This document shows, piece after piece, positions 1-64,000 of a stretch of 64,000 nt of DNA; the stretch's first letter is position 1, and each line of letters opens with the position of its first letter. Position numbers and translations under genes: made by a program. The notes under the pieces are model-generated. The model did no database searches. It had not been told where the DNA came from and saw only the letters and a list, made by a program, of their open reading frames with translations. The DNA comes from Phlyctochytrium arcticum. Taxonomy: Eukaryota > Chytridiomycota > Chytridiomycetes > Chytridiales > Chytridiaceae. The stretch lies in assembly GCA_025602905.1 (NCBI GenBank), contig JAHLKI010000015.1, forward strand, positions 678,861-742,860, read 5' to 3'.

Positions 1-1430
1 GCTCATTCATCGGACTTGTAGAATGACAAACAATTGGAAGATACGCTGGCAATTAGATTTCTATCAGTGATTCCTGTGATTTCTTTCCGCAGCGCAAACC
101 ACAGAACAGATGGTGACGGAGCGCCTAGTGGCATTCTAGAAAACTCGTCAGCTGCTGTCTCCTTTCACAAAGTTTGCAAACGAGTATCGGTCTTCCTGCT
201 TTGGAGTGGCGGGTTGAGGCAGTAGCAGCATATTGCTGGCCAGTCCGTTTGATACGTAACGACCATATGCTCGGGTTCAATCGGGGGCTCTAGTGGGAGT
301 GGTTCATAGTATTGCGATCGGAAGCAACGATCGTTGCTGGAAGTAGGTGGTGGTGTGCGCTGTTTTCGGGCGTAAACAACGATTGTTTTTGGACGTAGGA
401 GGTGTGGGAAAGGTTTTTAAGAGGTCGTTCCTTGACTAGTACTGGTAGGTATGCTGTCCGGTGAGGTGGTAGGTTGACTTGAGCCTAGTTTCAGAGGTCA
501 GAGAAGAACAAACGTAGTAAACACAACGACTAGCATACCCAATAACCGAGCGCTGGCGACCTTCTTCCTCGATGGACAATGTGCGCAGCTCCAGGACCAG
601 CACCATATTCCTGCTTTCTGTTTGCCGCTGTGTCGATGCTCTTGGTGGTTTTCTGTGTGCAAAAGTCGCGAGTTTTATCGAGAGGAAAACACTTTGACCT
701 TGGAGAACTTGCCAGGGGCAAGCCAGATCTAGACGCGATTTTTGGGCCGACCGACGAAAACTCAAAGGAAAAACGAGACGGAAAGACAACAAGATCCTCT
801 GGACGGAAATACATAGGTCGATCTGCTCACTACACCTTCTATTTCATACTATGCCGGCGTTTTCCTTGCTGGACCGTTTGGCCAAGATCGTTCACTTCAA
901 CGGTGCTCAGGATACCACGGAAACCACAACACCAGCTCATCACAGACGGTTTACTGCAACTAGGAGGATCACTCCTCAACAAAACTTATACATTCATTCT
1001 CATTCTCCGACCGTGCCAGCGGCCCCAACCGCCGCGGGCTCTCCCTTTGAAAAGTTTTCTACGAAGTCAAGATGAAAATCGGGCCCTACGCGTCGACCCT
1101 GCAGACGCGTAAGCACCAAGTTCTTAGAATTTCCTGCACAAGGGATGGCCCGGATGGCCTGATGGAACTTTCAGCCAATCACAGTCCTTTCCCAAGTCAC
1201 GCCGCAATCGCACCCTCGGGCTATAATAGCCAGCCTTTCCCCCCGCTTCCCTCTTCCCTTTTCTTCATCTCGCCCACCCGCTTCCAGCTCCATTCTCGCG
1301 GCCTTGTAAGTATCCTTCGCCCGTCTCATTTTGTGATTGGGTTTTCTTATGCTAACCGCCATATCCCCCCTTCCTCACCTTTTCTCAGTTCCGTTCACCT
1401 CGCCGTCCCTTACGCCTATCATTCGCCTCA
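1..1430. other. No supported gene
   Basis: I see no convincing gene here. Short open frames exist around 579-1112 and 851-1075 on the plus strand, but none shows a recognisable domain or a clear exon structure. Around 1174-1225 there are a CCAAT-like and a TATA-like sequence (ctataatag), and a GTAAGT-type donor at about 1306, so the promoter and 5' leader of a small unrecognised transcript is possible. Confidence 0.4.
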
Positions 1431-1443
1431 TCTCACCTTCAAC

Positions 1444-1540
1444 CAGCACCCCCCTCAATCAGCACCCCGTTCAGCACCCCGTTCAGCACCCCATTCCAGC
1501 ACCCCATTCCAGCACCCCATTCAGCACCCCATTCAGCACC
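1444..1540. repeat. Minisatellite, ~13-nt CAGCACCCC-type unit
   Basis: About seven tandem copies of a unit close to cagcaccccattc, with small length variants. It lies directly upstream of a second, unrelated minisatellite. Confidence 0.9.
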
Positions 1541-1549
1541 TCAACGTCA

Positions 1550-1709
1550 GGACTGGATCAGGACTGGATCAGGACTGGATCAGGACTGGATCAGGACTGG
1601 ATCAGAACTGGATCAGGACTGGATCAGGACAGGAATGGATCAGGACTGGATCAGGACAGGAATGGATCAGGACAGGACTGGATCAGGACAGGACTGGATC
1701 AGGACTGGA
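1550..1709. repeat. Minisatellite, 12-nt ggactggatcag unit
   Basis: Tandem copies of ggactggatcag with interspersed variant units containing gacaggaatg or gacaggactg. The unit is a multiple of three, so long frames run through it on the plus strand. They look like a by-product of the repeat rather than a protein. Confidence 0.93.
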
Positions 1710-1713
1710 GGGC

Positions 1714-3104
1714 TTTCTTAGGTGAGTGTGGGTTGTTCTCTGTAGTGTAGGTGCGTGGCAGAAACGGACTGACGCTGCGCGTGGGGGCGCGCAGTGCTGT
1801 ACTGTGCTCGGGATGGCAGTGCATGTGTCGTCTGAGAGCCGGAGGGGCTCGATGAGGGCGCGCAAGGGCCGGGAAGACTTCAACTTTCATTCTCTTTGCT
1901 TGTTTTCATACGCTTGTAAATACACTTGTAACATACAATACACTTTGCGCTATATACCAATGAAATCCTTTGCCCATACTATGTTCTCCAACTTTACACT
2001 TGACCATTGCCTGAGACGCGTCCATCAGCCAATAGTAGGCAATTTCATACTGCGAAAGATGGCCATAAGATCACCGCCGAGATTACTGGTCATGTTTTAC
2101 TTTGAGATTCTCGTTGTAACTACAACAACCCTTATTACCCCACGCTGCATAGTGCACCCGCTGGCTGCCATCATTCAGCATCGCTACCGGCCCTCACGGT
2201 TGTCCTTTCCAATTGATTGTAGAGATAACGAGTAGAGCATTGCGAGAGACAGTTTATTACAAGTCGAAGCACATCAAGAGGGATAAAAGGCCCGCGAGTT
2301 TCCGGTGCCGCTACCCTTTGCAATCATTCCGCCCTACCAAGCATCTTTAACTATAATTTGCTTCATAGGGTGCTTCACAAAAACTCATTCATTAGAGATC
2401 CATGATCAGCAACCATCCGTTGGAAAAGAATTTTATACTACCTTATAGGCGGTGTCACGGGTCAGAACACCTGCGCAGCACTGTGAGAGAAGGAAACTCG
2501 AATCGGCGCGCAGAACCGGCGTCAAGAACGGTTCCAGTACCTCGTATGCACAGATTTACCCGTCACACTAGGTAACTCTAGGTCTCGGCTGACGTTTTCG
2601 AGAGTGCTTTCTCTTCCCTACCTCGGGAGGCCAATCCGGTATCAGTCCCGCTTCTTGATCAAACCTGTACCCTCTAATGGCCGTCGCGACTTTATTACCG
2701 AAACGGCTCTGAATCACTTTGCTCGCACAAGCTAAAGGCGACATGTCAAGAGTACGACATATCGCCTGTTGGTGGTTTGGCCCGAGGAGAGCATTGCCTT
2801 AGACCATTACACCGCACGTTCCGAGCACACCGTTTCTGAAGTGCGAGTAACATCACGGACGCATATCCGCGGATGCATCCTGTACACAGAGTACAATAGC
2901 TAAATTCAAGAAATCTGGTCTTCATTATCCACTATTTTTGCTTCTGCTACCACTGAAAACCGCTGTGTCCATACACTCAGCTGCTCACAGTGTGCGACAG
3001 GCAGGAGGCAGGGCAGAAGGAGGGCTGAGAGAGGCCGAGCCTTGGGAGCAAAGAGAGACTGATGCGATATATGACAAAAATGAAGTACAATCTGGATCTA
3101 AATT
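1714..3104. other. Intergenic, nothing recognised
   Basis: No supported gene or RNA. The frame at 1726-2235 has no recognisable domain and begins inside the flank of the minisatellite. The right end is the 3' flank of the aminopeptidase gene. Confidence 0.4.
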
Positions 3105-5457
3105 CTAAAGGCCAAGATCCTTGGCTACCATGCCAGCGCAAATAGGGTGGTAAAAGTTCCTGTGTTTCAAGAACGTTTGCTTGGCTACAGCAGATCCATT
3201 CTTGCACTTGTTGAGTTCACTGTTCCAAAAAAAAGGTGTTAGATGCCATTATCAAATGAATGCACATTGCCCCACGTACCGGTATAAGGGGCGAACATAT
3301 TTCATACGACCGACTTCACCCAAAAATGTGACAACATGGGGGAAGATAACTTCGTAGTTGGCCTTGAGGCACAGCATCTGCCACCGGAATCGAATCTCGG
3401 CGTTGCGCGACTCGGTCAATTTGTAGGACGAGTCCATTTTGATCAACACGTCGTGGGTAAAGGCAGACTTGGCCAGACATTTTTCGAGGAACATGACTTT
3501 TTGACCAGTGTTGAAACCGTCAAAGGGGGTCTTGTCAAAGTCGGGAGTCGCTTTGGCATTACTCCATTTGGAGGCAAGGTCTTCACATGCCTCCGCCAGG
3601 CTCTTGTCAAAGTCGTTGACTACTGGTGGCTAATATATATTTGCGTCAGGAAAGAGGATCAGATTGTGAAAGTTATTGGTGGACATACCATGCCGGGCTT
3701 GTGGAGCCATGCGTCCCAATCTACTGAATTGAGAATCTTGACCTTCTCATCGCCATGGGTCCTCTGGAAAAAGTCAAAGAGCAACTTCAAAAAGTCGTCA
3801 GTCGTGATGGACTTGTGGGCAAAGTTCTTGACGTGTTCCTTCAAATAGGGCTCGAAAATCTCGGCACCGCCCAAAATGCGTTCCAGGTAGAACAACAGGT
3901 TGAATCCTTTCTCGTAAGGAACAGAGCTGAAAGCATCATCAGGGTCTTCGTTGGCAAGACGGGGGCACATGCATGAAAACTCTGGGCGCTTAATCTCATC
4001 AAAGTGGTCAATGGACTCTTGCAGGGCCTTGATACCGATAATGGCATCAAACTCTGCGGTGGGCTGTCCGTGCAATCGGCCAGTAATCTTGCGCTCGATA
4101 AACATGGTGAATCCTTCGTTCAACCAAAAGTGTTCCCAGTTCAGGGTAGTGACCAAGTTGCCCATCCAGCTGTGAGCAATTTCGTGCGCGACGACATCAA
4201 CCAATGAGCGATCGCCGGCCAGAAGAGTTGGCGTGACAAACGTCAAACAGGGGTTCTCCATTCCACCGTAAGGGAACGAAGGAGGAAGTACCAGGAGATC
4301 GTAGGCGCCCCACTCGTACGGGGTCAAGAGACTTTCACCGGTGGCAATGAATGTTTCAGTGTCCTTAAACTCCCAGGCAGAGGCTTCAACCATCTCTGGC
4401 TCACTCCATACTGTTGATCGGGGACCGATTTCGCGGCCTTCGAGGTTCCCGACCGCCAACGCAATGAGGTACGAAGGAATGGTCACTTTCTGCTCAAAGC
4501 TGTAGATTTTGCGGTCACCATCCGTTTTGTCAGAGGTACGCAATCCGCTCATGAGGGCGCGGAGGTGAGAAGGAACGGAAATGTCTGCAGACCAGGTATG
4601 CTTGTTTCCGGGAGTATCCTGCAACAATCATCTCAGCATTTGAATGTGAGACCATGCTTTCATAACTAAAAGGCCCGTACCTGGCAAGGCAGCATGCTAC
4701 GAGCATGAATTGCCTGGCACTGAGAAAACAAGTATGGGTATTTCTTGCCAATCGTCTGGCTGGGTTCCAGCCACTGGATGGCAGTACACTTTGTAGTAGT
4801 GGCATAGTTGATCTTGACCTTCACCTCCTGGTTGGCCGAGAAGGCTTGGGGAAAGTGAACAGTGAGCTTTGCACCGTACTTTTCATTATGCTCAGCAATC
4901 TCAAACTAGAATATTATTTGCATCAGAGTCAGCACCTCACATTACAGCGATTGTAAACAAACCTTCAATTCAGTCTCTTTGTCGCTGACAAGAACGGCAG
5001 ACTTGACATCCAAAAAGCTAGTATCCTAATGTAACGATGTTAGAGAATCCTATCCAATATCTTGGTGGGTGGCCATACTTACAAATACAATGCTCTTGAC
5101 GTTGTCCTTTCCCGTTACGGCAGTGTGCACAACGTGGCCAGCCAAGATCTTGGCATCGAAATCTGCGCTGAGCGACAAGTGGGTGTGCTTGACGTGAATC
5201 TCATCAGTATTGGCGAAAGAGTTGGGGTCGGTTGGGCAGGTGTCTAGTGTCATTTTGGTATGAAGGGATCTGATGAGAGAAGGTGGGATTTGGAAAGCTC
5301 CTGGTGATCTCGGGTTTTGCTTCCTACGACCTGTGATCAATCCGGGAAATGACAGCCATGATACAAAATGAGCGCCCATGATTTTGGGACATCGTTGGCT
5401 TCCCCACTTTAGAATGGAACGAACACTACGATCCCAGCTCAATCGAGCTGCAAACAT
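3105..5457 (-). CDS. M1 metallo-aminopeptidase, leukotriene A4 hydrolase type
   Basis: Zinc metallopeptidase of the LTA4H/aminopeptidase B branch of family M1, expected to remove N-terminal residues from peptides and possibly to hydrolyse epoxides. Six exons splice in frame (minus strand: 5457-5083, 5025-4963, 4905-4681, 4618-3689, 3629-3280, 3219-3105), giving about 685 aa with GT..AG introns of 57-63 nt. The exopeptidase motif GGMEN is near residue 340, the zinc site HEIAH near 366-370, and the third ligand in NEGF near 389. The C-terminus ends YHPIC..MVAKDLGL, as in LTA4H proteins. The first ATG adds about 68 basic residues before a second good start at 5253. This resembles the N-terminal extension of the yeast LTA4H homologue and could target mitochondria or mark alternative starts. 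The catalytic core is intact. Confidence 0.95.
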
Positions 5458-5529
5458 TGTTTGATGAAAAAAACGAGAAATTCTAAGTACAAAATAAATA
5501 GTGTCCTATGTGCAAGGGACAGATGGCCT

Positions 5530-7390
5530 CTATCCTTCAAAAACAGTATCATCTACAACCAACCCAAACTGCTCCTTTGCCATTTTCTTCATTGTATTGT
5601 CAAGCAAATCCTCAAACCCACTCCCTCTAATCCCCAAAAACAGATACCGTAACTGCTGAACTGCCCGCGAGAGATGGAACGCCAACGCTGTAACAAACAA
5701 TGTGCTGCGAAATGTCCAGTAATTCAATCGCGAAGTCACGAAACTGACGATGGATGAGGATGGCGGACGACTCTTGTCTCGAAGTCCACCCGAAGTGCCC
5801 CAAACGGACCAATCGTCACCCAGATTTTGAACCGCACGGTTGGCCATGATGTTGATTCGGTTCACCGGCGATCCCAGCGATTTGTTATTGGCGCGAACCA
5901 AATTCATGTTTCGTCCCAAGAAAATGAGCTCTTTAGGTACCAGTTCCGTATCCTTTAGGAAATTTCGGACTGTTTCCTTCATCTTTTGCTGTTTCTCGAA
6001 AAGCTCGTTCATCGAGTTGATGTGCGGATCAACATGGATGACTTTGTTGGGAGTCCAAGGCTTTTGGAGTGTGGAGCTCGCAAAGAGCTCAACGCTGTGA
6101 ATTCCCCAATTTGTTGCGATTTCCTTCAGAGTTTTTGTGTCCCCAAGGAAGAGTGATTTCCAAAACATGGCGTAGTCGTGCCTAAAGGTATCAGCGCATT
6201 GGACGTACAGGCCGTGATCAAGTAAAACGATTTGAGGCTTCTTTTTGCCCAACAGCGTTCTGGGATGGTCACGAATGAGGATATTTCCAGGGTGAGGATC
6301 GCAATGCACGAATCCAGAGCGGAATATTTGCTGAGTGAACGTCAATATAAGAATGAGTCAAAGGGATAAGCGGAAGCATTACATACATCGGCAAAGACGT
6401 CAACGACAGTGTTCATAATCTCCTTTCTGCTCCATCCATTTCGGTCCAACTCGGCAGTCTCTGCAAAGCGCACTCCATCAATCCATTCGGCCGTCATGAT
6501 CCGTTTGGATGTCAGATCCCAGTGAATGCCGGGAACATGAACTCGATCACCCAGTCCACGGGGTGCAGCAGCAATATGAGCAGCGGCACGCTCAGCATTC
6601 TGAGCTTCATTCACAAAATCTGTCTCCTGCAGTATATGTGACTTGATATATGAGGCCGACCATGTTCTAAAAGTAACATGTCTTTAGCATTCAGAGAAAG
6701 TGCTGGAAAGGCGAGTGACTTACAAAGGGAGGTCAAACATTTTTTCCATGGCCCAGCACAGAACACCATATGTCCATAAATCCCATCCAACTTGGCGTGC
6801 AATTTGTGGTTTCTGAATTTTGACCGCCACTGTCCTTCCATCCTTTAATGTTGCACGATGAACCTGGGCGATGGAAGCACTGGCAACAGCATTGCGAGTG
6901 AATGTCTCAAAGACATCACTGGGCTTCTTTCCATCAAACTCTTCCATGAAAATCTTCTCAACCATAGAGTAGGGAACTGCTGGTGCATCATCGAATAGCA
7001 CTCGGAAGGTCTTTGCGTATCCAGGCGGTAAAACCGGAACCGCAGCAATCTGTTGCCCAAACTACATGGTATTTCGTCAATTGAGCAGGTAGTTCAAGGA
7101 ACGATCTAAGGCGGTGGGCGTACCTTGATATAGAGACCTCCATTTTCCTTACAAACGTCCAAGATCCGCTTGGCGACTCGTTCATGTAACGCTTCTATGC
7201 TTTCTGCGTTCCCTGGGACAAAGTTCCACTTGTAGTCGATAGTGATAATGGCGCCCGTGTATAAGGTACGAATATTTCGGAAGAACGTTGCGTCGTACGC
7301 ATAGTGATCAAGAGCCCATGCTGTTCCCAGGCCTGCAGCGAGGTAGGTAGGCCGCCGCAGCCGGGAGCTCAGAAGACGTCCAAAGACCAT
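5530..7390 (-). CDS. ABC1/UbiB-family atypical kinase, ADCK1/MCP2 type
   Basis: ABC1/ADCK atypical kinase, most like the ADCK1 and yeast Mcp2 branch linked to mitochondrial lipid homeostasis. Four exons splice in frame (7390-7124, 7061-6724, 6666-6387, 6330-5530), giving about 561 aa. Family signatures appear in order: the ASIAQVHRA glycine-loop replacement, the AVKIQKP catalytic lysine, QETDF, the HCDPHPGN catalytic loop and the LLDHGLY metal-binding DHG. Residues at the N-terminus are basic (GRLLSSRLRRP) and fit a mitochondrial presequence. The gene lies head-to-tail downstream of nothing obvious, with 72 nt between its stop and the aminopeptidase start. All motifs needed for an active fold are present. 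Confidence 0.94.
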
Positions 7391-7483
7391 TCAATTAGTC
7401 CTAGTTGGCCTTTTTCGTAGATCGGACAGAGATTGGCAGTTTTCGCAGCTTTTCGGAATTTTGTTTATACAAGAATCCATGTC

Positions 7484-7599
7484 AGTAGAATAGTATGGCC
7501 GACGGTTTACCCGCATTTTTGAACTTGAGCACAGAATAAATACTGATTCCGGTGTAGCTTAGAACAAATGCCTGATGTACAGAAACTACAGAGCAATCT
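7484..7599. repeat. Inverted repeat, left copy (partner at 10105-10241)
   Basis: This ~115-bp stretch is found in reverse complement at 10105-10241 with high identity. The partner has one ~24-nt insertion. The two copies flank 2.5 kb holding one unresolved gene, so they could be ends of a mobile element or an inverted segmental duplication. Confidence 0.88.
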
Positions 7600-7931
7600 C
7601 GTCAGATTCCAACCTTTTTCTCTCCGCAGTAGCCAAGGACGGGGCTGTTGCTGACCTATGATGAAATTCAATCATGTTTCCTACGTGAAGCATAGATATT
7701 TGAACTACCAATAAGCGATGGCCTTCGGGGGTCGCAACGGCACACCGCTTTGTGGTACCGTGAAAAGGGAATTCAAAAGTGCGTTCGCAAACAACGAGAT
7801 TCGCGCTGACTCAGACAGTCGTTCATTAAGCTGACACGATGGAAGCTGTTCCACCCTGAAGTAGACAAAATATCAGCACTTGTTGAGATCAATTGCTGTG
7901 ATTCGGTCTACCATGTCATCAACACCTTCAC

Positions 7932-9433
7932 TCATCTCTGGAAGGCATGCTCTTCACCGACAAACGTTCTGTAATATGAGCAACGAGTTGCTGCAAATAC
8001 GTCACTCCAAATATTCTCAACATATTGATTTCGAATTGGTTCGGTTTTAGGATCAGGACACCGCGCGAGGCCCTGCGGAAGACACAGGAAGAACTAAGCA
8101 AAATAATCAGAGGGCCTGGCTTATGCAGTAAGAGGTACCCACATATACACGTCTAAATCGGATTCAAGATTGATTAGTCCATCGGAGCTGGCCAGTGTTC
8201 TGAGCTTTTCGCCAATATCCAGATCCTTAAAACGGTACTACGAAGTAGAAGTTAGCATTGTGACATTTGCCTATCGATGTAACGGTACCTCTCCGTAACC
8301 AGCACTGAGCCCTTGGACAGAAGTACGTTTGACTCGCTCTAATCCGTCCTCACAAACTTTAGACTTTTTCGGCGGAGTAGGTGTTGCGGGGGTATCTTCT
8401 ATCGGAAGGAATTAGGATGAAGTTCACAGCTATTAGCAAATCACAAAGCGTACACACCTCGCGCCCTCTTGTTGACTGAGGCGGTCTTTATTTCGTCCAA
8501 CTCTCCTTTCACGCCGATTTCGAGGGCCTGCGACCCCGACGCTTTGATAGTGTTCTTTAATCAAAATTCGTTCAGCTTGTAGGCAGCCAAAATATCATTT
8601 AGACTAATTACGGACCTTAGTTCAAAAACGAGTCCATTCCGGGGATTCATCGTAGACATACGCCAGAGCGACTTGGATCGACGACCACACACGAGATGCA
8701 GCGGGTTTGGTAGAATTTGCAGTATCCTGGAAATGTGTTTCCAGCTGGCGCAGGGCGGCGTCCAATTTGATTCTTGCAGAATTTGCGCTAGCTAAGTTGG
8801 AGGCTTCAATGATGTCGACGGGTTTGTAGTTTCCTTCCAAGATTTGCGCGTATACTGCTTCTACCTAAGGCAACAGGTTAATAAACCCTGTGCAAAGGTC
8901 GCCCACCAAGACCGAAATGTCCAGTGACGGAATGAAGACCGCGAAGAAGATCAGGACCGCCTGAATGTCTGCACAGGGATTGTTTTGAGATGCAGAATTC
9001 GTTGCGGCCGCGCCCTCAACGGTGCCCGCAAGGCCCGCCATCTTTTTCATTAGTTGCCAAAGCTAACGCTGGAGCATGTGAAGTGCTGTGGCCTGCCAAG
9101 CCCCCGGTGGTAAGGTCCCGATATGAAGGCCGCTAAGACAATCAGGACCGCAACCAGAACTACCATGTTGGAAGTTCAGCAGAAATCTCATGAATTTCTG
9201 CACTTCGGTCGCGGCCGCGCCCTCAAAGGTTCCGTCAAATCGAAATTTTCTCGCCGACCTGATAGGCCAGCGCCCCACCCATTGCTTGTCTTGGAATCCC
9301 CAACCAGACAAGGCAATGTTGCCGAGAACTGGCAGACAATCTCCAACCCACTTGAAGCACTCACCAGCTCATCTCCCTCCCATGAGATAGCCTTCCTTGC
9401 GTTTTTCACCGTGGCCTGACGCTTCCCGCCCAT
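7932..9433 (-). CDS. Hypothetical multi-exon gene, model uncertain
   Basis: Not recognised. The 3' half gives a convincing spliced frame: an exon ending in a run of basic residues, then an exon rich in Pro/Thr and Lys (about 8398-8290), one with EKLRTLASSDG (about 8236-8144), and a last exon ending at 7932. Introns are 55-65 nt with GT..AG. Upstream parts are less clear. An ATG at 9433 starts a short basic exon (MGGKRQ), and two segments at about 9240-9130 and 9020-8880 share a related peptide, GT(V/F)EGAAAT, and related DNA, suggesting internal duplication. I could not join all exons without a stop, so the gene may be partly decayed. It lies between the two inverted repeats. Confidence 0.35.
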
Positions 9434-10104
9434 CTTTAGCTGCGAGGAATAAGCAGAGTCGACAAAAATCGGCAGATATGTCGCTTTGGGTACTGTGAAA
9501 TGGGCAATGCGGGAAGTGTGTAAATGCAAGACGCGAGGTCGAGCGGAGATTTGGCCGGACAGACGCGTCTGCGCGTCTGGACAATGGGCAATGGCAATCC
9601 TGACCCAATGGTTGCCAAACGGCCAAATTCCAATCAACGTAAATATCATATAGTCCCACCAGTTCACGTCGAATCTGATACCTCCCTGAAACTTCTTAAC
9701 TAAGTGACCAGCAGTAATGCTGTCCTCGCCTGTGACCGTCGAACCTGATTCTTTTAATCGGTAACGACCCTCTGAGCTCTATATACATTTATACTCTTCA
9801 TCGGCGTCATTCTCTCCATAAAACCTTTCTTTGGAAAGTTATCAAACTATCAGTTTTGATTGAATGTGTATGAAAATCTGCATTAAAACCACTGACGAAC
9901 TCTGGCAAATGTCTTTCAGGAATTTTGAACCTTTTCTCCTGCTCGGCTTTCGTCTGTAGTTTGGTTTGCCTTGCTTTTTCTAACGCCGCCCGTTATTTCT
10001 CTGTCGATTGACGTTTTTTTGGGTGGACATTCTACAGAAGTTGGAGCAGGTTCTACTGGCGTTAGAAACTCTGTAGGTTCTGTAGATTCTGTAGGTTGTT
10101 CTGT

Positions 10105-10241
10105 AGATTGCTCTGTAGTTTCTGTACATCAGGCATTTGTTCTAAGCTACACCGGAATCAGTATTTATTCTGTACTGAATCCTGTAATAATGCCGCTCAA
10201 GTTCGAAAATGCGGGTAAACCGTCGGCCATACTATACTACT
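10105..10241. repeat. Inverted repeat, right copy (partner at 7484-7599)
   Basis: Reverse-complement partner of 7484-7599. It is preceded by a short array of ctgtaga/ctgtagg units (about 10070-10125). Between here and 10920 there is no supported gene. Confidence 0.88.
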
Positions 10242-10826
10242 CATGTCATCACAATTGGCTCCCCGCGTCAACTTTCGATTCTTTGCAGTCTGGGACCGGG
10301 AATATCATTGTTGCGCTTGGAATTCATCTCATGCTTGAGTATTTCGAAATCCCCCTATCATACCATACTCGGCTAACGGATTCCCTGTTACGAACGGGTG
10401 GACCAACAGCCTGTTGTGCAATACTGCCAACTACCTTTTCACTGTCTCGACTCTCAAGCAAGTTCACAACTGTTCACAACTGGCGACATTACACTATACG
10501 ACAGCTATACGACAACGTGGAATTTTAACTCTACCCCGAAACCGTAACGAAACCCACCCGACCCATATGCCGGGTGAAACATGTGTCCGAATACTGTTTG
10601 GAATAACCCAACCCGATGGTCCGACGGAGTGATCCTGAACCTTGGAATTGAAGGAAGCAAACCCTGGGATTCGCCGCGGATGAATAACAGCTGAATAACA
10701 AGGCTGCACTTTCTACGGCCAAATTTAGGAGCTGCTCGCAAGATGCCACTTGGATGCCACCGCCGAAATGTGTTTGACGGGATATTTCCGCTCTTTCCGT
10801 CGCAGTGAGAACATTCTGCCCACGCC

Positions 10827-10930
10827 CCCCAGCCAATCACAGTGCTCGCACAGCCGCCCACGTGATCTATAGCTGGGCTGGGCAGCCGAAAACGGCGAAC
10901 AGCGAAAAGGCCGCGCGCCTGCCATAAAAG
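10827..10930 (+). promoter_or_regulatory. CCAAT and TATA-like promoter of the X325 gene
   Basis: A CCAAT-type sequence (agccaatcaca) near 10830 and a TATA-like cataaaag at 10923-10930 precede a pyrimidine-rich leader and the ATG at 11037. The spacing fits a fungal RNA polymerase II promoter. Confidence 0.5.
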
Positions 10931-11036
10931 TCCGCTCCCCGCGACATCTCCCTCCCTTCCACATCCTACCTGACATCCTTACCTTCCCTCACATTTTCAA
11001 CTCCATCATCAAGACTCCTCTCTAAATACACCAGCC

Positions 11037-11662
11037 ATGGCACGACACTCTTACAGCGTGCTTCTTTTCGTCGCGTTCCTTATCGCTAGTGTCTCCGCCC
11101 ACTTTGAGTTGGTTAAACCAACAGGTCGCGGTTTCGATGAAGGCCGAGAGCCAATCCCACCATGTGGAGGATTCGACTCAGTACAGACCACTCGTTCTTC
11201 CTTCCCCCTGAGTAAGCGCATCGTCACCTTCCAGCGCTCTGCAAGTGCCTAACCCCCCCTTCTTTAGCTGGCGCAACCATCTCCCAAGGCGTCTACCACA
11301 ACAATGCCCGCATCGAATACTTCATTATCTTTTCCGCCAACCCAACCGCAGCAGACTTTGGGTCAAATTCGACAACTCGCAAGACCCTCTATCCCACCGA
11401 GACTGGCATCAACGGTGGAACTCACACCATCACGGTAGACCTCGCAAACAACACCAACCTGACTTCGATGGCCACGGCAGGGACACCTGCCACCATCCAA
11501 ATTCTTTTTGATGGCGGTGACGGCATGCTTTACCAATGCGCTGATGTTACACTCGGAGGAACTGGAACAACGGGATCCAAAAATGCTGGGGAGTCTCTGT
11601 CTCCTTACCGCGTGCTTAGCATGTTTGCCGCACTCCTGGTTGGAGCCGTTCTTTTAGTTTAA
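11037..11662 (+). CDS. X325/BIM1-type copper-binding secreted protein, GPI-anchored
   Basis: Two exons (11037-11211, 11268-11662) give 189 aa. A 21-residue signal peptide ends ...SVSA, so the mature protein begins with His (HFELVKPTGRGF), followed by a PCGGF motif. An N-terminal histidine after cleavage plus RGF and PCGGF are hallmarks of the X325 family, LPMO-like proteins that bind copper but are linked to copper acquisition rather than sugar oxidation. Three to four N-glycosylation sites and a C-terminal hydrophobic tail after a small-residue region (near NAGES) fit a GPI anchor, placing it at the cell surface. The length is normal for the family. Exon phases match and no defect is seen. 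Confidence 0.88.
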
Positions 11663-12145
11663 ACCAGATCGTTGCGATTTACTTCTGATAATGCAATCAT
11701 TACTTACCGGGGCGTAGTTGTACAGTGTTTGTGGATTTTGTGTTTGTAGTTTAATATCTGTATCCTCGGGGAAGTGGACTCTGCGACTTAGAACTGTATC
11801 TAGTGTGGTTACAGCTAGGAATGTCGATACCTGTCACAGTTACGTTTCAATTCTGATTTAAAGTGACAGGAGAGATGCATGCAACCTTGCCACGGCCGTC
11901 CTCCCAATCAGAGCTCAGAGTTCAGAGAATCCACAAGGCAATCACGACGTAGGAAGTGTGCACGCGTCAAGCACCGAGAAAGAATAACGATGGAGAGAAT
12001 TGTAGGTCAAGACCTCTGAGGGCTTCCAAATGATTTCAATCGGGATAGCCAGAAAAGGCGTCAACTTTAGCTACATCAATATGTTGATGAAATGCGACGT
12101 AATTTTCAATCGGAAATGCAAAAAAAAAAAAAATGTGTGGGAAAT
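11663..12145. other. Intergenic, 3' flank of the X325 gene
   Basis: Holds the 3' flank of the X325 gene and, at about 12120-12133, the 13-A run that forms the T-run terminator of the first small-RNA unit on the minus strand. I see no gene. Confidence 0.5.
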
Positions 12146-12231
12146 TGCGCCGCCCGAGATCGAACTCAGGATATCAAGGTTCTGTCAATCAGATATCGTT
12201 ACGCGATGATTGATGATATGCCCACGGCGCC
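12146..12231 (-). ncRNA. tRNA-like small RNA family, copy 1
   Basis: Minus-strand unit with conserved ends. The 5' end GGCGCCGTGGGCATATC and 3' end CTCGGGCGGCGCA form a 6-bp acceptor-like stem (GCGCCG/CGGCGC), a T-arm-like hairpin with loop TTCGAT, and a longer arm (GGCATATCA with TGATATCC). The centre is copy-specific, here a hairpin with 7-bp arms TCAATCA/TGATTGA. A run of 13 Ts follows about 13 nt downstream. GTGACTTCCCC lies exactly 50 nt upstream. This copy has a mismatch in the T-like stem. There is no convincing D-arm or anticodon, so it is not called as a tRNA. Confidence 0.6.
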
Positions 12232-12637
12232 TTGTATGAAAAGTGGCATCGTTTCATGGTGATGACCGTTCTGGGTATGAGGGGAAGTCACATAGTGAAC
12301 GACGCGTCAAGACACCCGAGACACAGAGAGTAAACGGAGTGAAACTAATAATGAGAGGCCCATAGGGTTACTGTAGTTGAAAGTAAAAGCCAACACATGT
12401 TCGAAGGTGTAAGACATATACTCAGACCTAAAGGAGGGGCAATCACCGTCTTTGAGATGCACGCGTGGACTGCTTAGAGAGGCGTATGAGGAGCGGCAGA
12501 GAACTGTGGCTCTACATCAATCTAACTTTCCAACTGCATTATTGTACGCTCATCAGAAAACTCTCAACGTCTGCACTACTCCTTCAAATACTCTCCAATA
12601 TTCGGTCAAAAAATGCAAAAAAAGAATGGTGGGAAAT

Positions 12638-12719
12638 TGCGCCGCCCGAGATCGAACTCGGGATACCAAGGTGCTTGCAAACTTTTCGCTGGTAAGGTTA
12701 TTGATATGCCCACGGCGCC
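12638..12719 (-). ncRNA. tRNA-like small RNA family, copy 2
   Basis: Same conserved ends as copy 1, with an intact 6-bp T-like stem and an arm of GGCATATCAA with TTGGTATCC. The central hairpin centres on GCGAA/TTTGC. The T-run is CTTTTTTTGCATTTTTT downstream and GTGACTTCCCC is 50 nt upstream of the core. Confidence 0.62.
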
Positions 12720-12782
12720 TTGGATGAAAAACAGCATCTTTTTTCGTTAATGACCATTTGGAGGATGAGGGGAAGTCACCGC

Positions 12783-13135
12783 CTTTAGTGAGAGCGCGAC
12801 GCGTCGAGACAGCCCCAGGTCAAAGTTGTACATTGACGCAGGCGGGCCAAGTGATGTCGACTGAAATCATCGTATTTTGGGGTCGTTTGGGCGTTGGGGA
12901 GCTACTATAAACATATATAATGCAATCCCCATCTGTGAGTTGCGCGTGTCGTTCTCGCGTCGAACGCGTTGAGAGGCCTATCAAGGATGGCAGTAGAGAC
13001 TACTGTGGTTTTACCTATGAGAGATTTCATGCGAGTCATTGTAACAAATTAATTAGATTATTGAAGTCGACTAAAAAGTGTGTCAATGTCTACCCCAATC
13101 ACTGTATAATCTTTATTCAAAAAATGCAAAAAAAA
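12783..13135. repeat. Segmental duplication within the small-RNA array, copy A
   Basis: About 350 bp nearly identical to 13751-14098 (offset about 964 nt) and partly to 14636-14905. It covers the distal promoter flank (gacgcgtcgagac) and the spacer to the next unit, showing that the array grew by tandem duplication of unit plus promoter. Confidence 0.85.
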
Positions 13136-13147
13136 GTGGTGGGAAAA

Positions 13148-13229
13148 TGCGCCGCCCGAGGTCGAACTCGGGATACCAAGGTGCTTGCAAACTTCTCGTT
13201 GGTAAGGTTTTTGATATGCCTACGGCGCC
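13148..13229 (-). ncRNA. tRNA-like small RNA family, copy 3
   Basis: Conserved ends, with the centre close to copy 2 (ACGAGAAGTTTGC instead of GCGAAAAGTTTGC). The T-run is an uninterrupted T8 and the upstream element is GTGACTTTCCC at 50 nt. Confidence 0.62.
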
Positions 13230-13602
13230 TTGTATAATAAGTGACATCTTTTTTCGTTCATGACCATTTTGAGGACAAGGGAAAGTCACCGCTTTCCTTG
13301 AGAGCGCGTTGAGCGACGCGTCGAGACGCCTAGACACCTGGAAGTACAGGATGCCTGCCGCACGCGGTCAGTCCTGTCAGCTCAGATCAGTGCATTTGCG
13401 TTTGCCTAAGGACTATTATGAAAATAAAGGGTATTCATCGTCTGTGAGTGGACACCAAGAGGCCTATGAAGAATAGAGGCAGCGACCACTGCAGCTTAAC
13501 GCCACTCCGCTAATCCAATTGCACCATTGTGCTCTCATCAAAACGTGTGTCGATGTCCTTACTCTACACGACCGGAAAATGCGAAAAAAAGTGGTGGGAA
13601 AT

Positions 13603-13684
13603 TGCGCCGCCCGAGATCGAACTCGGGATACCAGGGTGCTGGCAAACTTTTCGCTGGTAAGGGTGTTGATATGCCCACGGCGCC
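13603..13684 (-). ncRNA. tRNA-like small RNA family, copy 4
   Basis: Conserved ends, centre similar to copy 2 but with CCAGCACCC. The T-run is T7 and the upstream element GTGACTTGCCC is 50 nt away. Confidence 0.62.
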
Positions 13685-13750
13685 TTGGATGAAAAACAGC
13701 ATCTTTTTTCGTTAATGACCATTTGAAGGATGAGGGCAAGTCACCTCCTT

Positions 13751-14098
13751 TTGTGAGAGCGCGACGCGTCGAGACAGCCCCAGGTCAAAGCTGTACATTG
13801 AAGCAGACGGGCCAAGTGATGTCGACTGAAATCATCATATTTTGGGGTCGTTTGGGCGTTGGGGAGCTACTATAAACATATAGAATGCAATCCCCATCTG
13901 TGAGTTGCACGGGTCGTTCTCGCGTCGAACGCGTTGAGAGGCCTATCAAGGATGGCAGTAGAGACTACTGTGGTTTTACCTATGAGAGATTTCATGCGAG
14001 TCATTGTAACAAATTAATTAGATTATTGAAGTCTACTCGAAAAATGTGTCAATGTCTGCCCCAATCACTATAATCTTTATTCAAAAAAAGAAAAAAAA
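13751..14098. repeat. Segmental duplication within the small-RNA array, copy B
   Basis: Near-identical to 12783-13135. A third, more diverged and shortened version lies at 14636-14905. Confidence 0.85.
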
Positions 14099-14111
14099 AG
14101 TGGTGGGAAAT

Positions 14112-14191
14112 TGCGCCGCCCGAGGTCGAACTCGGAATACCAGGGTCTTTCCATCTTGTTACGGTTACGTTGTTGATATGCCCGCGGCGCC
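14112..14191 (-). ncRNA. tRNA-like small RNA family, copy 5
   Basis: Conserved ends. The centre differs fully from copies 2-4 (GTAACCGTAACAAGATGG). The T-run is T9 and GTGACTTCCCC lies 50 nt upstream. Confidence 0.6.
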
Positions 14192-14471
14192 TTGTATGAG
14201 AAGTGAGATCAATATGTGATCATGATCATATCACAGATGAGGGGAAGTCACCGTCTGTAAAGTGAGCGCAGTGAACGACGCGTCAAGACACCCGTAAAGA
14301 AAGGAATGAACTGTTCGAGAAGAGATGTCCATCCAATCCCAGGTTCAAATCTCTGTTGACTTTCATGCGATCACTGCACCTGCGTTCAAAAAGTAATAAT
14401 GTTTGCGCTAATCCTCCTTCAAAGACTTTCCAATCATTAGTTGAAAAATGCAAAAAAAAGTGGTGGGAGAT

Positions 14472-14553
14472 TGCGCCGCCCGAGGTCGAACTCGGGATAC
14501 CAGGGTGCTTTCAATCGTAATCATTGTAAGGTAGTTAATATGCCCACGGCGCC
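14472..14553 (-). ncRNA. tRNA-like small RNA family, copy 6
   Basis: Conserved ends. The central hairpin is CAAT-GATTACG-ATTG, a 4-bp stem with a 7-nt loop. The T-run is T8 and GTGACTTGCCC lies 50 nt upstream. Confidence 0.6.
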
Positions 14554-14929
14554 TTGGTAAAAAAATGGAATCTCTTCTCGTAGATGACCAGTCTGGGTAT
14601 GAGGGCAAGTCACCGCCTCTACATAGAGTGCGACACGTCGAGACAAAATGAACCGCCCTGGGCCCAGTAAAGTCGATCATATTTAGGGTCGTTTGGGCGC
14701 TACTACGAACATATAGAAAGCAATCTGTGAGATGCACGCGTCGCTCTCGCTGAGAGGCCTATCATGGATGGCAGTCGAAACTACTGTGGCTAAAACCCCA
14801 GGAGAGATTTCATGCAATTCATTGCAACGAGCCACTTAGATTATTAAAGTCTACTAAAAAAATGTGTCAATGTCTGCCCCAATCACTGTACAAGCCTATT
14901 GAAAAAATGCAAAAAAAGTGGTGGGAAAT

Positions 14930-15010
14930 TGCGCCGCCCGAGGTCGAACTCGGAGTATCAGGGTGTATTCAATACGACAGGTTTGAAGTACTTGATATGC
15001 CTACGGCGCC
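14930..15010 (-). ncRNA. tRNA-like small RNA family, copy 7
   Basis: Conserved ends with CTGATACTCC pairing to GGCATATCA. The central hairpin is TTCAA/TTGAA with a 10-nt loop. The T-run is T7 and GTGACTTCCCC lies 50 nt upstream. Confidence 0.6.
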
Positions 15011-15402
15011 TTGATTAAAAAATGGCATCTTTTTTCGCTGATGACTATTTGGAGGATGAGGGGAAGTCACCGCCGACGCGTTGTAAAAATCATTTTCCTT
15101 ACGCGTTGAGACATAGGATGGAACCCTGCAAGTCTGAATATTGGGAACGGTGAGCCCAGGCTGACAAGTCAATGTTTTGGAAGTGCAAGGTAGTTCGGTG
15201 CCAAAAGTGACATACATGATGTGAATTGAATTGAAGTTCTGCAGTGCGAGCGCGCAGCAATTCTCCGTCGTCATATGCGCTCTATTGAGTCTCTTACCGT
15301 TCTGCATATTGTTCTGCAAATGTAGGTCGAAGGGTTGGAAGCTTTTAGTGATATGGGGTCCTGATTTCAGGTTGTGAAATGCCAAAAAAAGGATTGGGGA
15401 TT

Positions 15403-15484
15403 TGCGCCGCCCGAGATCGAACTCGGAGTATCAGGGTGCTTTCAAACTTCACGTTGGTAAGGTTATTGATATGCCCACGGCGCC
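15403..15484 (-). ncRNA. tRNA-like small RNA family, copy 8
   Basis: Conserved ends, with the centre related to copies 2-3 (CCAACGTGAAGTTTG). The downstream flank is more diverged (CCCCAATCC) but the T-run (T7) is kept. GTGACTTCCCC lies 50 nt upstream. Confidence 0.6.
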
Positions 15485-16086
15485 TCTTGAAGAAAAAGGA
15501 TGTGTGTGTTCTTCATGACACTCTCATACATGAGGGGAAGTCACCGACCTTACGTGAACGTGTTTGAACAGCGCGTCGAGTGCAAAAGAGGATGCACAGT
15601 AAGCGCAAAGGACGAGAAATACGACAAGCAGTGATAGGTGCGATCCCCCAACCATGACAGTCTGATATTCAATTGGAGATTGATCTTCAAGACTTTATCC
15701 TACGTATGTTTCTTGTTTCTGCTCAGAACGTTATCATGCAATGACTCTTGAAAGGGTTTGCTTTTGTGGAAAAGCATCCCACACGAAATGTGCAAGATTA
15801 TCGAATACACACTGATATGATGGAATGATGTTAGATTTGATCGGATTGGAGATCGGGGTCGAAAGTGGCATTCAATGTCACGTATACAAATGAAACATGG
15901 GGACCAAGCATTGAGTAGACAAGCAAATCTATTGAACACTGGTAAGGAAGAGTATTATGTATGCTATTCTAATCCGTACGTGCAGGCCAGGATAATCTAT
16001 GGACGGCCCTATCCCGTCAATATGAGGTAAGTCTAAAGAAAGTGGGAAGGACAAAGAAAGATATAAGCAGGTCCAGACTGTCTAGG
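15485..16086. other. Promoter flank of copy 8, then intergenic
   Basis: 15534-15545 carries the conserved ggggaagtcac element (plus-strand reading) of copy 8. The rest, up to the phosphatase stop, shows no supported gene. A short minus frame at 15700-15939 has no recognisable domain. Confidence 0.4.
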
Positions 16087-17175
16087 TTACTCCCATGCGA
16101 GGTCGCGAGTAAAGACTTCTGTTTGTCCGTCCTTGTAAATCCCCGTCAACTTATCGCCCAGAATTTGGAGAACAGCCCGGTTAGATCCATACGCAGCCGA
16201 GATCCCCACATCAATAACCACCACTTTGCTCTGGCACCGCGACAAAATCCGCCCCGACTTGTACTGGGACGTGTGGCCAACCACCATCCGGGTTGCTTTA
16301 AGCGCTTTAAGGGATCGGTCGACATCAGCGCAAATTGCGGGTTCCTTGTCTTGGGCGAAGCCGCGGTACCAGAGTGGTCCTGCGCTCTTGAATAGTTCAA
16401 CGTCACGCATTTTTGATGGGTCTAGCTGGTAGGCTTTGCGGGCTTCGGCGTTCATGGCTTCGATGCCCCTTTTGGCGTAGGTGGGGGAGATGCTATGGTT
16501 AAATTCCGCGTTAGGGGTGTGATTTTTGCGTGCAAGGTGTCAAAAGGGACGTCTTACCCGCCGTGCACAAAGACTGTTCCATCAACCATGCCAATAATAT
16601 CCAAGTTTCGGAGACGCTTGCCCAGCCAGCCTTTCAATATTCGAATGAGTTTCAACGATCAAACCGTAGAATAAACAAAGGGAGAACGCACCATCTCTAC
16701 TCCATGCTTTCTTGCGCGCATCCATAGATCCAAAAGTATCGACGTCCTCTTCTGTCACGTATCGCAGATCCTCCATCATGTTCATGACTTCGTGATTGCC
16801 CAACAGTTGGACGACCTTTCCACCTGTGGCCGGCGCTTGCATCGTCAAGTTGCCAAACAGGTTGTAGAGCTTGATTGTATCTGGTCCTCGGTCAACGATG
16901 TCACCCTATTGCTAGAAGATCAGTCTCTGTATGTGATCTGACAACATTCATGCAAAAAACGTTACAGTTTGGACCAAAACGGTATTTCCTCCATTCCACT
17001 CCCCATTCGCATCAATCACTCCGGCCATACGCAAAACATCTAACGCAGCCGGAAAATCACCATGCAAATCCCCGATAGCTACAATCCGCTGTTGGCCCGC
17101 GATTACAGGTGCGGCCGGGACGACATTGAGCACGGCGAGAATGCACGTAAGCAGGTAGGCAATGGTCAGACCCAT
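16087..17175 (-). CDS. Shewanella-like protein phosphatase (calcineurin-like), secreted
   Basis: PPP-family metallophosphatase of the bacterial-like SLP group. Four exons (17175-16966, 16905-16692, 16630-16558, 16492-16087) splice in frame to 300 aa. An N-terminal hydrophobic segment (about residues 3-22) looks like a signal peptide or anchor. Metal-binding motifs appear in order: GDLHGD, GDIVDRG, GNHE, VHGG and VGHT. The substrate is unknown, and related enzymes act on phosphotyrosine or phosphoserine. The length is normal and all motifs are intact. Confidence 0.9.
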
Positions 17176-18125
17176 GGCGAATTGTATGAGGAATCAGACT
17201 GGTTCGGGCTGCCATCCTGCTGCAAGGGAACCCTGGCTTTTATCCTTGGGTAACTCGGCGAGGCAACGTGGATCGGAGGGCGGGGTGTGCGGATGCCTGT
17301 ACGGAAGCACAAACACGCGTCGGTTCAACGAGATGGCAAGATGGTGCCGCCATTTACTTATGCACAACTTTCGAGACCACCAACGGAGCACGTTTCTCAG
17401 GAGAGCACGACGACTGGAGTTTGGCTCAAACGTTCTTGCCGAGTTGGAATCTATTCGTCGGGGTTTCCGAAATTGTTCTCCTCAGTTTTCGATCGATCAA
17501 ATTTCTCCTCAACTGACAACCTGACTGACAACTGCCCAGTCAACAGTCAACAGCCTCAATTTGTCCAAATTCTGATTAAATGAGCTGTCTCAGCTGTCAC
17601 TGAGCTGTGAGAGCTGTGCTGCTGTGGGAATATTGGCGAATATCTGGGGGAAGATGGATTGGCAAGAGCTTTGCGATTGTCAAAATCGACCGGACTCTCC
17701 CTCTGGTCGAACCCGATTTTCAATCGGAGATGGTCTCCTCGGCGGGTCTACAAGCTGCATGCATCACTGCCATGCTACGAAAATGTAAATGTCACATGGA
17801 TTGTTGAGAAACGGAAGAAGCACAGTATTGCCACTGGTCGTGCATTCAGCGTTGTTACACGCCAGCGGTCAGATTTGACCATCTACACTATTAGGAGAAA
17901 AATGAGTCTGGCCAACAAAACCGAAATCGACTGTAGAGTGACGAATCAAAAATCTTGTATATTCACAGATACATTTCAGTTTTGTTAGAAAACGCAACTG
18001 AATACAGGGCGAACAAGTCAAGAACAAACTAGAATAATGGAATCAACCCATTAGATCTAGCTTATCTTGAAAAGCGCGGGCATCGAATTTGATCAATCAG
18101 ATGCACCTTCCACTCACGGGCAGAT
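17176..18125. other. Intergenic, nothing recognised
   Basis: Between the start of the phosphatase and the 3' end of the large minus-strand gene. It contains a short stretch of agctgt(g/c) repeats near 17580-17625 and no supported gene. Confidence 0.4.
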
Positions 18126-21100
18126 CTATACGAATGGATTGTTCACGTTCATGCCAATGGCTCGGCCATGTCCCTTCCAAACACTAGCCCTAATGTCCAA
18201 GAATCTGGTTTCCAAGGCATCGCGTCCCGTGAGCTGGATCAGGTACGGACCAGCAGCATGTGGTACTAGACCCGTCCAGCCCTTGAGTACGTGGGCTGCA
18301 ACCTTTTCGAGACTTGATCGGACTAGGGGCTGCGTAGCGTCTTCCGTGGCGCACTGTAAGATGAGGTCCACAAAATCTAATCCCATCAATGATGGCGCCC
18401 AATTGAAACGCGGTAAAGACCCCTGTGGACGTAGACCGTCAACGATGACCTCGGCCAGCTGCACGGGGGAATACAGTGGGTGAATCTCAGACAGACAAGA
18501 CCGCATGAATGCCATGTATGCTCTTGGGTTGTACAAAACAGCCTGAGCGTTGTGATCGGCGTTCAGAAATTCAAATGGCACCTGACGGTATGCTCTTTTC
18601 GCGCTGTCTGAATATGACGCACTTGGTGTTTCAGACACAGTTGACCCAACCGAAGCATCCCACAAACGCTGCGCATCCTGTACCGTAGTAATACTCCGTT
18701 CGTGCTCCGCGATGGTCTGCTGCACCTCAGGGAGTCCTCCTTCGATGCTGGTTTGCTTTTGTATCGCGAGAGCGAAACACGCTGCATCAGAGTAGAAATC
18801 CGGCAAGTTATCGCTCTGAACGTTCCTCTGCAAGTCCCACCTGAGCAAATATCCGTCTATCAAATGCGTCGCAAATCGCGCAACTGCAGCGTTGGCGGTG
18901 CCTAAATTGGCGGACAACACCTTGTCGGTCCTCATTCCCTCTGTCTGAAGATACAAGCCAATGTGACGGAGAACATGGCCAATGGTGCTGCTCGCACCGC
19001 GTGGATAAGTGACAATTTGATGATTGATGAAGGACCCCAGGTTGTCTGCCTGAAATTTGATACAAGCGAACGGTGCAATCTTCAAGATCTCCAACAGGGT
19101 ACTCCCATGAATCCTTTCCCATCCCGCTTCTTTAGCTCGTGCTACAGCAGACACGACGAGATTGCCATCGTCATTATGCTCGTTACTGGCGCAGCCGCCG
19201 GAGGGACGGTTGGCCAGGAAATTCATCAAGGGATCTGTTGGAAGGGATTTGGACAATAAAGCTTGACACTGGGTCGCGTTGTCCAGATAGTAAGCATGAT
19301 GATTGGAATGCGGATTCGTCACATCGAGAAACCACTCGATAATTTCGTTTCTGAAAATGTTAGGCGACATGTCGAAAAAGGCAACTTTGAGCGCCATCGA
19401 AAATCGAGTATCTGACAAGGAGCCATTTGAGGAATCAAACAATGTACTAAAAACATCTTGCAATCGAGATTTGTCGAGTTCTTCCAAAAGGTGAGACCTG
19501 ACATAATCGCGGATAAATGTCGTAGCCTCGCCATACATTTCTGCTACGCGGGTGATTTTCACAATCAGCTCGGAAGCTGCGTGAGCACTGACTGATTCTT
19601 GCAGGCTGGCGGAATTTATGTGCCGCTCTACAATTGCTTCCCAGAAAAGCCCGCAGATGTCGTAATCCATAAGTGGTTCAACAAGACTCATGGCATCCCA
19701 CTCAGGACTCGGGGAGTCCCTTGTCAGAAATTCACCTCCAAGCCATAAATTACGAATAGATTCCTGGGCCTCGGCTCGTCTCTTGTCCGGAATTGCAGAG
19801 TCGGCTACCACCGACGCCCAGTTGCGCAAGATCGACACCAATATATCCCAGGCCTTGCCACTTTGATCGTGATATGCACAGACACCCACGCCTTTCGCTA
19901 AAAGAAGCCGGATGTCTACTTCCTTCGTATCACTTGAAGCTTCAGAGATCCTGAAACTATCCTCCCAGGCCGAATACCATTCTCCCGCAAGCTCCGACGC
20001 GTTTTCTGTGTTGACCCAACTAGAGGATATTTCGAGATACGCAGCTTGTCTGCCTTCAAATAATGCTGCATCTTCATGCTTCGTCATCTCCGTAACGTTG
20101 ACTCGGGAAGTGAGTGGTCGCAAGACATCGTTGAGGTACCGCGCTTGAAGCCGTGAAGGAATATCAATTCTGTCCGGTAAATTGACTATGTCCATCAACA
20201 ACGACCCGGCATAGTCTTGGGTGACGTTTCCAACTTTCCTGGTAGCAGTGCCCTGGCTCGGTTTTTGCACGCGGAGCAACGTGTCACACACCCCATTGAT
20301 TCGAAGCGCGGGATCAGTAGCAGCATTGCTAAGAATACTCCATGCAAGTTTTTCAAACGGATGATGTTCCCATTGACCACTTCCGACAATTGCAATCATG
20401 GAATTGAGTAGTACAATCCGAACGTCCTGGTGTAGTGCGGGACGCGTGTGCAGCGCCCCGATCAAATCTCGAATATCTGGTTCTTCCAGATAGTTGAACA
20501 TTAATCGAATCGCTTCCTTTTGTACCGTGATGCGCTGCTCTTTTTCCTCCGCCGGGGGAAACAACGGCTGTAGGTACTTGAGGATGTCACTCCGCGGAGC
20601 AAACTTGAGGCAGCCTTTGACTGCAAGAATGCAAGCGTTGGCAAACTCAGATCTCAAGTACGTTGGCGATAAAAGTATGGGGATGCCACACGCCGGTTCG
20701 GGACAGTTTGGAAGATGCATGAGAATTATTTCCAGCAACTCCGTGGGGATCCGTGGCATAATAAGGAGCTCTGCTAGGACTCGAGTGTCTGTTATGGGAA
20801 GTTTGTTGAACTCCAATATGCTTTCCGTGCGTTTCGTCATTGGTAATTTGGCGTGCATAATTTCAGAAAGATATCGTTTGGCCAAGGTTTGACATTGGCG
20901 AGGAAACAGCAGGGTCACTGGATTTGGGAGGATGATACCCGCGGTCAGATGTGTACCGGAAGGATTGAAGCGTCCAAAGATTATTTTTCCGGCAAGGTAT
21001 TCGCAGGACAGCAATTCCGTCTGGAAATTGGCAATGTACTTGGCCACCCAGTCCAAGTAAATTGCGGAAGCAGAAATGGCAAGGAGCTCAGACACCAAGC

Positions 21101-24100
21101 TTTCTTCATCCTCATTTTGACGCTTGTTTTGCTCCAAAAGACACTGTCGGCGAAATTGTGCTTCCTCTATGGCCAAAGTGCTGTGTACCCTCAACTGTCT
21201 GTACCTATCGTACCAATCAAACTTTAAGCCATGGTGTTCCATATACTTGCGGTCAAATTTTGCAATGTGTGCCAAAACAGCTTCCATTTCGCGCCACTTG
21301 TCGGTGCGCCAGTCCAGCACCGATTCACCCCCTCCCACATCGTAGGTTGGGGCACGCTCAAGTTTATCGACAAGCCGACCAACAACCTGTAATAACGTAG
21401 CTGATCTAAGCCATCTTGATCCTAAAGTACTCAGAAGTTCTTTGCACTGTGTCGGATATTCCGGCGAATCCTCTAGATCCCCGTTCAAACTTTCAGGCGG
21501 CATGAATAACTCCTGGCGTAAGTTTAAGACGCCGGTGACGAATGACTCCTCAGAACCATCCGGAAGGCTCATCATTCCCCAACGACCATGCTCCTCTGCC
21601 ATTCTCTTCGCGTGCTTTAACGCAATCCGCCGCTGACGCTCGTCATTCTCGTCTTCATCTTCACCTGGCAAATAGTCGATGGTGCGGAAAGGAACAGGTT
21701 CATCGGGCGTCGCTTCTACGCGCAGCTTGCGCTTCCATATCTCCATGCCAAAGCGAAAAAATGGATGCGAAGGATCAGAGGCAAAGCGCGCGAGACTTTG
21801 GTCAGCCAGCATGAAAAGAAAATATCTAAACTCCCGTCTTTTTTTCGCGCTGAAAGGTTCTACAAAGAAGTAAGAATTTTTGTTAATCAGCAATCAATGG
21901 ACGGGTTTTGCGCACACGACTCTTACGTTTGCCTCAAGATCCAAGTACAGAGAAACGAGTTCCTCTGCCTCGCTTCGCGTCGCCATGTCCAGATACTGGC
22001 GCGGTATTTGTCTCTGTCGTCCCGAACGAAGATACAGAAAAGGTACCAGAGTCGCTTTATTACAAGGTATTTCATTCCTGAGCCTACAAATTCAAAAGCG
22101 TTAGATCTTCAAATATAAGCAAAGAACATTTTTGGACCGTGGTCAAACCTAGCTGTTATCAGCCGTGCGGCCCATATCCATTCCGGTACTCCTCCGCTAC
22201 GCTGGACAGCGGCCAAAAGACTTTTGAGTCCTTGGAGACGCCCCGTCCACGAAGTACCTTGCAGCCCCCGCGTCAAAATGTCTTGTCCAATATCGGTAGT
22301 GGGGTCCAAATAAGATGCGCATTTGTATCGCATAGATGGGTGCTCTTCATTCAGCCAGACCTTGGACGAAATACAATGCATATCTTGGCGTGTAGGGGCC
22401 AGCTTAGCAATGTGCTTTAACCCATCAGCACGAAGTTCAGATCGGATCTGAGATAAAGGGCCCCAGATTAGCTGCTTTTGCTCCTGTGACAGTGCCCATC
22501 CGATATTGTAACAACAGCTTTGAAAATGAACCAACTTTGAGGGTGAGAACTTGGCCAGCATGAGCGTGAAAACAGCATCATTTGAAAATGTGGGAGTCTG
22601 AGAAAACAGCGGCCCCAGGCCGTCATCGGGAACATCATATATGGAACATGGACGCTGTCGAAGTTGACGAATCATTGTAAAACCTGACTTGACCAAGGAA
22701 TGATGATCGGTCCCCTGAGCCAGCATGAACACATCTTCTTTGGTCAAGTTGAAGACCTGCTCTGATATGGGAGGATAGGCTTCTCCGTGCACGTCGATCA
22801 GTGGGCGGATAACCCATTTGTTGGCGCGATCAATAAACTGTTCATCATCTGCACCAGAAACAGATCGAGCAAGCTGCAAACCCCGCTTGACAATAAGTTC
22901 TACCAGGGATGAAACCATGGGTTGAAATATGCTGTTGAAGGAATAAACCCTGTCAACACGCTTGGAGGTCGCCAACAAGCGATCCACCAGATGCTCCAGT
23001 GCCTCGATTGCAAATGTCAAGATATTTTCGTTGGCCTCATATAAGCGTATCGTTTCTTCCTTGTTTTTGTAATTGGCGGGCACATCTGTACAGAGACTCA
23101 AGGCGGCGCGTATGACACGGTCCTGAGTGCAAGAGTACTTTGAGCTCCCGTCATCGGTCACGAATGCACAGCATACTTACAATGACTGGGGCTCGTGCCC
23201 GCTCCAGGAGACAGGCATCAAAAGCAGGAGAACGGCTGTACGTACGTCCGGTTGTCAGGAGCTGACCGTGTTGGAAATTCAGCAACCTCATGAGTATGGA
23301 CTCCAGTTCAATAGCCTGATCCGGCTCTCTCGTCCAAATATTAGGAAGCGACAAGAGCTTTGAAAGATGCGGCGACAGGCCCCAAGTTCGATTTTCTGCG
23401 TGTGTGTACAGGGGAGCCACGAAAGTGTCCTCCCAAGACTCATTTTCGGCATCTGTGTCCAGGGGAACCACAGCAGTTTCCTCCACCACCTTTTTCATTC
23501 GCTGTGGATACCGTCGTAGAAAGATGGGCATCAGAGCGGCGATGATTTCCGATAATGCAGGATACATTTCATCTGCGCCCGGATAATTCAACGGATGAAG
23601 TGGAGGGAACTTCTCCTGGATGCCCAGCAATTGCTCAAATTTGGAATCGGTCATCCAAGGTGACCAGACCTACACGAGCATCGTATGAGCAATGGACAAC
23701 GTTCAAACCACCTGTTGAATGAACTTACCGCCCTTCTTCCCAAATCGTGCTTCGTTGCCACGGATCAATCGTATTCTCTAATTCCATTTGCAGCTTGTCG
23801 CAGGGATGTACTTCCCGAACTGTGACAAACTTGTGCGGGCCTACAATGCTTTTGGCCAAACTGGACCGTCCTGCCTTGATCAGTGCTGTAACTAGCATAT
23901 TCTGGACAGCCGGCACACAATTTGGGTACACATCAGCAATGAGTGGATCCGATGCATGGTCAACACAAGAAGCAACTATTTTGCGCTTATTGACAGGCGA
24001 TGGACGAAGGAGCTCCTAAATGAGAAGAGGAACAAAAAGTAGATGTGTGAATGCTCTCTCTCGAGACAGGCGGAAGGTTGAACCTCAAACCATACCTTCA

Positions 24101-24464
24101 CCAATGTGTCACTCATCTTGGCGCGAGCAGCCAAGTTGATGCCAAGCTCATATTCAAAGTATCTAGCGGCAAGATTCGACTGGGGAGTAAGTAACGGGAC
24201 ATGGCTGATTTCTGGAACCGCGGCTGCAGCATCGGAATCCAAGTCTTTGGCTGCTGATGGATCATGACTTAAAGGAAGCGCTATAGATGTCGCGACATCC
24301 TCCGTCTTTAGGAGACTATTAACGAGATGTGCAAAGCCAGCGTGCTCTTGATGAGAAGCGACAATACTAGTCACAATCTTGCTCCTCTCTTTCACAGGTG
24401 TCGAGTGGAGTTTGAGGACGAGGGCCTCGGCCGACGGGGGACGCGGCGTGGACGTTTGTTTATC
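18126..24464 (-). CDS. Very large unrecognised protein, probably helical-repeat
   Basis: A gene of at least 1,900 codons that I do not recognise. Exons on the minus strand: 24464-24096, 24015-23729, 23669-23181, 23122-22138, 22083-21927 and the single 3.7-kb exon 21849-18126. Introns are 43-80 nt. The protein is acidic to neutral, rich in Leu and Ala, and reads as alpha-helical solenoid (HEAT-like), most clearly in the stretch coded by about 20850-20400. No transmembrane segment or catalytic motif is evident. The phases agree at all junctions except one. The exon ending at 23729 leaves phase 2, while the next, from 23669, needs phase 0. This implies a 1-nt indel, a sequencing error, or a second gene starting at ATG 23654. 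The true start upstream of 24464 was not found. Confidence 0.7.
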
Positions 24465-25076
24465 CTATGATCTTCACACTGGACGTTCGTATCGTTGATC
24501 TGAACAAAGCGCTATGGGAGCATCCTGTACGTTCAAAGGTTATAACCTAACCCCGGGTGTGTCTGAGTTTGGTGTCTGACGGCCCCCTGATCTTCACTTA
24601 GCCACAAGAGCGGCGTCTAACAACGTCTACTCGGTCGATGTCCGGCAGATGCCCAGCTCTGCCGCCTTTGCTCTATGAGGCATTCGGAATTTCGACGCTG
24701 GTTTTGAATGGAAACAGCTTTTCATGCTGAATCATTGGACGTTTTTGACAAGGTTGGATGGAAAGACTCTGAGGAAAGCAGACATTGCGTTTTTATGACT
24801 GTGCCGCAACTTTTAGTAAGCGTCGGAGTTTCCTGCTTTCAGCAGATTCAGGCAGATTGCCGATTTATACGGTCCTATACTTTTGGAGAACTCGGTATGA
24901 GATAGTTTTTACTCGAGAATAGGGCCAACCAATCCGTGCTTATAATGCCGTATTGCTGAGGGCGCTGGAGGGTCGAGATAAAGGGATGAGTGGACAGTCT
25001 CGTAGGTCGCTGCCGGCACCCGACGTCAAAGATTGTATAATCTTTATTCAAAAATATCAAAAAAATGGTGGGAAAT
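24465..25076. other. Intergenic
   Basis: No supported gene. It should contain the 5' end or promoter of the large minus-strand gene, which I could not place. At about 25054-25062 lies the T-run of small-RNA copy 9 (minus strand). Confidence 0.35.
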
Positions 25077-25159
25077 TGCGCCGCCCGAGATCGAACTCGG
25101 AATACCAGGGTGGCTGCAATACTTGGTAGTGATACCATTGCTGATATTCCCACGGCACC
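25077..25159 (-). ncRNA. tRNA-like small RNA family, dispersed copy 9
   Basis: A ninth unit 10 kb away from the array. The 5' end is GGTGCCGTGGGAATATCAG, and the arm GGAATATCAG pairs over 10 bp with CTGGTATTCC. Relative to the array, the change from C to A is matched by an extra T, so pairing is kept. The centre folds as GCAAT/ATTGC enclosing GGTA/TACC. A T7 run follows. The upstream ggggaaaatcac element is only about 31 nt away, suggesting a deletion in the promoter. Confidence 0.58.
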
Positions 25160-25954
25160 TGTTGAGATCTTCATGACGCTTCCTTGCGTGGGGGAAAATC
25201 ACCGATACGACGCGTCGCGTGCAAGTCCGACCGCGCAGTAGAAAGCTCGCATCATCTCTGAGGACCGAGTCAGGATTGGCCAGCTCTTTAGGGCCTGATG
25301 AATTTGGAAATAACCTATAAGACTTGAACCCTTGCATGAAAGACTGATACCTTTACACAGACATTTAAAATTTTGGGTGTAAGAGTTTAACTGGACGTGT
25401 GGGAGTGCTGCGCATTGGACTGTCTCAAGAATCATCCAGAAAATCTTCTGGACCTGAAGGTAATCCACCGCTCTGAGACGGTTAGAATCAGTTTACGCAG
25501 CCGCCTCCACTCAGTGACAGAATATCATAGATCACTACGCGCTTTGTATTCGTATGCGCGACGGCACCAAAAAAAGACATTCGGATAGGTTCTGTTATTA
25601 CATCTTGACATTTAGTGGATTTGCTCGATTGGTACGGTTTTCAGGATACTTGCAATTTCACGCGAAATTCCTCAATAGCAAAAATGGCACTAGTAAAATG
25701 CGAGCCAATGGATGCGACAAAAGGAAGTGAGGTACCCACGGACCAGCCGATGGCAACAGGATAATTTATTACAAAAGAGGTCTATAATGGTCCTGTGCTT
25801 CTATGTGTGTGAGTGTGTATGGTGTTTGCACTATACTACGTGAACTTGTAGGACGATACTTTTAAACAATGGGCACCAATCTAGAGTTTGGATGACCCTC
25901 TATGGAAACTGTGGCAGGTAGAGTAGGGATTGTGTTGCAGACTTTTGTAGAAAT
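25160..25954. other. Intergenic, 3' flank of GH3 gene
   Basis: Promoter flank of small-RNA copy 9 followed by DNA without a supported gene up to the GH3 stop. Confidence 0.4.
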
Positions 25955-28363
25955 CTACTGTCGGACGAACTTGGCCTTGACGCGGATGTCGTTGTGACTG
26001 GCTCCAATATGGACGCCAAATTCACCAGTGGGGAGCGTCCACTTCTTGGTGATGGGGCTCCAGTAGCTCAGGTCGCGCTCGTCAAGGTCAAACTGGACCT
26101 TGGCGGATGTCTTGGACAACAAGTACTTGCGTTCAAAGCCCTTGAGTTCCTTGAAGGGCTTTCCGGCTTCGGGGGGAGTGGAGATGTACAATTGCAAAAC
26201 TTCGTCACCGTCGACGGCACCAGTGTTGGTGAGCATGACAGTAATGCGGGCTTGGACACCGGCTTGTCCTGGGCGGGCCGTTTGGATGGTAACGTTGGAG
26301 TACTGAAAGGACGTGTATGAGAGACCGTGACCAAAGCCGAACAGGGGTGCGATACCCTTGGCCTCAGAGTGACGGTAGTCGACCAAAAGACCTTCTTCGT
26401 AGACAACGTGGGGGCAGGATTCTGGGAGGCAACGGTTGGTGAGGGGGTCGACGGCAACGTTGGTGTCGTACTGGACGTGAGCAGAGTAGTCTTCGTACTT
26501 CTTCATGATGGAGAATGGGAGGCGACCAGAGGGGTTGACGTCGCCGAAAAGGACATCGGCGAGGGCGTTACCAGACTCTTGACCGGGCATACCAGCCCAG
26601 ATGACGGACTTGATGTTGGGGTGGTCAATCCAGGGCATGAGAACGGCACCAGGACCGTGAATGACAACAACAGTGTTGGGGTTGGCATCAGCAACACTCT
26701 TGATCAAGTTGTCACCGTTGTTCCAGAGAGTCAAGTTCTTACGGTCTCCGACGTTTCCGTCGACGGTAATGAAAGCTTCACCAGAGTTGGCGGCGGCGAA
26801 AACCAAAGCAACATCGGCTCCCTTGGCAGTCTTGGCGGCTGTGTCGAGGTTCCAGTCATCGAAAGAGTGGGCAATTTCAATACCACGCTTCTCGGCTTGG
26901 GGTTTGATTCCGTCGTAAGGCTATTGTAACAGTTGTTAGAAATCATATTCCATAATGTCAAAAATAAAATCAAGCATACGAACCCCGATCAAGTAAGGGT
27001 AGTTGGCAACTCCAGAGCCCCATCCAAGAGCAACGTGGCCGTTAACACCACCACGGTCCGGGAATTCGTTAGGGTCAGCGGGGGTCTGGGCGTCGGATCC
27101 GATGATGGCAATCTTCTTCAGACCGTCCTTCAATGGCAAGACATTCTTCAAGTTTTTGAGGAGGACGGTGGAGGCAGCACCCATTTCGCGGATGTGCTCG
27201 TGGTGGTGGGATCGGACGTCGACGTGCTTGTCGTTCTCTGGCTTCCAAGAGTCGATGTTGGTTGCGGGGAAGTTGTCAGTGTAGTTTTGTCCAGACTGAA
27301 CCCAAGTGGCCAAGATTCGGGTGACCATGTCGTCCAAACGTTCCATGGGGACTTCCTTGCTTTCTACCATCTTGACGAGGTTGGGACCCCAGTAAGATTC
27401 CAGACCACCAGCCATAGTCTTGCCACCGGGCATCATCATGTCGGATCCAGCAAACAAGGTTTCCCGGGCGCTCATAGCAGCCCACCAATCGGTCATGACA
27501 AAGCCCTGGAAGTCGAGCTCGTTCTTCAGGAGCTCTTGGAGGAGGTGAGGGTTTTCGCAAGCGTAGGTACCGTTGACCTGGTTGTAAGCGCACATGATGG
27601 CACCAGCTCCGGCCTGGATACTAGCTTCAAACGCGGGCATGTAGATCTCGTGCAAGACTCGGTCGCTGACATCGGACGAGCCACGGTCGCGGGCATGTTC
27701 CTGCTCGTTGGCCAACCAATGCTTGGCGGTAGCAATGACACCCTGAGACTGAATACCGTAGACTTGCAGGGCGGCGGAATTGGCAGCCAAGTATGGGTCG
27801 GCACCCTGTCCTTCCCAGTTTCGTCCACCTTCGGGGGTACGGGCCATGTTCATGGCTGGACCGAGAGCAATGTGGATACCCTTGTTGCGGAACTCTTCTC
27901 CCAAGAAGATACCACGTTCCTCCATGATTCGTTTGTCGAAAGTAGCGGCGGCATTGATGCTAGCACCAAAGACGGAAACTTTGTCGGCGAAACGGACACC
28001 AGCGGGACTGTCCTGGAGACAGAAACCGGGAAAGTTGATCTTGGGGACTGCGTCAATGTTGCCAACACATGGGCCCTGCTCCCAACCCTTTCCAGTGACG
28101 AGGGTGACTTTTTCGTGGAGATCCAGCTCGGCGACCAGTCGTTTTGCCTCAATCACAGCATCTTCCCAGTATCCAGTTCCCTTGACCGGGTCTGCAAAAA
28201 TCAAGAAATCTCAAGATCAGCCACAATTTTTCGACCAAAAAAATGAATGAACAAAAAACTTACACCAAGGGTACTTTGGTGGGCACTTGGGCTTGGCGTG
28301 GGGCATAGCGTACATGCCCGTGGCGAGCAATGTCGCAAAGGACAAGGAGAGAAGAGAAGGCAT
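25955..28363 (-). CDS. GH3 beta-glucosidase, secreted
   Basis: Family 3 glycoside hydrolase, expected to release glucose from beta-glucans or cello-oligosaccharides outside the cell. Three exons (28363-28264, 28191-26984, 26920-25955) give 757 aa with a signal peptide (MPSLLSLSFATLLATGMYA). The N-terminal TIM barrel carries the KHW and NEQE substrate-binding region and the nucleophile Asp in MTDWWA near residue 268. The alpha/beta sandwich follows and the C-terminal fibronectin-III-like domain ends the protein. Intron 2 uses a GTTCGT donor, the only donor that keeps the frame, which is less canonical than the others. Long open frames on the opposite strand mirror codon bias and are not genes. 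Confidence 0.95.
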
Positions 28364-29578
28364 CTTGAAAAAATCCAAGGCTCAGGGATAAATGAGGTAT
28401 TGGTGAGATGAAGGAACGGGGGGAAAATGTTCTATGAAATATCAAAACGTATCAGCCATGGCAAGAACAGATAAGTATAGCAAGATGCATATTTTTCTCT
28501 TACCCTTTCTGATGAGGTATAAAGATGCCCGAAAACCCAAGGATTTTGCCGAAACCTTTTTCCGTCGGGGCCGACTCATCGGGGGTGTTCCTTTTTAACA
28601 CATCTTTACCATTGGGCTTGGGCATCCACCTTTGGCCGCTTGCGGATAACTACAATCCTGCATGCACATGGCTGTGATTACAACGACTTCCTGGTGGCCG
28701 GAATATCCGCTGGCTGCAAAAGAAAGGTGTGACGGATCTGAGATGGTGGACACCAGCTAGGGCTGAAAAAATTGTTTTTTGGCCAGTTCCAGGCGAGGAC
28801 AAAAAGCAACTGGAATTTGGCCGGACGTTGATTGATTGAGATGGGTGTTTTTATGATTGGGTTTGTAATTTTTGGGATCAATTTCAAGACTTCTTTCTGG
28901 TCGCAAATATGCGAAGGGGTCTAACTTTAACCATCATGTCTGATGCGGACCCCACTGCCCACTGCACTTCAACTTCAACTGCCCTAGATCCAGTTTGAAG
29001 GATATGATGATATGATATGTACGCAAGTACTCGAGTAACAGAAAATTTAACTCCCCGAACAACGCCAGCAACATGCTGAGTTCTTTTTCACATTGTCCAT
29101 CAAAGTCATATCTTGAGATGCGCGACCGTGCCCAACATCAAAAAAATCGAGGCTAAAATTTTTTTGTTGTTGGAGTTTCCTGATGAGCTTTCTTGTACCA
29201 TATCGGAGTTGTTGGCACAAGAAACTCAGATTCATTCACCACCAAGCTACAAATCTCCACAAATAATCACCGTCACGCGAGTGCGCCAATGTCATGATTC
29301 TGTGCTGGCACATCAGGGGAGGTCTTTGGGACTCGGCAAAGGCAGGTTTGGGGCTGATTTCAAACACGAATTGAGATGTTGCCAAGAAGTTGAATGGTGG
29401 AGCTAATCGAGGTGATTTGAACCAGGCATTCCGGAATCCAAATCCCAACTTGCATGCAGCTAATGCGCGGATGCGCGGAGCAACGCACGTTCAACAACAA
29501 AATGTTCGATCGGAGATTTTGAATAATTCTCGCGGACGTGAGCCGGTGAGCGGCTTGTCGTGTTCATTTTTGTCGTGT
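28364..29578. other. Upstream region of GH3 gene, otherwise empty
   Basis: Promoter side of the GH3 gene and about 1.2 kb without a supported gene. Confidence 0.4.
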
Positions 29579-29621
29579 TCGTTGTTGTGTTTGTCCAGAC
29601 TCTGGACAAACACAACAACGA
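29579..29621. repeat. Perfect 43-nt palindrome (21-bp arms, 1-nt spacer)
   Basis: Arms beginning tcgttgttgtgtttg and ending caacaacga are exact reverse complements around a single c at 29600. It lies in gene-free DNA and could be a terminator-like hairpin or a scar of fold-back DNA synthesis. Confidence 0.95.
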
Positions 29622-30322
29622 CAATTTTGGACCCCGACTCCAGACCCAAAATCCGTTGGACTTCAGACTTCAGTCACTTCAACTGCCAAGTCCACATTTG
29701 CCCATTCAATTTTTAACAACTTCAAGATCAAATTTGAATTTGGGTGTGTTGGCATGATCGTTGCTGTCGGTCAAGAGTTATTCGAACAAGAACATCCGGG
29801 GCGGATCGGTGATCTAAATTCGCTACGGAACGAACGGTAGAAGCTATGATAGTCGAGTATGCGATGAAAGGTCGAAAGACTGCAGCCATTCTTATTGATT
29901 GTTTGGACGATATCAGGTCCAAAGTATTCTGAATTACGATAGATTTCAGAATCTGCTCGTCATTCAATGGCCACGTCCACATCAAAATCCCTTGGACCCA
30001 AGTCCACTGTCGGCAACTTTGGCAAGGCAACCCCCTTCGAAATATCATACCTCCAAGAACGAGTATAAACTTCAGGTCTGAGTGTCTCTCGGACGGTCTG
30101 TGATCTAATTTCGGGGCGGACTGAGACAAATATCTCACTTACGGAGGGTGAAAACTAGGATATCGAAAGGACATGGTTTTTGAGAAGGAATCATTTTGAG
30201 GTATTCTGATATATAACGATAGAGTCTGCTTAAGGAAAAATACTTTATACTCTAACAATTCCAAACTACAGGAGCGTAAACGAGCGGAAAGTTGAAAGGT
30301 CAAGAAAACGAGATGACTACTT
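29622..30322. other. Intergenic
   Basis: No supported gene between the palindrome and the 3' end of the fasciclin gene. Confidence 0.4.
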
Positions 30323-31447
30323 CTAAGCTGCCACAATCAACCCAACAGCACCTGCGATGAGAGCTCCAACGTACGAGACAGCTTTACTCACACCCCCGGA
30401 TGTCGCATTATCAGTGGGAGTCGCTGTCGCCGTTGTTGTCGTTTTCGACGACCCCGGGTCCCTTGTGGTGGTGGTAGCGTCCGCCCCACCAGGAGTTGTC
30501 GTGGGCGGTGCCGTGGTTGATGTGGGGGTGGCAGGGAGAGTGCCGCTAACGGTAAATGTTCCCAACGCGACGGGTGAAGCATTTGCGACGGGTAATTTTG
30601 CGGGGATGATGACGCCGTTCAGGATATGAATTACTCCAGCTGAAGTAGGGGTATCCACCGGGAACCCCATTCTGACACCATTAACGGTTGCGGATTCATC
30701 GGCGTAGGTCAGATTAAAGTTGACGTCGCTGTTGAGGGTGGGCCAGATGGCGGTCGGATCCAATTCGGTCGAGAACCGGGTGAATTGGCCAATATGGGCG
30801 GCCAGGACGGCGGCTACCTGGTTGGGAGCCAGAGTCGCCAATTGGGCTTGAGCAGCCGCAATGGCAGCATTGGAGGGAGCCATAATGGTCACTCCCGTCA
30901 ATGCATCCAGCACGCCAGCCAACCCGAGCTGGGCAAACAAGTTGATGAAGGATGTTGCTTGTGGTGGGCCCTGGGACGCTGCAATGGTCGGTTTCAGGGC
31001 GGGTTCAATAACGATATTGGAAATGTATAACCATCCATCGTCACATTGGATTTGACCAGTCGCCAATCCGTTGGCCGACGAAGACCGAATGTGAATCTCG
31101 GGAGGCCCGTCGGGGACGTAATTGTCGAATAGCATGGCTCCATCTGGGCCTTTGAGAATCTTGTAATTGGGGCGGGTGCGATGGTCCACGGCCGTGTCGG
31201 GAAGAAAGAAGGCGCCGGATGCAGTGGCGGGGAGGATGCCGGATGCCCGGGCAGTACTGACGGCCGTGTTGGTCGGCGCAATCAGAGTCTTGTTCAGAGA
31301 AGGGCCCGACCAGGCTGGAGTAGTTGCGATGAACGCTGCGACTGACGACAGTTCGGCGCGTTGACCTAGCGTTTGGACAATGGTTGCTGCGAGCACGGCA
31401 GGCGAGGCCAAACATCCCACCACGAATAACGATTTTATAAAGTACAT
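30323..31447 (-). CDS. Fasciclin (FAS1) repeat protein, GPI-anchored
   Basis: Single-exon gene for 374 aa. A signal peptide (about residues 1-20) is followed by two FAS1 domains (about 22-150 and 160-290), recognisable from the TLIAPTNTAV and TIMAPSNAAI segments and from the terminal GVIHILNGVIIP strand typical of FAS1. A Thr/Pro/Ser-rich stalk (about 300-350) and a hydrophobic C-terminus ending AGAVGLIVAA fit GPI anchoring. FAS1 proteins act in cell adhesion and wall contact. No defects are seen. Confidence 0.9.
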   Translation of the reverse strand: MYFIKSLFVVGCLASPAVLAATIVQTLGQRAELSSVAAFIATTPAWSGPSLNKTLIAPTNTAVSTARASGILPATASGAFFLPDTAVDHRTRPNYKILKGPDGAMLFDNYVPDGPPEIHIRSSSANGLATGQIQCDDGWLYISNIVIEPALKPTIAASQGPPQATSFINLFAQLGLAGVLDALTGVTIMAPSNAAIAAAQAQLATLAPNQVAAVLAAHIGQFTRFSTELDPTAIWPTLNSDVNFNLTYADESATVNGVRMGFPVDTPTSAGVIHILNGVIIPAKLPVANASPVALGTFTVSGTLPATPTSTTAPPTTTPGGADATTTTRDPGSSKTTTTATATPTDNATSGGVSKAVSYVGALIAGAVGLIVAA

Positions 31448-34404
31448 CTTTGTCTTGTCTTGTATCTATCTGCTTGTTCTGAAAGAAAATTACAGACTTG
31501 GATTGCGCTTTTATGTGCTTTTGGCAGAGTTTGACGAGAGCAAAAAAAACCCCCTCCCAAAATATGAGTTTGTTTACGGATAAAAACGCTTGAAATATCT
31601 TCGTTAGAATTAACTTTAAATGTCCTGATCCCAAATTGAATGTCCAAAGCTCAATCGCTCACAAGTGCTGTCGTTCTCGACACACGCGTCCCGCTCTCAA
31701 CTTTTGTCGTGCACGCGTACTCCCCCGCTGAGACTCAATCTCCGATACAATCCAGGAAATCAGACTACAGGCTGCCACCTACGATTAGCAAGACGATCTT
31801 GACACTTGGTGGATAGAAACTAGGTGTCCGTAGCTCCTTCAAGTTGCCTTTATACGGCCGGACCGTCAACAGCACATGCATCTCTTCAAACGCGTCCAGA
31901 ATCCGTTCAATCGTGCCCCCTACGTCAACCCCCCAAACTAAATCATTCATACAGTCTCGGAAACCATATATTCAAGGCCAACTCTACGACAAGCAAATTT
32001 GCTACTGGGAAAAACGCGCAATGACTGCGCATCCCTTGGAAAGCAAACTGGGGCAAAAACAGGACTTTGTATTGGTCTGAAGAACATATGGGATTGTTAT
32101 TTCTTGATCATGATAGCCGCTTTGGCGGTCACGCGTATCGACTCAATTATATGGAGACGTACTGGAAACTAGTCTGGGCCCGTCTACCGCAATGAGAAAG
32201 CAAATGGACATTTGCGTCCTTTTTGATGGAATCATGTTAGAGGTCGGTCTGTTGGCGAGAGGGTTATTGAGACTGGAAGAAGGAAGAGGCCGTGTCCGAG
32301 GCTCTTCTTGCAAACGATACAAGATCGCGGGGTGGTGATGAGCATATGCTCGGCAGCCGAAAGAGTTAGTGAGATACTGTCCACGCAACGAGAAGGGAGT
32401 GGATATCTGTATCATTTCTTTGAAGGAATTACGTCAAGGGTCGGTCTGTATGAATCCATGGTCGACATGGTTGCGATCTTGCCAACGACAGAAGATCCTG
32501 TGGTATTGGTGAGTATATCCAGACGGACTGCTTGGCAAAAGAAAACTTGCCCAAAGAAGAGTCGGCTGTAGACACTCGAAAATAGATGTGAACTCAGTCA
32601 TTGTCCACTTTGACAAATTTTTGTTGTCCAATATGCAAACGAAGACTCCCTGTCGCAACATCAGCAATCTGTTTTCAGGTTTCATCCGAGATCTTCAGAT
32701 ATTTCGCCATACTGGTGGACTCGTCAAGACAAACTGCGTATGTCCCTCGCATTCATGTGTCAGCATCATGCACACTCGTCTAACAAACTTATAGAGACCA
32801 GGATTGTGAAATTGTATTGTCAGACAGGTATCAGACGTTCCCATTCCTGGATGACCATGCCGCAAAAACCACCCAAGAATCTGGTGCTGCGCGAGCATTA
32901 AGGGTTTGAGAATAAACTTTCCGTGAGTTCATCTGTGCAAGTATGTCGGAAATAAAGTTTCCGATATGATGGATCAACTCTAAAAATGAGTGAGTTATCA
33001 CCCATGATTAGGTTGTACCATCTGGCTTTTGGGAATCTTCTATCACCTGAAACGTCAATGACTTTTCGGATGATAGAGTGATATGAGCGTTACGGCTACG
33101 GATACCATTTCGATTTACTTACTCTTGCGCGGGACTTCCGGACGACCACCAAAAACTGACTACTCTACTAACATCCATAGGCACAAAGTCTCTCGGGTGG
33201 TCAGTACTATATCAAGCCAGGAGTTTTAATTATAGAACTGATATCGTTGGAATGTGAGATATCTGTTTGACAGTTGTGTGGTCAAATCCGCTCCATTCAT
33301 GCTCGTGTTAAAGAACATAGGGCGACTAGGCTGGACTTGGAGTATATGTTTTTTTCGACCCAAGGCACTCACGTTCTCGATAAAAATAAAAACTCAATCG
33401 TCAACAAGCAAAATAATTGCTCAGAGCTCAATCTGCTTGTGCTCAAAGACCTAAACATTCTATACATTTAGTCATGTCCTGGAGCTCTGCCGAAAACAGA
33501 GAATCATAAAGTGGAAGTGATCGAAATGGTTATGATAAAGTGTCCTTTCTGACCTCGTCACTGCACAAACTTGTGCCTCGACAGGTGTTATATCCTTTGA
33601 CTACAATCACACTGTATAACTGTGACTTTGCCCTATATTCCCACGTCATTGTAGCTGTACTTGAATGTCTCACACCATGTACCACATGGGCATATGTTTC
33701 TCACAGGGACCCCGGAGAAGGACAAATACTTATGATAGAGTAAGATGAGACAGAGTTATTTGGACAAGTCACAAGTTGCATTTCCTTTCAGACCATCAGG
33801 GAAACTATGGGAAAGTGAACAAAGCTTGGATCACCACACAGCAGGAAAAAAAGTGGGATACACATCAGCACAGGCAAGGCGGTTTGGAGAGAGCATGTAT
33901 TTAGTATTGTGCACAGGAAGGTTGGGGGGAATAAAGTAAGTATACGGTCCGCCGACATGTTCGGAACTTCCCGGGAGTCATTCAATCCGGAAACACCTGT
34001 TGATGAAGGAGGTGCACTTTGTCGTTCGTTTGACGTTATGATAAAAAGTCTTGAGTAGAGGTCTAATCAACGAGTCCATACTCCCTTATCATTTTTGCTG
34101 GTCTTCCATTCTATACCACTTCAGCTATGGCACAAATTCTTTGATAAAGTCCCGACCATGATACTGAATCTCATTGACTGCGAGACCTTGTCGGGTATAT
34201 ATACCCAACAAACGTACTGTGAGAACCCCAACTTACCTAAATTTTGGCCATCAAATGGTCGGCCTGATGTCATGTTCCAAGTTCGAGATATGTTTGGGCC
34301 GCAAATGTGTATGGACTTTGGGAGCACGTATATTTTGACTGACGAGATGGAATTATATCCTTGGAGTTCACAGGCGTAAAAAAAAAGCTTTTACCATATG
34401 GGAT
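31448..34404. other. Gene-poor region
   Basis: Only short frames without recognisable domains. AT-richer than the flanking genes, and I see no RNA gene or intact transposon. Confidence 0.4.
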
Positions 34405-34955
34405 CTGCAGGTCTTTGGGCAATTCATTCAGGAGGTTGGGTACTGAGATGTACATACATAATCAGAACGAATTCCGACCAAAATTTTGCTCAGTGGAACC
34501 AACTACCGTCTTTTACCTTGAATTCAACGGTGCAAATACAGCCGGAGTCTGAGTACACGTACGGCTGCTCAGAATGTTATGACCACGTATACACTCAATC
34601 CGCTGCGCATGCACGCTGCCTGCGCTCCGATCCCAGGTTTGTCTTTAGCACCTATTAGCAACTCCATCATCATACTAAACAATCGATGCTTGGGGGTTTC
34701 TCAACTGACTCCTCCGACTACCCATACTTGATACAGGTTGATAATGGGAATGGCACATTGAGTTCGGTGGGGAAAATCTCGTCCAATGGGTTATGTATGC
34801 CCCCCGACGTCTGATATCTAAAAAGGTTGTGAATGACCATCGGCGGGTGTGTGGACTCAATACAAAAGGGTCTTGTGGGAAAGAAAGTGTTACACAGTGG
34901 AAGCAGTCGGTTCGGAAAAGGAAAGCTGGTTACTACCTCCTCCAATAACAGACCC
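34405..34955. repeat. Direct duplication, copy 1 (partner 35357-35906)
   Basis: Shares long stretches with 35357-35906 (for example ggtctttgggcaattcattc and the region around gtagagctggtt/ggaaagctggtt), with point and length differences. Both copies contain the same ordered landmarks about 950 nt apart, indicating an old tandem duplication of non-coding or transposon-derived DNA. Confidence 0.8.
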
Positions 34956-35356
34956 CGCGGATTACGAAAAAAAACGAATGTTTGCCAACAAATAAAATGA
35001 AATGTATAAGAGTGGCAACTGGGGGTATCACTTGAATGATTGCTGGACTGAAGGATATTTTGGTGAGGCCTGAGTATGCCACCCAGGTCCTTGAGCAGGA
35101 ATACTGCGCATTTGTGAGAAGGGTGCCAATGACTCTATATCCAAATTGACGAGGAGTCTGACTCTTTGCCGATCTCCCAGATTGGAGTTTGTGAGCGTCG
35201 GATCGGCCTTCTTAGTTGAATCCCAGAGTATATATCTCGGTTACATACCATCATGTCAACAGCAACTTGAATCATCTAAAACCCAGACCCAAAGAAACGG
35301 GGTACGGACAATGATGGGCAGGCGACAAAAAAATATAGGTTGTCATACGTTTTGCC

Positions 35357-35906
35357 TATGGGGTCTTTGGGCAATTCATTCAGGAGGTTGGGTACTGGGA
35401 TGTACACATAATCAGAGCGAATTTTACTACTCCCCTCAGTGAATCTACCTACCGACTTCTACCCGGAGTTCAACATGCAAATACAGTCGGACCTAGTCGG
35501 AGTCTGAGTACATGCCCGGCTGGCTCAGAAAAGCCCAATCTATGTTATGACCCCGTGTACACTCAATCTGCTGCGCATGTGCGCTTCAATGGTTTGTTCC
35601 TCAAGCTGCCCAATGTGCTTTACGCACGTATTAGCCAACTCCATTATCATACTAATAAAAACGATGCTTGGGTTTTTTTTTGTCAATTGACTCCTTGGAC
35701 CGCCCGTGATTTTTATCGGTTAATGATGGGAATGGACGTTTGGTTCGGTGGGAAAAATCACGGTCAATGGGTGATGTATGCACTCTCAAAGGAACGACCA
35801 TCAGTCTATGTGTGAACTCGATACTAAAGGCCCTTTGTACACAGTAGAAGCAGTACGTTAGGAAAAGTAGAGCTGGTTGCTACCCCCGTCCAACAACAGA
35901 CCCAGT
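35357..35906. repeat. Direct duplication, copy 2 (partner 34405-34955)
   Basis: Second copy of the ~550-bp unit. No intact ORF is conserved between copies, so it looks non-coding or decayed. Confidence 0.8.
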
Positions 35907-37989
35907 CAATCCAATACCGCAGTACGAAAGAGATATCTCTGCCAACAGATGAAATAAAATGTAGTTTGTGGGTATGAGTTAATCATTGCTGGACTATACA
36001 TCAGGATGGAAATGATATTTTGGTCGGGTTTGAGTATGCCTGGGCATGAAAACTGCGCAATCGTCAGATTGGGTCCCAATTTGATTCCGCTCCTATATCC
36101 AAATGGATGAGGAGGTGGACTGTCAGTAGTTTAGATTGGATTTTGAGTGTTGGGCCGGCCTCCACTATTTGCTGACTTGGCCCCCATAGTCACATCTCGT
36201 CATTTTGTCTCAAACTTTTGCATCAGCACTTGAATCTACTAAAACCCAGACCAAAAGAAACATGTTACGGACAGTGATGCCTAATTCCCGAGGATCTTTG
36301 AGTTTATAACCCATCTTGGTATCGGAGAGATGAGCAGAGAATATGGATTATACAAAGAATTTCACCCCGCGCACTTCATTTTGACTGAAAATCTTAATAG
36401 TCAGTACTGATCGATGTCCTTTTCTGTGTCATTCCCAATGCCTTGCTTGGTCTTGCTTATTGGTTATCCACTCAGCACTGCGAAAAAGCAGACCAACGTG
36501 AGTGCTGAACTGGAGTGCTAATTCTCTTCTGCTGAAGGTCCAACACACAACAAGGGGGTAACTGAGCATCCAATTAAAGTCTTCCAGAGCAGTTAAATTT
36601 TTAATGATTTGACTTGGGGTCATTTGATGGAGCCAAAAATACGGCCACTCGAGACATACCAAATTTTTTGACAAGTGTTCGTCAGATGATTCCTTTGTCC
36701 CAAAGCATTAATTCAGCATTAGTTACTCTCCTGAAATTTTCCCAAAGTGTGTCATGTCGACTTTTGTTAAATTCCATAAAACCAGCCCGTCCCCCCCCCT
36801 TCCATCAAACTTTTAGAGTTTGTGGTAGCTCCTACGAGTACGAAGTATTTCGTGGGGGAGGTCCTACCTGGTACTATACACAGTACTCTGAGTACAGATG
36901 AGCCGGTGATTGCCCTACATTGAGTGTTCTGAGTACTCTGGGTTGCTGGGTACTTGTTGGTACTTGAGCAACGAGAGTGTATGATACTCTCATAAGTTGT
37001 AAGTTGATACTCTCAAGCATATCGTCGACTATCGACACACCAACAAAAAGTTCAAATGTTCGATAATTGTGGGATTAGCTGGTCGCGTGAGATGGGTGGA
37101 TCCGGGAATGCCTGGTGGAAGAGCCATCAGCCCACAAAGCATCAAAATGCGAGCAGCGAGATCACGGACGTGTGATCCTTTGGCGTTTTGTCTTTACCTT
37201 TGTCCTTTGCCGTCCGGGAAGGCCAAAAGACCATTGATCACTTTGCTTTCTTTCTTTTGCTGCCTGCCTGCCTGCCTGCCCAATGCCCGATGCCTGCCTT
37301 GGCTGATTCACCACCCCAGTATCTCACGGTCAAATTGACTGTCTGCCGGGATGGAAGAACTTGACCCTTCCTGAAACACTGTCGCAGGAATGTTGGCCGC
37401 TCGGGTTCATTCATGCAGTCTCGACGCAAAGCGGCCAGTTCGACTCAGTCGACTCGGTCCGCGCAGTCCGCGAGCCGAACGACCCCGGCCCCGGCAAAAA
37501 ATGGAAGAAATGCCCAAATCCCAGCCAACCAGAGCCGTCCGCCACGCCATGCCCTGGCCCGGCTTCCGCTGTCCGAGCGTGCGGATACGCTCACACAACG
37601 CGCGGCGCTGTGCTCGCGCGGTATTTGGGCAGTTTGTGTTTACCCTAAAACAAGGCTATCAAAAGTAAACAAACGGCCGTTGTTAAATCCGTTTACACTT
37701 GTGCTTATTTTTAGCAAGCAACCAACGTTATGCCCGTCTGCCGTATCGTGGGGCAGCATCAGAGAAAGCGGTGGAGCGGTGTGTTTGCGGGTCCCTTACT
37801 CAAAAGTCCATAACGGCCATGGTGGGAAGTAAGGAATGTATGTGGAAAGCGCGCGAAAAGCGAGAAACAGGACGGTGGTACTCTGTTGATTCCGCCTGCC
37901 CACACCACAACAACAATCCTAACGCTACGCCCGTCTGTCCAGTGTCCATGCACTTACTCGTCCCAAAAAAAAAGCCCCTGTATCCGGCG
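35907..37989. other. Gene-poor region and distal promoter of the H+-ATPase gene
   Basis: No supported gene. Near 36870-37010 there are several overlapping gagtactc/gagtatc-type palindromic motifs. The right part is GC-rich and CT-rich and probably belongs to the H+-ATPase promoter. Confidence 0.35.
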
Positions 37990-37997
37990 TATATAAA
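37990..37997 (+). promoter_or_regulatory. TATA box of the H+-ATPase gene
   Basis: A tatataaa sequence followed by a strongly pyrimidine-rich leader, as in highly expressed fungal genes. It lies about 250 nt before a first ATG (38240) that opens a short upstream frame. Confidence 0.6.
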
Positions 37998-38548
37998 CCG
38001 ATTCCTTGCCGGCATTTCCCTCCCTTTCACCCATCTCTCCATCTTCTTTCACGCGCATCCCTCCCTCCAATCTCGCCGGGTCCATCCATCCTCATATCTC
38101 GCGGCTGCCATATCGCCAGTTTTCCGCAACCCAGCACCCCCCGCGCCACACCTCATCAAACCCGAAAACAGCCTGATTCCGGGTGTACAGATTGCCCTGG
38201 TGGAAGAATCCGCGGCGTTTCAAGAACACCAACTGCGCCATGGCCTCCACTGCTGACGACAAGAAAGGTAAGATTACGCCCCAAATCCGGCCTGATTGCA
38301 GCCCCCACCTCCAAGCCGCTGTTGCCCTGGCGACGGCGCGGTCCGCGACTCCCCCCTGTTTCCTCAAGAACAAAAAGGCCGCCGCTTCGCCCTTTTCCCT
38401 CCTTCCTTCCCACCCTCCCTCCCTCCTCCCTTTTCGTTGACTTGGCGACGGACTACGACGTCCATTAGGAAAACGCTTTAAACGGCTGCTTCCTGCATTC
38501 CCCCTCCCATCACATCGTCGTTTTACCCCCCCATCCAGTCGCGCAATC

Positions 38549-41517
38549 ATGTTTGGCAAGGACGCTGAGAAAGACAAGGATATTCACTCTACCCTTCACG
38601 TTACAGGCAAGGACGTTCCCGCTGAAGAGCACCATGTCGAGGTCGTTGACGAACTCGATGCTGAGCTCGAAGCTCTCCTGCAAACACCCCCCCTCGAAGG
38701 TCTGAGCGACGCAGAAGCCAAGCGCCGTCTCGAACAGTTTGGTCCCAATGGTATGTATTTTCGCGTCAATCTAGTCTTTGGAACTTGCAACTGACACAAA
38801 GACTCTTTACAGAAATCCCCGAGAAAAAGACAAATCCCATCCTCAAGTTTCTCTCCTTTTTCGGCGGTGCCATCTCTTACCTGCTCGAAATCGCCGCCAT
38901 CGTCTGTGCTATCCTCGGAAACTGGATCGATTTCGGTATTCTCGTCGTTGTCCTGCTCGCCAACGCCATCATCGGATACTACGAAGAGGCCAAGGCCGAG
39001 TCTGCTCTCGATGCCCTGAAAAACACCCTCGCCCTCCAGTGCCGTGCTTGGAGAAACTCTACTCTGGTCGAAGTCGAATCCCGCCTCTTGGTCCCTGGTG
39101 ACATTATCGCTATTCGTCTCGGTGACATTATCCCCGCCGATTGTCGTCTCCTCGGTGTCGGTGTTACTGGTGAAGAAACCGAAGGTGCCCTTCAAATCGA
39201 TCAGGCTGCCCTCACTGGTGAATCTCTCCCCGTCTCCAAGGGCAAGGGTGCCATCGCCTACTCTTCCTCCATCTGCAAACAGGGTCAAATGTTGGGTGTC
39301 GTCACCAAGACTGGAATTAACACTTATATCGGTCGTGCCGCCAACTTGATTTCCATCACTCAGGACGAAGGTCACTTCCAGAAGGTCATCAACCACATTG
39401 GAAACTTTTTGATTGTCGTCTCCCTTGTCATGGTCATCATAATTTTCACCTACAAGATGGTTGTCGATATCCCTGAGGACCAAAAGACTGAAGACGAGAA
39501 GCACGAGTCCAGATTCAAGGCTGCCCTCAAGCAAGTTTTGATTCTCACCATTGCCGCTATTCCCGTCGGTCTCCCCACTGTCATGTCTGTCACTATGGCT
39601 GTCGGTGCCGGTCAACTCGCCAAGAAGCAAGTCATTGTCAAGCGTCTTACTGCCATTGAGGAACTCGCTTCCGTCTCCTGCCTCTGCTCTGACAAGACTG
39701 GAACTCTTACGCTCAACGAACTCACCTTTGACAAGCCCTACTTGTCCAACCACGGCAACCACTCCAAGGACTTTCACGGAACCGGCGTCCCCTACACTGA
39801 CCAGGACCTTCTCACCTATGCTTACATGGCGTCCGAGCCCGGTGCGCAGGATGCTATCGAGATGGCTGTTCGTTTTGCCGCCGAGGACCGTGTCGAGATT
39901 CTCAAGCAGCGTGTCGGCCAGCACGACATTCCCGGCTACAAGGTCAACGGTTTCATTCCCTTCAACCCCACTTCCAAGTACACTGAGGCTACCGTCACCA
40001 ACACTGCTACTGGCGAGCGTTTCCGTACCATCAAGGGTGCTCCCCCCGTCATTGTTAGCATGGTCGGAGGACATCAAGAGGCTACCGACGCTGTCAACGA
40101 TTTCGCCCGCCGTGGTCTCCGTGCTCTCGGTGTTGCCCGTACCTTTGACCCTGAGATGACCAAGTTTGAGATGGTTGGCATGATTTCTCTTCTCGACCCT
40201 CCCCGTCCCGACTCTGCTCACACCATTGCCGAATGTGAAAAGCTCGGCATCACCGTCAAGATGATTACTGGAGACCAATTGATTATCGCCAAGGAAGTTG
40301 CTCAACGTCTCGGCATGCAACGTGCTATTCTCGACGCCCACGCTCTCACTGACGAGTCTCTGAACGAGGAGGAACTCACTGACCGTGTCATCAAGGCCGA
40401 TGGTTTCGCCCACGTTATTCCCGAACACAAGTACCGCGTCGTCGAACTCATGCAGAAGCGTGGTATCTTGGTCGGCATGACTGGTGACGGTGTCAACGAT
40501 GCTCCCGCTCTCAAGAAGGCCAACGTTGGTATCGCCGTCGAAGGATGTACCGATGCCGCCCGATCCGCTTCCGATATCGTCTTGCTCGCTTCCGGTCTCT
40601 CTACCATTGTCGACGGTGTCAAGACTTCTCGTGCCATTTTCCAGCGCATGCGATCGTACGCCCTTTACCGTATCGCCTCGACTATTCACTTTTTGCTCTT
40701 CTTCTTCATCTCCATCTTGGCTTACAACTTTGCTCTCCCCGATCGTCTCATTCTGTTGATTTGTGTCTTGAACGATGCCGCCACTCTGGTTATTTCCGTC
40801 GACAATGCCCGCATCTCCAAGCGCCCCGACAAGTGGCGTCTCGGCCAGCTCCTCTCGCTCTCCTTTGTTCTCGGTTTCTTGCTCATGATCATTTCTTTCG
40901 TTCACTTCTGGATCGCCAAGTACCACTTCAAGGTTGACCCCCACGTCCTCCAGACCATCATGTACCTCCAGATCTCATCGTGTCCCCACTTTGTCATCTT
41001 CTCCACCCGTCTCGAGACTTACTTCTGGAAGTCGGTTCCCTCTTTCGTCTTCTTGTTTGCCATTCTCGGAACTCAAGTCATTGCCATGATCATGTCCGTC
41101 TACGGTGTCGAATTCTTTGAAGCTACCGCCATGTAAGTATTTGGCTCTTCTTTTGTGAGTTGTTTGGACCGGATTTCTCATACCCTTTTCTTTTTCAGTG
41201 GCTGGCCTTGGGCTTGTTCCGTCATGGCCGTCTCTCTGGTCATGTTCATGTTCCTCGATCTCGTCAAGGTCTTTGTCATCAAGAAGTGGTCGTTTGAGCT
41301 CACTGCCCGTCTCTGGCCATCACCCAAGCGCAAGGCTGAACTTCGCAAGCGTCTGGCCCGCAAGAACGTTCACGCCCGTGTCATGATCAACTGGGCCAAG
41401 GCTCGCAAGGTTTTGTACATGTCTCACGCCATTGTCGCCTTCAAGTCAAGTGTACAAAAGACTGGACGTCCCATCACCAACGGCGACTCGTCAACAACCA
41501 TCAACGTTCAGGCATAG
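38549..41517 (+). CDS. Plasma-membrane H+-ATPase (P3A-type)
   Basis: Proton pump that energises the plasma membrane. Three exons (38549-38750, 38813-41132, 41199-41517) give 946 aa. P-type motifs are in place: TGES near residue 202, the phosphorylation site in CSDKTGTLT near Asp361, and GDGVNDAPALKKANVG. Multiple membrane spans flank the cytoplasmic domains. The N-terminus is acidic, as in P3A pumps. A spliceable leader with ATG 38240 (MASTADDKK, donor GTAAGA) joins out of frame with the main ORF at the only good acceptor (about 38539). It is therefore best read as a 5'-UTR intron with an upstream ORF, and ATG 38549 is taken as the start. A 782-codon open frame on the other strand is a codon-bias mirror. 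Confidence 0.95.
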
Positions 41518-43294
41518 ACTCTCTACACATCCCTCTCATACATACACCATCCCACCACCCTCAACCCCCCTACAAAGACTCGGAACACAAATTCTTCCAT
41601 CTCTACATAACACCACCACTACCCACAAACACAAAACATCTCTGATCCCAAGCGGACAAAACCACACCCTTTGACGCTTTCATCACAAACCACATACTTT
41701 CCTTTTCTTAATCCACCCTCCCCAACTTGTACTTTTTTCTCTTACTTTTTCTTTATGTTTGCTTTACTTATTTTATTTTTTTTCTCTTGACTCTGGATCT
41801 TCTTTATTGGGGTGATATTGGGAGTTTTTTTGTTGTTCTGGTGTGCGGGACACATTTAACTTTTTTGTTTGGGGGGACCTGAGCGAGACCATGGGTTGGA
41901 GGACCAAAAAGCAGTTGTATACACGAACAAATGTCTCATAGCTATTTTCGCATCGATTCACTTGTTTTGCCTTGGAAAGTTGGACTCGAGGGTTTTATAA
42001 GTTTTCCCGGGTTATCGATTTGATTTTGTGTCGGATCGACTCGAAATTGTGTACACACACCCACAAAACCGTGCGTGTGTTCATCTATGTACGCCAAAAT
42101 ATGCTTGATCATGGATTTTTCCAAGTGGATACGTTTGTGTAAATCAATAAACAACACCAACAACAACAACAAAAGGATGGTGCTTGGAATTACCCGATGT
42201 GGTTTCCCGGGATTGAGAGCAGAGGCATCTGAATGATCTGATGGAAAGAGGCATTGAGGTGAGGTGAACGAGGGAGAAAGGAAAGGGAAGGGGTTGTATA
42301 TATGACCCTTCACCCCTCCCCTTTCTTTCTCTTCCTGGTGTCTCCCGTCCTGTCCTGTTCTTTTCGATTAATTGTCGAGGATGATCTTTCCTTTCCTGCC
42401 TGTTCTATGCCCTAACATGGTATTTCCTCGGATTGTCATTCTTTCGGCCTTTTCTTTGCTTTTTAAGATGACCTACACTTCCTGATATCCTGTCATGACT
42501 GTTTCTTTACTTTCAGCAGTCCGTTGATGTACCTTTTTCCCCTACTTCGCTTTGATTATTTCCTGTCTACGCCCGCTTTGGTTATAATCCCTTTCGCTAA
42601 TGTGCCAAGACCTCCAACCTCTTTCTGTTCTGGGCTCTCCTAGCTACAGTTTCTTTTTGTTACTTTTTGTCTGGAGATTTAACTTTCTGCAGCCAACCTT
42701 TCTTTATCATATTTGCAGTTCCATTCATCTGCTCGATCTGTCTGGCAGATTAAACAACTTCCGGACTTCTCCTTTCTAGATCTGTTGCTTATTCTTTTCG
42801 TCCCACTCTTTCCGTCCTGACCTTGTCACTTATCCGTACTTGGGATGAGTAGTTCGTTTCGTATGTATCTCTATTGTCTTTCTTCCCTCTGCTCCTTTCT
42901 TTCCTTTTTGGACTGTCCTGAAAACGGTGTTCGGGTCCGAAACGCGTCAAATTTGGGACATGAGCTCAATTAGAACGAGGTGAAAAGCTCGCTTGTAAAT
43001 CAGGTCCGGACCTGACTTGACAGGCTGTGTTTCAGGTGTAGGACATGATTTGGGTCATGTTTTCAGGTCATTTTGAATGACTTTGCCTCAGTGCTTTAGC
43101 CGCTTTCGCATAAATTACAAGCGCTGTTTGAAATTTTGACCGCATGAATAATGAGACTTTGGCTTTTACCTTTGACATACAAACTGACTGAAAATCGCTT
43201 TACCATCCATATTTCTCATTACCATCGTCCCCCCACTTGATTGCATACACCGAATTGTTGAGCGGGTTTAGCCCCCTACACCTTCCACTCGAAA
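41518..43294. other. Intergenic, pyrimidine-rich
   Basis: 3' flank of the H+-ATPase and about 1.8 kb without a supported gene. The plus strand is conspicuously T/C-rich at 42300-42900. A minus frame at 41942-42313 has one hydrophobic stretch but no recognisable domain. The sequence caggtccggacctg at about 43003 is palindromic. Confidence 0.4.
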
Positions 43295-44663
43295 ATGCCC
43301 ACAGCAGATGATATCGAGCATGATATCCGCAACAATATGGCACTGGCTAGCGCCGTCCAAATGACTATCGCTGATGCCGCCAGAGCTCGGCCTAAAAGTA
43401 CTGCGGCCGCCTACGATCCTGTCGCTGCAGAATGGACTGTAAGTGATAAATAATTGAGATTGAACTGTATCATGATCCGAATGTTAATTATATATTTGGA
43501 CTGATCAGGATTGGTGTACCAACACGATGCGATTCCAAGCCGGCTGCACGGTCAAAGAGGATAAGCTAGTCTTATTTTTGAGAAGTGTAGTGATTCCCAG
43601 AGGAAACAAAAACTTGAGAAAAGTTCTACCTGATGGGACGGTCCAAACAGTTCCGCTTGCGGTTGGGGGAGTTCAAACTTACGCGAAGGCTGTTGTCGAT
43701 GTCTTTAAGACTCAAACGGCATTGGGACAGAATTCACACCCACATCCCCGCGGGAAGGCTTTGAACAGCCTGCTAGATTCTATCTCCCGTTCCCAGCATG
43801 TTACCGATCGGGTAAACTACAAAGAACGCGGACAGGGAACAATGTTGGACGGGTACTCCGAGGAGGAATTAGTCGATATCGTAGACCATAATTGGTCGTT
43901 GCCCAAGGCCCGGGGACTCAGGCACAACACCGATATTCTTCTTGGCCATCATACCCTCACTCGGGGTGAATCGCGTCGTGAGCATCAACTTGCTGATTTG
44001 TTTACGCTTGAGTTGAAGGACGAAGGGCCTTCCGAGTGCTTTGCCTTGATTGTCGTCATGAATAGAGGAAAAATGAACCAGCACAACAGAATTGAGTACG
44101 GGGGAGCTATGCGATCCAAGGACGTTCGCACCTGCGCCGTGGGCATCCTTTTTCTCTACTTATTCTACCGCCTTCATATGACCGATGAGCCATTCCCGGA
44201 CACCAGCGAGCGGAGGACTTGGTATGACATACATCTGCTGAAGGGCAAGGATCGGATGAAGCCCATTTGCTACGATACCCAAGCGAATCCTGTCAGGCAA
44301 ACGTTTGCAGCGTGTGGCATTGCGGCCACCAAAGTAACGCACGCCATGAGAGGATCAGGGGCTCGTTTGGCGGAGGCCAACCATGCTGGCGAAGCAGCGA
44401 CTAGGCAGGCCGGCCATTGGAACAATTCCAAGATGGAAGGATGCTATCTGACCGCACTTCCGCGCCCAGTTATGCGGGCCCTGTCCGGATTTGATGCCAA
44501 AGGTGGCTCCTTTTACATTCCAAGAGCCGGACTTGAACCCCCCCAATCTCTGCAAGACTTGATATTCCCTGTCACAGTGCGCAGCATTCTTGACAAGAAT
44601 GCTGCGCACTGTGACATTGCAAACTGCAGAATGCTCTTTTCAAAAAGGCCGGCAGCAAAGTGA
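43295..44663 (+). CDS. Crypton-type tyrosine recombinase (Ndc10-like domain)
   Basis: Transposase of a fungal Crypton. Two exons (43295-43438, 43509-44663), phase 0, give 432 aa. After an N-terminal arm-binding region (AEWTDWC...VKEDKLVLFL) comes the recombinase fold with catalytic residues in the Ndc10/Crypton arrangement: Arg in LTRGESRR (about 200), HAMR (His326, Arg329), GHW (about 351) and nucleophile Tyr in GCYL (about 361). Cryptons cut and join DNA at short identical sites and leave no terminal inverted repeats. The C-terminus is abnormal. The coding sequence runs into a perfect palindrome after SLQDLIFP, and the last ~30 residues do not look like the family, so the ORF is probably truncated although its catalytic set is complete. 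Confidence 0.85.
44571..44615. repeat. Perfect 45-nt palindrome (22-bp arms, 1-nt spacer) inside the Crypton ORF
   Basis: Arms start gtcacagtgcgcagc and mirror exactly around one a at 44593. It sits at the 3' end of the recombinase frame, where homology to the family stops. Confidence 0.96.
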
Positions 44664-44861
44664 GGAAAGAGGACCGTGAGATAAAGACAGAAAGATGAGA
44701 TTTGAACACGGCAACACGCTGCCGGACGTAAAAGGCATATTTAGAAATACCAGGAAGATTAAAGAGTTCCTTGGAGAGTATATCGACAAAGAGTTAGGGG
44801 ACTACAGGCATCGGCAATCATTCGAAGCTTTTACTAACCATGGAAGTTCTAGCCATGTTTG

Positions 44862-46987
44862 TTATTTGTCACGACGGTGTTTCCTAGCTCTGGCTGGTGT
44901 GATAGGCGCCCGCGATGTGCGGGACTTCAACTGGTCCTTGCTGACGTCCGGTAGTTGTGCCAGCAACGCAGTTAAACTGGGCCCTTGAGTTCGTGCGAGA
45001 ACGGACTGAATCTTTTCGCATGCCGGAAGGATTTTTTGTCTCAAATATTCTCCATATTCGAGCATCCCTTTGACTCCTTTCGCATTTGGGCCAATGGAGA
45101 ATTTCTGATCGGTGTACTTTACATACCAGAGGCGGCTCCCGATGGCTACGACTTTGATTGCATGGAATTGGATAGTCCATCTGGAAACGAGACCAGAAAA
45201 AACCTCAATTTCGGCTAGTTCTTCGGTGGACAACGTGCACGCCGCTATCAAGCTTTTGAGTTGTTGGACAATCTCTCCGGCTACCTTGACACGATCCTTG
45301 TGGACCCTGCCTTTTTGCCCCGACTCAACCTTGTCCACTTCTATAACACAGGCCCCGATGTCGTTAATATCATTGGCAATGAAGACGGTGATATCAGACT
45401 TCGTCACGTTGTTGGTGTCCCCGTCCGATTGAGCAGTATGTGCGAACTCTAGGGAGACGCCGATTCCAGTTTGTCCTACTGCAGGCAACGCAGCCCTGGT
45501 GGCGGCGGCCCACACCGACCGGATGTCCTCCTCGTCGAGCTCGGTTGCCCCCATCGGTATTTTCAAAGCCGTTTCAATCAGCGTAATGATAGACGCATTC
45601 GTCATCAAACTTTTGGGCGGAAGAGTTCGCAGCCCAAGTCTGTAATAGAATGCGGCGAAATTAACTAGCATCCCATCCGACGTGAGCGAACGCAGAACCG
45701 ACAATGCCTCTGGATTGTCCTGAAAGACAGGGTAGAGCATGGAAGCATCATACCGGGTCATGATTTTTTTGGATAGATACTGGGGAATATCCATCATTTG
45801 GGCGAGAACGGTACTCTCAATAACGCCGCAAGCACGGATGAGTCGTAGCATGTGCCTGCCGAACTGTTGTAACCGTAAGTCGGGTTGCTTGGTATAATCA
45901 ATTGCGGTGAGAATGTAACTTCTCATTTGTTCAGTACCACGCGCCCATTTCAGCGCGTCGTCAACCGTATACACTTTGTTCTCTCTGAGGTCAACTTCCT
46001 CAGAGTCGATACTATCTCCGAGAGCAACGGGTTCCAACCGTTGCCGCTTCTCCTGAGTGGCCACTGGTAATATACTCTCAGCATCTTCGGTACGGCGCTT
46101 TCTGGGCAAGAGGTGGGTGTCGTCCAAATGCAGTTCCACCTGCTCTAGGGCCCTACCCTTCCCTTTTGCTTCAATTATGTTCTGGCAAGTAATCGACTAA
46201 TGAATACCAAATAGTGCATTATAAATAAAATGACTTTACCGCTGCGAAATGGTTTTGGAGCGCCGGATACCCGCGATTGTCTTGTAGAGCGGCGAGAGCT
46301 TGACTGGGTGCTCCTCGACCAATGGTGTCTGCAACTACATTGTTTGCTTCTACTTCCGCATTTTCTCCGAGTTGTTCAAGAGAGACCAGCTGTGCGATCA
46401 TGACAGTGAGTTCTGGACGTATTTACGCAGGACCACATTCGCTCACCTTTTGCCAAAATCTAGACAGGGCCTGATCCTCACGCAGCAACTAGAGTGAGAG
46501 TAAGCCAATGATCGATATATACCTATGGGAGTACAGCAACAGCAACGACCAAAGGGCAATTCATGACAGAGCGATAGGTAAAGGTACGCGACCCGTGGCA
46601 TGGATTGCACATGAATGACTGGCCGCGGCTCACTAATGCGCTGATCGCAACATTATAGATATTGCGGTTCGCGCCCTCTCGACGTTGCTGCCTTTTAATA
46701 AGGCGCACTTACCAACTCCTTTGCGTCTTCGCGGTAGTCTTGCAACTTCTTCAAGAACCGGGAGCGCCATTTCAAATGAAGCCGAGTTGGATCAGTGTCG
46801 AGCGCCTCCCATCGAGAATGGACGCCTGATTGTTCTTGCACCACTGCAGAATGGACCAACCCTCTTTACCGTGGTTTTGGACGTGAGTTTCCAGGCCTAG
46901 AAGTCACTAGAGTTACGTGGCGAAGCAGAATAGCAAAGAAGATAATATACCAGCGACCCACGGCGGCGGAGGTCTTTTGGGGGGCAT
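44862..46987 (-). CDS. Unrecognised five-exon gene convergent to the Crypton, one frameshift
   Basis: Not recognised. A consistent model is exons 46987-46951 (MPPKRPPPPWVAG), 46896-46713, 46488-46447, 46389-46240 and 46181-44862, about 577 aa. All junctions are GT..AG and in phase except that exon 2 is one base short. Its frame changes near 46780, after a segment containing GWSILQWCKNNQ, so a 1-nt deletion or sequencing error is likely. The middle is Glu/Ala-rich and helical, and the C-terminal third contains a beta-rich block ending WYVKYTDQKFSIGP. It may be cargo of, or a target invaded by, the Crypton. The GTG at 46139 is not a start, because the frame continues through the intron. Confidence 0.6.
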
Positions 46988-48792
46988 TGTGGTTGTGAGG
47001 AATTGAGATTCAATACTTTTGCTGGCAAGTAATCAGGAAGATCTTGAGAATCTTGGTGTTGAGGTTGGACGCGTTCCGAATGTGAACGCGGAGGTGTCCG
47101 ATCCGGTGTCCGATCTTGTTTGGTCATGTGATACTTGTATCAATTGGAAATCGCGTCCGGTCTTCTTGGTCTTCTTGCGTACTGGCGAATCGACCTACCG
47201 AGCCTCTAACATCCTGGAATTATCAGCACTCACGAACAATACTCCCAACTCTGCGTTGCTCGTGGCAATTTGCGTAGCATGCACTCGCACTCGGAGCTTG
47301 GCATTTGCGGTGCGACCTACTTCCCTTAAAATGGGCCTGTCGTTACTTCTTACCGGGCCTACAAGGCAGGTATGACCCCGCGCTGCACTATATGCATCTC
47401 ATTCCCCAAATGACTGTCATCCCTTAGCGCAAAACTTCGACGGAGTTCTGAGCCACAGAACCGCTTCCTACCTATTGGAATGAACCGCTTTCATCATTAA
47501 ACTGCGAGACCATAGTGAAGAAACATCATCGTTGGTAAGTAGGAATTCATTTTGAAAAATTGCGACCTCGATCGGGCGCAATACCATCGTCGCGTCCCTG
47601 GTATTGCGATTAGCGTCTCGCGTGGCGCCCCGAGTCATAATGGGCACCCCCAGCAAGGCGCGTCCTGTTGGGGATATGAGCTCGCGTGCTGGCTCCATTA
47701 ACATGGCGTATCGAACGTTGCTCCATCATAGCAAACCATACTTGATTTGCATGCATCTATGAATTCATCGTCACTGGCTTACATTCTCACTCCTAGCTAT
47801 ATAGTACAAAGAGAAGATCCCGACTATACTCTAACGGAAGGTGAGCAAACGTAACCGAGCGTAGTTCATGCGTCAGAACTCATTGCTGATACCGCAATAA
47901 CTAGGAGCGAACCTAGAAAGATGCAGCCGATCCTGATAGCAACGTTTGCGCGGTTTCAAGAAAACCTAAAAAACCGAAGTTGTAGCTGATGATCGGTCTC
48001 CTCCCCGTCGATGGTGGACAGGTTATTTTGTCAAGCTGTTAGATCATGAACAAGAACCATCATAGTTGGTAAGTAGGAGTTCCATTCGCAAAACAGCAAC
48101 GTTGGTAGATGCAAACCGTCGTATGACGCGTATCGTCTATGATTTGCGTGCGTTAAGTCGTGCCGCCGTGCTGCGTCGAGTTGTTTATGGGCATTACCGA
48201 CACGTATCGTCCCGCTAATTGACGTGGCTTTTCGTGTTCGCTCGTATGTAGTGCCTTAAACGTTGCTGTGCAATCTCCACATGTATGAAGGAGAGGTCGG
48301 GGGAAGTGGTGCATTGTTTGCACTTGTCTGTCTTCGAATTGAGATGAAGAAGTGGTGTCAATACCATCCGTCAGTCCTCAAGAAGTATTTGGAGGGTTGT
48401 TTGTCCGCTTTCCACAAGAAGTTTCCATCACTTTGTTCATATATCTTCGGCTTGGACAACATCCTTTCTGCTTGTGGTTTTTGTCGGCGTCGCCTCGATT
48501 GGAGTACCCGGTTCGTGTCAGAACTGTCCATCTTCTCCTCCCCCTATTCGCTTGCGTGTCTGGGAGATGAAGGGGCTGCTGGAGGAGTCTTCTACCCCTC
48601 ATATCCAGGCCTGGTCCCGGCCTTGTTAACGTAGAGGGGAAAGAGGCATAATGCGGGCCGGATAGGTGCCCGCCGCAGCCGAGAATACATCGGCACCCGT
48701 GCTTTCTGTGCAGCAGAATGACTCTAACCGCACTATCACATGCATAATTGCCGTAGTCTAGGTCGATAGGAAGCAGTCAGATCTGGCGCCGG
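46988..48792. other. Mobile-element debris; direct repeat pair
   Basis: No supported gene. A ~55-bp sequence (core catcatngttggtaagtagga) occurs at about 47511-47566 and again at about 48045-48100, each followed by similar but diverged DNA, as expected of a small non-autonomous element or an old duplication. The frame at 48263-48634 has no recognisable domain. Confidence 0.4.
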
Positions 48793-49571
48793 TTGCGGCG
48801 ACATGTACATTCAGACGATAACGAGGAAGCAAAGGAGATCAAGAGATATTTGAAAGGCCTCGTTAGGGAGTTCATCGTGGTCTCGCCCGAGCCTGGAGCT
48901 GAGGATTCTGGAGATGAGCAGCTCGCCCCTCGTCGGAAACGAAGAGAGATTTGGCGAGAGCGAGACCTTTGGCATGAACAGATTTTGAAAGATTACTTTA
49001 ACGAGGACTGCACTTATACGGCGGCCCAATTCCGTAACCGCTACCGCATGCGACGAGAGCTCGTGTTGGAGATCATTGCTGCCTTGGAGAATGCTAATCC
49101 CTACTTCAGGCGCAAGCCTGACGCCGTAGGTCGTCCGGGTTTGAGTGCCCACCAGAAGGTGACGGCCGCTCTTCGCATTTTGGCTTACGGTCCGCAGGGT
49201 CTGTTGACGAGTACTGCCGGATTGGCAAGACTACCGCATTGGAATGCCTGCGCCAATTCTGCTCATCTATCATTGAGATTTATGAAGCTGAATTTCTCCG
49301 CAAGCCCACGCCAGAGGACCTGCGCAAAATCTTGGCAGTAAATGCCGAACGAGGATTCCCCGGGATGATTGGGTCATTGGATTGTATGCATTGGATATGG
49401 AAGAACTGCCCAAAAGCCTGGGCCGGCCAATTCTCGGGCAAGGAAAAGGTTCCAACTCTAGTCTTGGAAGCCGTAGCTGGCCAGGATCTGTGGATCTGGC
49501 ATTTCTTCTTTGGAATGCCCGGTATTAACAGCGACATCACGGTGTTGGAGAATTCCCACCTTGCGGGTTGA
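48793..49571 (+). pseudogene. PIF/Harbinger DDE transposase, frameshifted and truncated
   Basis: The first part holds the helical N-terminal region (RNRYRMRRELVLEII...) and LSAHQKVTAALRILAYG, typical of Harbinger transposases. The frame then shifts near 49195-49200 at a GGG run and continues with DEYCRIGKTTALECLRQFC. The first catalytic Asp lies in GSLDCMHW, and the second in SDITVLENS, with FFGMPG just before it. Homology stops at about 49558, so the third acidic residue and the C-terminus are absent. There is no ATG in the first frame. This is a dead fragment. Confidence 0.85.
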
Positions 49572-50033
49572 TTTGCTGCCAATGACTCAGGGGTGGTGAT
49601 TTGGCACAAATAGGGGTGGGGATTTGGTAGCCCCCCTCTCTCCCCGCCCACCTTGGCAAAAGACCCAAGCTGTGTGATCGATGAAGTGTGATCGATCACA
49701 ACGTCTCCAAATTTCGCAACCTTGACCCGTCTCTTTTGTCGAGCAAGTGAAGCTTGCCGATCGAGCGCAAAGCGCTCTCTATGCTTCACTTCATCCAGTT
49801 CCATCTTGTTACATGTTCGTTGTCAACATGGGTCCGGTCCATTTTTACTTGCAACTTCACAGACCCTTCAAGATCTCTAATGTTTCCTTTTTCGGGCGTT
49901 TGATATCCATTTTGGGACTAAATGAGCACCAACCGCGGGTCGCCAGCTTTTTGTTATCGATAAACTCGTCGCAAACTTTTGGCAGGCACGTCTCGGCTCG
50001 AAGTTAGCACCATGATGCTGCATCAACCAAAAG
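49572..50033. other. Intergenic between Harbinger fragment and primase ORF
   Basis: Contains a small palindrome (gtgatcgatcac, about 49689) and no supported gene. The breakpoint of the Harbinger copy is at its left edge. Confidence 0.4.
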
Positions 50034-50040
50034 TATAAAA
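50034..50040 (+). promoter_or_regulatory. TATA box of the primase ORF
   Basis: TATAAAA about 100 nt before the ATG at 50141, followed by a T/C-rich leader and an A-rich start context (caacaacaacaatg), resembling a host-type promoter. Confidence 0.55.
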
Positions 50041-50140
50041 GGGCAGCCGTTTCTCATTCCCCCCTGCGTTTCTGATACTTCGCTTTTTTTGTTTGCACAA
50101 TTGTAAAACTACTTCGTCTTCTCTCATCACAACAACAACA

Positions 50141-50746
50141 ATGCCTCTGCCTCTCCGTAACATTCAATACCTTGGGTTGACCTGGACGGGCAATAACGTG
50201 GTCGACCGAAGCGGAGCAATGAATCACGTGATTCAGCAACTTGAGCCCGACCAGTTTCCGATTCTTTCATTTACGACCAAGTATAAACGACTCTATACGG
50301 CGGTCACTAGCAGCAAGCTGGCAGCCCTTGTTGCCAAGAACCGAGGTCTCTATGAAATTATCCTTCCGGAACGCAAACGCAAAGTGTACTTTGACATTGA
50401 TCCCAAAGACAACTTAACGCTGGACGAGATCAAATCAAAGATTTTGGCCCAGTTCCCTAATGCCAGATTGCATATATCCGGTCGTCACCCCAACGGCGAA
50501 GAAGCGGGTTCCTATCACGTTGTACTGAGTAACTACTATACTGACAACCTTGATGAGACCCGGAACACCACACGGCGCTTTGCCGACGCAAATGGTTTCG
50601 ACACAGCGGTCCATTCCACCAACCAACAGTTCAAGTGTATCAACCAAAGCAAGCCTGGCAAACCGGTTCAGGCATACATGGAAGGCAGCAACGATCCGCT
50701 CAAACACTTGGTTATGCACGGGTTTGACGACTGTCATAGTGCATAA
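50141..50746 (+). CDS. Archaeo-eukaryotic primase (UL52/NCLDV-like) domain, truncated
   Basis: 201 aa from the ATG at 50141. It shows AEP motif I as VYFDIDP (Asp85, Asp87), motif II as SYHVVLS (His126) and motif III as GFDTAVHSTN with the NQSK segment that follows in herpes UL52/NCLDV-type primases (Asp154 onward). These residues bind metal and nucleotide for primer synthesis. Viral versions are usually fused to a superfamily 3 or other helicase or a zinc ribbon. Here the frame ends after only the catalytic core, within the left arm of a perfect palindrome, so it is probably truncated. It could belong to the adjacent viral element or be a separate capture. It has no introns. Confidence 0.75.
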   Translation: MPLPLRNIQYLGLTWTGNNVVDRSGAMNHVIQQLEPDQFPILSFTTKYKRLYTAVTSSKLAALVAKNRGLYEIILPERKRKVYFDIDPKDNLTLDEIKSKILAQFPNARLHISGRHPNGEEAGSYHVVLSNYYTDNLDETRNTTRRFADANGFDTAVHSTNQQFKCINQSKPGKPVQAYMEGSNDPLKHLVMHGFDDCHSA

Positions 50747-50794
50747 AAATAGCACATAGTATATACTATGTGCTATTTTTATGCACTATGACAG
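50731..50794. repeat. Perfect 64-bp palindrome without spacer at the end of the primase ORF
   Basis: The left arm, starting ctgtcatagtgcat, is the last 16 coding bases plus 16 more, and the right arm is its exact reverse complement. The right arm is thus an inverted copy of the ORF end. No central spacer. Confidence 0.97.
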
Positions 50795-50935
50795 GGGCTA
50801 TTCCAGCTATATGCCAGCTATCCATCAGCTATATTCCAGCTATTTGACCAGCTATGTTCCAGCTATATGCCAGCTATTTGACCAGCTATCCATCAGCTAT
50901 CCATCAGCTATCCATCTCAGGTCGCTCCATCGAGT
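50795..50935. repeat. Tandem (c)agctat-type repeat
   Basis: About a dozen imperfect units of ccagctat/atcagctat spaced by 3-8 nt directly after the palindrome. DNA further right quickly becomes AT-rich. Confidence 0.85.
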
Positions 50936-51261
50936 ATCGAGTCATCTTACAAATCACGAGTCATCTCCCTCCATTACTCATCGAGCCGAGCCGCTCCTCT
51001 CACGGGACTTCCTCACTACACCATATCCGCATAAACTCGACCCTACTTTATACTGCACACCATTTTCTCCCATATTCCAATGCTTTTATCCAATATTCCG
51101 CATTCTATGTGTCCATCCGCCTCCATTTTCTAACCGAGTTAGACTTTTTGAGGGTCGCCTCCTAAGGGACTTCCACTCCTTTTATAAACATTTTCTATTA
51201 TCGATTTAATTCAATTCTGGCTTATCGATAAAACTACACTTTCGCAATTCACCCGTTCAGC

Positions 51262-51640
51262 AAAAAAGGGGGGCAGAAAGGGGGGCAGCTTTTTTTCACT
51301 CCATCTCTCGAGTGAATAATACTTTTATCTTATATTTCCCCCCACTTTACATGTAGGGGGGCAGGGGGGGCAGCTTTTTCGAGGTAAAGTCCCTGGGGAT
51401 ATAGGTTTTTCACTACTCATAAGTAGTTCACACGTTCTGAACTACTTCTCACTCAAATAAAAATTTTATAAGAATCATAAACATACAAAAAAACTGCCCC
51501 CCCTGCCCCCCTTTTTTTACCTACATAGAAACACTGCACTACTTTATTAATTAATTTTTCTTTTCTTACATGTACCGAGTGGGGGGCACTTTTTTAAAAC
51601 CCTGCCCCCCTACCTGCCCCACCCTGCCCCCCCTCTTCAT
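51262..51640. repeat. G-tract/C-tract inverted repeats
   Basis: Two plus-strand blocks (51267-51296 and 51353-51379) with ggggggcag runs followed by cttttt are answered by blocks of ctgcccccc/tgcccccc (51494-51518 and 51601-51632). 51353-51379 and 51486-51525 are imperfect reverse complements around a ~105-nt loop. The G-runs could form G-quadruplexes. The position at the left edge of the AT-rich viral DNA suggests a terminus or origin-like region. Confidence 0.7.
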
Positions 51641-51675
51641 CAAACCCACTATCAATCACTTCTTCAATAATATCC

Positions 51676-52071
51676 CTACAAAGTATCGAGCTTCCATAAT
51701 TCGATATTCCAAGCAGCTGATCTGCTTTTTCCAACCGTCATCAAAATATACAGAAATTCGTTCAAATTCGCCAAATCTGTATCATATACGTCGTTTTCTT
51801 GTAACTCTTGTAATCTCTTCATGACACTGTCCAATAAAAGTTCTAGTGTAAACATACAGTAAACCCATCGCTCTCTCGTCACAACATCAGAATGAGACTC
51901 TGCTGTTGTGTTCAACATATCAATAATAGTGGACAAAAATAACTTGTATTTGCATGCTTCCGGAGTCTCCCCATCCTCATCCCACACTTGATGTTCATAG
52001 GAATAAATACTCAATGCCATCCATTTGGAAAAGTTAATAATCCCAATAGAAATTTTGTCAGTGGGTGCCAT
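51676..52071 (-). CDS. Small helical viral protein, paralogue A
   Basis: 131 aa, function unknown. It is related to the 53297-53695 product: both begin with (K/E)ISIG(I/L)IN(F/Y)SKWM and end with GK(S/N)(R/K)SAAWNIEL, separated by a predicted helical middle with conserved Trp and Leu positions. No known domain recognised. A TATA element lies 42 nt upstream at the same spacing as for the paralogue. Such duplicated accessory genes flanking other small ORFs are typical of viral accessory regions. Intact. Confidence 0.75.
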   Translation of the reverse strand: MAPTDKISIGIINFSKWMALSIYSYEHQVWDEDGETPEACKYKLFLSTIIDMLNTTAESHSDVVTRERWVYCMFTLELLLDSVMKRLQELQENDVYDTDLANLNEFLYILMTVGKSRSAAWNIELWKLDTL

Positions 52072-52112
52072 TTTTTCTCGAGTGATAATGAAAGGGGAAA
52101 GGACAGGTTGAA

Positions 52113-52124
52113 TGCTCTTTTATA
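52113..52124 (-). promoter_or_regulatory. TATA-type viral promoter of paralogue A
   Basis: Reads TATAAAAGAGCA on the minus strand, 42 nt before the ATG. The identical 12-mer stands at the identical distance before paralogue B. Confidence 0.75.
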
Positions 52125-52215
52125 GACGGGAATGAGGAGTCACTTATATATTATTATTATATAATATGACATGTCAAGAATGTGGATAAGTCATGTGCAT
52201 GTGGATAAGTCACAC

Positions 52216-52320
52216 GGATGGAAAGGAGAAAGAAAGAGGAAAGAACCAATATCCCGGATTGCGGATGGAAAGGAGAAAGAAAGAGGAAAGAACCAATATC
52301 CCGGATTGTGGATGGAAAGA
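52216..52320. repeat. 47-bp tandem repeat, 2.2 copies
   Basis: Unit begins ggatggaaaggagaaag and ends cccggattg(c/t); two near-identical full copies and an 11-nt partial copy. It lies between divergent genes. Confidence 0.92.
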
Positions 52321-52417
52321 ACCAAAAACTGTCACGCCTCTTCATCAATCACTTCTTCAATTGTACCCCTTTCTTTAATTATTCGCCCACTACTCTATCG
52401 GACATTGCGTCTCAGAA

Positions 52418-52424
52418 TATAAAA
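52418..52424 (+). promoter_or_regulatory. TATA box of the Cys-rich gene
   Basis: tataaaa 28 nt before the ATG at 52452, in an AT-rich leader. Confidence 0.55.
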
Positions 52425-52451
52425 GTTATTTACTCTCAACTCAAGTAAACA

Positions 52452-52892
52452 ATGAGTTATTTTGTCATTTGTTCTGGTTGCTGTAACATTGAGCTTGAGT
52501 TTGGTGATATGGAATACTGCCGTTCATGCGAACGAGATTACTGCGAAAGATGTTCAGTTGTTTATCAACCTAATGATGAGGCAAATGTTTATTTTCCAAA
52601 TGGTGGTACGAACCCAAAAAGGCTACGAGAACTATTAGAATCGGAGACTCCTCCTGGATGTAAAGCTTGTCGCAAGGAACTACTGTGTTTTGATATTGAA
52701 AATAAATACTATGACAAGAAAGAATACCCGTTCCACGATAATTGGAAAGAGAAGGTTAAGAAATGGAAAGAGGATCTTGTCGAACCTATGAACACCTATG
52801 TAAGTAAGACTCCGAAAAAGCGACAGCACCCCACAAGGGGGTGCGCTGGGGCGAAGCCCAACAACCGCGAAAACGAAAAGACAAAAAAATAG
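52452..52892 (+). CDS. Cys-rich zinc-binding viral protein (RING/treble-clef-like)
   Basis: 146 aa. Cysteines are arranged as pairs: ICSGC near residues 7-11, YCRSC and YCERC near 22-34, and CKACRKELLC near 72-81, a pattern able to bind two zinc ions as in RING or ZZ-type fingers. I cannot assign the exact class. The C-terminus is highly basic and includes a GC-rich patch (52828-52862) with two small hairpins (accccacaagggggt and gggcgaagccc), unlike the surrounding AT-rich viral DNA. Possible roles are ubiquitin ligation or nucleic-acid binding. Ends 21 nt before the next ORF. Confidence 0.7.
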   Translation: MSYFVICSGCCNIELEFGDMEYCRSCERDYCERCSVVYQPNDEANVYFPNGGTNPKRLRELLESETPPGCKACRKELLCFDIENKYYDKKEYPFHDNWKEKVKKWKEDLVEPMNTYVSKTPKKRQHPTRGCAGAKPNNRENEKTKK

Positions 52893-52913
52893 ATTAGTAT
52901 CTAATAATTGTAA

Positions 52914-53261
52914 ATGAATCTCTTGGACAATCTACCTCTCGATGTCGGATTGCTTATTTTAGATTATTTGGATACAGATGACTATAATACAGTTGCAAGA
53001 ATGTATAATATTAATCCTGTACGTGAAGTTTGCAAGAGGTTGGAAAATGAGACGTGGGCTGTCTGTACCCGAAAATACGAAAACGATATGGTTAGGATTC
53101 GGTTAAAGTATACAAATCCCAATATGAACATGCTGTATATTTATACTGAAAACTTCCAAAGAAGAAAGATTCAAAAAGAGGGAATTGTTTTTTGCTCACG
53201 GACTTTCTACGGCCATAAACACATTGATCCCAGAACGCGTAAATCCCGACCTTTACTCTAG
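52914..53261 (+). CDS. F-box-like viral protein
   Basis: 115 aa. The N-terminus LDNLPLDVGLLILDYLDTDD fits the F-box pattern (LP.-..-L..IL.-L...D), the segment that binds Skp1 in SCF ubiquitin ligases. The rest is basic and without a recognised substrate domain. It follows the zinc-binding gene with a 21-nt gap, so both may be co-transcribed and may act on host ubiquitination. This is suggested by motif only, and the F-box call is moderate. Confidence 0.5.
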   Translation: MNLLDNLPLDVGLLILDYLDTDDYNTVARMYNINPVREVCKRLENETWAVCTRKYENDMVRIRLKYTNPNMNMLYIYTENFQRRKIQKEGIVFCSRTFYGHKHIDPRTRKSRPLL

Positions 53262-53296
53262 AGTCACTCACTTATTACATAATATCCCTACAAAGT

Positions 53297-53695
53297 TCAT
53301 TCCGTTTGGCACAATTCGATATTCCAAGCGGCCGATTTGTTTTTCCCAACCATTATCAAATCTTCCAGAAGTTGCAACAAATTGATTATATCTAAAATGT
53401 TTTTATCAACGGGACTATCCTCGGCTCCCTTTTTGAAATGTCCGAACACGAGGTGTACTAATTTTTCTAGTGAAAAAATAACTTGAATCCATCTCACCTC
53501 CATATCATCACGAGAGTCATTCGTTTCGTCCAACACATTCAGAATAGTGGTTATATCTAACAGAAATTTCTCTACTTCGGGAGATTTTTCAACAAGTGTT
53601 TCGACAAAGGCGTCAATGATTGTTCTCATCCACTTGGAATAGTTAATGAGTCCAATAGAAATTTCCTCAGTTGCTACCATTTCTAGTCTCTCCAT
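53297..53695 (-). CDS. Small helical viral protein, paralogue B
   Basis: 132 aa, function unknown. Paralogue of 51676-52071 (shared ends ISIGLINYSKWM and SAAWNIEL). There are two possible starts, ATG 53695 and ATG 53680. The second aligns with the start of paralogue A, but the first restores the same 42-nt distance from the TATA element. Convergent with the F-box-like gene (35-nt gap). Intact. Confidence 0.75.
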   Translation of the reverse strand: MERLEMVATEEISIGLINYSKWMRTIIDAFVETLVEKSPEVEKFLLDITTILNVLDETNDSRDDMEVRWIQVIFSLEKLVHLVFGHFKKGAEDSPVDKNILDIINLLQLLEDLIMVGKNKSAAWNIELCQTE

Positions 53696-53736
53696 TATAG
53701 AATGTTGCCAACATCTGACAGGGAGGAGGTCAACGC

Positions 53737-53748
53737 TGCTCTTTTATA
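53737..53748 (-). promoter_or_regulatory. TATA-type viral promoter of paralogue B
   Basis: TATAAAAGAGCA on the minus strand, same 12-mer and same 42-nt distance to the ATG at 53695 as in paralogue A. Confidence 0.75.
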
Positions 53749-53871
53749 GACCAAAATGTGGTCAAGTCACGTGAATGCGGTGACATCATGATGATGTCAC
53801 TATGTGGTCAAGGCCCAGAACTTTTGTCAAAATTGTCACCTACCTTTTGAATTTTGTGATATATATGATAA

Positions 53872-54294
53872 ATGATAATACTCATAGTAGATGATAATCC
53901 GATAGGACTGAGAATTTTAAAGAAAATGATCCGCAAATTGTTCCCTAATTTAACAACTATATTATTCGAAAATGTGTCGAGTGCAATGGAATTCATATCA
54001 ACTAATTATGAAGAAATATCAGTAGTATTTTGTGATATGTTTTTTCCTGATGAAAAAAGAAGACCAATCTTGGTAACAGATGGAGTAAATCTCATTAAAA
54101 TCATAAGAGGAGTGGAGAAAGACACGATGTATGAAACAAAAATAAAAATAATAGGTTTTTCTTCGAGTCCATTTTATGAAAAAGAAGCACGTTCTGCAGG
54201 AGCCGATATGTTCTTTCATAAACCAATTACACTAGATAATGTGAAAACTGCTTTAGAGTTTTTGCAAAAAGAGGAACAATTTAATTTCCTTTAA
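53872..54294 (+). CDS. Stand-alone response-regulator receiver (REC) domain
   Basis: 140 aa consisting of one receiver domain. Key residues are all present: the acidic pair Asp7-Asp8 in ILIVDDN, phospho-acceptor Asp55 in VFCDMFFPDE, the switch Ser/Thr position in IIGFSSS (about 97) and Lys117 in FFHKPIT. The family takes a phosphate from a histidine kinase or phosphotransfer protein, so the product could tap or quench a host phosphorelay. Fungi have such relays, and their hybrid kinases carry receiver domains of this kind. No output domain is fused. It has viral AT-rich codon usage, no intron, and intact flanking viral genes. Capture from a eukaryotic hybrid kinase is likely. Confidence 0.9.
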   Translation: MIILIVDDNPIGLRILKKMIRKLFPNLTTILFENVSSAMEFISTNYEEISVVFCDMFFPDEKRRPILVTDGVNLIKIIRGVEKDTMYETKIKIIGFSSSPFYEKEARSAGADMFFHKPITLDNVKTALEFLQKEEQFNFL

Positions 54295-54412
54295 ATGCGT
54301 GCGAACTTCATAATATATTAGAAATGTTGGGGAAAAAAAGGGAAACTGATGAGTAGTTGGTGAAACGCATTATCAAGAAAAGACTTTATTCTTGAGAATA
54401 CAGTAAAACAAG

Positions 54413-54691
54413 ATGGTACGATTTAATAGATTTACAAACGAATGTCCGACGGATGAGAGTGAAATCCGTGACAGAGTCGTTGAGATTTATGACAAAATTG
54501 CTTCCATTGATAAGAAGAAAGAATTTCTCAATGATTTGAGAAAACAAATCCCAGACATGGAGGAAGACACTGTTAAATTCTTAGAAAACAGTATTATAAT
54601 ATCTCAAATCGAGACGAAATATAAAAGTCAATTTAAAAAAAAGGCACAAAAATATAAACGAGTTCCTGTGGACATGGACAAAGAAGACTAA
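54413..54691 (+). CDS. Small charged viral protein, unknown
   Basis: 92 aa, Lys/Glu/Asp-rich and predicted helical, with a basic tail (FKKKAQKYKR). No domain recognised. Same strand as the receiver gene, 118 nt downstream. Open and with AT-rich viral codon use. Confidence 0.55.
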   Translation: MVRFNRFTNECPTDESEIRDRVVEIYDKIASIDKKKEFLNDLRKQIPDMEEDTVKFLENSIIISQIETKYKSQFKKKAQKYKRVPVDMDKED

Positions 54692-54728
54692 AAACACGGA
54701 ACTTTTTTATCGCAAATTGTGATATCGT

Positions 54729-54935
54729 ATGACTCGATTCTTTGTCAAAAACAATAAGAGATTCTCATTTTTGACACCGAATTATTCCGTCGGAGCGATG
54801 TCCCTCCTTTTTGATAATATTTCTTTATGGTTAGATGCGTTATCAAGACGCTCTATTAGAACTAAATCTCATATAAATGGTGATCGGGTCGTCCAGGTGA
54901 GTAAAAACAGTTTAAAGTCTGTGTTTAGGACTTAA
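54729..54935 (+). CDS. Small basic viral ORF, unknown
   Basis: 68 aa, rich in Arg/Lys/Ser. It starts 37 nt after the previous ORF on the same strand. No domain recognised, and it could be a chance frame in AT-rich DNA. Confidence 0.3.
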   Translation: MTRFFVKNNKRFSFLTPNYSVGAMSLLFDNISLWLDALSRRSIRTKSHINGDRVVQVSKNSLKSVFRT

Positions 54936-54960
54936 TCAATAATATACATAGAATAAAAAG

Positions 54961-55177
54961 ATGCCTGTCCAACGCAAAATTCAAGGTCATACTTTGTTGA
55001 ATATGACAAAGACCTGCACACACATGGAACTCCTTCACGAAAATGTGTGAGCAGATGCCGAGTGTGGATAAAGAAAAGGTTCTTATCTATGTGAATGTAC
55101 TAGTGAAAACCGGCATATCTTCAGAGAAATTGCTAGTATTTGTAGTAATTAGAACTGCCAAAAATCGACAGGACTTA
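54961..55177 (+). pseudogene. Possible small viral gene with one frameshift
   Basis: An ATG at 54961 opens a frame that stops near 55050. A shifted frame from about 55040 continues with a helical Leu/Val-rich stretch to a stop at about 55177. Together they could be one former ~70-residue protein. Weak evidence. Confidence 0.25.
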
Positions 55178-55232
55178 TAGAGACTTTGCTTTTTAAAGTC
55201 GGGGTATATGGGAATTTCTCGTGGTCTTCTCA

Positions 55233-55523
55233 TCATAGCAACTGATAAAAACCATTTACTCGATAAGTTATTGATTGAAATAGAGAAGGTGGATTAAAAT
55301 ACTTGCAAATCTTTGCCTCCAACTTTGATATAATAATGCTTGTTGTCTTTACTATGGTAGAGACGGTTGATCCGTTTAAATTCTTAACTGAGGGTGTCAC
55401 GCAAAGTACATAGAGGGCTGTCGGGGTTATCATTTTTTGTCCTATATAGAATTTAATAGATAGTGTTGCGCTGAAATTGATGGGAAGGGGAAATGCCTCT
55501 GTTTTTTTTGGAAATAAGATCAT
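55233..55523 (-). CDS. Viral ORF, unknown, possibly fibre-related remnant
   Basis: 96 codons open on the minus strand downstream of the fibre region. No domain recognised. Other minus-strand frames around it also look protein-like in short pieces, so this may be part of a decayed gene rather than an intact one. Confidence 0.3.
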   Translation of the reverse strand: MILFPKKTEAFPLPINFSATLSIKFYIGQKMITPTALYVLCVTPSVKNLNGSTVSTIVKTTSIIISKLEAKICKYFNPPSLFQSITYRVNGFYQLL

Positions 55524-55989
55524 TATATGGTAAACGAAATTTAAACAATTTCACGACCCCTATCTTCAAATTCCAAGACAGACAGCGTCAATATCCAACG
55601 GTATCATTTGTATGATTGTTTCGACTCATGTTTTCAAGGAATAATTGCGATAACAGAATGAAATCAAGATCGTGTTGTACTTGGAAATCCCTTCTCATTT
55701 GGTAAACTCTGACTAGTTTGTAGATTGCCTTGTAGTGTGTATGTCATCACTTCCATTTGGTATCTTATTTTCGGATTCCGTAGATGTATCAGATATGTCG
55801 CTCATTTAATTGTCTTAACATATGTCACTGTTAAATAATTGAATCTGGAAACGAGAATGACTATACTCGATATATGTAGATCTAGTCGACAATTAGCATC
55901 GAAAGACAAATTCGAGCCGTCCAGGTCAAAGTGAAAATTATGCGACCCAAGTGCGAGTCCTGATGTTATACACGATAGAGGGAAACGTA

Positions 55990-58900
55990 CAATTTGCCCA
56001 GCATATCTCCAAAAAAGTTAAAATGTTTAAAATGTTTCCATCAACTCGAATGGAAACATCCGCACCATAATTGTCCGAGTTTGAATATAGAGCAATAGAG
56101 CCATTGAACATTTGAGTCGATCGTGTTGTAGTGAAGTGAAAGCCTTTATGAAACCGCTAGGAATGGATGTATCACCCGGCCCTGCATTGTTCCAGATAGA
56201 TATAGCAAACTGGTCGAGTAATTCACCACCTTTCGGGCTATCTAGGTACAAACCTGAATCTGTTTTTATATACATCATGTTTTGGTATGGAGCGGCGGTT
56301 TGAAGTATTACCAATGCCAATATAACCCGAGACAGTTGCGTTGTTATTCTCGAATTGAATAGTGGAAAAACCATCAACTTTTCTGTTCTTTATTTTAAGA
56401 ACATTCCCTACGAAATTAGCCTGTATTAAATGCGATATGGTACTATTTATCCCAAAATCAATACGCCGTCCGTTGCCAAACTCGGCAAAGTCGGTGTCGT
56501 ACCGTATAAAGTGGTAAGGTTACTTGGAACACTTGATAATCTCGTAAAATCCAAATTCCCAACTACATCAGATGTAGACAAATCGACATTTCAATTCTTA
56601 AAAGTAACCAAGGGCTGGTCGGCCCACCAGCGTATTCCATTCTATATTGAGAGTCAATTTTATTTCGTCGCTATTAGAGTCTGTAATCAGAGGTTGCAAT
56701 GTCGAAACATCTACTTTAGTAATTGGAAGCCCCCCGTAACAGAACTTGTAGACAAATCAATCGTGTCAAGATTTGATAATGCCTTCAACTGGCTTTGTCT
56801 AGTTTCAAAATAGGAGTGAATCGATTATCTATCGCAGATTGTCGAGTATTATATGTAGAGAGCAATGTGTAGTTACTTAATGGAATTGCAGCAATTTGAG
56901 TATTGACATATTCTTGACTAGCAATTAGCTTATCTCCCGGAAGATACACACCACTAGAAGATATTTTTAACTTCAGATAAAGTTCCGCTCGATCCATTGA
57001 AGAAGAGAATACCATGGACGATCCAAAACTGTTGTCATCTAGAATGCTAATTTGCGAAGATACTTTGTTGGAAATGGAGCGAATTTGAATGTTTGAACCG
57101 AATTGGAATCCTTTGTGAGAAGGATACTATCCACATATTTGTTGTTACTGAATCCACCAGAAATTCCCTTGAACGATAACGTACTTGATACTGTTCCCGT
57201 TGTAGGAGAACTTTGATGAGTGAGAGATTAGTGTTCCATTTACATATACTGACAAAGTATTGTAAACAAGTTTAATAACCACATTAGTCCAATTGACTCG
57301 AGGTAAGGACAAAACAGGTATAGTTGTAGGATTTGTACCTTCGGGTGAAGAAGTTATGAGTGTAAAATTTGACCATGATGAGAAATAGACCATCCACCCC
57401 CACATGTAATTTGAATACCATCATCGTTTTGACTTCCATAATTCAAACTTGAATTAAGAGTCCAATAACGCCCTAGATTAGGGATAGTATAGGTAAGAGT
57501 ACCTGAAGAACTCGTTTGTCCCCATGCTTGTAATTAAACCCATTTGTTGTGGTGAGTCGTATAAAGCGTTTCCAGTTAGTACACCAGTTGGTGCGGCGGA
57601 ATTGAAATTTTCATTCAATAATGTTGTCGAAGTTGTGTCAAGTCCTGAAAGCGAAAATGAATTAGTAATGGTGTTTTGTTTGGTAGCAATCGAGGCATTA
57701 ATACTGTTCAAATCCGTTGTTCGAGTGAGATATGGATTTAAATCCGGAGTGTTGCTAAGGAGAGAATAATCCAGTTTTGCGGAACTTGTAATAAGTGGGT
57801 GTTTGCTTGCTAAAACAGTCGAAAGAGCTGCGTTGTTCACATATCCTAAAAGTGTTGTACTGAGGGACGAATTACTTACATACGTTGAAGCGACACTGGA
57901 ACTTGTTGCATAAATACTCAAATTTGGCGTTTGATATCAAACTGTAGTCCAACTTCGCGGAACTTGTGATTTTCGGTTGGAAATTATTATTGATATTCGA
58001 TTCTATATCAAGGCAAATAAGATTTGTTATTTCAAGTTGCTCACTTAAAGGCTCAAGCAGAGCAGAAGTAGTGGAAACAATTTTTGGTAGAATTACCTCT
58101 GTATCATACTCGCGTAATATTTGAAGATTGACCGCTTGTTGACCGTATTCATTTTGTAATCCTAACCACGAACATGGAGGAGGTTTATCGAACAAAAGCC
58201 GCGTTGTTTCACATCCAAGAACATCTGGTAGTGTCGCAATGACGACATTTGAACCTTCTTCGGAGAGAAGCGGTACCATCTTCGTTATACAAACCGTTAT
58301 CATCCTCATCTTTTTCTTGTTTCCGTTCATGTCCCCAAATTCCAATGAATCCACCTACAAGGGAGCCTCCTGTCAAAGCACCCGATAAGCCTCCTACGGC
58401 TCCTATAGCCGAACTTGCGATTCCTGTGATGCCAGCGCCACCGCCTAAAATTGAGATAACTCCACCAAGTCCTCCTAACGCTCCAGCCAATCCACCACTC
58501 GATGTATTGTAGTGCCTGAACCAGATTTGAACGTCTCTTCTGGAGTGTCGGCGGTTTTTTGCTCTGGTGGATCTTCAGCCGTTTTCTCTTGTGTGAAAGT
58601 GTCAATGCTCGAAATGGTATACGGTCCTCCGGGGGAGCCAGCCACGATAATACCAGTACCTGGAAGGATAGTCATAGAATTCGATATCGTTTTCCCTGCT
58701 ACCGTGATCCCAGCATTCCCGGACACATACGGTTGTTCTGGTTCAGGCTCTGGTATATCGAGTGTGCATGAAATGGTTGCCCCGGTGATGCTAATATTGG
58801 TACCAGCCACATAGGCTCCGCGAATATCATTTCCAACACGTGTGACTCCATTAGATGCTGTGAGATTTTCTGTTATGTTTGTTGTCGAATTCATGGAGAG

Positions 58901-60400
58901 AGCTCCTTCTACGGTCAAATCTAGACTAACTTCATGACTACTATTCTCGTGCAAGCCGTTTACGAATGTTCGAGTATCTGTCAATATTTCATCATCGAAT
59001 TCGAGATTTCCTTGTGTATGAAGATCCAGGAATACCTCATTTCCATTTCTAAGTCCAAGATTGTTAATACTTTGAACGATTAAACCAGAGGTAAGTTTAC
59101 CTTCGCTATTGACTCGAATACTTGATTATTTACAAATGCTGAAGGATTCACACCAATATTATTGTTGAGATCCACGACAAGTGTTGCGTCGGTTCGTAGA
59201 GATATTTCTCGTCGACCATTCAAAACTCCGCTGATATCTATCGCAGAACCGCTTTGGATAATGTTCAACATATGAACTTGTCACTGCTTCATCACTATGG
59301 GTGAGAAATTCTGCGATAGAATTACATGCGGAACTTCTAATCGTTGAAATGTTTCATTAGAAACAAATGCATCGCTCCGTCTTAATGAAGAGAGCCCAGA
59401 GTCATATGGAATTTCTCCAGTACCGGTCGAGCGGAAGGCAAGTTTTCCACCAGTTTGTTGAAAATTTTCATGGTCTACATCAAGTTTTACTATCGCTCCC
59501 TCGAGACTTTCAAGGGGGTCTCTGTAAACAGAAATTGCTCCAGCTCCTTTTAAAAGACTGTCAACATCCTTTGCATTTAGCGCTCCGTCTTTAATCTCTA
59601 AATTTCCCCCAATTTTAATCGCAAGGTGACCATCATCGTTTACAGAGAATGGGTCATTTATGAAAAGCGTCAAACCTCTTCCGAGACTCCAAGTGTGGTG
59701 CTGATAATGAATACCTACCGTATCGTCGTCTCGATACATTGGGGCCTCGTAATTTAAATTTTCACTTTAGCTCTCCATCATCAATGTGGAGTGTATCTGA
59801 ATCAATTTCAAGGACAATTTATGGCTGTTGAATGCATCAAATTCGAAGGGATTGGCAATTTCAACGATAATCCTTTTTTAAAGAGGCTTCCATCTAAGTC
59901 GAACAACCCTTCATCATCAATAAAATGTGAGAATATCGTAAATCTATTTTGTCGTCGTCATTATAAACGAGGGACTATCAACTGTTGGTAATTTTTCAAT
60001 TATCTGATAATTTTTCTTGTTCGTTAATAAATAAACATGAATCGTCAAAATTCAGAGAGACCAGGTGTTGTTCTGTCGAATACTGAAGTGGATTCTCCAC
60101 ATTTAAATCGACCGTCGACAATTTCCCTTGAGAAACTAGAAGACGACTCTCATCTACCGATAATGAAAGAGTTACTTCACCGTTTTCGAGATTGGTGGAC
60201 AAGGGTTCGATTGAGCTTACTTTGTTAACCTCCAATTCCCCATTTTCGTTAATAATTTTGTCTATTTGTGCCGATGCGAAACCTGTTATATTCGTTGACC
60301 CATTTCCGATGAGCCCTGCACCGGATACTTCCGGCGAGACTAGGTCGATTCTATCAAGTAAACGTCGACCAGATGATGTCCTGCTGTTAATATTTGACAT
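55990..60400 (-). pseudogene. Long fibre/receptor-binding protein with lectin domain, many frameshifts
   Basis: From ATG 60400 a fibre-like protein can be followed across frames for about 4.4 kb. Successive blocks have the Ser/Thr/Asn/Gly-rich beta-repeat character of viral fibres. A peptide like ITSSAKLDYSL(L/I)SN occurs twice (about 57750 and 57960), and LSTS(S/D)V-type units recur near 56.5-56.8 kb. At about 57080-57530 lies a laminin G/concanavalin A-like lectin segment (WTNVVIKLVYN...VYVNGTLI). At least eight frame changes or stops interrupt it. A Gly/Ala-rich hydrophobic stretch near 58360-58490 could be a membrane or collagen-like hinge. It follows the packaging ATPase on the same strand after 30 nt. 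It probably bound host surface sugars. Clearly decayed. Confidence 0.7.
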
Positions 60401-60430
60401 TTCCAATATTACATATTAGCAAGCATTTTT

Positions 60431-61159
60431 TTATGCTGGCTTTCCAAACTTGAAAACATCATCATTTTTTGCAGCCTTTAAGTCAATGAACAAGAATGAA
60501 TATGCATTTTTTGTTGCCTCCTCAGCGAGTTCAACAAATTTTTTTTCTAACAAATGACAGCGTAGCTCAGGGGCAATCTTCTCGTACTGCTTTGTATTCA
60601 ATCTATAAAGTATAACATTGGTATTATTTACGCGTTGCAACGGAGTCATTTGCAAAGTATCGTGAAAGGAACATATCATGGAAATTCCAAAATGCCTTCC
60701 CCTCGAGTATATTGTATCAAGCATTTCTCGTATACCACTTGAAACATCTTCTTCATTTTTCAATTTCTTTTTGAAATCGTTTCCATTTTGTCGGGCCAGT
60801 ATTCCATAATCATCTACTACAATCAATAGATGATTGTTTTCTTTATTTTCTTTGTAAAGTTCCTTTTGTTGCTCGAATAATGCATGAAGAACGTGATTAG
60901 AAACAAGTTGTGAAATGTATACATTCTTTTTTCTTTTCAAACTCGACCAAATTGGATCTTCAACACTCGGAGTGAAAATACAAACATTTCGGTAAGTTGA
61001 GGATAATTGCTCGATAAAGTTCACTTGACAGGTTGTTTTTCCGGAACGCGAAGATCCGACGATGGAGAGAACAAAGAATTTTTTCGGATATCCAGATGGC
61101 GTTTTATCATGAATTTTAATGTCGTCTTCCTTTGAAATGGTGACTTTATGAATGTTCAT
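60431..61159 (-). CDS. FtsK/HerA-type genome-packaging ATPase (A32-like)
   Basis: 242 aa, intact. Walker A is GSSRSGKTT (Gly35-Thr42) and Walker B is LLIVVDDYG (Asp116/117), followed by a conserved helix region ending SMICSFHDTLQ, as in A32-like packaging ATPases of PLVs, virophages and adintoviruses. It drives viral DNA into the capsid. Its ATG is 57 nt from the penton-like gene on the other strand, so the two share a bidirectional promoter region. It is the only virion-module gene here without a frameshift. Confidence 0.93.
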   Translation of the reverse strand: MNIHKVTISKEDDIKIHDKTPSGYPKKFFVLSIVGSSRSGKTTCQVNFIEQLSSTYRNVCIFTPSVEDPIWSSLKRKKNVYISQLVSNHVLHALFEQQKELYKENKENNHLLIVVDDYGILARQNGNDFKKKLKNEEDVSSGIREMLDTIYSRGRHFGISMICSFHDTLQMTPLQRVNNTNVILYRLNTKQYEKIAPELRCHLLEKKFVELAEEATKNAYSFLFIDLKAAKNDDVFKFGKPA

Positions 61160-61216
61160 TTTCGAATGTAAATCTACAAATTAATTATCTTTCTTGTTAA
61201 TATATTAGAAAGAAAG
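61160..61216. promoter_or_regulatory. Bidirectional viral intergenic promoter region
   Basis: 57 AT-rich nt between the divergent ATPase and penton-like starts. No clear TATA consensus beyond ttaatatatta on the penton side. Confidence 0.4.
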
Positions 61217-61962
61217 ATGTATCGCGAATATATACTTAATACAGGGACTATTCTGAATAACGACACGAGCACATTTCAAATCCAGCCACCACAAACTGTA
61301 TATGCATTCCGAATTGTGTCAGTCAATTTTTTACAAAACTGGGACGCTACAAACTCAACTAATAACAAGATTCTTTTTGCTGAATCTGGAGATCCAAATC
61401 CGAGAGTAGCTATTATTCCGCAGGGAAATTACCACTCCAGTAACATAACTAATGCTATTGCAACTGAAATGACTTCGGTGGGCAGTCAAGCATATTCTTG
61501 TATATACAACGATGTAACTAGAAGGTTGAGTATTTCAACTAGTGGTTCAAGAGATTTCAAAATTTTGGGTGCCCAAAGAGGTTCAACAGCATCTCTCCAA
61601 TTGGGTATTCTTAAAGGGCAAGAACAGGTATGTCAAAAGACCACATCATGGAAAATCCGTTGAATCTATCAGCCAGTCAACCTATTCTTTTGACATCACG
61701 GACTTTACAAGCGGGAAGTGGAATCGTTTATGTAGCGGGTTTGGAAAGTCAAATGAATGTTCTCGCTTGTATCACTCCAGATGCAATGAATGATGTTGTT
61801 CAATGGGTAAATCCATCTGATAACATGTTCTCATGTGGCGAAGTTTCATTATCTTCTATCGATATTCAGTTGGTTGATTCGCAATCTTTACAGCAGATTA
61901 AATTTTCAGCACCCATTGTTGCTGTGATCGGCTTTTATGACGATGTAACAGATTTGTACTAA
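61217..61962 (+). pseudogene. Penton-like minor capsid protein, one frameshift
   Basis: Two overlapping frames (61217-61663 and 61630-61962) form one ~248-residue protein interrupted by a single frame change at about 61625-61650. The first part contains a motif typical of PLV/virophage pentons (beta strands, GNYHSSNITNAI followed by a short helix), and the second is beta-rich and ends FYDDVTDLY. Pentons fill the fivefold vertices of the capsid. Order penton, small protein, MCP fits PLVs. Confidence 0.7.
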
Positions 61963-61992
61963 TTTTTTTTTTCTAAAATATTAATAAAACCA

Positions 61993-62479
61993 ATGGACCC
62001 AACCGAAGATATCACAAATATTCATGTTGCGAGTACAGTTTCTGAGCCTGTACTGGAAGATGTACAAGAGTCTGTACCAGCTCCAGTATCCGAAACAATA
62101 CAAGTCAAAAAACCCAAAAGAGAAATGAGCCAGAAACAAAAGATGCCTTAGAGAAAAACCGCGCAAAACGGACTGATAGACTTCGTGCTATGAAAGAACA
62201 AAAAGCAATCGAGGATGAGGAAAAAAAAATAACGGCCGCGAAAGAATTATTAGCTGCGGAAAAGGAAAAAAAACGATTGCAAAAGGAAAGTCGCCAATCA
62301 TCTGTAAGGAAAACACCAAAACAATCAGAAAAACAGTTAAAGCAGCTGCAAAGCCTGTACAAATTTCGAAAAGGGTTCCAAGAAATGAGCCAGATGCAAT
62401 TATGAAGAAAGGTTTTACAACAGTCGAATTTGATAGACAGGCGCCGCCAAATCCATTTGACATTATTTTTGGAATTTGA
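61993..62479 (+). pseudogene. Small Lys/Glu-rich virion-region protein, frameshifted
   Basis: ATG 61993 gives an acidic N-terminus. The frame stops at about 62150 and shifts into a long Lys/Glu/Ala-rich, coiled-coil-like stretch (62190-62400), then shifts again into a short C-terminus ending NPFDIIFGI at 62479. It stands between penton and MCP. A scaffold or DNA-binding core role is possible but unsupported. Confidence 0.55.
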
Positions 62480-62514
62480 ATGGTATTTTTTTTTTTAATT
62501 TGTTAAAGTAAGAA

Positions 62515-63817
62515 ATGTCTATCGCAACATCACTACAAGGCTCTACTTTCCCCGTCGTTCCAAACTCATGGATTTACCAAAGTAAGAATTTCGGTCTGAC
62601 CTCAAATGCCCTATCTGAAAACATTGTAACATGGAAACCCATAAAATACAAATACGACTATCGAGCACCAGGCTCTGTAATAAAAATTGATGTAAATTCA
62701 TCTACTTCCTTTTTACGTCCACAAAGGTCATATTTTACTTTCAAAGTGAAACATTTCAATGCGGATGGTTCAATCAATACTACCGTCGATTCCTCGCTTG
62801 TTGGTTTGATGTCTCATTTGAAATCACAAGTTATTAGAATGTCGGGAAAAACTGTTGAAGATATCGTTGATTTGCCCGAATTTCTTGCTGAATCATATAC
62901 CTATGAAACTTCTAGTCGTAGAAAATCTGCAACATTTTGCAGGTGTTGGCAACAAAGACATCTTAAAAAATAGTGACGGTTCTTTCACCGTTAAACATCA
63001 TGTTCGTTCCGGAATTTTCGATAATGTCAATGGATCACCTATTCCATTGTGCTTGCTTCCGACTCATACAATGGAGCTAAACTGGTCTCTTAATGCTGCC
63101 TCCGCCGCGGTCGCAAATGCACCAGCTGGTGGGTATTTTACCATCGAGGATCCACGATTGGTTGGTCAAATTGTAACTCCTGATGCTGCCTTTCTTTCCC
63201 ATGCTTGGGAAGGTCTTGAGAAGGGTCGTGTTCTACAAATGGATTACGTTGCACCGACAATTGTATATAATAATTGTAATGGATCAACACTCAACACGTT
63301 TAATCTCCCCGTTGCCAATTCTCGTATTGTTGGGTTAATGGCTAGGTTCCGTGATGACAATGTTTACTCTACATCTACTGGCGATAAATCAGTTATCTCC
63401 ACGCCACAAAACATGACCTCTTGGAGAATCAAATGTGACCAGTATAATCTACCCAACGGAGAGGAATTCAAAGTAGAGGACACATTGATGGTTGGTGCTC
63501 TTTCCATGAGTGATTCAGAAACTTACGAAAGCGAGGATATTGACTTGGATAGTTTCTTGACAAAGAATTTCACGATTCGCTTCAGTTGGCAATCTTCTGA
63601 CGAAGACCAGTATTCAGCTCTTAACCTACAAGGAACCTCCAGCTCACTTCAACTCATAACAAAACACTCAAGTCCGCCCCCTAGCACTCAAGTCGCATTG
63701 GTAACAACAGTTTTTACTCATAGAACCTTATTGATAGGTAATACGGTTGATGTACAATGTAAATTTGCGAGAGCCGGCTTTGCCCCCCATATATTCATAA
63801 TCGTTAATTTTGAATAA
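62515..63817 (+). pseudogene. Major capsid protein, double jelly-roll type, one frameshift
   Basis: Frames 62515-62973 and 62855-63817 together encode one ~430-residue protein. The frame changes at a TTTT run near 62935, and deletion of a single T there would make it continuous. The N-terminus (FRP-like FLRPQRSYFTFKV) and the two beta-rich halves fit PLV/adintovirus major capsid proteins of the double jelly-roll lineage. The second half ends in a strand-rich domain. The assignment rests on position, size, neighbouring packaging ATPase and sequence character, not on a search. Confidence 0.78.
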
Positions 63818-64000
63818 TTTTTGAAATAATTCACAATTAACAATCCTCTAGCATCCTATTCATTTACTTCTTTGTTCGTCGCAAAATATATGGTAACAAT
63901 TGTGGAGGCACGTGACGAAGGTCATGGCTCCCTTTCTAGTTGTCTTTCTGACAACATGTAATGGCGGCGGTGCAAGTCCGTTTTTTATTTTTGTTCTAGA
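63818..64000. other. AT-rich tail after the capsid gene
   Basis: No ORF or RNA supported. The viral element probably continues beyond the window. Confidence 0.5.

Follow-up and report, generated by a model that had tools for sequence, protein, structure and literature searches.

The question raised by the last part of this stretch of Phlyctochytrium arcticum DNA is whether a virus lies integrated in the chromosome of a chytrid fungus and, if so, where it begins and how much of it is present. The window, meaning the whole 64,000-nucleotide stretch analysed (its contig is called C15 here), has a GC fraction of 0.43–0.56 over positions 1–50 kb and of 0.32–0.45 from 52 kb onward, which bears out the AT-rich block described in the first-pass annotation. 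Positions 50,732–64,000 (13.3 kb) are read here, with a probability of about 0.88, as an endogenous Polinton-like virus (PLV) of this chytrid, of which the left part is present. The element had been placed at 51240..64000. Its identity as a PLV stands, but its left end is moved from 51,240 to 50,732, where a terminal palindrome and inverted repeat start, and its full extent is not represented, because position 64000 is the contig end and the PLV is truncated there on the right. A complete copy is present in the same assembly on a 1.28-Mb contig, C6, and serves for comparison. The features of the window copy are:

50732..50793, no strand: perfect 62-bp palindrome at the left end of the PLV
50732..51839, no strand: terminal inverted repeat of about 1.1 kb at the left of the PLV, paired with C6:126642-127749
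51676..52071, minus strand: 131-aa ORF with a relative at 53297-53695
52452..52892, plus strand: 146-aa ORF, weakly Zn-ribbon-like (Pfam Zn_ribbon_NOB1 0.0096, below cut-off)
52914..53261, plus strand: 115-aa ORF, weakly F-box-like (Pfam F-box-like 0.0024, below cut-off)
53297..53695, minus strand: 132-aa ORF, related to the ORF at 51676-52071
53872..54294, plus strand: 140-aa response-regulator receiver domain (Pfam Response_reg 4.3e-11; SLN1 receiver 1.3e-4)
54413..54691, plus strand: 92-aa open reading frame
55850..60400, minus strand: region of the fibre gene, broken into several frames, with shaft repeats of adenovirus type
60431..61159, minus strand: A32-like genome-packaging ATPase, 242 aa, intact (Pfam Pox_A32 3.7e-7)
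61217..61962, plus strand: penton-like protein, in two overlapping frames (a single 248-aa frame on C6)
61994..62480, plus strand: charged, basic protein, encoded between the penton-like protein and the MCP (a 162-aa frame on C6)
62515..63817, plus strand: major capsid protein (MCP), in two frames (a single 416-aa frame on C6)

The A32-like ATPase is confirmed by profile, since in addition to the Pox_A32 match its family profile (10 sequences) picks up B204, the packaging ATPase of STIV (E 0.0016). The gene called MCP-like, split over two frames in the window, is a homologue of a GenBank TPA protein from Powellomyces named hexon (27%, 1e-37), and is taken as a putative capsid protein, for which a double jelly-roll fold would be expected. 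The MCP profiles matched no capsid in the PDB, Pfam Capsid_N matched one of 11 MCP members, at 0.02 only, and PHROGs gave nothing useful for the capsid proteins. IMG/VR yielded no relative when scanned with the MCP, either as a single sequence or as a profile, with a profile of the ATPase, or with the primase-helicase. The size and position of the frame at 61217-61962 fit the penton-like protein that had been proposed there, and the one PDB match below 0.001 (21nr_A, 'TLP-IPT', 6.2e-5) is left uninterpreted. A lectin fibre had also been proposed; the fibre is supported by its shaft repeats (Pfam Adeno_shaft 2.9e-5), but the fibre pieces scanned with Pfam, two out of three, show no lectin domain. 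The fibre frames on C6 are much longer than those of the window, with one in-frame stop.

The complete PLV, at C6:103483-127749, is 24.27 kb long and is bounded by 1.1-kb terminal inverted repeats that open with a 62-bp perfect palindrome (5'-TGTCA...TGACA-3'). It has features of the PLV class, namely the terminal inverted repeats, an A32-type ATPase, an ATPase-penton-MCP cluster and a length within the 14–40 kb range given in the accessible text of PMC12220804. From the left it carries small accessory genes, including the response-regulator receiver, followed by the fibre, packaging ATPase, penton-like protein, basic protein and MCP. After the MCP come an ORF of 460 aa, an integrase of retroviral type that bears a chromodomain (Pfam rve 9.7e-8 and Chromo 2.6e-10; PFV integrase in the PDB 3.4e-5), a recombinase-like ORF and a D5-type primase-helicase (D5_N 4.2e-8; phage primase profile 1.2e-27). 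The ATPase, penton-like, basic-protein and MCP frames are open, while the integrase is apparently in two overlapping frames and the recombinase-like ORF is in two frames, because of which this copy may not be autonomous. The recombinase-like ORF is conserved and 334 aa long; its resemblance to tyrosine recombinases is by eye, because searches of Pfam, PHROGs and the PDB found no link to known tyrosine recombinases or protelomerases.

Fungal genes had been placed next to the PLV. Instead, its left neighbour, at 42,918–50,731, consists of two more mobile elements:

42918..44569, plus strand: 5' part of a Crypton-type element, with near-identical copies elsewhere, interrupted at 44569 by the outer element E1
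43488-44663, plus strand: tyrosine-recombinase-like ORF of the Crypton (Pfam NDC10_II 1.8e-45)
44565..44569, no strand: TTCCC, the left one of the two 5-bp target-duplication copies flanking E1, the right copy being at the right junction on C6
44570..44616, no strand: terminal palindrome of E1, TGTCACAGTGC...GCACTGTGACA
44570..50731, no strand: left arm of E1, with an inverted copy beyond the PLV on C6
44862..46196, minus strand: open frame of 444 aa within E1, counted from stop to stop, without a Pfam match
49121..49570, plus strand: remnant, within the E1 arm, of a DDE transposase of Harbinger type (Pfam Plant_tran 2.4e-39), position approximate, transferred from the inverted C6 copy (L043:6911-7360)
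50141..50746, plus strand: replication-protein-like ORF that looks primase-like by eye, of which the N-terminal part is left, the end of the PLV truncating it

The PLV is therefore inside an older element, E1, that has the same end design, and E1 is inside a Crypton gene. The Crypton coding sequence continues on the right flank on C6 and in a copy on C1, this part being labelled GCR1 by eye, and the C1 copy is an empty site, with a single TTCCC where C6 has TTCCC, 36.6 kb and TTCCC again. That the PLV is endogenous to the fungus, as had been proposed, is supported by the C6 copy, which is internal to its contig and within this outer insertion with its 5-bp target duplication and empty site; homologues with a species name point to P. 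arcticum as the host. The inner PLV ends on C6 have no direct target duplication, their flanks being inverted copies of each other. The interrupted replication-protein-like ORF has 20 matches, with homologues elsewhere in the genome in frames of up to 1126 aa, and Pfam gives no supporting match for the part in the window. To the left of 42918, C15 and C6 have different flanking sequences.

The search for further copies that had been suggested found 59 MCP matches at 49 loci in the assembly, some of which are identical-scoring pairs and possible assembly duplicates. The MCP is full-length in one frame at 30 of these loci, of which 26 are free of stops and 4 contain a stop; the remaining 19 are not single full-length frames. 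There is an ATPase within 8 kb at 34 of the 49, on the opposite strand in all 34 cases and on the 5' side in 33. Of the PLV gene order that had been claimed, it is the ATPase-MCP pairing that is seen across these loci; the penton position was seen in the C6 element and in the same neighbourhood in Geranomyces. A single true fungus can thus carry dozens of PLV loci with several MCP branches, and such a copy number in one fungus was not found in the searchable literature.

The element ends are palindromes, in which the outer arms (TGTCAYAGTGC) are conserved and the inner arms are variable yet self-complementary. There are 61 such sites in the genome by pattern, against none for a reversed-pattern control, and spacers of 46–76 bases add one site, on C50, for a total of 62. 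Among 50 listed of the 61 sites there are 25 different inner arms, which are perfect at 38 sites, have 1–2 mispairs at 11 and are unpaired at one. Target-site duplications, a search for which had also been suggested, were read by eye at 7 of 11 palindrome pairings, in each case of 5 bp, and one of this length flanks the outer insertion on C6. Palindrome pairs on C15, C24 and C2 were dropped as pairs, having no target duplication, and the palindromes at C22:135890 and C17:104314 were not taken as pair ends. Element ends of this palindromic type were not found in the searchable literature. They suggest hairpin genome termini and insertion by the encoded chromodomain integrase, and TGTNR ends are typical of Gypsy/Ginger integrases according to the available part of PMC2836005.

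The PLV in the window might not be a second insertion at all. It is somewhat the likelier account that the assembly ran from a genuine C15 Crypton into C6 reads, which would make the junction a mis-join or over-extension at the repeat. Over 1652 bp of Crypton there are 7 substitutions between C15 and C6, and 6 between C6 and C1, whereas over the 6.16 kb of the E1 arm C15 has none relative to the left arm on C6, with 7 for the right arm; a Fisher test on cautious counts (6/1652 against 1/9430) gives p 6.7e-5. The indels are concentrated, 57 of 68 events falling in 54–60 kb of the window, and the contig ends inside the PLV. Real DNA could, however, show the same pattern if Crypton copies had undergone ectopic recombination or gene conversion. 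The host/viral mis-join that had been feared may well have occurred at the junction in this window, but it does not explain the phenomenon as a whole. The same differences bear on whether the element is a decayed, functionless fossil, in which the MCP, penton and fibre frameshifts would be real. Decay would fit the broken ORFs of the window, the fibre stop and the fragmented integrase and recombinase-like ORF on C6, and the MCP loci that are not single full-length frames (19 of 49) or are full-length but contain a stop (4 of 30). It is nevertheless unlikely, as the copies of the 42.9–64 kb region differ by 15 substitutions and 68 indel events, mostly of 1 bp and near the contig end, where the frameshifts of the window copy look like consensus noise; the four capsid-module frames on C6 are open, and so are the 26 full-length MCPs without a stop.

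A host gene cluster was rejected on the viral gene order. A strict Polinton/Maverick, replicating with a protein-primed family B polymerase, would share with this PLV the rve integrase with chromodomain, the capsid module and the terminal inverted repeats. However, there is no family B polymerase among the scanned C6 ORFs (some short ORFs being outside the scan), a D5-type primase-helicase being in its place as the sole long replication gene, and the duplications are of 5 bp rather than the 6 bp of Polintons, so that this reading was rejected and is very improbable. It is also rather improbable that the source of the palindromic ends is an unrelated family of transposons that captured PLVs or merely neighbours them. 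Such a family would account for the palindrome-paired elements of only 1.7–7 kb, for the Harbinger remnant in E1 and for the fact that most PLV loci have no pattern palindrome nearby, in a by-eye comparison with 50 of the 61 sites. But the PLV inverted repeat begins at the palindrome, and two elements with matching duplications have PLV contents, one of 39 kb on C3 enclosing an MCP, an integrase and the recombinase-like ORF, and one of 19.1 kb on C13 carrying a PLV fibre, an integrase C-terminus and the recombinase-like ORF.

For an endogenous PLV of this kind, the sequence would predict a virus whose replicating form is a linear double-stranded DNA, able to form hairpins at its ends and copied with the virus's own primase-helicase. 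Insertion would be the work of the integrase, which would join the TG/CA ends to the chromosome and thereby duplicate 5 bp of the target. The capsid module would package the genome into virions, or would have done so until recently. A more speculative and doubtful extension is that chytrid PLVs have covalently closed hairpin ends, that hairpin replication keeps the palindromes perfect while the inner arms drift freely from lineage to lineage, that the conserved recombinase-like protein, encoded next to the integrase, resolves the palindromic junctions, after which the opened ends are inserted by the integrase, and that the genome preserves a virus community swapping capsid and integration modules. 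Terminal inverted repeats able to form hairpins are shared with poxviruses, ASFV relatives and chloroviruses; in these it is the virion DNA that ends in hairpins, not all of them fully paired (available text of PMC11814242), while in P. arcticum the palindromes are seen in the integrated state. Ginger transposons and Gypsy-type integrases share the TGTNR ends, with 5-bp duplications as in TDD-4 and TDD-5, but capsid genes and palindromic ends are not mentioned for them in the accessible portion of PMC2836005. The palindromic ends provide a testable handle on the replication and integration of PLVs without polymerase B, and a sequence tag for finding more elements. With open capsid genes and several MCP branches, chytrids would be a candidate system for particle formation and host effects of PLVs.

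Among the P. arcticum MCPs, the L084 branch is 44% to its homologue SPPG_02195, which is taken here to be the MCP of the published Spizellomyces punctatus element. Chytrid PLVs are indeed already known, so the statement that intact PLV modules are rare in descriptions of fungi has to be qualified: a PLV integrated in S. punctatus and PLV genes in Allomyces are reported in the accessible text of Bellas and Sommaruga 2021 (PMC7805220), and a MELD virus hexon from Powellomyces is in GenBank. The same text gives terminal inverted repeats and 5–7 bp duplications for elements with a tyrosine recombinase or rve integrase, but in its available part palindromic ends are not mentioned; the window MCP belongs to another branch, with 27% to the related Powellomyces hexon, and P. 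arcticum has the large number of MCP loci given above. Fungi were deliberately excluded from the large survey of PLVs integrated in protist genomes, according to the available part of PMC10120064. The likeness to the MELD viruses of chytrids is in the hexon/MCP homology, and no publication on the one concerned (Powellomyces chytrid fungus MELD virus 5) was found in the literature searched. P. arcticum is filed under Chytridiales by NCBI, and the named MCP relatives are from Spizellomyces, Powellomyces, Gaertneriomyces and Geranomyces.

From about 51 kb of the window rightward the GC content drops from ~0.5 to 0.32–0.45, and the genes in this part of contig C15 (742,860 bp, of which the window is the final 64 kb, in a genome of 31.5 Mb and 91 contigs) are those of an endogenous Polinton-like virus (PLV): a packaging ATPase (Pfam Pox_A32, 3.7e-7), a penton-like protein, a major capsid protein (MCP), and a fibre in which shaft repeats of the adenoviral type occur. 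The MCP has 27% identity over most of its length to the TPA protein 'hexon' of the Powellomyces chytrid fungus MELD virus (GenBank), while a second MCP branch in the P. arcticum genome has 44% identity to Spizellomyces punctatus SPPG_02195. In Geranomyces variabilis, gene model P0010 joins the C-terminal part of the penton to the basic protein and MCP, so the same gene order exists in a second genus. According to Bellas and Sommaruga 2021 (PMC7805220), Spizellomyces punctatus carries a PLV, Allomyces has genes for MCP, ATPase, and helicase, and terminal inverted repeats (TIRs) occur with 5–7 bp duplications; a protist survey (PMC10120064) left fungi out. No report of PLVs in P. arcticum or of palindromic PLV ends was found in the literature searched, which consisted of partly sampled listings and is weak evidence of absence.

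The PLV, of which the window contains the left part, is present in full on contig C6, where C6:95,669-116,762 is a near-exact match to window 42,918-63,999. The right end of the element lies at C6 position 127,749, giving a full length of 24.27 kb with TIRs of 1.1 kb. No family B polymerase is present among the scanned ORFs of this element.

Genes of the complete PLV copy on C6
Penton-like protein, 248 aa, open frame
Basic protein, 162 aa, open frame
MCP, 416 aa, open frame
ATPase, 242 aa, open frame
Fibre, long gene with one in-frame stop
ORF of 460 aa, right of the capsid genes
Integrase, right part, carrying an rve and a chromo domain and seemingly split over two overlapping frames
Recombinase-like ORF, right part, split over two frames
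D5/primase-helicase, right part, 845 aa

The product of an accessory gene at window 53872-54294 has a response-regulator receiver domain (Pfam 4.3e-11). Among solved structures, this domain best matches the SLN1 histidine kinase receiver (1.3e-4); it is a matter of speculation that the host phosphorelay might be hijacked in this way. Two related ORFs of 131–132 aa with similar upstream DNA (window 51676-52071 and 53297-53695) are also present within the one PLV.

Across the whole shared stretch, the window and C6 differ by 15 substitutions and by 68 indel events, most of which (57) fall at 54–60 kb. There are 7 substitutions in the 1,652 bp of the Crypton part, yet 0 in the 6.16 kb arm of E1, the outer mobile element, against 7 between that same window stretch and the right E1 arm of C6. 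This is the distribution expected if assembly of C15 passed from a different copy of the Crypton into thinly covered reads of the C6 locus, which is rather likely to have happened (roughly 0.6), although recent recombination may also account for the pattern. Frame breaks in the window copy are not to be taken as signs of decay. In public annotation the MCP on C15 is P0001 (425 aa, window 62515-63817), which lacks a stretch of the C6 frame and differs at the C-terminus, as if the gene model had been drawn round a frame break.

On C6, the E1 arm (window 44,570-50,731) flanks the PLV on both sides in inverted orientation, and together with the PLV TIR forms a 7.3-kb inverted repeat. The outer ends split a Crypton-type recombinase gene, with the NDC10_II part to the left and its continuation to the right. 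TTCCC is present on both sides of this outer insertion, and a copy of the Crypton on C1 has a single TTCCC and no insert. In a simple account, the PLV would have inserted into E1, the PLV repeats of two copies would then have recombined to give an element with two left arms, and this element would have moved into the Crypton. The Crypton itself (window 42918-44569) is multicopy, with matches rounded to 100% on C6, C1, C32, and C17 (partial), 98–99% on C3 and at a second place on C1 (partial), and 72–81% elsewhere. A primase-like ORF (window 50141-50746) has relatives in frames of 1126, 975, and 941 aa at C40:24567, C45:3409, and C54:82533; MCP genes are also present on these three contigs, from distant branches on C40 and C45 and from the window's branch on C54.

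Both E1 and the PLV start with a palindrome of one design, TGTCAYAGTGC-inner arm-GCRCTRTGACA. A genome scan with this pattern, which sets no demand on inner-arm complementarity, found 61 sites with spacers of 15–45 bases, against 0 for the reversed-pattern control; one extra site has a longer spacer. Among the 50 sites listed of these 61 there are 25 different inner arms, 38 sites being perfectly paired, 11 having one or two mispairs, and 1 being unpaired. As single strands, both palindromes of the window fold far more strongly than shuffled sequences (z -14.2 and -10.1). Target-site duplications, which the first-pass annotation had proposed looking for, were seen by eye as 5-base matches at 7 of 11 palindrome pairings (C3, C13 inner, C13 outer, C7, C25, C22, and C6 outer), and were absent, also by eye, from C15, C24, C2, and C6 inner, where the flanks are inverted. 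A direct duplication is lacking at the inner PLV, since its two flanks are copies of the same E1 arm. TGT... ends with 5-bp duplications fit Gypsy/Ginger-type integrases (PMC2836005). The paired palindromes on C3 enclose an MCP together with an integrase and the recombinase-like ORF, and the C13 inner element contains a PLV fibre, an integrase C-terminus, and the recombinase-like ORF. Most other PLV loci have no listed palindrome site nearby, as judged by eye, which would suggest that other lineages may have different ends.

By ATPase, the window PLV has close relatives in the copies on C26, C5, and C7 (79–82%), and by MCP DNA in those on C25 and C54 (73%); the ATPases at C17:15968, C23:276539, C4:887463, and C4:912180 are only 28–30% identical to its own. 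Its integrase, by contrast, is 65–70% identical to copies on C17, C23, C4, C2, C3, and C25:309604, and only 25–29% identical to the integrases 3–5 kb from the MCPs of its capsid relatives (C7, C5, C25, C54). That these kinships are opposed indicates that the capsid and integration modules have different histories. At 10 of 13 loci, as read by eye, the recombinase-like ORF, a conserved 334-aa ORF beside the integrase, shows the same kinship as the integrase.

Other copies in the assembly, which had been suggested for searching at first pass, are indeed numerous, the counts of matches being lower bounds: at least 59 MCP matches, which a script merged into 49 loci, and at least 52 ATPase matches at 46 loci. 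In the other direction, the PLVs of C15 and C6 may represent a single locus, and several identically scoring pairs, C25/C54 and C17/C23 among them, could have arisen by recent copying or by duplication in the assembly. The MCP is full-length in a single frame at 30 of the 49 loci, 26 of them without a stop. There is no ATPase within 8 kb at 15 of the 49, and at all 34 loci with both genes within this distance the ATPase is on the strand opposite the MCP. Identical-score pairs of ATPase or MCP genes in opposite orientation, 13–21 kb apart, are present at C18:112837/131372, C9:391156/404289, C1:1325439/1341274, and C40:8387/29665, which suggests inverted dimers of whole PLVs.
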